IMG/VR virus record: IMGVR_UViG_3300045999_003468
Span: 1 to 27,795 of that record
Strand: one strand, 5' to 3'
Length of the DNA: 27,795 nt
Source: a virus
The notes under the pieces: generated by a model
Database searches by the model: none
Seen by the model: only the letters and a program-made list of their open reading frames with translations
What the model was told of the DNA's origin: nothing
Shown: positions 1 through 27,795 of the stretch, piece after piece
Layout: each line of letters opens with the position of its first letter
Numbering within the stretch: the first letter of the stretch is position 1
Program-made: the position numbers and the translations under genes

Positions 1-1783
1 GGCTTCTGTCCCCCATCGCAGATTGCACCAAAGGTCCAAGATTGAGATAGATCGAGTCAGTATCTGATGCAATGACATAATCAACACTTTCTGTTTTAAG
101 AATATTATTCATGTACTGGTTAATCTTATTTTCGATCCAACGAATCGACAATTGCCCGGCAGTGGTAACACCGAGAGCCATTCTCAAATCATAGAAACGG
201 AAATACTGTGAACCGAGAGCACCATAAGCGGAGTTCAGTGAAACCTTCTTTGCAAGTTGTAGGTTATTGTAACGTGCAATTCGTTTTTCAATGTCATACT
301 TCTTCGAATCGTCGGTCTCATTTTCATACTCTTGCTTGGCCTGCAACATCATCTTTTTGAATTTGCTGCGGTCAACATACATTTCTTCCATCATCTTAGG
401 CAAGAAACCTTGAATATCTGTTCGGAAGTATTGCCCGTTAGGTGTGATTGTGACGCCAGATAAACTTGATGTGTCAATTTGGCATTTCAAAAGTTTGTCA
501 ACAGAAACACCTTGCGATAGAACATCACGCATTTCTTGCGTATAATCTGCCGGTTCGATTAGAGTTTCCGGCGAAATGTTATACTGCATCATCAGGTGAG
601 GATACAGACTGTTTAAGTCGAAACTGGCAACCCAGTTGTGTAGACCAACTTGTGGTTCTTTCACGTATGCACCTTCGAATGCGGAATCTTTATCCTGCAC
701 TTCACGTGGTGGTACAATAATCTTCTGTTGCAACAGATAAGAATATGTCAGTGAATCCCACATGCGTGTCTGTGCAAACACATCTTCATAGTTACACTTG
801 GTATCATATGCAAGAGTCAGTGCCAGTTCCAACAGTTTCAGTTTATCTTCTAGTTTAAGAATCAGTTTAACGTCTTTGATGTTATACTCAATAAACTTTT
901 GGAAGTTCAATCGATACAACTGATGCAGGTTTTCATATTCATCGTATGAGATTTTACCTTCACCAAGTTCAACGTTTGCAATATTATCTAGTCGATAAGA
1001 TTCTTGTGACTTACCACCCGGCGCATACCATTTGTAGAGTTCGATGTAGTCGAGAGATTCGACACCAACAAAACTATATGCAATCAACATTCTGCCATTA
1101 ATGTTTGTCTTGCGTTCAGAAATATAATTCCAAGGAGAAAGTTTCTTTGCATCGTCTTCTCCGAGAATTTTGCGAAAACGATTGACAAGATATGGAATAT
1201 CAAAGAACTTTGTGTTCCAACCAGTGATAACATCAGGACAATTATCCGACCACAACATCAGGAACTTCTTGCAGAGAGTCCATTCATCTTTACACTTAAC
1301 ATAAACTTCATCACCTTGGACTTCATAGTCACCACATCCGAACACATAGGTTTTGCCGTTGATATAAGTGATTGCAATCGCGGTGATAGGTTCATTGGCT
1401 AGATAAGGATCTGGGAATCCGTTTTCTGAACCAACCTCAATATCTACGATGGCGATAGAAACTTTATCCTGATCCCACTCAACCATCGTGGGATGTTGAT
1501 CTGCAATGAATGCATATTCATATCTGGTGTTGCCATAGATTTTGGGTGCACCAGGAATGCCATCATACTTCTTAAAGAATTCTCGCGCTTCGTAGATACT
1601 GTCGAAACGTTTTTCAGACAAGTCCAGACCATCAAGTGATTTGTGGGTGCCCTTATCTTTCTTGGCAGGAAGATATAGTGATGGTTCGTAGTCAACCTTT
1701 TGTTTGATACGTTTTCCGTCCATGATCCCGCGATACAGGATCTTGCCACCTAGGGCTTGAACATTGGTGTAGAAATTAGACAT
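1..1783 (-). CDS. 43: DNA polymerase (T4 gp43-like, family B), C-terminus beyond window
   Basis: Replicative family B DNA polymerase with proofreading exonuclease. About 594 codons are visible, starting at an ATG that overlaps the upstream gene's stop (TAATG). The exonuclease motif I is VDIEVG with D114 and E116, matching T4 D112/E114. Exo II (TGWNTKFFDIPY) and Exo III (YNIKDV) follow. The polymerase palm has motif A FDLNSLYPH, motif B KVSLNSAYGALG and motif C ASDTDSIY. The window ends just after motif C, so the thumb and the clamp-binding C-terminal tail are not seen. No intein or intron interrupts the visible part. In T4, regA lies directly upstream of 43; here a small Sm-like gene takes that place and regA is about 13 kb away. 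Transcription probably starts at the promoter at 2135-2163. The assignment is secure. Confidence 0.97.
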   Translation of the reverse strand, partial: MSNFYTNVQALGGKILYRGIMDGKRIKQKVDYEPSLYLPAKKDKGTHKSLDGLDLSEKRFDSIYEAREFFKKYDGIPGAPKIYGNTRYEYAFIADQHPTMVEWDQDKVSIAIVDIEVGSENGFPDPYLANEPITAIAITYINGKTYVFGCGDYEVQGDEVYVKCKDEWTLCKKFLMLWSDNCPDVITGWNTKFFDIPYLVNRFRKILGEDDAKKLSPWNYISERKTNINGRMLIAYSFVGVESLDYIELYKWYAPGGKSQESYRLDNIANVELGEGKISYDEYENLHQLYRLNFQKFIEYNIKDVKLILKLEDKLKLLELALTLAYDTKCNYEDVFAQTRMWDSLTYSYLLQQKIIVPPREVQDKDSAFEGAYVKEPQVGLHNWVASFDLNSLYPHLMMQYNISPETLIEPADYTQEMRDVLSQGVSVDKLLKCQIDTSSLSGVTITPNGQYFRTDIQGFLPKMMEEMYVDRSKFKKMMLQAKQEYENETDDSKKYDIEKRIARYNNLQLAKKVSLNSAYGALGSQYFRFYDLRMALGVTTAGQLSIRWIENKINQYMNNILKTESVDYVIASDTDSIYLNLGPLVQSAMGDRS

Positions 1784-2094
1784 TAACCGGTAATGATGCT
1801 TTGTTGTTTGGGTAGAATGATGCCGGTGCCAAATAATTGATTATAATTATTGACAAAATCTTCGGCAGGAACATAGGAGTATACTACATGTTGCTTGTTA
1901 ATGGCAACCTGCATTCCAGTTTTTTGTTCTGCATGGAGTGGAAAAGGTGCGAATCCAACATTTGGTGCACCATCTTTACCTCTTACCACCGCAACACCAA
2001 CAGGATTTGTCAGTAATACGGTGGTATCGGTTTCTTCACTCACTTCAGCTAAGACTTCTTCGTGAGTTACAAGTTTAAATAACATAATTTTCAT
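1783..2094 (-). CDS. Sm-like (LSm/Hfq-fold-like) small protein upstream of DNA polymerase
   Basis: Predicted 103 aa protein, start MKIMLFKL. The ATG at 2094 is chosen because AAAGGA lies about 7 nt upstream; the frame stays open further 5' without a ribosome site. The N-terminal half has alternating hydrophobic strands with the pattern EEVLAEVSEETDTTVLLTNP. The C-terminal half contains VVYSYVPAEDFVNNYNQLFG. The gene at 25849-26211 has the same layout (GTDVICVMEE..ITNPM, then VFEPTDEFTEYYLN), so I read the two as paralogs. The overall look is that of the Sm-like beta-barrel proteins found beside replication genes in T4-like aquatic phages. The family call rests on pattern only. Its stop overlaps the polymerase start, so the two genes are probably translationally coupled. 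Confidence 0.7.
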   Translation of the reverse strand: MKIMLFKLVTHEEVLAEVSEETDTTVLLTNPVGVAVVRGKDGAPNVGFAPFPLHAEQKTGMQVAINKQHVVYSYVPAEDFVNNYNQLFGTGIILPKQQSIITG

Positions 2095-2114
2095 AGAACA
2101 TCCTTTCGTGATTA

Positions 2115-2122
2115 TATAAATA
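2115..2122 (+). promoter_or_regulatory. T4-type late promoter (TATAAATA) for the exported-protein cassette
   Basis: Exact T4 late promoter core TATAAATA, upstream of four co-directional plus-strand genes (first ATG at 2186). Such promoters are read by host RNA polymerase carrying gp55, and a gp55 gene is present at 25236-25775. The predicted start, about 6 nt downstream, falls near the -10 box of the opposing early promoter. Confidence 0.75.
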
Positions 2123-2134
2123 CTTATGAAGTTC

Positions 2135-2163
2135 ATTATAACACAAACTTCAATCACTGTCAA
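2135..2163 (-). promoter_or_regulatory. Sigma-70 promoter for the Sm-like gene and DNA polymerase
   Basis: TTGACA (2158-2163), 17-bp spacer, TATAAT (2135-2140), read on the minus strand. The predicted start is near 2128, about 34 nt before the ATG at 2094. It is a full consensus match and overlaps the oppositely directed late promoter at 2115-2122. Confidence 0.8.
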
Positions 2164-2185
2164 TACACTCAAAAAAGAGGCAAAA

Positions 2186-2656
2186 ATGATCAAAAAGCTT
2201 ACCGCAATGCTTTTTGTCATGGTTACATTTCCAGCAATGGCAGATCCCATTGTGACTGATTCGACTAGTAGAAGCACCACACAAACAATTACCGAAAGTA
2301 CAACAACCGTAAAATCTCCGCCGCCAACAGCCGTGGCTCCTGCCGTCACAGTCATCAACTCTGATGTTTGTGCAGTTGCTGTATCCGGTGCAACTCAAAC
2401 TCAAATTCTTGGCATTTCTTTTGGTGCAACAATGACCGATAAGAATTGTGAGAGATTAAAGTTAGCTCGTTCAACATATGACATGGGTATGAAAGTTGCA
2501 GCAGTTGCTATTATGTGTCAAGATGAAAGAGTATTTACAGCAATGATGAATGCTGGAACTCCTTGCCCAATAGACGGTAAAATTGGTGAACAAGCCAGAG
2601 CACTTTGGGAAGCAAATCCACATCGTATTCCACAAAAAATTAAGAGTAGAGACTAA
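2186..2656 (+). CDS. Exported protein with conserved Cys/ARxxYxxG-type domain
   Basis: 156 aa protein with a clear Sec signal peptide (MIKKLTAMLFVMVTFPAMA, likely cut before DP). A Thr/Ser/Pro-rich linker covers residues about 20-55. The C-terminal domain follows, with Cys residues in NSDVCAV, DKNCERLKLAR, IMCQDER and GTPCP. The layout of Cys, then ERxxxAR, then AA..IMCQ resembles a small periplasmic domain seen in other phage and proteobacterial proteins, whose function I do not know. The ATG at 2186 is chosen because AGAGG lies 5 nt upstream and the signal peptide begins there; the open frame before it has neither. First gene behind the late promoter; its last base overlaps the ATG of the next gene (TAATG). 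Confidence 0.8.
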   Translation: MIKKLTAMLFVMVTFPAMADPIVTDSTSRSTTQTITESTTTVKSPPPTAVAPAVTVINSDVCAVAVSGATQTQILGISFGATMTDKNCERLKLARSTYDMGMKVAAVAIMCQDERVFTAMMNAGTPCPIDGKIGEQARALWEANPHRIPQKIKSRD

Positions 2657-4371
2657 TGAAACTCTGGAGTTTATTAGTTGCATGTGTACTGAATATTTCG
2701 GTAGCACAAGCACAAATAGTTACGATTCCAATTCCTGGAAGCCCACTGTCTTTGAATTACATGGCTAATCCACAGCCATTGCAGAACATAAACAATAATC
2801 CAGCGGCAACAAGTTATCAATTATGGGATGATGGTTACGCAAATGTTCCTTTAGGTTTTAATTTTCCGTTCTTCGATAAAACATTTAACAACTCAACAAT
2901 GTATAGTAATGGTACAGTGCAGTTTGGACCACCCGTAAATGGATTTCCTTCAAACAATACTTTCTGCTGCAATGGTATTACAATTGATAGAAATACATCA
3001 TCAGCATACAATTACAGTATTTTAATGATGCAGACTGACATGTATGGTGCTTCAGGTAATAATCACTATTCACTTGGTAATTCAAATAGTATGACATATG
3101 GTTGGTATAATGTTGAAAGACTTGGTGATCCTTCAAACAAAACAAGTTTCGAATTAAAAATTGATAGCACGGGTAATATAGACATGCGTTGGACGGGTGC
3201 AATGATATCATGGAATACACCAGCAATTGGTGTTATTGGTGATGCATCCAAAGGTGAATTTGCAGTCATACAACAAGGCAGTTTGAACCAGAACTTTACT
3301 ATTCCTGGTTTGACACAAGTAACTACAGGTCAAACACCTGATATTGTTATTGATCCTTGTACAAGCAACCCATTATACTCACCAACTTGTGCGGGTTATC
3401 AAGCAGCATACACCGAACAACAATGTTCAATTAATCCTTTATACTCCACAACTTGTTCTGGTTATGCGTCAGCATATCACAATCAACAATGTTCAATTAA
3501 TCCATTATATAATGCGACATGCCCCGGATATGCTGCAGCATATCATACTCAACAATGTTCTATTAATCCACTATATTCTACAACTTGTTCCGGATACGCA
3601 GAAGCGTATTTTACACAACAATGCAATTTGAATGGATTATATGATAAAACTTGCCCAAACTATGCGACAGCATATGCAACCAAGATGTTACTTGAACAAC
3701 AAGGCATGGCATCAACTGTTGCAACAGCAGGAGAAATTGCGAAAAGTGATCCTTTAACAACATCGACAACAACCGCATCACCATCAGTCAGTTCAGATGG
3801 TTCAGTTTCGGTTGGTGTATCAAAGACTGGTGACGCAAACGTTGATAAAGCAATTTCTTCACCGCCACCAACAACAAACTCTGCTGCAGCACCTGCAGCA
3901 CCTGTTCAATTGGTATCTCCTGGACCTGCGGCTGCTGGACCAGGTCCAGCTTCACCTGGTCCCGCACCTGCAGCCAAAAATGAAGGTGGAGAAAAACCGG
4001 CTGGTGGTGCAACTCAGCAAGCGCGAGGTGGTGATTCTAAACCTGCAGCAAGCCCTCGACAAGAACTACAAGCAAGAAGAGAAGCTGCAGCGAAAGCCGA
4101 AGCAGTAGAAAGAGGTAAAAATCTTGCTAATGAAATGGGTAAAGCAAGTGATCTAGAATCACAAAAACAAATTCAAAATGCAGTAATTCAAGCAATGGGA
4201 TTCACACCCGGTTTTGATAATTATAGTAAAGCAACGTTGACTGATGCTCCTGGTTATAGACCATATTCAATTTATGGTGGTCAAAGAGTTATTGAAAATC
4301 GTAATACAGCCAGAATGTTTGGTGGTACAGATAGATTACACCAAGAAATGGTCAATCAACAATACAAATAA
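2656..4371 (+). CDS. Large exported repeat protein (nidogen-like N-terminus, five 22-aa Cys repeats)
   Basis: 571 aa secreted protein. Residues 1-19 are a signal peptide (ending VAQA). Residues about 20-225 form a beta-rich domain (LWDDGYANVPLGFNFPFF, NGTVQFGP, WYNVERLG) that resembles nidogen-like or extracellular beta-sandwich domains. Residues 235-344 are exactly five tandem 22-aa repeats of the form QCSINPLYSTTCSGYxxAYxxQ, each with two Cys. A Thr/Ser stretch, a Pro-Ala-Gly-rich spacer (about 405-450) and a charged Ala/Gln/Glu-rich helical region follow. The C-terminus is Tyr/Arg-rich. It is probably late-expressed with its neighbours. It could act in the periplasm or outer envelope during lysis, or on the host surface; the sequence does not decide between these. 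I do not recognise a named family. Confidence 0.8.
   Translation: MKLWSLLVACVLNISVAQAQIVTIPIPGSPLSLNYMANPQPLQNINNNPAATSYQLWDDGYANVPLGFNFPFFDKTFNNSTMYSNGTVQFGPPVNGFPSNNTFCCNGITIDRNTSSAYNYSILMMQTDMYGASGNNHYSLGNSNSMTYGWYNVERLGDPSNKTSFELKIDSTGNIDMRWTGAMISWNTPAIGVIGDASKGEFAVIQQGSLNQNFTIPGLTQVTTGQTPDIVIDPCTSNPLYSPTCAGYQAAYTEQQCSINPLYSTTCSGYASAYHNQQCSINPLYNATCPGYAAAYHTQQCSINPLYSTTCSGYAEAYFTQQCNLNGLYDKTCPNYATAYATKMLLEQQGMASTVATAGEIAKSDPLTTSTTTASPSVSSDGSVSVGVSKTGDANVDKAISSPPPTTNSAAAPAAPVQLVSPGPAAAGPGPASPGPAPAAKNEGGEKPAGGATQQARGGDSKPAASPRQELQARREAAAKAEAVERGKNLANEMGKASDLESQKQIQNAVIQAMGFTPGFDNYSKATLTDAPGYRPYSIYGGQRVIENRNTARMFGGTDRLHQEMVNQQYK
3358..3687 (+). repeat. Five in-frame 66-bp tandem repeats (22 aa each)
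   Basis: Repeat units start at 3358, 3424, 3490, 3556 and 3622, each beginning at a Cys codon. The DNA has diverged more than the protein: NPLY, TC and GY..AY are kept while codons vary. That suggests an old repeat kept by selection on the protein. Confidence 0.9.
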
Positions 4372-4380
4372 GGAAACAAA

Positions 4381-4998
4381 ATGTCAGAAGAAATCAAAGA
4401 TGTTAATAAAAAAATTGATGAAGCGGAAGCCGCTGTTAAAAAATATGCAAGTAAAGATACAGTTATATCAATTGGTGGATACGAATTTACTCCAGCAAAA
4501 TTAATGGTCGCATTCACACTGGCATCTTCATTACTAGGCGGTCTTTATGGTACGTTTGAAGTATACAAAGACTACATGAGTATGAAGAAGAAAATTGCTG
4601 AATATGTTACACCAGACTTAACCGAACTCTATAAAAAGATGGAAGTGTTGGATGCAAATACCAGCAAGATGACAGAATATACAAACAGCATTAAGAACGA
4701 TTTAAAGAATGATGTTCGTAGAGTGGAAGGTGTTGTTGAAAATCTAGAAAGATCCAGTAAAGCATCCACCAGAGATACAGATCAAACTGTCAAGGATGTA
4801 AAAAAGGAAGTGGATGCCACACTTAAAGAAGTTAGAAGATATAGTGATCAAACTGTTAAAGAAATCAATCAAGAAATAGTTCGCATCAATCAAGAAGTGG
4901 CTAAAGGTCAAAGAGATACACAGACAGAGATCAGAACATTGAGAAGAGAAGTTGACGATAAGATCAAAAAGGCTCTAGACAATCCTCTTTCCAATTGA
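4381..4998 (+). CDS. Membrane-anchored coiled-coil protein
   Basis: 205 aa protein with no signal peptide. Residues about 1-30 are charged and helical. One hydrophobic segment (about 40-60, PAKLMVAFTLASSLLGGLYG) would span the inner membrane. Residues about 65-200 form a long charged heptad-like coiled coil (QTVKDVKKEVDATLKEV, QTVKEINQEIVRINQEV). A single membrane segment with a long coiled coil recalls spanin- or holin-associated and tape-like scaffolding proteins, but no family is recognised. A good ribosome site (AAGGAAAC) precedes the ATG. It lies 9 nt after the repeat protein and before the D,D-peptidase, so it may tether or time these envelope proteins. Confidence 0.75.
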   Translation: MSEEIKDVNKKIDEAEAAVKKYASKDTVISIGGYEFTPAKLMVAFTLASSLLGGLYGTFEVYKDYMSMKKKIAEYVTPDLTELYKKMEVLDANTSKMTEYTNSIKNDLKNDVRRVEGVVENLERSSKASTRDTDQTVKDVKKEVDATLKEVRRYSDQTVKEINQEIVRINQEVAKGQRDTQTEIRTLRREVDDKIKKALDNPLSN

Positions 4999-5032
4999 TA
5001 TCTATATACTATTATTACTTTGAAAATTTAAT

Positions 5033-5737
5033 ATGTTTAAAATTATTTTATTATTCTTTTTCCTTGTCGGCAACGTTAACGCGATTGAATTGACTGCACA
5101 GAGTTGGTTAGTTGCCGACGAAAAGGGAAAAATTATTCAGGGTGAAAATACCAAAGCAATTCGTTCTATAGCCAGTATAACGAAACTAGTTTCTGCTATG
5201 GTTGTTCTGGACGCAAAACAAAACTTAGATGAAAAGATAAATCAATTCACCAGAAGAGAATTGTTACAACTTTCAATTGTTAAATCGGACAACAATGCAG
5301 CTAGATTACTTTGCGAAAAATATCCTGGTGGTTTGCCTGCATGTATTGCAGCAATGAATAAGAAGGTTCATCTTCAAGGTTTCATGTATACAAGATTCAC
5401 TGACCCTACAGGTTTAGATGCCGGTAATGTTAGTAACGCTGAAGAACTGGTTGATCTTGTGTTATTATCTAAAGATTATCCAGAATTAATAGAATATAGT
5501 AAAATGTCGGAAGTGAAAATTAAGATACGCAAGAACTGGATGGTATTCAACAATACAAATCCAATTATTGGAAAGAGACACGATTTTATTATTAGTAAAA
5601 CCGGTTATATCAAGGCATCTGGTGGTTGCATCGTAATGATGTTAGACACCGATATCGGTAGAAGAATTGTTGTGGTTCTTGGCAGTAAGAACACCAAGAC
5701 TAGAATTCCTGAAGCAGAATTTATTTCTCAGATGTAA
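5033..5737 (+). CDS. Exported D,D-peptidase of the penicillin-binding protein S11 family
   Basis: 234 aa protein with a signal peptide (MFKIILLFFFLVGNVNA). The three active-site motifs of peptidase S11 (D-alanyl-D-alanine carboxypeptidase/endopeptidase) are all present: S48-I-T-K51, S85-D-N87 and K189-T-G191. The family block FTDPTGLDAGNVSNAEEL lies between them. It would act on peptidoglycan peptides in the periplasm. It lacks the C-terminal beta domain and membrane anchor of PBP5-type enzymes, so in length it is closer to PBP7-like endopeptidases. Its place at the end of a late cassette suggests a role in lysis or wall remodelling; that role is inference. The ribosome site is weak (an A-rich leader only). 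The TAA stop directly abuts the 3' end of the convergent tRNA at 5738. Confidence 0.88.
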   Translation: MFKIILLFFFLVGNVNAIELTAQSWLVADEKGKIIQGENTKAIRSIASITKLVSAMVVLDAKQNLDEKINQFTRRELLQLSIVKSDNNAARLLCEKYPGGLPACIAAMNKKVHLQGFMYTRFTDPTGLDAGNVSNAEELVDLVLLSKDYPELIEYSKMSEVKIKIRKNWMVFNNTNPIIGKRHDFIISKTGYIKASGGCIVMMLDTDIGRRIVVVLGSKNTKTRIPEAEFISQM

Positions 5738-5810
5738 TGGTTGCGGGTCACGGAGTTGCACCGGAACTGAGGATTATGAGCCCACTGTGATACTGTTTCA
5801 CCAACCCGCC
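5738..5810 (-). tRNA. tRNA-Met(CAT), initiator-like and divergent
   Basis: 73 nt including CCA. The anticodon loop CTCATAA is flanked by GGG on its 5' side, as in initiator tRNAs. The 3' end reads GCA-A-CCA, leaving A72 unpaired against G1, which is also an initiator trait. The D-loop lacks the usual GG and the T-loop is TGCAACT (G55 in place of T), with one weak pair each in the anticodon and T stems. It may be a diverged initiator or a decaying gene. Confidence 0.65.
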
Positions 5811-5813
5811 AGA

Positions 5814-6005
5814 TTATTTATTAGGCAAATTAATTTTTGTGCGTTCTTTCATTATTTCTTCTATTATCTTGAACGCTTCGTCTTCAGCTAAAGCATCTTC
5901 AATCTCTTTTGGTGTTTTTCTAAAAATTCTATCATAGTTATCAGCATATTCTTTTTGTGATACACTGAATGGTCTTGGAGCAGAACCTTTACCACCATCG
6001 GACAT
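5814..6005 (-). CDS. Small conserved phage protein (MSDGGKGS N-terminus)
   Basis: 63 aa hydrophilic protein beginning MSDGGKGSAPRPFSV, a start I associate with small conserved proteins of aquatic T4-like phages. The rest is charged and helical (KEIEDALAEDEAFKIIEEIMKE). It has no signal peptide or membrane segment. The ribosome site GGAGAA lies inside the last codons of the GroES gene, so the two are likely co-translated. Function unknown. Confidence 0.75.
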   Translation of the reverse strand: MSDGGKGSAPRPFSVSQKEYADNYDRIFRKTPKEIEDALAEDEAFKIIEEIMKERTKINLPNK

Positions 6006-6006
6006 T

Positions 6007-6252
6007 TTATTCTCCGTAAATTAAAACGATACTTGTTGAAGGCACAACATATTTATTATCGATTGGCATGGCTGCATTCCAATCGAGCAGTACAACATCA
6101 CCAACAGATACACCATCAGCATCTGGACCTACTGCTAAAATTTTAGCTTTATCTGGTTCCTGAGAAGATGACAGGATAATTCCTGAACTAGTGGTGTTGA
6201 TATTCTCTAAACGTTCTACTAAAACTTTATTTTTCAGTGGCAAAATATTCAT
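6007..6252 (-). CDS. GroES-like co-chaperonin
   Basis: 81 aa protein of the Cpn10/GroES family; it would cap the host GroEL chamber. It shows the N-terminal strand ILPLKNKVLVERLE, a mobile loop with the GroEL-binding pattern TTSSGIILS (residues about 18-30), then AKILAVGPD and VGDVVLLD. It is slightly shorter than bacterial GroES (about 95 aa). T4's functional counterpart gp31 is far more divergent. The ATG at 6252 is preferred over the GTG at 6261 because the ribosome site AAAGGTGA overlaps that GTG. The 18-nt initiation region is identical to that of the YkuK-like gene at 8564. It lies downstream of three tRNAs. Confidence 0.88.
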   Translation of the reverse strand: MNILPLKNKVLVERLENINTTSSGIILSSSQEPDKAKILAVGPDADGVSVGDVVLLDWNAAMPIDNKYVVPSTSIVLIYGE

Positions 6253-6342
6253 ATCAATCACCTTTAAATGGAGCGGTGTACTGATTCACACAGCTAACAT
6301 GAAGGGGTACTCCATGTCGTATTATTACACACCGCATAAAAC

Positions 6343-6416
6343 TGGAGCGGGATAGGAGAATCGAACTCCTGGCATTAGCTTGGAAGGCTAAGGTATTACC
6401 ATTATACGAATCCCGC
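6343..6416 (-). tRNA. tRNA-Gly(TCC)
   Basis: Seven-pair acceptor GCGGGAT/ATCCCGC, anticodon loop CTTCCAA, T-loop TTCGATT, encoded CCA at 6343-6345. All arms fold normally. Confidence 0.95.
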
Positions 6417-6424
6417 AACTAACT

Positions 6425-6498
6425 TGGTGCCCCATGAGAGAATCGAACTCCCGTACCCGGATTACAAAACCGGTGTAATACCATTATACTAATAGGGC
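6425..6498 (-). tRNA. tRNA-Thr(TGT)
   Basis: Acceptor GCCCTAT/ATGGGGC, anticodon loop TTTGTAA giving TGT, T-loop TTCGATT, encoded CCA. The innermost anticodon-stem pair is T-T. Confidence 0.93.
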
Positions 6499-6505
6499 AA
6501 AATCT

Positions 6506-6580
6506 TGGAGCGGGTAGTGAGAATCGAACTCACAACTAAACCTTGGCAAGGTCTTGTGTTACCACTAGCACCATACCCGC
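6506..6580 (-). tRNA. tRNA-Gly(GCC)
   Basis: Acceptor starts GCGGGTA, anticodon loop TTGCCAA, T-loop TTCGATT, encoded CCA. First tRNA after the promoter at 6603-6631. Confidence 0.95.
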
Positions 6581-6602
6581 ATCAATTTAAATTTATAGAG
6601 TT

Positions 6603-6631
6603 ATTATATAGGCCTTTTTTTTAATTGTCAA
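6603..6631 (-). promoter_or_regulatory. Sigma-70 promoter for the Gly/Thr/Gly tRNAs and GroES
   Basis: TTGACA (6626-6631), 17-bp spacer, TATAAT (6603-6608) on the minus strand: full consensus, about 15 nt before tRNA-Gly(GCC). The spacer contains an A8 run. Confidence 0.8.
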
Positions 6632-6637
6632 GCACTT

Positions 6638-7255
6638 TTACATCATCGGTTTGTTTCCATTTCGAAAACCAATTTCACCACCTTCTTCTTTTATTTTCTT
6701 CATAACATCTTCAAAAAGAATAGGTCTAAAATCAGTTTGTTCAACACAAACACAATGATAACGTGAATCAATCATAGGTTCTTCCACAGTGAAAGGTCTT
6801 GGATCATACTTACTCACCATTTCACTTTTCACTGTACGAAGCACACGATTGGCATGTAAGTGACCATGAATGTTAACACCAAAACGACCGAGACTTTCTT
6901 CATGTACCGGAATATGAGACAGAATCATTCCGTTCATCACATGATAACCACGAATGTCTCTAAAATGTTTTGTATAATCTTCAAGTTTAAAAATGTCATG
7001 ATTGCCACGAATCAACACTTTATCACCATTTAACCTGTACATAATGTCAAGTGACTTGCGATTGATAACAACATCACCAAGATGATACACTTTATCATTT
7101 GGTCGAACTGTTTCGTTCCAACGTTTCACCATTTCTTCATCCATCTCTTCAGGATTATCCCATGGTCGAAGTTTAGTCACACCATCAGCGCGCATAAACC
7201 TACACACTCCAGCATGGCCAAAATGTGTATCACTCACTAAGAAAACTGATGGCAT
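6638..7255 (-). CDS. Calcineurin-like metallophosphoesterase
   Basis: 205 aa protein with every metal-binding motif of the family in order: SDTHFGH (residues 8-14), HLGDVV, RGNHD, a histidine in SHIPVHEE, and HGHLH. These ligate two metals for phosphomono- or diester hydrolysis; the substrate cannot be told from sequence. The ribosome site AAGGAG is 5-6 nt before the ATG. It lies between tRNA groups, in the same direction, and has no sequence relation to gp47 (23759-24832) beyond the shared fold. Confidence 0.88.
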   Translation of the reverse strand: MPSVFLVSDTHFGHAGVCRFMRADGVTKLRPWDNPEEMDEEMVKRWNETVRPNDKVYHLGDVVINRKSLDIMYRLNGDKVLIRGNHDIFKLEDYTKHFRDIRGYHVMNGMILSHIPVHEESLGRFGVNIHGHLHANRVLRTVKSEMVSKYDPRPFTVEEPMIDSRYHCVCVEQTDFRPILFEDVMKKIKEEGGEIGFRNGNKPMM

Positions 7256-7270
7256 TTTAACTCCTTATCT

Positions 7271-7345
7271 TGGCCCGGCGTAAGAGAATCGAACTCCTAT
7301 TAAGGGCTTAGAAGACCCCTGTATTATCCATTATACGAACGCCAG
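7271..7345 (-). tRNA. tRNA-Arg(TCT)
   Basis: Acceptor CTGGCGT/ACGCCGG, anticodon loop CTTCTAA, T-loop TTCGATT, encoded CCA with G73. Reads AGA/AGG. Confidence 0.93.
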
Positions 7346-7351
7346 AAATTT

Positions 7352-7428
7352 TGGTGCCCCAGAGGAGAGTCGAACTCCTAAAATTTGGCTTCTAAGACCA
7401 ACACGTATACCAATTCCGTCACCGGGGC
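7352..7428 (-). tRNA. tRNA-Leu(TAG) with short variable loop
   Basis: Acceptor GCCCCGG/CTGGGGC, A73, anticodon loop CTTAGAA, a D arm typical of leucine tRNAs (GGAATTGGTATACG). The variable region between the anticodon and T stems is only 5 nt (ATTTT), whereas bacterial tRNA-Leu normally has a long arm. Encoded CCA. Confidence 0.88.
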
Positions 7429-7429
7429 A

Positions 7430-7457
7430 TATATACTTTTATGAATGAACCTGTAAA
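7430..7457 (-). promoter_or_regulatory. Possible sigma-70 promoter before tRNA-Leu(TAG)
   Basis: TTTACA (7452-7457), 16-bp spacer, TATATA (7430-7435) on the minus strand. It is not full consensus, and it directly abuts the tRNA 5' end. The 130-nt spacer behind it (7439-7571) has no other feature I can name beyond small inverted repeats. Confidence 0.4.
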
Positions 7458-7571
7458 AATTTCAGCTAATGTGCATCACTGCATTTATCTTACAACAAGT
7501 AGATATTTTACACCACATCCAATAATTAATCAAGCGAAAGCTGAATTCAAACCGTTGGTTATTCCCAACAT

Positions 7572-7645
7572 TGGTGCTCCCAACAAGAATTGAACTTGTG
7601 TTTCACCCTTACCAAGGGTGTGTAATACCATTATACTATGAGAGC
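7572..7645 (-). tRNA. tRNA-Thr(GGT)
   Basis: Acceptor GCTCTCA/TGGGAGC, five-pair anticodon stem CACCC/GGGTG with loop TTGGTAA, T-loop TTCAATT, encoded CCA. Confidence 0.95.
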
Positions 7646-7646
7646 T

Positions 7647-7722
7647 TGGTGCTGCCTGTTGGAATCGAACCAACTTCAACGGCTCTTCAGACCGCCGCTA
7701 TGACCACATCAGCTAAAGCAGC
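7647..7722 (-). tRNA. tRNA-Phe(GAA)
   Basis: Acceptor GCTGCTT/AGGCAGC, anticodon loop CTGAAGA, T-loop TTCGATT, encoded CCA. One nt separates it from tRNA-Thr(GGT). Confidence 0.95.
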
Positions 7723-7725
7723 AAT

Positions 7726-7800
7726 TGGTACCTGGTGACAGTTTCGAACTGCCGACCCTCTCGGTGTAAACGAGACGCTCTACCCCTGAGCTAACCAGGC
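7726..7800 (-). tRNA. tRNA-Val(TAC)
   Basis: Acceptor GCCTGGT/ACCAGGT (G1-T72 wobble), anticodon stem TCTCG/CGAGA with loop TTTACAC, T-loop TTCGAAA, encoded CCA. Confidence 0.95.
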
Positions 7801-7808
7801 ATAAATCT

Positions 7809-7884
7809 TGGGGAGTTATATGAGGATCGAACTCATACTACCTCGGTCACAGCAAGGTGTGCAGTCCACTACACTAATAACTCC
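7809..7884 (-). tRNA. tRNA-His(GTG)
   Basis: Anticodon loop CTGTGAC. The gene encodes the extra G at position -1 paired with C73, the histidine identity element, ahead of the seven-pair acceptor GAGTTAT/ATAACTC. Encoded CCA. Confidence 0.95.
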
Positions 7885-8069
7885 ATAGGTGATTGGCTAC
7901 GTTCCCATTTTCGCCCCAATCTGAGTCGTTACCCTGTCCGTTGTTATTTGCTTCTAGGTTAGTACACTTCTACCCGACTGTGTTTTTCAAGGCACCCATG
8001 TTGGCGGGTCTTGCGGCAATGAACAGTCTCGCCGTGCTCTTATGGTGTGGCAATCACCCACTTTCAACG
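7885..8069 (-). other. 185-nt non-coding spacer, G+C-richer than its surroundings
   Basis: Lies between the stop of the YkuK-like gene and tRNA-His. No convincing ORF, tRNA, promoter or terminator was found. It contains short complementary stretches and may be a structured 3' UTR or RNA; nothing firm can be assigned. Confidence 0.4.
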
Positions 8070-8564
8070 TTAAAGTGTAACCGGGGTCTGTACTTGTTCC
8101 GTAAGAATCCGTTTTAGCCGGTCTGCACAGAACGAAGCAGCTGGTGCATCTGGTTTTACCATAGGCGTCATGTTACATGTGCCTTTGATATAACCAATTG
8201 CTTGCTGAACAACACAAGAAGAACCATATTCATCATCTTTGTTTAAATCCAAATGAACTTCAACGTGACGGTCTTCCAACACATCAGCCAAACTTTGGAA
8301 CAATTCAGACACTTTATAAACTTCAGTCATCAGACGCATTGCTGGTTTACTTTTCTTATGGTCATAATCCAATTCTCTCTGAACATAACCAAAGATTTTA
8401 CAACCGTGACGGCCATCGATATGAACTACAACTGCAAGAGCATAATCTGCATACCAAACACCATTAACACGAACACGTTCTGAGTCAGCACCCAGATAAA
8501 CTTTCGTATCGGGTCCTTGATTCAAGATAAATTCTTTTACTTCTTGCAAATTGAAATTTTTCAT
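8070..8564 (-). CDS. YkuK/DUF458-like RNase H-fold protein
   Basis: 164 aa protein matching the YkuK (DUF458) family of predicted RNase H-like nucleases. It shows VYLGADSERV (first acidic strand), YALAVVVHIDG, a helix with LMTEVYKVSEL, then VEVHLDLNKDDEYGSS, IGYIKGT and KPDAPAASFCADR. The acidic residues at the ends of the strands fit a metal-dependent nuclease site, but activity is not proven for the family. The ATG at 8564 is preferred to the GTG at 8573 because AAAGGTGA overlaps that GTG. Its 18-nt initiation region is identical to that of the GroES gene. It lies alone between tRNA-Trp and tRNA-His. A role in tRNA or RNA handling is only a guess from context. Confidence 0.8.
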   Translation of the reverse strand: MKNFNLQEVKEFILNQGPDTKVYLGADSERVRVNGVWYADYALAVVVHIDGRHGCKIFGYVQRELDYDHKKSKPAMRLMTEVYKVSELFQSLADVLEDRHVEVHLDLNKDDEYGSSCVVQQAIGYIKGTCNMTPMVKPDAPAASFCADRLKRILTEQVQTPVTL

Positions 8565-8590
8565 ATCAATCACCTTTCTTATTTTACTTA

Positions 8591-8664
8591 TGGCATCCCG
8601 CCAGGGATTCGAACCCCGACCAACAGTTTTGGAGACTGGTATGCTGCCGTTACACTAGCGAGAT
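8591..8664 (-). tRNA. tRNA-Trp(CCA)
   Basis: Acceptor ATCTCGC/GCGGGAT, G73, anticodon loop CTCCAAA, T-loop TTCGAAT, encoded CCA. Confidence 0.95.
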
Positions 8665-8667
8665 ATT

Positions 8668-8742
8668 TGGTACCCTTGGACAGTTTCGAAATGTCGACCT
8701 ACGCCTTATCAAGACGGTGCTCTTCCTCTGAGCTACAAGGGT
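8668..8742 (-). tRNA. tRNA-Ile(GAT)
   Basis: Acceptor ACCCTTG/CAAGGGT, anticodon loop TTGATAA, T-loop TTCGAAA, encoded CCA. Confidence 0.94.
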
Positions 8743-8746
8743 AAAG

Positions 8747-8824
8747 TGGACCGCCCGGAGAGATTCGAACTCCCGACTTCTTAGTTCGTAGCCAAGCACT
8801 CTAAGTCCACTGAGTTACGGGCGG
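8747..8824 (-). tRNA. tRNA-Arg(ACG)
   Basis: Acceptor CCGCCCG/CGGGCGG, anticodon loop CTACGAA, T-loop TTCGAAT, encoded CCA. A34 would need host TadA editing to inosine to read CGU, CGC and CGA. Confidence 0.94.
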
Positions 8825-8827
8825 TTA

Positions 8828-8902
8828 TGGTGGTACTAATTGGTAACGATCCAATCTCCTCGGCTTATGAAACCGGTACGCATCCGTCTACGTCATAGTA
8901 CC
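8828..8902 (-). tRNA. tRNA-Met(CAT)
   Basis: Acceptor GGTACTA/TAGTACC, A73, anticodon loop TTCATAA, T-loop ATCGTTA, encoded CCA. Probably elongator methionine; the CAT anticodon alone cannot exclude isoleucine. Confidence 0.88.
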
Positions 8903-8908
8903 ATTAAT

Positions 8909-8983
8909 TGGTGGACCGCAAGAGAATCGAACTCTTACCTCCGCCGTGCAAAGGCGGCGTGCTCCCATTATCACTAGCAGCCC
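8909..8983 (-). tRNA. tRNA-Ala(TGC)
   Basis: Acceptor GGGCTGC/GCGGTCC (contains the G3-T70 alanine identity pair), anticodon stem CCGCC/GGCGG with loop TTTGCAC, encoded CCA. Confidence 0.95.
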
Positions 8984-8990
8984 AAAAAAG

Positions 8991-9028
8991 TTGACTTATT
9001 ATTTTTCTTATTATACGCCATAAGTCAA
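8991..9028. repeat. 9-bp inverted repeat around a TATAAT
   Basis: TTGACTTAT at 8991-8999 and ATAAGTCAA at 9020-9028 form a perfect 9-bp inverted repeat. The 20-nt loop includes TATAAT on the minus strand, with no good -35 at normal spacing. Lies between tRNA-Pro and tRNA-Ala; could be an RNA hairpin or an operator-like site. Confidence 0.5.
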
Positions 9029-9037
9029 GGCGAGTAT

Positions 9038-9111
9038 TGGTCTCGGTGGCAAGAATCGAACTTGCGCCACATGGTCCCAAACCACGGATGATACCATTTC
9101 ACCACACCGAG
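9038..9111 (-). tRNA. tRNA-Pro(TGG)
   Basis: Acceptor CTCGGTG/CACCGAG (C1-G72, as in proline tRNAs), anticodon loop TTTGGGA, T-loop TTCGATT, encoded CCA. Confidence 0.94.
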
Positions 9112-9117
9112 ATTATT

Positions 9118-9193
9118 TGGCTCCCCTTCGTGGATTCGAACCACGCTTCACGGATTAACAGTCCGCCGCCTACACCTAGCTTGCTCAAGGGGA
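9118..9193 (-). tRNA. tRNA-Asn(GTT)
   Basis: Acceptor TCCCCTT/AAGGGGA, G73, anticodon loop CTGTTAA, T-loop TTCGAAT, encoded CCA. Confidence 0.95.
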
Positions 9194-9429
9194 ATTGAAT
9201 TCTGTATTATATATCACATAAAATGCTCTGCGTCCCTCGGCGGTAATTGTAGTACATCAGGATTTAGTTGGTTGTCTCTCATATCCATCACGCATACCTT
9301 CCACCCGCTCCCCGACAGGGACCGTTCTCGCACTGCCAGCGGCCTTTCGGTTTAAAGACTACCACCCGTGGTTATCAAGCCACTTCTCATCGTCTGGGTC
9401 AGACTATCTGTTGATTAGACAGAACGTTC
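9194..9429 (-). other. 236-nt spacer between tRNA-Asp and tRNA-Asn, partly G+C-rich
   Basis: Follows the tRNA-Asp CCA; the first bases form the palindrome CAGAACGTTCTG with it. The middle is unusually G+C-rich and contains GTGG/CCAC and ACCG/CGGT complementary blocks. A 24-codon ORF (9214-9288) lies at the downstream end. No promoter or terminator is evident. It may be a stable RNA, like the two extra RNAs of the T4 tRNA cluster, but this is inference. Confidence 0.4.
9214..9288 (-). CDS. Possible 24-aa peptide
   Basis: ORF encoding MDMRDNQLNPDVLQLPPRD and five further residues, with GGAAGGT about 8 nt before the ATG. The composition looks protein-like, but the length allows chance, and it lies inside a structured spacer. 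Confidence 0.25.
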   Translation of the reverse strand: MDMRDNQLNPDVLQLPPRDAEHFM

Positions 9430-9504
9430 TGGCGGTCCCAAGGGGTAACGATCCCCTTCTTTATGCGTGACAGGCATACGTGCGTCCATGAACACTTTGA
9501 GACC
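9430..9504 (-). tRNA. tRNA-Asp(GTC)
   Basis: Acceptor GGTCTCA/TGGGACC, G73, anticodon stem TATGC/GCATA with loop CTGTCAC, T-loop ATCGTTA (similar to tRNA-Met at 8828), encoded CCA. Confidence 0.92.
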
Positions 9505-9509
9505 AAATC

Positions 9510-9713
9510 TTAAGCACGAATATCTATATTCGTTCCTTTATTATCTTGTGAAACTTCTTTTCCTTTTTCACTATACAGTTGTGCAAATTCTTGACCATGA
9601 ACTGTTACAACTATTACATCATTACCTTTATCATATTTAAAAATTTCTCTTACTATTGTTTTTCTAATATCACCCACCCAAGTGGTGTAATTTGATATTT
9701 CTGAAATTAACAT
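9510..9713 (-). CDS. Hypothetical protein, 67 aa
   Basis: Soluble 67 aa protein; ATG at 9713 with TAGGAGAG 6 nt upstream. It contains a predicted beta pair (DVIVVTVHGQEFAQLY) and a polar C-terminus (SQDNKGTNIDIRA). No family is recognised. It lies between tRNA-Tyr and tRNA-Asp, in the same direction, so it is probably expressed from the tRNA transcript. Confidence 0.65.
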   Translation of the reverse strand: MLISEISNYTTWVGDIRKTIVREIFKYDKGNDVIVVTVHGQEFAQLYSEKGKEVSQDNKGTNIDIRA

Positions 9714-9731
9714 AGTACTCTCCTATTAAAT

Positions 9732-9824
9732 TGGTGGAGGTCCACGGAGTCGAACCGCGAATGTTTACCACGGGGGACCGGATTTACAGTCCGGTGCAGC
9801 ACACGCCATAGCTGCAAGACCTCC
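9732..9824 (-). tRNA. tRNA-Tyr(GTA)
   Basis: 93 nt with a long variable arm, anticodon stem ending CCGGA/TCCGG with loop CTGTAAA, acceptor GGAGGTC/GACCTCC, A73, encoded CCA. Confidence 0.95.
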
Positions 9825-9839
9825 AAAAACTAACTACGG

Positions 9840-9896
9840 GACGCCTGGGAGTTCTACAGGTCGTTTAAGAATACGCCTCGCGGCGATTCTCCCAAA
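9840..9896 (-). ncRNA. Structured inter-tRNA spacer (nested hairpin)
   Basis: Spacer between tRNA-Lys and tRNA-Tyr. The minus strand has TGGGAG pairing with CTCCCA around a strong inner hairpin, GAAT-c-GCC-gcga-GGC-gt-ATTC. No T-tract follows, so it is not a normal terminator. Confidence 0.4.
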
Positions 9897-9900
9897 ATAT

Positions 9901-9975
9901 TGGTACGGGTGGAGAATTTTGAAATCTCGACTCTCTGGTTAAAAGCCAGATACTCTGCCTCTGAGTTACACCCGC
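9901..9975 (-). tRNA. tRNA-Lys(TTT)
   Basis: Acceptor GCGGGTG/CACCCGT (G1-T72), anticodon stem TCTGG/CCAGA with loop CTTTTAA, T-loop TTCAAAA, encoded CCA. Confidence 0.95.
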
Positions 9976-9979
9976 ATAC

Positions 9980-10131
9980 TACCATTTGTTTAGTGTTATC
10001 GTGCAAATTTAGGAGTGAGGTGCTTCCTCTCCAAAGCCGATGCAGTTATATCAGGACCCGTTCCCGGCCGGTTGGGCCCGAATAGTGTATGCGTCCATAC
10101 ACGATACCTTGATAACACTAAACAAATGGTA
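9980..10131 (-). ncRNA. 152-nt spacer element closed by a perfect 21-bp inverted repeat
   Basis: Arms 9980-10000 and 10111-10131 are exact complements (21 bp), enclosing 110 nt. The interior is G+C-rich and has a hairpin GTGTATG-gacg-CATACAC and GGCCGG/GGGCCC blocks. The right arm contains the ACCA end of tRNA-Glu (10127-10130), and the left arm ends 4 nt from tRNA-Lys. In the transcript the spacer would therefore fold as a long rod starting on the tRNA-Glu 3' end. No transposase or ORF is present. Confidence 0.7.
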
Positions 10132-10202
10132 CACCATAGGGGAATCGAACCCCTCTTTACGCCGTGAAAGGGCGTTGTCCTAAACCGATAGACGAATGGT
10201 GC
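10127..10202 (-). tRNA. tRNA-Glu(TTC)
   Basis: Acceptor GCACCAT/ATGGTGT, anticodon stem ACGCC/GGCGT with loop CTTTCAC, T-loop TTCGATT, encoded CCA that also belongs to the 21-bp inverted repeat. Confidence 0.95.
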
Positions 10203-10204
10203 AT

Positions 10205-10291
10205 TGGTGCGAGTGGCCGGAATCGAACCGGCACGCCGATTAAAGCGAGAGATTTTAAGTCTCTTGTGTCTACCTATTTCACCACACTCGC
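10205..10291 (-). tRNA. tRNA-Leu(TAA)
   Basis: 87 nt, normal long variable arm (GCTTTAATCGGCG), anticodon stem AGAGA/TCTCT with loop CTTAAAA, A73, encoded CCA. First tRNA after the promoter and boxA at 10293-10344. Confidence 0.96.
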
Positions 10292-10292
10292 G

Positions 10293-10310
10293 TAAATTTT
10301 TAAAGAACAA
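10293..10310 (-). promoter_or_regulatory. rrn-type boxA-like element, copy 1
   Basis: Minus-strand TTGTTCTTTAAAAATTTA, close to the ribosomal boxA TGCTCTTTAACAATTTA. It lies at the predicted RNA start of the 10317 promoter and is identical over 18 nt to copy 2 at 10920-10937. Confidence 0.55.
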
Positions 10311-10316
10311 GTGTGT

Positions 10317-10344
10317 ATTATACATAAACTGGCAACTTTGTCAA
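10317..10344 (-). promoter_or_regulatory. Sigma-70 promoter for tRNA-Leu(TAA) and downstream tRNAs
   Basis: TTGACA (10339-10344), 16-bp spacer, TATAAT (10317-10322) on the minus strand. The -35 lies between short complementary arms ACTGG/CCAGT. The predicted start is near 10310. Confidence 0.75.
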
Positions 10345-10371
10345 CCAGTGTTGCACAAATACAACACAACT

Positions 10372-10447
10372 TGGAGTGGGTGACAGGAATCGAACCTGCA
10401 TAAAACGGATTTGCAATCCGTTCCCTAGCCTTTCGGGTCACACCCAC
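10372..10447 (-). tRNA. tRNA-Cys(GCA)
   Basis: Acceptor starts GTGGGTG, anticodon stem ACGGA/TCCGT with loop TTGCAAA, T-loop TTCGATT, encoded CCA with T73 (cysteine identity). Confidence 0.95.
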
Positions 10448-10453
10448 ATAAAT

Positions 10454-10544
10454 TGGTACCTCTGGCGAGAATCGAACTCACATCAGCCGCTTATCTGGCG
10501 CTACGGGGTATAAATCCGCTGTTTTACCATTAAACTACAGAGGC
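10454..10544 (-). tRNA. Atypical tRNA with long variable arm, anticodon probably TAT (Ile)
   Basis: 91 nt. Acceptor GCCTCTG/CAGAGGT, D arm GTTT-AATGGTA-AAAC, T arm GTGAG-TTCGATT-CTCGC and encoded CCA are all normal. From the D arm, positions 27-31 are GCGGA and the loop is TTTATAC, giving anticodon TAT. The 31-39 pair is an A-C mismatch. The variable region is about 21 nt, a class II feature of Leu, Ser or Tyr tRNAs, not Ile. The amino acid identity is therefore uncertain. Confidence 0.7.
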
Positions 10545-10553
10545 AACAAAACT

Positions 10554-10643
10554 TGGCGGAGACTGTGGGAGTCGAACCCACTGACCGTTATTAAGCGGTC
10601 TACGGATTAGCAATCCGCTGCATTACCATCCTGCCCAATCTCC
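10554..10643 (-). tRNA. tRNA-Ser(GCT)
   Basis: 90 nt, long variable arm (GACCGCTTAATAACGGTC hairpin), anticodon stem GCGGA/TCCGT with loop TTGCTAA, G73, encoded CCA. Confidence 0.96.
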
Positions 10644-10647
10644 TAAC

Positions 10648-10739
10648 TGGTGGAAGCGGTGAGATTCGAACTCACGGACCTATTTCTAGATCGACAGTTT
10701 TCAAGACTGTTGCAATAAACCGGGCTCTGCCACGCTTCC
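10648..10739 (-). tRNA. tRNA-Ser(TGA)
   Basis: 92 nt, long variable arm (GATCTAGAAATAGGTC), anticodon stem ACAGT/ACTGT with loop CTTGAAA, T-loop TTCGAAT, encoded CCA. Confidence 0.96.
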
Positions 10740-10746
10740 ATTAAAA

Positions 10747-10831
10747 CCATATAGAAACACACTCATCACGCACCGTATAGTGGGCGATCAACTCCACTAC
10801 CTTATAGGCATCAAAATGCATTTCTATATGG
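10747..10831 (-). ncRNA. 85-nt spacer element closed by an 11-bp helix on the tRNA-Gln CCA
   Basis: Minus-strand CCATATAGAAA (from 10831) pairs perfectly with TTTCTATATGG (to 10747). Inside are GCAT-tttg-ATGC and TAGTGG/CCACTA hairpins. The first CCA is the 3' end of tRNA-Gln, and tRNA-Ser(TGA) starts 8 nt after the element. The architecture is the same as at 9980-10131. Confidence 0.6.
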
Positions 10832-10906
10832 CAGCCCTTCAAGGATTCGAACCTCGGAATGCCGGAATCAAAATCCGGTGCCTTAGACCAACTTGGCGAA
10901 AGGGCT
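10829..10906 (-). tRNA. tRNA-Gln(TTG)
   Basis: Acceptor AGCCCTT/AAGGGCT, anticodon stem CCGGA/TCCGG with loop TTTTGAT, G73, T-loop TTCGAAT, encoded CCA. Confidence 0.95.
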
Positions 10907-10919
10907 AAAAATAACTCTA

Positions 10920-10937
10920 TAAATTTTTAAAGAACAA
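10920..10937 (-). promoter_or_regulatory. rrn-type boxA-like element, copy 2
   Basis: The same 18 nt as copy 1 (minus-strand TTGTTCTTTAAAAATTTA), again at the predicted RNA start, 13 nt before tRNA-Gln. The copies suggest processive antitermination of tRNA transcripts through host Nus factors. Confidence 0.55.
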
Positions 10938-10942
10938 AGTGT

Positions 10943-10971
10943 ATTGTATGACAGATTCAATGACCTGTCAA
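10943..10971 (-). promoter_or_regulatory. Sigma-70 promoter for tRNA-Gln and the Ser/Ile/Cys tRNAs
   Basis: TTGACA (10966-10971), 17-bp spacer, TACAAT (10943-10948) on the minus strand; predicted start near 10936. Confidence 0.75.
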
Positions 10972-11001
10972 CTAGTGTGTTGTTTTATCGCAACACCAAA
11001 C

Positions 11002-11030
11002 AAAAAACCCAGACTTTTTAGGGTCTGGGT
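11002..11030 (-). terminator. Intrinsic terminator of the 11195 RNA
   Basis: Minus-strand stem ACCCAGAC/GTCTGGGT with an 8-nt loop, followed by five T. The 5' arm overlaps a competing 11-bp pairing. Confidence 0.85.
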
Positions 11031-11195
11031 CTTGTGTTTGAAGTCGGTTTTAATACGTTGGTACTATACTCCTACACAAGACCCGGTTGGCCATGAGCCA
11101 TCGCAATTAGATGTTGTTCTAATTGTGCGATACTCTGGCTGCGAACTAAAGGGTTTATGTATGAGAGACACGATTCTTCCTAAAAATTTAACAAT
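11002..11195 (-). ncRNA. Probable stand-alone structured RNA, about 190 nt
   Basis: Bounded by a consensus promoter (11202-11230) and an intrinsic terminator (11002-11030), with no ORF of note. A long hairpin is built on CAATTAGA (11104-11111) and TCTAATTG (11118-11125), extended by ATCG/CGAT with a 2-nt bulge. An 11-bp inverted repeat (11074-11084 with 11027-11037) overlaps the terminator 5' arm by 4 nt, so the two folds exclude each other, as in attenuators. It could be a trans-acting small RNA or a regulated leader for the tRNA operon. I do not recognise a known RNA class. Confidence 0.65.
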
Positions 11196-11201
11196 GTTTG
11201 T

Positions 11202-11230
11202 ATTATATAGGCGTTTTGTTTGTTTGTCAA
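11202..11230 (-). promoter_or_regulatory. Sigma-70 promoter for the 190-nt RNA
   Basis: TTGACA (11225-11230), 17-bp spacer, TATAAT (11202-11207) on the minus strand: full consensus. It starts 15 nt after the stop of the acetyltransferase gene. Confidence 0.82.
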
Positions 11231-11244
11231 GCGGTTTTTAAAAA

Positions 11245-11751
11245 TTATTTTCTTCTATGTTTGTTTACAAAATCTAGTATAGACTCATAATTTGGTTCAG
11301 AACATAACACATCATGCATTTCAGCAATTTCGTTTTCGTTAAGATCCCACCATTTTAATTCTAATAACAAATCTATGATGCGACCTTCGAATCTATGCTT
11401 GATGTATTTTGCTGGATTTCCACCAACAACAGTATAAGGTTCAACGTTCTTAACTACATGTGAATTGGCAGCAATAACTGCACCATCACCTATCGTTACA
11501 CCAGACATTATGGTGACACCATGGCTTAACCACACATCGTTGCCTATATTGATATCACCTTTTGTGCCAGTTTGTGATCTGTGTGGAAAGGTGCTTGTCC
11601 AATTTACTTTATGGTCACCACCTAAAAAGACTTTTACCCTGTCTGCTATCGAACAATATTTTCCTATCGTACAAATGGCACCTTCATTCCATTGAAACAC
11701 TTCGATTTTATCTGCACCATAAGTTTTATGACCCCAATTCACATGAGCCAT
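11245..11751 (-). CDS. Xenobiotic-type hexapeptide-repeat acetyltransferase (CatB/Vat family)
   Basis: 168 aa left-handed beta-helix acetyltransferase. It shows CTIGKYCSIADRVKVFLGGDH, then IGNDVWLSHGVTIMSGVTIGDG, AVIAANSHVVKNVEPYTVVGGNPAKYIKHRF, the signature of the CatB/Vat xenobiotic acetyltransferases. The histidine in GGDHKVNW is the usual catalytic base. The real substrate in a phage is unknown; sugar or lipopolysaccharide acetylation is as likely as drug acetylation. Its start overlaps the stop of the metallopeptidase gene by one base (TAATG). It is the last gene of the accessory operon. Confidence 0.85.
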   Translation of the reverse strand: MAHVNWGHKTYGADKIEVFQWNEGAICTIGKYCSIADRVKVFLGGDHKVNWTSTFPHRSQTGTKGDINIGNDVWLSHGVTIMSGVTIGDGAVIAANSHVVKNVEPYTVVGGNPAKYIKHRFEGRIIDLLLELKWWDLNENEIAEMHDVLCSEPNYESILDFVNKHRRK

Positions 11752-12257
11752 TATCTTTTCCAGGCAATTGGCTTTTCTACTATTGGTGCGGAAGGATCAA
11801 CAAAGTCGTCAAATATTTCCCATAGAAGTTCTGATATTGCAAACTTGGTTAATAAACCTGTTTCTCTACCATATGCATCTATTTCCCAAGGCTGTACCCA
11901 ATAATCTATTTTATCAGGATCTAATTTTTTATTGCGCCATTTGGTTAATGTATCATTGGTTTCACCAAAAATGTATTGTTTCACGTGTACCATTTCATGT
12001 GCAAGTGTTTCCAGTATTCTTCTGGAACCAATGAGTGGATTGATTTCAATAATAAAATGTCTAGGTTGTTTTCTACTGTTGTAATCTTCTACACTCGCGA
12101 AACCATAATCGTCTATTTTACTATCGAAATGTATTTCCGTTAAACAATTATTTCGTATTCTGGTATTTGGTATAAGTTCTTTTGAGTAAAATAGGGCTGC
12201 TCTCTCAACGAAAGGTCTGAAGTCTTTATCTGGACAGTTAAGTATACGTACCTGCAT
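11751..12257 (-). CDS. SprT-like zinc metallopeptidase
   Basis: 168 aa protein with HEMVH (H87-E88...H91), the zincin active-site motif, in the context LETLAHEMVHVKQY. The third ligand is not certain; E128 in QPWEIDAYGRE is a candidate. The length and the central HExxH fit SprT-like or other small phage zincins. The ATG at 12257 is preferred to the TTG at 12260 because GGAG lies 8 nt upstream. Substrate and role are unknown. The cellular SprT/SPRTN family cleaves DNA-bound proteins, which would suit a phage, but this is inference. Confidence 0.75.
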   Translation of the reverse strand: MQVRILNCPDKDFRPFVERAALFYSKELIPNTRIRNNCLTEIHFDSKIDDYGFASVEDYNSRKQPRHFIIEINPLIGSRRILETLAHEMVHVKQYIFGETNDTLTKWRNKKLDPDKIDYWVQPWEIDAYGRETGLLTKFAISELLWEIFDDFVDPSAPIVEKPIAWKR

Positions 12258-12305
12258 CAAAGAATCTCCATTTTTGAGACACTATTACCCACATATATTT
12301 ATCAA

Positions 12306-12821
12306 CTAAATCTTCTCTACTTTAACTCCAGCTTTTTCCAAGAATTGAATACCACTTTCACTACGATAACTGTTGCGATAATACACAGAATTGATGCCAC
12401 TTTGATAAACCAGTTTGGCACAATCCAAACAAGGAGCATGAGTAACAAACAATACGGCACCATCAGAAGAAGCGCCATTTTTAGCCAACTTTGCAATTGC
12501 ATTTGTTTCAGCATGAAGCACCTCAGGTTTGGTTGTCAACTTATATCTTTTCCAAATATTGGATTCTTTTGGAAGTTGTTGTTCTTGATATGGCCAAGAA
12601 TGTTCAATTTCTTCTGGACTGAGCCAACCACCAGCTCCTTGATCCATATACTCTTTATCTTCACAGTTGTTATCCCAACCAGCAGGCATACCATTGTAAC
12701 CAATAGAAATGATGCGATCATCTTTTACAACAATCGCACCAACATGAAGTCTACGAGCCGAGGATAGTCCTGCGAATACCTCGGCTGTTTTCATAAAAGC
12801 ATCACGAAATTTTTGTTTCAT
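12306..12821 (-). CDS. cd: Deoxycytidylate (dCMP) deaminase
   Basis: 171 aa zinc-dependent deaminase converting dCMP to dUMP for dTTP synthesis. Zinc ligands are in HAETNAI (H103, catalytic E105) and PCLDC (C131, C134). The N-terminal SSARRLHVGAIVVKDDRIISIGYNG is typical of the ComEB/T4 cd family. An insert of about 50 residues (about 51-100) between strand and HAE motif, as in T4 dCMP deaminase, may carry the second zinc and allosteric site. Its start overlaps the stop of the SGNH gene by four bases (ATGA). It acts with the dNMP kinase at 18254 in nucleotide supply. Confidence 0.92.
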   Translation of the reverse strand: MKQKFRDAFMKTAEVFAGLSSARRLHVGAIVVKDDRIISIGYNGMPAGWDNNCEDKEYMDQGAGGWLSPEEIEHSWPYQEQQLPKESNIWKRYKLTTKPEVLHAETNAIAKLAKNGASSDGAVLFVTHAPCLDCAKLVYQSGINSVYYRNSYRSESGIQFLEKAGVKVEKI

Positions 12822-13228
12822 TTAGATTGTTCTGCCAGAATTTTATAACCTTTACCTGTAGGATGAATTCCGTCAGTACTCATATGATCTTTAGGTCTAG
12901 GCAAAACAAAATCACCATACTCTTTTGCAATTTTTTCGATTGCGGTTTGAGGTACAGGCTTGCGTTCCATACCTGGGCTAATCCAAAAAACTCTATCTGC
13001 CTTAATGTTTTGACGCATTTTGCGGAGCTCTTGCTCAGATTTTACACCTGCATGGTCATTAGCACCCAAACTAATAATCACCGTCTTATAAGATTTACTT
13101 GAAGCCATAGAAAGATAGTCTCTATTCCACTGCCAAGTATTCCAACCACCACGCGAATAACTAACACATTCTGGTCGGTACATTGCTGTACCAACCGCAA
13201 TGCTATCACCAATGACCATACAGTCCAT
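12818..13228 (-). CDS. SGNH-family hydrolase
   Basis: 136 aa. The four SGNH blocks are visible: G7-D8-S9 (nucleophile serine), G in SRGGWN, G55-A-N57-D58, and D119-G-I-H122 (DxxH). The family includes esterases, lipases and deacetylases. It is much shorter than secreted GDSL lipases and has no signal peptide, so it probably acts in the cytoplasm or inside particles. The substrate is unknown. GGAG lies 7 nt before the ATG, 3 nt after the rubredoxin stop. Small SGNH proteins occur in aquatic T4-like phages. Confidence 0.85.
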   Translation of the reverse strand: MDCMVIGDSIAVGTAMYRPECVSYSRGGWNTWQWNRDYLSMASSKSYKTVIISLGANDHAGVKSEQELRKMRQNIKADRVFWISPGMERKPVPQTAIEKIAKEYGDFVLPRPKDHMSTDGIHPTGKGYKILAEQSK

Positions 13229-13231
13229 AAA

Positions 13232-13363
13232 TTACTCCATCAAAACATAATCTTGTTTACTAACACCACACTCTGGGCAATTAACTTCATCAGGAAGACT
13301 TAACCAATCCGCTTCTGATAGGGTATGACCACAAACTACACAAACATATACACGTTCTGACAT
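13232..13363 (-). CDS. Small rubredoxin-like iron protein
   Basis: 43 aa with the two rubredoxin knuckles, C8-V-V-C11-G and C29-P-E-C32-G, and the intervening LPDEVNCPECGVSKQDY. These four Cys would bind one iron. It is shorter than free rubredoxin (about 53 aa) and matches the length of the C-terminal domain of rubrerythrin. Its ATG overlaps the stop of the rubrerythrin-like gene by one base (TAATG), so the two look like a split rubrerythrin. It likely passes electrons to the diiron partner. Confidence 0.85.
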   Translation of the reverse strand: MSERVYVCVVCGHTLSEADWLSLPDEVNCPECGVSKQDYVLME

Positions 13364-13812
13364 TATAGACCTCCTAGTACTTTTGAATAAGCTTCTGCAT
13401 GACGTTTTTCAACTTTTGCTAGAGCAGCAAAACGCTTCTCAGCAAGTTCTAAAACTTTCTTAAATTGATCAGCATGCTCTTTGGATTCGGCAGCCTGAAG
13501 TTTGGCTTCCAACATTGCATCATCATTGCCTTCTTTTTCGGCTTCTTCTTCAAACTTTGGATACATCTCTGTATACTCATAAGTTTCACCTGCGATTGCT
13601 TTTTCCAAACATTCTTTAGTAGAAGGTTTACCAATTAACAATTCTAGGTGACCCCATGCATGTTTGATTTCTTGATTTGCAGTTTCTTCAAAATGTTTTG
13701 CAACATCTTCAAAGCCTTCTTCACGTGCAATCTTGGCAAAATATCGATATTTGATATGTGCCATTGACTCACCTGCCAATGCACTCTCTAAGTTTTTTAA
13801 TGTGATAGACAT
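13363..13812 (-). CDS. Rubrerythrin-like diiron protein
   Basis: 149 aa ferritin-like four-helix protein. Diiron ligand candidates are E15 (ALAGESMAH), E48 and H51 (NQEIKHAW) in the first half, and E76 and E109/E112/H113 (AGETYEY, AAESKEHAD) in the second. Rubrerythrins reduce hydrogen peroxide using electrons from rubredoxin. Here the rubredoxin domain is a separate overlapping gene. Its own Cys-knuckle domain is absent. The ribosome site is AGGGAAAA. In a phage it would protect against oxidative stress or supply iron chemistry; the purpose is inference. Confidence 0.88.
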   Translation of the reverse strand: MSITLKNLESALAGESMAHIKYRYFAKIAREEGFEDVAKHFEETANQEIKHAWGHLELLIGKPSTKECLEKAIAGETYEYTEMYPKFEEEAEKEGNDDAMLEAKLQAAESKEHADQFKKVLELAEKRFAALAKVEKRHAEAYSKVLGGL

Positions 13813-13831
13813 GTTTTCCCTTTTTTTAAAA

Positions 13832-13907
<76 letters not shown>

Positions 13908-13912
13908 AAATA

Positions 13913-14110
13913 TTATTTGATATATTCTACGCTATCTTTACGCAACCAATGGATTAGTTGTGTTTGATTACCTGCTGGAAGTCGTTTATTCACGGCAATA
14001 AATTCCACACCATCGATTTCTTTCGACGGCCAATCAGAGAACGTATAGAATTCCTCATGAGAAATTTTTACACGGACTTTTTTGAGAATAGATTTTTTTT
14101 GCGTTTTCAT
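13913..14110 (-). CDS. Small conserved phage protein, 65 aa
   Basis: Basic N-terminus (MKTQKKSILKKVRVKIS), then FYTFSDWPSKEIDGVEFIAVNK and HWLRKDSVEYIK. The EIDGVEFI and RKDSxE patterns look like a small conserved family of T4-like aquatic phages of unknown function. The frame extends upstream, but the consensus promoter at 14117-14145 lies there, which fixes ATG 14110 as the start. That promoter would begin RNA at, or within a base or two of, the ATG, giving a leaderless mRNA. Confidence 0.7.
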   Translation of the reverse strand: MKTQKKSILKKVRVKISHEEFYTFSDWPSKEIDGVEFIAVNKRLPAGNQTQLIHWLRKDSVEYIK

Positions 14111-14116
14111 AATAAA

Positions 14117-14145
14117 ATTATACAATAAAGTAGAGGGCCTGTCAA
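14117..14145 (-). promoter_or_regulatory. Consensus sigma-70 promoter with the -35 inside a hairpin loop
   Basis: TTGACA (14140-14145), 17-bp spacer, TATAAT (14117-14122), then 6 nt to the ATG at 14110. The -35 lies in the 7-nt loop of a perfect 8-bp inverted repeat (14131-14138 with 14146-14153), which could be an operator or the stem of a terminator for the gene upstream. Drives the accessory operon down to 11245. Confidence 0.8.
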
Positions 14146-14166
14146 GCCCTCTATTTGGTTTTGGTA

Positions 14167-14253
14167 TCAACTACCTTTTATACCGGGACCCGATTTGTAT
14201 TTTTTAATGTTTCGGATTGCTTCCAAAAATGCTTCGAATAACTTTCTAAACAT
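14167..14253 (-). CDS. Possible 28-aa peptide after Hsp20
   Basis: ORF MFRKLFEAFLEAIRNIKKYK followed by SGPGIKGS, one base after the Hsp20 stop. The first 20 residues form an amphipathic basic helix. Ribosome site weak (AGAG). Position and composition favour a real small gene, but its length leaves doubt. Confidence 0.45.
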   Translation of the reverse strand: MFRKLFEAFLEAIRNIKKYKSGPGIKGS

Positions 14254-14254
14254 T

Positions 14255-14704
14255 TTATTCTTTACTCTTTACGGCAATTTTCTTGACCATGTCTTGTGTT
14301 TTGACTAGGTTTTCCAACCAAATCTTTAACATGCCATTGGTAAGTTCCGCATTTTCAATTTCGATTTTGTCCGCAAGTTTGAATTCGCGGGTGAAATTGC
14401 GAGTAGCAATGCCTTTGTGTAGGAATGTACCTTCTTCAGGCTCATTGTCCTGAGTTGCGCCTTTGACAACCAGTTTATTACCTTCTAGAGTTACCTCAAT
14501 ATCAGATTTTGCGAAACCTGCAACTGCCAGTTCGATAACCCATTTGTTATCTTTGACTTGGCGAATATTATATGGGGGATAAGAAGGAATAGCCTTGGTC
14601 ACATTCTTTGCCATTTCTTGCAGGTCATCGAACATCTTGTCGTAACCAACAGCGAAAGGGTCAAATTTGTGGAAGTCGAAAAGACTTGAGGTGAGATTTG
14701 TCAT
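14255..14704 (-). CDS. Hsp20/IbpA-type small heat shock protein
   Basis: 149 aa holdase chaperone. Residues about 1-40 are a variable N-terminal arm (FHKFDPFAVGYDKMFDDL). The alpha-crystallin domain follows: YNIRQVKDNKWVIELAVAGF, DIEVTLEGNKLVVKGA, RNFTREFKLADKIEIENAEL, and the family motif NGMLKIWL. The ribosome site TAGGAG is 6 nt before the ATG. Small Hsp20 proteins are common in aquatic T4-like phages. Its 5' region holds the pseudoknot RNA and terminator described at 14729-14978, so expression may be attenuated or occur mainly late. Confidence 0.93.
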   Translation of the reverse strand: MTNLTSSLFDFHKFDPFAVGYDKMFDDLQEMAKNVTKAIPSYPPYNIRQVKDNKWVIELAVAGFAKSDIEVTLEGNKLVVKGATQDNEPEEGTFLHKGIATRNFTREFKLADKIEIENAELTNGMLKIWLENLVKTQDMVKKIAVKSKE

Positions 14705-14728
14705 ATAGTTCTCCTATTAAGCGAGTAC

Positions 14729-14755
14729 AAAAAATTGCAACCCCGAAGGCGTTGC
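14729..14755 (-). terminator. Intrinsic terminator with UUCG loop upstream of hsp20
   Basis: Minus-strand GCAAC-(G)-CC-TTCG-GG-GTTGC with a single bulged G, then AATTTTTT. It ends 25 nt before the hsp20 ATG. Confidence 0.8.
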
Positions 14756-14978
14756 GGTTAATCCAGCTTACCTTATACTGGTCTGAACTTTCGTGTCAGA
14801 GGTGTAATTACACGGACGCCTTTTACCGTAGCGACAAACAGGCCCTAAGGTGGGCACACCATTCGCACACTGCTTGATCACCTAGCGAGTAGGGAGCGCA
14901 ATTGCAGTAGACTTGAATTGGCACCTGTGGTTCTTTTACTACCCTTCACAGGTATGGTAGTTTCCCATCCCGATGGGA
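14729..14978 (-). ncRNA. Structured leader or ncRNA of about 250 nt with an H-type pseudoknot
   Basis: Begins at the promoter 14984-15012 and ends at the terminator 14729-14755. The 5' end is a hairpin TCCCATC-gg-GATGGGA (14963-14978). Next comes an H-type pseudoknot: stem 1 14956-14961 with 14938-14943 (ACTACC/GGTAGT) and stem 2 14947-14953 with 14923-14929 (ACCTGTG/CACAGGT), with linkers of 2, 3 and 8 nt. More short helices follow (GCCC/GGGC, the palindrome GTGTAATTACAC). No ORF. It could be a riboswitch-like leader of hsp20 or an independent RNA. I do not recognise a known class. Confidence 0.65.
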
Positions 14979-14983
14979 CTAGG

Positions 14984-15012
14984 ATTATACAATTATTTAT
15001 ATTGGATGTCAA
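14984..15012 (-). promoter_or_regulatory. Sigma-70 promoter for the pseudoknot RNA and hsp20
   Basis: TTGACA (15007-15012, overlapping the regA stop), 17-bp spacer, TATAAT (14984-14989) on the minus strand: full consensus. The spacer contains a T4 late promoter core. Confidence 0.82.
14994..15001 (-). promoter_or_regulatory. T4-type late promoter (TATAAATA) nested in the early promoter
   Basis: Exact TATAAATA on the minus strand inside the sigma-70 spacer; predicted late start near 14988. Early and late RNA would share almost the same 5' end. Confidence 0.65.
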
Positions 15013-15416
15013 GAATTATTTGAACGTTTACCGATATTGTATTTCGGTACCAGTTGCCACTCATTCTTTTCTTTATGCGAAATGATCTTCACCTGAGAAA
15101 GAAAGATAGGTTCTGGTGTTTTTGTTTGCTCTTTGTTGACAATTTTTAAAAGGCCCCAATCTTCCAACAAGTTGACAATCGCATTTCTACGAGACAAATC
15201 GTTGTCGGTAATATCGGTTTCTTTTCCGTCTAGAGCAAATAATTCTTTGAAATGTACCACATAGTACTGCCCACGTTTGTGCAGAATGTGGCAAGATTGA
15301 AAAAGAGTTTTGTCTTTTTTAGATGCTACACCGATACGGGTAAGTGTCTCACGCACCTTCAGGAAATCATCTTTTTCTTTTAAAGTTACTTCTACCAGAT
15401 TCTTAACGTCATTCAT
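15009..15416 (-). CDS. regA: RegA translational repressor
   Basis: 135 aa protein closely matching T4 RegA (122 aa): VEVTLKEKDDFLKVRETLTRIGVASKKDKTLFQSCHILHKRGQYYVVHFKE, then RRNAIVNLLEDWGLLKIV and the C-terminal WQLVPKYNIG. RegA binds initiation regions of early phage mRNAs, including its own and those of clamp and loader genes. The ATG at 15416 is chosen over the GTG at 15425; it lies one base past the gp62 stop, with GGTGGGTGAA upstream. The order 44-62-regA is as in T4, but gene 43 does not follow. Confidence 0.95.
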   Translation of the reverse strand: MNDVKNLVEVTLKEKDDFLKVRETLTRIGVASKKDKTLFQSCHILHKRGQYYVVHFKELFALDGKETDITDNDLSRRNAIVNLLEDWGLLKIVNKEQTKTPEPIFLSQVKIISHKEKNEWQLVPKYNIGKRSNNS

Positions 15417-15417
15417 T

Positions 15418-15786
15418 TCACCCACCCTTATCTGTTTTTATTCTTATTTCAGAGATTTGTTCATCGGTGAGAATACGCAAAGCCTCTTTGGCTTTTTGAT
15501 TCGAATAACCAAAATAGGTCTTTACGCAATCAATATTCTCATCTTTTTTAGACTTTTGCCATGGAGCAAACTTACGCTTCATGGGTCTGATATTATTTAG
15601 AAAATACTGGTATTGCATATCTTTGTCGATACCTGGCCAAAGATTCATCTCGCTTGCATAAAGTACGCAATCTAGGTGGTACGACAAAGACCGATTAACA
15701 ATAAAGGGTGCGTAATCCTTGAAATCTAGTTCATCTTCTGCCTTCTTCTTTTGAAGAATCAGATCCACATAATCGAACGGGCTCAT
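15418..15786 (-). CDS. 62: Clamp loader small subunit (gp62-like)
   Basis: 122 aa, non-ATPase subunit of the sliding clamp loader. It matches the short gp62 form of aquatic T4-like phages (MSPFDYVDLILQKK, FIVNRSLSYHLDCVLYASEMNLWP, YQYFLNNIRPMKRKFAPW, GYSNQKAKEALRILTDEQI). T4 gp62 is longer (187 aa). The start ATG at 15786 overlaps the gp44 stop by four bases (ATGA), which fits the translational coupling known in T4; the GTG at 15798 is less likely. Stop is one base before the regA ATG. Confidence 0.88.
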   Translation of the reverse strand: MSPFDYVDLILQKKKAEDELDFKDYAPFIVNRSLSYHLDCVLYASEMNLWPGIDKDMQYQYFLNNIRPMKRKFAPWQKSKKDENIDCVKTYFGYSNQKAKEALRILTDEQISEIRIKTDKGG

Positions 15787-16718
15787 TTGAACTGACACTC
15801 AACCATGATTTCAGTCAGACATGCGATCAGGTTAATCTCATGGTCCGCAACAAAAGCGGCTTGATATTGGTATTTCGCCAGAATAACAACCATCTGAGGT
15901 ACAGAGTTTGCTTCTAGAACACCATACAAACCATCATAGATGTTTCTGAAAATGCGTGTCGGATCATTGTCCAGGTTGTTTGTAACCCACTTACGGCACG
16001 ATGCAAAATCTTTGTCTTTGAGTGCAGTGGTGAGCTCAGTCATGCGGATTTCAGAGACTGATGACAGAATACCTTTATCAATGATACCACCAGCAGCATA
16101 TCTTTGAAGTTCGTTTAGAATCCTACGATTGTCTGGAAAGTGTTTAGTGATAACGGATGCAACAACTTCTTTTTCGTAAATAATGCCTTCAATCTGAAGG
16201 ATGTTTTCAACACGTTTAAAGAACTGTGCTGCCATCTTGGCTTTACTGCCATTGGCTTTAAAGTCAATTACTGTACAACGAGAATGAATAGGATCGATAA
16301 TCCGATTCTTGTAATTGCAAGTAAAGATAAACGAGCAGTTAGAAGCAAACTCCTCGATTGCACCACGCAGCGCAGGTTGCGTTGAATTTGGATTTAGATA
16401 GTCCGCTTCGTCTAGAATAACAACTTTGCGTCCACCAGATAAGGACATTGAGGACGCATAGTTCTTAATTTTGTTCCGCAGAACATCGATACCGGACTCA
16501 TCAGAACCGTTGATAATGATGTAATCACATCCAATCTCTTCACAGAGAGCTCTTGCAACAGTAGTTTTACCGACACCTGCGGTGCCAGACAAAAGAAGGT
16601 TGGGAATCTTCTTCTGATTTACAAAGTCCTGAAATGTCTTTTTGAGTGCATCAGGAAGAATACATTCCTCGATAGTCTTAGGACGATACTTCTCCACCCA
16701 CAACATGTGTTCGTTCAT
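15783..16718 (-). CDS. 44: Clamp loader ATPase (gp44)
   Basis: 311 aa AAA+ ATPase of the replication factor C type that opens and loads the gp45 clamp. It shows W7-V-E-K-Y-R-P at the N-terminus, Walker A GTAGVGKTT (45-53), Walker B ILDEAD (101-106), the sensor 1 region IFTCNYKNRI and the arginine finger motif S146-R-C148. Length fits T4 gp44 (319 aa). It pairs with gp62, encoded immediately downstream. The upstream gap of 32 nt has no clear promoter. Confidence 0.96.
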   Translation of the reverse strand: MNEHMLWVEKYRPKTIEECILPDALKKTFQDFVNQKKIPNLLLSGTAGVGKTTVARALCEEIGCDYIIINGSDESGIDVLRNKIKNYASSMSLSGGRKVVILDEADYLNPNSTQPALRGAIEEFASNCSFIFTCNYKNRIIDPIHSRCTVIDFKANGSKAKMAAQFFKRVENILQIEGIIYEKEVVASVITKHFPDNRRILNELQRYAAGGIIDKGILSSVSEIRMTELTTALKDKDFASCRKWVTNNLDNDPTRIFRNIYDGLYGVLEANSVPQMVVILAKYQYQAAFVADHEINLIACLTEIMVECQFK

Positions 16719-16750
16719 TCAAATTCTCCATAATATAAAATAACATTGTA

Positions 16751-17098
16751 TCAGATTTTACGCCAGGTGTCATTCTCTTTGACGTAAAGTTTACCATCAG
16801 GACCAGGCACAATATTCACCGAAACACGTTTCTCTGTTCCAGGTTTATAATTTGGTCCCGTACCAACAAAAAAATAGTTTCCATAACTACTCTGTTGTGG
16901 TGGTAATTCTTCACCATATGTTGCTTGAAGTTTCAACACAGGTTTACCTTCAAGTTGTTTTTCCAAATCAGCCGTAGGAAGTTCATCTTGTTTATAAACA
17001 ATCCGTTCTTTGACTTCTTTGTAACCAGCAACACCAGCCAAAAAAAGGCCTGTTAATCCCAGGCCCCTTGCAAAATTTCTTCTGCTTGCCGGATTCAT
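16751..17098 (-). CDS. Unknown protein with twin-arginine-like N-terminus
   Basis: 115 aa. The N-terminus MNPASRRNFARGLGLTGLFLAGVAG has SRRNFA followed by a hydrophobic segment, resembling a Tat signal or a single membrane anchor. The rest is polar and beta-rich (LKLQATYGEELPPQQSSYGNYFFVGTG, VSVNIVPGPDGKLYVKENDTW). It overlaps the upstream gene by four bases (ATGA), so it is embedded in the clamp/clamp-loader operon. No family is recognised. A cytoplasmic membrane-bound role near the replisome, or export, are both possible. Confidence 0.7.
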   Translation of the reverse strand: MNPASRRNFARGLGLTGLFLAGVAGYKEVKERIVYKQDELPTADLEKQLEGKPVLKLQATYGEELPPQQSSYGNYFFVGTGPNYKPGTEKRVSVNIVPGPDGKLYVKENDTWRKI

Positions 17099-17370
17099 TT
17101 TACATCCAGCATCGATTCAAAAAGGGCTTCAAACTCTTTAGATTCGGCAACCTCTGTGTGGAAAGATTGTTTGAACTGGGTTTTTGCCATGCGTTTAACA
17201 ATCTTTTTAGGAACTTTTAGTTCTTCATTTGCAGCATCAACAATATCTTTGATTGCTTCGGAGTTAGCTTGATTTCGATTCATATGAAGAACCATCTCAT
17301 CAACATAACCTTTCAACTTTTTGAGTTGTTCTTCATCATAAGAACCAAATAGTGTATTTACTTTAGTCAT
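17095..17370 (-). CDS. DsbA-like double-stranded DNA-binding protein (tentative)
   Basis: 91 aa, helical and charged. The central part (NSEAIKDIVDAANEELKVPKKIVKRMAKTQFKQSFHTEVAESKEFEALFESML) aligns by eye with T4 DsbA, an 89 aa dsDNA-binding protein near late promoters (IKDIRIRAKDELGV, then YHK...FEAETEEVVELYDAV). Similar length and order of helices support it, but identity is low. It overlaps both neighbours by ATGA. It may bind DNA in late transcription or replication. Confidence 0.5.
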   Translation of the reverse strand: MTKVNTLFGSYDEEQLKKLKGYVDEMVLHMNRNQANSEAIKDIVDAANEELKVPKKIVKRMAKTQFKQSFHTEVAESKEFEALFESMLDVK

Positions 17371-17564
17371 TTACGAAGCTCTCCATTAATCATTCCAACA
17401 ACGTTCAACAGATGTTCTTCCAGAGCAACAGTACCTGTAATCAAGTTGACAACAGTATTTCCTGGAACTTCTTCGTTATTAGGAGATTCTAACACAGCAA
17501 TAACGTGTTCAGGATTAATTGCAATGGATTTTTTAGACATTGCATCAGTAAAATAAATCAACAT
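17367..17564 (-). CDS. Small FlbD-like beta-sheet protein
   Basis: 65 aa: MLIYFTDAMSKKSIAINPEH, then VIAVLES and TVVNLITGTVALEEHLLNVVGMING. The pattern of a short beta sheet (function, then ITG...V-E) resembles FlbD-like and similar tiny beta proteins found in phages; role unknown. The ATG at 17564 is chosen because GGAGAATAAC is immediately upstream. It lies between the clamp gene and the DsbA-like gene, overlapping the latter. Confidence 0.65.
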   Translation of the reverse strand: MLIYFTDAMSKKSIAINPEHVIAVLESPNNEEVPGNTVVNLITGTVALEEHLLNVVGMINGELRK

Positions 17565-17565
17565 G

Positions 17566-18240
17566 TTATTCTCCGAATTTAGATTCTTTGGCTTCAATAG
17601 CAATCCAGTATTGCAGATCACCTTTTTCATTCTTGAACGAAGCAAGCCCTTGTGACGAGACTTCAACAGTGTAAGTGCCAGGAATCATCTTGAAGTTTTC
17701 TGTCAGAAAGACTGCCTTGAAAACTTTTCCGTTAGTGATCTCACCGATCTCTATTGTGTTTGTGTGTGCAGAATCATCTTTGGCATCAAATGCTGAAACA
17801 ACAACTTTAGAACCATCAGATTGAAATGCAATGTGTGACGATCCAAGAACGGCAGCATTCTTCAATGCCTGAGCCAAGTCTTCATCTTTCAGTACAAACT
17901 CACCATCAACTGTTGGTAGTTTCAGTTCTTTATCCGGAGGAGAAACGATCATCGTCTTTACAGTAGTACGATATTTTGTTTTGCTGCGACCAGATTTAAA
18001 GATCACATGTTGTGTATCGAAATCCAATTCAGTATCTTTGTTCAGAGAGAACACCGATAGGAATTGATTCAGATCATAGATGCAGAAGTCTTGTGGGAAC
18101 TCATCAGGCAAGGTTGCTTTTGCAAGAACCGTTTTAGTTGATGAAATGGTTGCAATCTTATTGCCTGTTTTAAATTCGATGCCAGAATTGATGCCAGCAA
18201 AGTTTTTCAACACTGTTAGTGTTTCACTCGATAATTTCAT
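17566..18240 (-). CDS. 45: Sliding clamp, DNA polymerase processivity factor (gp45)
   Basis: 224 aa, same length range as T4 gp45 (228 aa). N-terminus MKLSSETLTVLKNFAGINSGI matches T4 MKLSKDTTALLKNFATINSGI. IYDLNQFLSVFSL is the counterpart of T4 IYDLNGFLGILSL, and FKMIPGTYTVEVSS with YWIAIEA closes the last domain. It forms a trimeric ring loaded by gp44/62; in T4 it also activates late transcription with gp55. The ATG at 18240 follows AAGGAG with 6 nt spacing; the longer open frame has no ribosome site. Confidence 0.96.
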   Translation of the reverse strand: MKLSSETLTVLKNFAGINSGIEFKTGNKIATISSTKTVLAKATLPDEFPQDFCIYDLNQFLSVFSLNKDTELDFDTQHVIFKSGRSKTKYRTTVKTMIVSPPDKELKLPTVDGEFVLKDEDLAQALKNAAVLGSSHIAFQSDGSKVVVSAFDAKDDSAHTNTIEIGEITNGKVFKAVFLTENFKMIPGTYTVEVSSQGLASFKNEKGDLQYWIAIEAKESKFGE

Positions 18241-18253
18241 AATATACTCCTTA

Positions 18254-18901
18254 TTACATTTCTTCAATTGTACTAGAACCGTAGGAAAGTTCAAGTTTTT
18301 TGGTGACTTTTTTCTTCAAGTCTTCCAGTGTACCATCATTCTCAATGTTATAATCAATATGTCCGCCGATCCAGCGCCACTCAGATTCATGAATGCCGGA
18401 TTGATTCAACATAAAGCTTTCCGCTCTTTGGTCACCGCGGTTTGCTTTAATTGCAATGTCATACCAATGTGGTTTAATGCCTCTTTGTATTTCAATCAAA
18501 ATGCCACCTTGATCATGTACAAATTGCATTTCATTTCCGAAACGAACATCAGTGATAACAAAATTTTGTTCCGGGTTTGACATGATGTATCTCTTCATCT
18601 TAATGACCCAAAAGTCTTCGTGAAATACATCTCGACCAACTTCTGTACCCATTAACTGTAATGCGAGTCTAGGTGTGAATTCTTTTCCAAATTCTTTGGA
18701 CCAAAATTGGTCAGGTTGTTCCCGCCACTTGCGAGAAGCCTCAGTATCACCTTCCAGAAGGTGTCTGGGCCAACCAAACATTTCAGCGGCAACATCCTTA
18801 ACACCTTTGGCAAAACTCAAAGGAGTAAAGCCCATGTCTTTAAGGATGTCACCAGCTGTGCCTTTACCTGAACCGATGAATCCAAGTAGGCCTACAATCA
18901 T
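18254..18901 (-). CDS. 1: Deoxynucleoside monophosphate kinase (T4 gp1-like)
   Basis: 215 aa P-loop kinase. Walker A GFIGSGKGTAGD (residues about 7-18), then LSFAKGVKDVAAEMFGW, LALQLMGTEVGRDVF..FWV and VITDVRFGNE, in the order of T4 gp1 and related phage dNMP kinases. It phosphorylates dNMPs to dNDPs. The ATG at 18901 overlaps the stop of the glycosyltransferase (TGATG) and has GGAG 7 nt upstream; the GTG at 18904 is too close to that site. It precedes gp45 in the same operon. Confidence 0.88.
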   Translation of the reverse strand: MIVGLLGFIGSGKGTAGDILKDMGFTPLSFAKGVKDVAAEMFGWPRHLLEGDTEASRKWREQPDQFWSKEFGKEFTPRLALQLMGTEVGRDVFHEDFWVIKMKRYIMSNPEQNFVITDVRFGNEMQFVHDQGGILIEIQRGIKPHWYDIAIKANRGDQRAESFMLNQSGIHESEWRWIGGHIDYNIENDGTLEDLKKKVTKKLELSYGSSTIEEM

Positions 18902-19719
18902 CACATTTCTCCAACAAAATTCGCAACAGCAGGCATGTCGCCCTTGAAGTGATATGTGCCGATGTGATCAGTACGCATCCAAGGGCAGAGCCAGATTTGC
19001 CCACCAAGTTTACGCCAGAGTTGACAGAACATGTAGTCTTCAGACAGGTAACGATCTGTGCCACCACCAGTTGCAGAATCTGCACTATCAATGATAGTAT
19101 CAAAGTATGCATGAATGTAACGTGAACCATCAAAGTGTGCTTGACCAACGTGATCTGGTTTGTAACGCAGTTGAGGATATGCTGCTTCGAACTTGGGGAA
19201 AACTTCACGTTTGACCATCATAAAGCCCGTACCAATTTCCAGAACTTCAAGAGGTTCAGACACAGAAAACTTTTCAGTACCACGAACGGGATTGAAAACA
19301 TAATCACCAGTTACTTTTTCCAAAGCCTGAGCATCGATTTCTGGATTTCTCTCCATGGCTTTCTTAACAGAACGCCACTTGATGGCTTTCTTAGGATAAG
19401 GACCACCAATAACATCTTTGTCCAAGGCAAGAAGTGCAATCACATCTTTTGGATCAAAGTGAATGTCGGAGTCAATAAACAACATGTGTGTGCAGTTTGA
19501 ACGATTCAAGAACTCATCAACAAGGTAGTTTCTTGCACGTGTAATTAAAGATTCATTGAAGAGAAATGAAAATTTAACTTGTACACCATACTGAATGCAA
19601 ATAGACTGCAAGTCAAGGCAAGCCTTGGCATACAGCCCGTGATTCATACCACCATACATAGGTGTTGCAACGAAAATACTTTTCTTTTGAAGCTCTTCTT
19701 TTTTAATTGAAATTTCCAT
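18901..19719 (-). CDS. GT-A-fold glycosyltransferase-like protein
   Basis: 272 aa. SIFVATPMYGGMNHGLYAK starts the nucleotide-sugar fold. THMLFIDSDIHFDPKDVIALL holds the DSD (DxD) metal-binding motif. IGTGFMMVKREVF and SEDYMFCQLWRKLGGQIWLCPW with D/H residues fit the acceptor and catalytic half. No signal or membrane segment. It may modify phage DNA, proteins or surface sugars; the target is unknown. The ATG at 19719 is chosen for its GGAGAG site; the longer frame runs into the terminator at 19731-19768, which probably allows only partial read-through. Confidence 0.8.
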   Translation of the reverse strand: MEISIKKEELQKKSIFVATPMYGGMNHGLYAKACLDLQSICIQYGVQVKFSFLFNESLITRARNYLVDEFLNRSNCTHMLFIDSDIHFDPKDVIALLALDKDVIGGPYPKKAIKWRSVKKAMERNPEIDAQALEKVTGDYVFNPVRGTEKFSVSEPLEVLEIGTGFMMVKREVFPKFEAAYPQLRYKPDHVGQAHFDGSRYIHAYFDTIIDSADSATGGGTDRYLSEDYMFCQLWRKLGGQIWLCPWMRTDHIGTYHFKGDMPAVANFVGEM

Positions 19720-19730
19720 TATCTCTCCAA

Positions 19731-19768
19731 AAATAAAAAAAGGGAGAACCACCTTTCGGTGGTCTCCC
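19731..19768 (-). terminator. Strong intrinsic terminator after the HTH gene
   Basis: Minus-strand stem of 11 pairs with one bulge (GGGAGA-CCACC / GGTGG-t-TCTCCC), GAAA loop, then seven T, A and more T. Confidence 0.93.
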
Positions 19769-19782
19769 AGTCAAACAGTCAA

Positions 19783-20052
19783 TTAAGCACTGAAGTTGTA
19801 ACCGGCTTTGATAGCGGCACGAACCATAGCCTTAGTAGGCGAACCAACACGATAGACGGCAACTTTAGAACCGTCAGCGCGAGTCTTGGTGTTTGTATAG
19901 ATAACATGACCTTCTTGACGCAGCTCATCGATACGAGCGCTGACATTCTGGATGCCGAAGCGAGCACGAGCTTGTGCGGTAGAGAGGGTGTTGTAGCCTT
20001 CTTTCTTGCTCAGAAAGTTGATCAGGCGTTGCTTAGCGGATAATTTAGTCAT
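19783..20052 (-). CDS. Helix-turn-helix DNA-binding protein
   Basis: 89 aa with a winged-helix N-terminus: KQRLINFLSKKEGYNTLSTAQARARFGIQNVSARIDELRQEGHVIYTNTK. The TAQARARFG...VSARIDELR segment is the HTH, followed by a wing. The type is common in aquatic T4-like phages. The ATG at 20052 is chosen because GGAG lies 6 nt upstream. It is a single-gene unit: consensus-like promoter (20110-20138), about 50-nt leader and strong terminator (19731-19768), so probably made at high level. Regulatory targets unknown. Confidence 0.85.
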   Translation of the reverse strand: MTKLSAKQRLINFLSKKEGYNTLSTAQARARFGIQNVSARIDELRQEGHVIYTNTKTRADGSKVAVYRVGSPTKAMVRAAIKAGYNFSA

Positions 20053-20109
20053 AGTAATCTCCATAATGACAAAGGTTTAACAAATTTCTTGCGTTTTGCA
20101 AGTCTTCAC

Positions 20110-20138
20110 AGTATACTATTATATAGACACCGTGTCAA
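20110..20138 (-). promoter_or_regulatory. Sigma-70 promoter of the HTH gene
   Basis: TTGACA (20133-20138), 17-bp spacer, TATACT (20110-20115) on the minus strand; predicted start near 20103. Confidence 0.8.
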
Positions 20139-20160
20139 GCATTTTCATGGTATACTTGAA

Positions 20161-21435
20161 TTATCTGCCAACTTGTGGCAGGTATTTTGCCTTGGTTTCT
20201 TCCCAAGACAAGAAGATCAAATCATCATAGAACAAAGACTCATAAGAGACATTGTTCTTCTTCTTCAACATCGAAATCCTACCTTTTGCATATTTGGTTT
20301 TCCAAATATTCGATAGTGTTTCCTCAGATGTGTCGAAGGATTTGATCAGTTCATTTTCACCAATTTCTTTTCTTAGAAATTCGTTGGTGTTATTATAAAG
20401 AGGAGAAAAATAAATGCCTCTTTGATGTTCAGTGCGAACCAGGTTTTTAGGAATGCCAAGTTTTGGATATGCGAAATTTAACGTGCGGTTTTTATGATCA
20501 CGTTTAAAAGGCAGACCATTTGGCTTCTTGGCTTCCCACCATTCGAAATATTTTTGCGTGTGGTTTTCTTTTACCCAATCATAAACAGCATTAACGGTCT
20601 TCTTTGTCGGTTCGAATGCAACCGAACCACTAGAGAAACCCATTTTGTTCCAGTGTTCAAGCCCGTCATACTGAGACAGACCATTTGATTTGGTGTTGCC
20701 ATACAGTGACGTTGTTGTCACACCTACGAGCACATCACCATATTGTCTCTTCCAGTCTTTTTGTACAGTATCAGATAGACAGAGTAGTGCCAATAATTTG
20801 CCGCCCATATAATTGAATCCAAGAGGTTGCAGAGGCACGATGGTCGAACCGATTGCAGTATGATTAATCATATTGCCTTGTGTCTTAATGGTTCGTTCCC
20901 AACCGATGGCCTTGTCTCGCGGTGTCAAGTCAAGAAAGTCGGATGAAATGCAGATGACACCAAGATATTTACCTGTAACTTCATCTTGAACGGTGTAGAA
21001 CAGGTTTCGACCAATGTTTGAATTATTCTTCATTGTTGAAGAAAAAGTACGAATGGTATTCCAAGTTTCTGCCAAAGGTCCATTCGACAAGACCATTTTA
21101 GGTTTCAACTTCTCATAACATTCTGGTGTTTCTGGCATCCAGAAATTTGATTTGACTTTTTCAATCATCTTCATTTGGTTGTTGTCAATCAATTGAACCT
21201 GATAACCATCTGTGAGTGTATTGATTTCGCGTGTAGGATACTTCTCATGTACTTCACACCACTTTTGATACAAAGTATATTCACGGACATCCATGTTGGA
21301 TGCCTTCGTCAAATCGTCGACCAAAGATTGTTTTAGTTTCTCGGTATCGATATGAGTGAAACGCTCCGGTTCATTTTGAACCTGCCAATTCCGCCATTGT
21401 TCTTCAAATGGTGGATATACTTTTTTGGTAGCCAT
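20161..21435 (-). CDS. Large protein with DUF4338/DruA-like segment (tentative)
   Basis: 424 aa soluble protein. Residues about 140-275 show GRNLFYTVQDEVTGKYLGVICISS, R173-D-K-A-I-G-W179, NHTAIGSTIVPLQPLGFNYMGGKLLALL, DWKRQYGD and YGNTKS...HWNKMGFSSG. This order resembles the DUF4338 domain of Druantia DruA and related proteins (PRD..IGW, then NxRFLILP, LASxxL, DWxxxYG, GtxYxAANW..vG). Remaining parts are charged and unrecognised. It is co-transcribed with gp46 and peptide deformylase. Function unknown; homology to DruA rests on motif order only. Confidence 0.6.
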   Translation of the reverse strand: MATKKVYPPFEEQWRNWQVQNEPERFTHIDTEKLKQSLVDDLTKASNMDVREYTLYQKWCEVHEKYPTREINTLTDGYQVQLIDNNQMKMIEKVKSNFWMPETPECYEKLKPKMVLSNGPLAETWNTIRTFSSTMKNNSNIGRNLFYTVQDEVTGKYLGVICISSDFLDLTPRDKAIGWERTIKTQGNMINHTAIGSTIVPLQPLGFNYMGGKLLALLCLSDTVQKDWKRQYGDVLVGVTTTSLYGNTKSNGLSQYDGLEHWNKMGFSSGSVAFEPTKKTVNAVYDWVKENHTQKYFEWWEAKKPNGLPFKRDHKNRTLNFAYPKLGIPKNLVRTEHQRGIYFSPLYNNTNEFLRKEIGENELIKSFDTSEETLSNIWKTKYAKGRISMLKKKNNVSYESLFYDDLIFLSWEETKAKYLPQVGR

Positions 21436-21438
21436 TAA

Positions 21439-22032
21439 TTATTTCTTTTTTGATAGATTGTACTTTTGGAACTTAATCATCTTCTTGTTCAACTTGCTGA
21501 GTTTTTTCAGACCAAGTTGTAATGCAAGAGGTTTAGTTCTATCAGTATACACGATTCCATTCATGTGGTCAAGTTCGTGCAGGAAACACCTGGCGGTTAA
21601 TCCTTCAAAAGTTTTGGTATGTGTTTCGCCTTTGAAATCTTGGTATTTTACCTGAATTGATTTTGGTCTTGTTACTTTTAATGTCAACATTGGAAAAGAA
21701 AGGCATCCTTCATCCATGTGAACTTCACCCTCAAAAGCAATCAATTCGGGATTAAAGAATGCGACATATTCTTCGCCTGTACCCATAACAAAAACACGAT
21801 GTGTATAACCACACTGATTGGCAGAAAGCCCTAGTCCGTTATTTGCTTTACAGGTTTCCACCAAAGAAGAAGCAAACTCTGCCGGATTAACGGGCGGTTT
21901 CTTAAAGTCAAACTCCGGCAAAACTTGATAAAGAGTTGGCCAATCGGGAGGAGCAAGTTTAAAGATCGGTGCGGTTGACGCAATCTTACTTTGTTCTTGT
22001 GTATCGTATAATACAACTTCATCAGTACTCAT
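21439..22032 (-). CDS. def: Peptide deformylase
   Basis: 197 aa metalloenzyme removing formyl from N-terminal methionine of new proteins. All three motifs are present: GLGLSANQ (GxGxAAxQ with Ser for Ala), EGCLSFP (metal-ligand Cys) and HELDHMNG (HExDH). Unlike many short phage deformylases, it keeps a C-terminal extension (LALQLGLKKLSKLNKK). AAAGGAAAC precedes the ATG. It lies between gp46 and the DUF4338-like gene. With the initiator-like tRNA at 5738 it hints at phage control of translation starts. Confidence 0.93.
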   Translation of the reverse strand: MSTDEVVLYDTQEQSKIASTAPIFKLAPPDWPTLYQVLPEFDFKKPPVNPAEFASSLVETCKANNGLGLSANQCGYTHRVFVMGTGEEYVAFFNPELIAFEGEVHMDEGCLSFPMLTLKVTRPKSIQVKYQDFKGETHTKTFEGLTARCFLHELDHMNGIVYTDRTKPLALQLGLKKLSKLNKKMIKFQKYNLSKKK

Positions 22033-22043
22033 TTTGTTTCCTT

Positions 22044-23762
22044 TTATTTTTCAATCACAGAAAAATTATTCTTCTTTACAAACTTAATAACAGAACGGAA
22101 CTTATCAAACAATTGATCACCTTTGTGTGAGATGACAAAAACGTTTGTATCAGAAGACAACTCTTTCAATAGGTTCATTAACAGTTCAACAGAAGCCGTA
22201 TCCAAACTACTATCAAATATTTCATCCAGTATCAACAGATTGGTATTGGTACTGTTCTTCAATTTGGCAACTTGACGCCATGTCAACAACAATGCCATAT
22301 CAATCTTTTGTTTTTCACCTTCAGAGAAATTGGCATATGAAAATTCATCGCGGTGCCGACTCTTGATTGTCTCTTCAAAGTTTTCGTTGATATTGAAGTT
22401 GACAAAGAAGTCCATTGAAGACAGGTACTTGTTGATCAACTTGTTCATAATCGGTAAGTACTGTTTGATGATCTTCGTTTTGATACCAGTGTCTTTCAGT
22501 AGAGTGCTGGCATATTCATGGTAATGTTTCAGTGAAATAAGTTTTTCATATGATTCAGTATATGTGGTCAATTCACTTTTCAAATCCTTCAACTTCTGAT
22601 TCTCTTCTTCCAGATTATCTTTGGTTGAAGAGAGATCGGTGATCTCCTTATTCAGTTTGTTGATGTATTGTTGTATAGCAGATATGGTTGAGTTGTGTTT
22701 AATAATTTCGCCGTTGTGTGCATTGATATGTTTCAATACGGCAGCAACATCATTCATCCGTTTTGTAATTTTACCGATCTCTGCCTTAATTTCCTCAAGA
22801 CCCTTTTGTTGTGTGACGACTTTATCTTTTCTTTCTTGGATTTGCTCAGCTTTGAAATGTGTTTCAATAGACTGTTTACATGTTGGGCAATTGTCATTTT
22901 TTTCATAGAACTCAATATCCTTTTCATTTTTTGAAATATTGTTTTCAATCTTGGCTTCTAGCTGAATTAGTTTTTTAGACTTTTTATCCAGACTATCTTT
23001 GCCATCACCAACTTTGGAAGTTAAAACGTCCACATGTTTTTGTATAAGAGAAATGTCTTTAGTAATTTTGGTAATTTGTTCTTCTGAGGTAACAATTTCA
23101 TTTCTCTTGTTCTCAATCTCAACATCATTGCGTAAACGATGATCTTCAATATTTTGTTTCTGAAACTTAATTTTTTCTTCAACCAGATTGATATCAAATT
23201 TTACTTTGGTAATATCATCTTTGATTGTAGACATTTTCTCTTTGACAACGGAATTCATTGAAGAGAAAATTTGAATGTCTAGTAGGTCTTCGATAATTGT
23301 CCTACGATCTGCAGCGGATAACTGCATGAACGGAACGAAAGAAGCTGAACCAAGGATAACAACCTGCGTGAAAGATTTATAATTTAATTTGAGAATATTG
23401 TTCTCTAGTACTTCTTGATAATCTTTTGCAGCTGCATCTTGGTTCAGCAGAACACCATCAACATAAATCTCAAAGATGTTGGGTTTAATACCACGAACAA
23501 CTTTGTATGATTTTTTACCAATAGAAAATTCTATTTCAACCACTGCATCTCTACCATTGATAGAGTTTAATAGTTGTGGTTTGTTTATTTTTCTGAATGG
23601 TTTACCAAATAAAACAAAACACAATGCATCAAGAATGGTGGACTTACCTGCACCATTCTGACCAATAATCAGTGTGTTTGTTGATCTGGTGAAATTGATT
23701 TCGGTGAAAGAATTACCGGTAGACAGTAAATTCTTCCAACGGATTTTACGAAATAGTATCAT
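22044..23762 (-). CDS. 46: Recombination endonuclease subunit gp46 (Rad50/SbcC-like)
   Basis: 572 aa SMC-like ATPase. Walker A GQNGAGKST (34-42), Q-loop region, two coiled-coil arms flanking the zinc hook CPTC (NCPTCKQ, about residue 292), ABC signature FSEGEKQKIDMALL and Walker B LLILDEIFDSSLD. With gp47 it resects DNA ends to make the 3' strands used in recombination-dependent replication. It overlaps gp47 by four bases (ATGA). Length matches T4 gp46 (560 aa). Confidence 0.96.
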   Translation of the reverse strand: MILFRKIRWKNLLSTGNSFTEINFTRSTNTLIIGQNGAGKSTILDALCFVLFGKPFRKINKPQLLNSINGRDAVVEIEFSIGKKSYKVVRGIKPNIFEIYVDGVLLNQDAAAKDYQEVLENNILKLNYKSFTQVVILGSASFVPFMQLSAADRRTIIEDLLDIQIFSSMNSVVKEKMSTIKDDITKVKFDINLVEEKIKFQKQNIEDHRLRNDVEIENKRNEIVTSEEQITKITKDISLIQKHVDVLTSKVGDGKDSLDKKSKKLIQLEAKIENNISKNEKDIEFYEKNDNCPTCKQSIETHFKAEQIQERKDKVVTQQKGLEEIKAEIGKITKRMNDVAAVLKHINAHNGEIIKHNSTISAIQQYINKLNKEITDLSSTKDNLEEENQKLKDLKSELTTYTESYEKLISLKHYHEYASTLLKDTGIKTKIIKQYLPIMNKLINKYLSSMDFFVNFNINENFEETIKSRHRDEFSYANFSEGEKQKIDMALLLTWRQVAKLKNSTNTNLLILDEIFDSSLDTASVELLMNLLKELSSDTNVFVISHKGDQLFDKFRSVIKFVKKNNFSVIEK

Positions 23763-24832
23763 GCTCTCTCAGTATTCAATGCCTCTACGTAGAGTTCTTT
23801 CAATAATTTTTTCAACTCATTATTATCTATGCTATCTTCCTTAATTGCATCAACATATTTGTTGAGTATGGTTAAGGTGTCTTCGGCTTGATTTACCATA
23901 TTTTCTTCAACGCCTTCGTTCAGGTCAGTGAAGTCTTCAGCAATAGTAATATCAATTGGATTGACATTATACAAGTTATTCATAAACTTGTCAAACAAAT
24001 ACGGATTCGTTTTGTTGATTACAACCACTTTAACATAAGTGCCGTTATAAACTGACAAGTCTTTGTCATTGATTTCAGTGATCGTTTCTTCTTTGTCATC
24101 ATACTTAATGCGGTGAAACATCACATTTGGATTCTTTACAAAATCCAGTCTTTCACTATCAATGTCAAAAATATGAAACCCGCGAGGATCATTGTAATCT
24201 TGCCAAGTAAGTTCATATGGGTTTCCAACGTAGTGGATATCATCCGCAGTAGACTTATGATGATAATGCCCAGAAAAAGTATGAGAGAACTTTCTAAAAA
24301 TGCCACGATCTAATCCTCCTTCGGATGGCATACCGCGATACATGGCGAATCCAGAAATTTCAAAATGTCCCATGCAGTACTTTGCATCTGTTTCTTGTAA
24401 CATCTTCATTGAGTCTTCATAATTTTCCGGGCAGATCCAAGGCATCATACAGATTTTATGGGGTCCCACATATATTTCTGCCGGGTGATCTATGATATTA
24501 AATGAAGACGCATACTCACCAAGTAAAAGATCAACTGAATTTACATCGTTGGTATTTTTAAAATAGGTATCGTGATTGCCTGCCAACATATGCACATCAA
24601 CTCCCAATTGTGCCAGCGGTTCAAAGAACATTTCTTTGGCACGTTTTAGAGAATAGAAGTTGATGTATTTCCTACGATCAAATGTGTCACCAAGAATCAA
24701 TACAGATTGAATCTTTTCTTCCTTTAATTTTGGAAAGAATGTATCTCTATAAAACTTTTCGTAGAAATCTAAAAAGTGTACCGAATCATTTCTTGCACCA
24801 AAATGTTGATCAGTTATTATCGCAATTTTCAT
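23759..24832 (-). CDS. 47: Recombination endonuclease subunit gp47 (Mre11/SbcD-like)
   Basis: 357 aa nuclease of the calcineurin fold. Metal motifs: TDQHFG (D8, H10), LILGDTFDRR, AGNHDTYF, MGHFEISG and FSGHYHHKS. The C-terminal part should contact gp46. T4 gp47 is 339 aa. Its ATG overlaps the nucleotidyltransferase stop by four bases (ATGA), and its stop overlaps gp46. Confidence 0.96.
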   Translation of the reverse strand: MKIAIITDQHFGARNDSVHFLDFYEKFYRDTFFPKLKEEKIQSVLILGDTFDRRKYINFYSLKRAKEMFFEPLAQLGVDVHMLAGNHDTYFKNTNDVNSVDLLLGEYASSFNIIDHPAEIYVGPHKICMMPWICPENYEDSMKMLQETDAKYCMGHFEISGFAMYRGMPSEGGLDRGIFRKFSHTFSGHYHHKSTADDIHYVGNPYELTWQDYNDPRGFHIFDIDSERLDFVKNPNVMFHRIKYDDKEETITEINDKDLSVYNGTYVKVVVINKTNPYLFDKFMNNLYNVNPIDITIAEDFTDLNEGVEENMVNQAEDTLTILNKYVDAIKEDSIDNNELKKLLKELYVEALNTERA

Positions 24833-25233
24833 TTACTTGTGGACTCTGTTACCCGGTGACGTAATTCGGTTGTTGAAAAACTGTGTTGTCTACTATTGAA
24901 ATAGACTTCCATTGATAGATCGTGACCAGTAAATTGTTTGTCACGATACTCTTCTCCGATGATTCTAACATCAATTGGATAAGAAGTCAATATGTCCTTC
25001 AGTTCCTTTTCTGTGGCATATGGTACAATTTGATCCACGTATTTGCAAGCATCCAACTGAATGAATCTTTCCAATACCGATTGAACAGGTTTATTTTTCC
25101 AATTTCTATCAATCGTTGGATCAGTTTGTAATCCCACAATCAAATAATCGCATTGAGTCTTTGCCTCTTTGAGCATCATTACGTGACCTGCATGAAACAG
25201 ATCAAAACATGAACATGTAAATCCTATTTTCAT
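24829..25233 (-). CDS. Cytidylyltransferase-like nucleotidyltransferase (TagD/GCT type)
   Basis: 134 aa. HAGH (14-17) in TCSCFDLFHAGHVMMLKEAK is the HxGH nucleotide-binding motif. RIIGEEYRDK and FSTTELRHRV (residues about 120-129) correspond to the second signature (ISSTxLRxR). Length and motifs are like glycerol-3-phosphate cytidylyltransferase TagD or the nucleotidyl domain of RfaE. Substrate unknown: it could activate a sugar or lipid head group. GGAG precedes the ATG; it lies between gp55 and gp47. Confidence 0.85.
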   Translation of the reverse strand: MKIGFTCSCFDLFHAGHVMMLKEAKTQCDYLIVGLQTDPTIDRNWKNKPVQSVLERFIQLDACKYVDQIVPYATEKELKDILTSYPIDVRIIGEEYRDKQFTGHDLSMEVYFNSRQHSFSTTELRHRVTESTSK

Positions 25234-25235
25234 AA

Positions 25236-25775
25236 TTACTCCATAAATTTTTCAATACCTTTGGGTTTCTTTACCGACTTCAATTCTTTTTTGGTTTTCT
25301 TGGCAACTTCATAGTTCTCAATAAACTCGGCAATATTGTCGTACAGTTCAAACTGTTTGCTTGTACCATCTTCAAACTCCATATTTTCAAATTCATCCAG
25401 AATACCAATTTGTTCGGTCGACTTGTACTTCACATACAGTTGTTTCTTTTCTTTTTGGATCCTTCTCAGAAACGCATAGTAAATGATTTGAGTAAAGTAA
25501 GCAAACGGGTTTTTGGATTTATTCGGATCAAAGTTCTCAAAATACATCAGGCAGTTTTCAATGCCATCCGAAATCATTTCATCTCGGTAAGTATAGTTGA
25601 TGAAGTTTGGTTTGTGTGACAGACCTTCAGCAATTTTCATCCAACATTCACCAATGTAATTTGGTATGTTGGGTTTTGCTTTGCCGTTCTTCTCGGCTTC
25701 CACACACAATTCCTTGTATGCAATCAGTGCTTTTAGGAAATCTTCATTATTGATGTAGTGTTTCTGTTTGTTCAT
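25236..25775 (-). CDS. 55: Late transcription sigma factor gp55
   Basis: 179 aa, close to T4 gp55 (185 aa). Shared blocks: YINNEDFLKALIAYK, MKIAEGLSHKPNFINYTYRDEMISDGIENCLMYFENFDPNKSKNPFAYFTQIIYYAFLRRIQKEKKQ. This is the sigma region 2-like core that recognises TATAAATA. The C-terminal end, which in T4 contacts gp45, is here ...PKGIEKFME. It explains the TATAAATA sites at 2115 and 14994. A 73-nt gap upstream carries small inverted repeats but no clear promoter. Confidence 0.95.
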   Translation of the reverse strand: MNKQKHYINNEDFLKALIAYKELCVEAEKNGKAKPNIPNYIGECWMKIAEGLSHKPNFINYTYRDEMISDGIENCLMYFENFDPNKSKNPFAYFTQIIYYAFLRRIQKEKKQLYVKYKSTEQIGILDEFENMEFEDGTSKQFELYDNIAEFIENYEVAKKTKKELKSVKKPKGIEKFME

Positions 25776-25848
25776 TCAAGTATACCATAAAAAGTTGTTG
25801 ACAAAGGGCTTGACATGTGATACATTTCACGGTGTAGCCCCGATGATA

Positions 25849-26211
25849 TTAATGTAATAAATTACCTTTAATTGATTCCATTTCTTTTAAGACTTCCATC
25901 ATATTAAGATCCTCTTCTTTTACTTTGGATCTATTTCTTAGAATTTCTGCCATCTTAACCACAGTATTCAGATAGTATTCTGTAAATTCATCAGTTGGTT
26001 CAAAAACACAGAGAACATCTTCCGTATTGATTGCTACCGCATCACCTTTCATAATGTCTACAGGTAACCAATGTTGTAAAAGCAAGTTTGAATTCCTAAC
26101 CTCAAACATCATAGGGTTAGTAATTTTAATTTGGAATGAATCGAGTTCTTCCATAACGCAAATAACATCAGTACCATCTTTAAATCTGACAATGTGAATG
26201 TTATTTTCCAT
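25849..26211 (-). CDS. Sm-like small protein, second paralog
   Basis: 120 aa: HIVRFKDGTDVICVMEELDSFQIKITNPMMFEVRNS, then VAINTEDVLCVFEPTDEFTEYYLNTVVKMAEIL and an acidic helix ending in ESIKGNLLH. The block order matches the 103 aa protein beside the polymerase, suggesting paralogs of a phage Sm-like family. It has an extra 35-residue helical tail. It overlaps the uvsW stop by 11 bases and is likely coupled to it. RNA binding is inference. Confidence 0.7.
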   Translation of the reverse strand: MENNIHIVRFKDGTDVICVMEELDSFQIKITNPMMFEVRNSNLLLQHWLPVDIMKGDAVAINTEDVLCVFEPTDEFTEYYLNTVVKMAEILRNRSKVKEEDLNMMEVLKEMESIKGNLLH

Positions 26212-27694
26212 CTTTTAATCCTATGTTATAAAGTTTGAAAGAGAACTTCTCTTCATTATATATTTTCACTCTTTCCACGAAATGTTGTAGAGTGAAGTTC
26301 ATTTTCTTTTTGTGTCTAAGGTCGTCTGCAATGTCATAGAGCGTTGCCATTTCTTTTCCCTCCGACTGTCTAAGAGATCGTCCAATCGACTGAAGATTTC
26401 GAACTCTTGACTTTGACGGAGATGCGAATATAATATTATGCAAATTCCTAATGTTAATTCCAGTAGAAAAAGTCCCAAAAGAAGCCACAACAATAGCATC
26501 ATTCTCTGTCTCCATAATCTTACGAATATTTTCTCTGTCTTCCGTTTCTACTCCGCCATGTACAAAAAATACATTGCGACCGTTTGCTTTTTCTTTAATT
26601 ATATTATACAATATTTTACCATGTTTTTCAACCATTTGGTAAAGCACTAGGGTATTTTTATCTAAACTGATGCAAAGATTTCTGATGAATCTGTTTCTGT
26701 TTTCGGATGTAATAAGGTATTCTATTTCTTCTTGATACGTATCGTCTTTATGTTTTTCACATACCTCTGGTGAATGTTTGAGTACCAGACATTTGATGTT
26801 GAACGGTGATAATTGTTTTTTGTCGATCAACTCTTTTGTTGTGATTACCTTCTCTACAGTTCCAAACAAACCTTCTAGAACCAGTTTGTGTGTCTTTGTG
26901 CCGTCTAATGTACCAGTTAATCCAATACGATACTTTGTTTTGTTTGCAGCAGTCATAATTGTTGTGAGTGACTGTGCCTTGAATAGGTGTGCTTCATCTC
27001 CAATTATGTAATCAAACTGTTCAAAGTATTGTTTTGGTAATTGATACAGTGACTGCCATGTAGAGATAGTCAGATTCTTGTTTGTGTGTTTGTCTTTGCC
27101 TTGATAAATTCTGTGTACGTTTTCTTCTACATTGAAACCGTTGTGTGAAGAATAGTCTTCAAAATCTGAATACAACTGTTCAACAAGAGAAGTTGTTGGA
27201 ACAATAATCAATCCTTTTAGATTCTGATAATCTAGTAACTGTCTAAACAACAAATAAATGATCAGTGATTTACCAGAAGCTGTAGGTGAAAGCAACAGTG
27301 CCCTACGATTTTGCATTGCATGTATGAATGCTTTTCTCTGATGTTCTCTTACATCGATTGGTTTGCCTTGTGAATGTAGATTCAGAGTTTTTACGAATTT
27401 ATCGAAATGATAAATTGAATATTCGTCCTGAGTTTCTTCTATCGAGTAGGTGTAATTGCGTTCTTCACAGAACTCTTTTAGATAAGGTATAAGCCCCAAA
27501 TAGATTTGTTGTGTCGTTAAGTTGAACAGACGAATCTTACCGTCCCAGATTCGATTCCGATAGGCTGGAACGAATTGATAACCAGGCACAAAGAATGTGA
27601 AGTACTCTGACAGTTCCATCGCAAGGTGGCGTTCACATACCACTTTGGCGAACACTTCATCTTTCTTTGTTATAATTAGATCATTGTCCTCCAA
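26201..27694 (-). CDS. uvsW: UvsW-like DNA/RNA-DNA helicase
   Basis: About 497 aa superfamily 2 helicase that in T4 unwinds R-loops and branched DNA, switching replication to the recombination mode. N-terminal domain: YFTFFVPGYQFVPAYRNRIWDGKIRLF (as in T4 UvsW). Motif I SPTASGKS, II GDEAH, III LTGT, V SFGTFSTGINIRNL, VI QSIGRSLRQ. The frame opens at a GTG (27721) with no ribosome site. The TTG at 27694 has GGGAG 7 nt upstream and fits the T4 alignment, so I prefer it. Overlaps uvsY. Confidence 0.94.
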   Translation of the reverse strand: MEDNDLIITKKDEVFAKVVCERHLAMELSEYFTFFVPGYQFVPAYRNRIWDGKIRLFNLTTQQIYLGLIPYLKEFCEERNYTYSIEETQDEYSIYHFDKFVKTLNLHSQGKPIDVREHQRKAFIHAMQNRRALLLSPTASGKSLIIYLLFRQLLDYQNLKGLIIVPTTSLVEQLYSDFEDYSSHNGFNVEENVHRIYQGKDKHTNKNLTISTWQSLYQLPKQYFEQFDYIIGDEAHLFKAQSLTTIMTAANKTKYRIGLTGTLDGTKTHKLVLEGLFGTVEKVITTKELIDKKQLSPFNIKCLVLKHSPEVCEKHKDDTYQEEIEYLITSENRNRFIRNLCISLDKNTLVLYQMVEKHGKILYNIIKEKANGRNVFFVHGGVETEDRENIRKIMETENDAIVVASFGTFSTGINIRNLHNIIFASPSKSRVRNLQSIGRSLRQSEGKEMATLYDIADDLRHKKKMNFTLQHFVERVKIYNEEKFSFKLYNIGLKDGK

Positions 27695-27795
27695 CGAATT
27701 TCTCCCACGAAATGAAATCACGTAATTGCCAAGTTCGTTGTTTCAGTTCATTCATAATAGATTCAATGACTGATACAGTTTCATCATGGTATTTC
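27681..27795 (-). CDS. uvsY: UvsY recombination mediator, C-terminal end only
   Basis: About 37 codons ending in TGA at 27681 and running off the window: KYHDETVSVIESIMNELKQR, then TWQLRDFISWEKFVGGQ. The pattern (helix, R.w.ird...W.kF..G) matches the end of UvsY proteins of T4-like phages (T4 ends SRGFAIKHIQDMRAFEAGK). UvsY loads UvsX recombinase on single-stranded DNA. It overlaps the start of uvsW. Confidence 0.7.
   Translation of the reverse strand, partial: KYHDETVSVIESIMNELKQRTWQLRDFISWEKFVGGQ

Follow-up and report, generated by a model that had tools for sequence, protein, structure and literature searches.

Cell wall enzymes of phages are usually seen either as lysins, released when infection ends, or as tail enzymes, released when it begins. 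Products named D-alanyl-D-alanine carboxypeptidase have been reported from the 76-kb long-tailed Limnohabitans phage DC31 (ORF110) and from S-SCSM1 (ORF214). The same product name is carried by ORF7 of phage DSL-LC01, which was considered as a precedent for the S11 gene described here and rejected, because it is annotated as VanY, a metallopeptidase of family M15 and not S11 (PMC10611076). Among bacterial S11 enzymes, E. coli PBP7 is counted with the endopeptidases that cleave peptidoglycan cross-links (PMC9166362). The S11/DacC entries of uncultured Caudovirales phages (BFVD A0A6J7WTF8 and A0A6J5TBF9) and PHROG 5304 share a phage-encoded S11 fold with the protein studied here, although the latter is only 21 to 30% identical to them, and no characterized member was found among these three. 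A phage S11 enzyme as such is therefore not new. What is new is a compact variant with a pair of cysteines, its breadth in T4-like phages, its presence or absence between near-twins, and a sporadic counterpart in the SAR11 order. In the open-access literature, we found no publication in which such a phage is described as encoding an S11 enzyme.

The stretch of DNA that we analyzed (27,795 bp, hereafter the window) is a whole IMG/VR record and, because that record is classed as "linear," a genome fragment. Judged by its genes, the window phage is T4-like and known from metagenomes only. The minus strand encodes a sliding clamp (gp45) and a UvsW-type helicase, together with clamp-loader-like and gp46/47-like genes that were assigned by eye, and 26 tRNA genes at 6343-13907 (minus strand) with small ORFs in between. 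The closest isolated phages for the UvsW-type helicase were Pelagibacter phage Mosig and Methylophilales phage Melnitz (57.5%). From the SAR11/LD12 relatives we infer a freshwater habitat for the phage group, and any statement on the host range of the window phage would be of the same kind.

The gene at 5033-5737 (plus strand) begins with ATG and encodes a protein of 234 amino acids that matched the Pfam family Peptidase_S11 (PF00768; E = 7.6e-34, 117.7 bits against a cut-off of 27.6) and PHROG 5304, annotated as "peptidase" (E = 6e-20). Its best sequence matches in the PDB were PBP7-type DD-endopeptidases (6muq, E = 8e-31; 6azi, E = 5e-30), and these were also nearest in a profile search against the PDB (E = 6e-46). 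The three S11 motifs occur in the family order: SxxK as S48-I-T-K51 (5174-5185), which holds the nucleophile and the general base, SxN as S85-D-N87 (5285-5293), and KTG as K189-T-G191 (5597-5605), all on the plus strand. Read by eye, the N-terminus, MFKIILLFFFLVGNVNA followed by IE, is a typical Sec signal peptide comprising residues 1-17 (5033-5083, plus strand), with predicted cleavage between VNA and IE, and relatives have a hydrophobic N-terminus of similar length throughout. The Pfam assignment and the motifs SITK, SDN and KTG thus bear out an earlier note on this DNA, which had described an S11 peptidase with a complete active site, and its reading of a signal peptide agrees with the N-termini of the window protein and its relatives. 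On these features, the S11 protein is very probably an exported, active DD-peptidase, and from fold and motifs it would be expected to bind penicillin.

The predicted fold is that of a penicillin-binding DD-peptidase. An AlphaFold2 model computed from a 60-row alignment of phage relatives (A1) reached a pLDDT of 92.4 and a pTM of 0.90; 6azi and 6muq were its top Foldseek matches. The fold of the protein matches that of PBP7/PbpG of E. cloacae (6azi) and Yersinia (6muq) along the whole model, with Z = 31.9 and 30.8 and an rmsd of 1.8 to 1.9 A (VIA-align against 6azi aligned all 217 residues with an rmsd of 1.8 A and Z = 31.9). The protein also shares with PBP7/PbpG the three motifs and the sequence around SITKL, S-x-N, YPGG, PTGL, NTN and KTG. 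It is 36% identical to PBP7/PbpG in the structure alignment, has about 214 to 217 mature residues, and lacks 20 residues between SxxK and SxN in comparison with 29 bacterial PBP7s sampled across the phylum. This shortened segment (5186-5284, plus strand) gives a spacing of 32 residues instead of the 50 to 52 of ordinary PBP7s and also appears as a gap in the HMM alignment. Cys94 and Cys104 (C-x9-C; 5312-5344, plus strand) are peculiar to the compact family, being found in 63/63 phage rows and 0/29 bacterial PBP7s, and may form a disulfide. The phage proteins further differ from PBP7/PbpG in conserved GGCIVMMLDT and RIPEA segments. The 20-residue deletion could alter substrate choice. Four divergent phages encode an even shorter S11 form with all motifs kept, and in two distant phages the SxxK-SxN segment is of intermediate length, again with the motifs retained.

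The best NCBIfam model for the S11 protein was the D-alanyl-D-alanine endopeptidase PRK11669 (NF008668), with 148.5 bits; this is below the equivalog cut-off of 294 bits for PBP7/PbpG, and we therefore call the protein a PBP7-type S11 variant and not PBP7. Carboxypeptidase models gave at most 40.8 bits (DacA/C/D, 28 to 39 bits against cut-offs of 610 to 765), and the class A beta-lactamase model bla_class_A gave 18.4 bits against a cut-off of 200. The C-terminal beta domain and amphipathic membrane anchor of the PBP5/6 type are absent from the protein, the model ending at the last helix of the catalytic domain. In the structure ranking, non-PBP7 S11 enzymes followed within a few Z units of the PBP7-type ones, so that the substrate cannot be told from the fold alone. 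The S11 protein is among the smallest S11 enzymes compared here, with the segment from SxxK to SxN stripped, and could therefore serve as a natural experiment on the parts of PBP7 that cross-link cleavage requires.

A scan of IMG/VR found relatives of the S11 protein on at least 114 contigs; its search patterns were drawn from the window protein, one of the six containing Cys104, which tilts the sample to close relatives. Of the 114 stretches, 80 loci were kept. All three motifs are retained in 63/63 distinct rows (the window protein and 62 other phage proteins), and S31, K34, S68, N70 and K172-T-G174 (mature numbering) are invariant in A1. Purifying selection was strong in S11 lineages that are 50 to 60% identical, with dN/dS ratios of 0.05 to 0.14 (Nei-Gojobori, eight pairs). 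Given the number of relatives, the intact motifs and these ratios, the presence of the gene is not due to chance. The earlier note called such an enzyme unusual in a phage. Among named phage records this is borne out: 23 S11 matches were found, each below 33% identity and at least some of them bacterial DNA (the top "Acinetobacter phage" matches resemble the pbpG region of a bacterial chromosome). Among environmental contigs, by contrast, the family is common.

The compact S11 gene was also chromosomal in 3/147 sampled SAR11-order genomes, and its owners include SCGC AAA280-B11, AAA028-D10, Ca. Fonsibacter sp. and Pelagibacterales MAGs. That the single-cell matches were phage contigs in infected cells was considered and rejected, as the neighboring genes are chromosomal. 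The SAR11-order proteins resemble the phage ones in sequence (49 to 58% identity in the confirmed match), in the 32-residue spacing and in the Cys pair (7/7 sequences); they differ in having other gene neighbors and in forming their own clade (100/98). The next best match in the class was 31% identical (289 sampled genomes), and in the phylum the next best were ordinary PBP7s at about 40% identity (398 sampled genomes). In trees, the compact family was set apart from PBP7 (100/100), and the SAR11 sequences formed one clade among those of phages, which indicates that S11 was exchanged between phage and host lineages, with no direction given. The backbone of the tree lacked resolution, and the placement of all phage sequences in a single clade, with an AU p value of 0.525, was neither supported nor rejected. 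The search confirmed no viral contig carrying a SAR11-type S11 sequence.

In the window, S11 is the last of four plus-strand genes (2186-5737) that adjoin the minus-strand replication genes. The first gene (2186-2656, plus strand; start reassigned from 2126) encodes a secreted protein of family c6 (phrog_20531), and the second (2656-4371, plus strand) a secreted protein of 571 amino acids (family c4). The third (4381-4998, plus strand; family c2) encodes a protein in which an N-terminal membrane helix and a long coiled coil were read from the sequence. In c4 proteins (the window and loci L007, L009 and L013), the N-terminal domain is swapped for unrelated sequence between relatives, while the Cys repeats (NPLYSxxCxGYxxAY) and the C-terminus stay constant, an arrangement suggestive of module swapping in a surface or secreted protein.

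The cassette is headed by ATAAATA, the T4-type late motif, at 2116-2122 (plus strand), 70 nt before the start codon of its probable first gene. This is the single copy on the plus strand of the window, and the motif precedes the first cassette gene in 17/27 loci. In a 172-kb relative, it was enriched before structural genes (14/51 versus 4/164 genes). The window as a whole showed no over-representation of ATAAATA (5 copies versus 7.2 expected), and the argument for late expression therefore rests on position and conservation. Eleven sites in the window match the sigma-70 type nearly perfectly (11 or more of 12), and ten of these face the minus strand. Among the ten is a perfect extended-minus-10 promoter (2135-2163, minus strand) that lies immediately ahead of the cassette and faces away from it, toward the DNA polymerase gene. 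Both the motif at the head of the operon and the opposite orientation of the sigma-70-type sites support the "late cassette" of the earlier note.

Across relatives, S11 was found beside c2/c4/c5/c7 envelope genes in 39/81 loci, beside a CHASE2/cyclase-like gene of 683 amino acids in 19/81, beside dnaK in 9/81 and elsewhere in 14/81, the cyclase and dnaK names being read from the sequences. The cyclase-like family (c16; L018 7904-9955 and other loci) combines, by eye, a CHASE2 sensor with an adenylate/guanylate-cyclase domain over its 683 amino acids, and in 11 loci its gene immediately precedes S11.

The part of G001 at 81.4-111.3 kb is collinear with the window; in this relative of 172,157 bp, 28 window ORFs found matches, most of them 50 to 88% identical. 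The endolysin of G001, at 60637-61302, is of the GH19 type (E = 2e-76 to a PHROG endolysin, E = 2.8e-6 to Pfam GH19) and is directly preceded by Rz-like i-spanin and o-spanin genes and directly followed by a GTA-type holin; the S11 gene of G001, at 88475-89188, lies 27 kb from these lysis genes. GH19 was present in 11/14 long S11-bearing records (the three without it span 105 to 138 kb and may be incomplete) and in 3/3 S11-lacking records of at least 95 kb. This co-occurrence rules out that S11 is kept in place of an endolysin. No match to the T4-type lysozyme (PF00959) was found in eight long relatives, and no holin or spanin was recognized among the window genes scanned or read. In G002, a baseplate-hub-like protein (79868-81772, plus strand) carries a C-terminal M15-type peptidase motif and is probably a tail wall enzyme.

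A near-twin of the window phage, G812 (156.7 kb), whose core genes are mostly 94 to 100% identical to those of the window, retains GH19 and lacks S11 throughout the record, with 79 bp between the flanking genes at its site. The block at 129,212-133,585 of G812 is 46 to 81% identical to its counterpart in the window (about 1783-6261), versus mostly 90 to 100% for the flanking genes, so that the envelope module seems to have been exchanged by recombination. GH19 in the relatives, together with the clean absence of S11 in the near-twin, indicates that S11 is dispensable and no stand-in for an endolysin. For the phage of the window, a 27.8-kb fragment, we infer from these relatives that S11 is likewise dispensable and the endolysin separate. 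The earlier note had named in advance a clear separate endolysin, together with a lack of activity on cross-linked muropeptides, as what would count against its reading. The GH19 gene was found in relatives and not in the window fragment, and with the near-twin that lacks S11, the option of a lysin finds no support; the exported PBP7-like S11 protein in a late-type cassette stands.

Taken as a whole, we lean toward a late, Sec-exported accessory DD-peptidase that would remodel the wall alongside GH19; for the accessory wall-loosening role in itself, we put the chances at close to even. The protein would be made late, in the cytoplasm, and exported to the periplasm by the Sec system of the host with no need for the holin. 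There, acylation of Ser48 would be followed by cleavage of D-Ala-mDAP cross-links (DD-endopeptidase activity), possibly with DD-carboxypeptidase activity as well, and the host peptidoglycan would be loosened or remodeled before or during GH19-driven lysis. S11 would thus be an accessory in an exchangeable cassette of envelope proteins, an optional helper and not the enzyme that bursts the cell, since relatives keep a separate lysis enzyme and the near-twin does without the gene. Of the options in the earlier note, a wall trimmer appears the best on the sequence evidence, ahead of a blocker of new wall synthesis. A Sec-exported endopeptidase of the penicillin-binding type, optional yet strongly conserved in the phages that have it, would add a third role to those of phage wall enzymes, namely wall remodeling during infection. 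A broader version, in which an exchangeable and widespread phage module uses a late, minimized PBP7 for programmed wall loosening ahead of the holin and alongside GH19, and the SAR11-order copies are derived from phages, seems to us doubtful.

Many S11 enzymes are carboxypeptidases, and the fold is common to the carboxypeptidases PBP5/6. S11 might thus act mainly on pentapeptides, removing their terminal D-Ala so that new cross-links are blocked and wall synthesis is weakened during infection. We consider this unlikely, as sequence, profile and fold are all nearest to PBP7-type endopeptidases and the C-terminal domain and membrane anchor of the PBP5 type are missing. The exported and membrane proteins of the exchangeable cassette, with their variable secreted partner, and the presence or absence of S11 between near-identical phages would also suit superinfection exclusion, in which S11 might alter the cross-links or stem peptides on which incoming phages depend; this is improbable, given a late-type promoter, which is later than exclusion would predict, and cassette genes among which no exclusion protein was recognized.

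It is very improbable that S11 serves, alone or together with a second lytic enzyme, as an endolysin exported by Sec. Such a role would account for an exported wall peptidase in a late-type cassette, and c5, a common neighbor of S11, is a DUF4337 protein similar to a DUF4337-like protein inside the lysis cassette of G003, no more than a hint of a link between S11 and lysis. Against it stand the endolysin, holin and spanins of the collinear relative, the distance of its S11 gene from them, and the near-twin that keeps GH19 without S11; moreover, no PBP7-type enzyme is known to lyse cells alone. S11 proteins bind penicillin, and the protein could in principle be a decoy or sink, binding beta-lactams or acting as a catalytically idle wall-binding protein. 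Invariant catalytic residues, strong purifying selection and a beta-lactamase score of about 18 bits against a cut-off of 200 make this scarcely credible. Accessory wall remodeling alongside GH19 remains the reading that we prefer.

Several other window genes, all on the minus strand, were noted. A rubrerythrin-like protein (13363-13812; Pfam E = 1e-19) is 79% identical to its copy in G812, versus 94 to 100% for its neighbors there. The window also encodes an Hsp20 small heat-shock protein (14255-14704), a Cpn10/GroES-like protein (6007-6261) and a small SGNH/GDSL hydrolase (12818-13228; Pfam E = 7e-9) with no obvious signal peptide. Within the replication block, a DruA-domain protein (20161-21435; Pfam Druantia DruA, E = 2.5e-21) has relatives encoded on 552 IMG/VR stretches, and its gene therefore looks core to the phage group and not part of a defense system.
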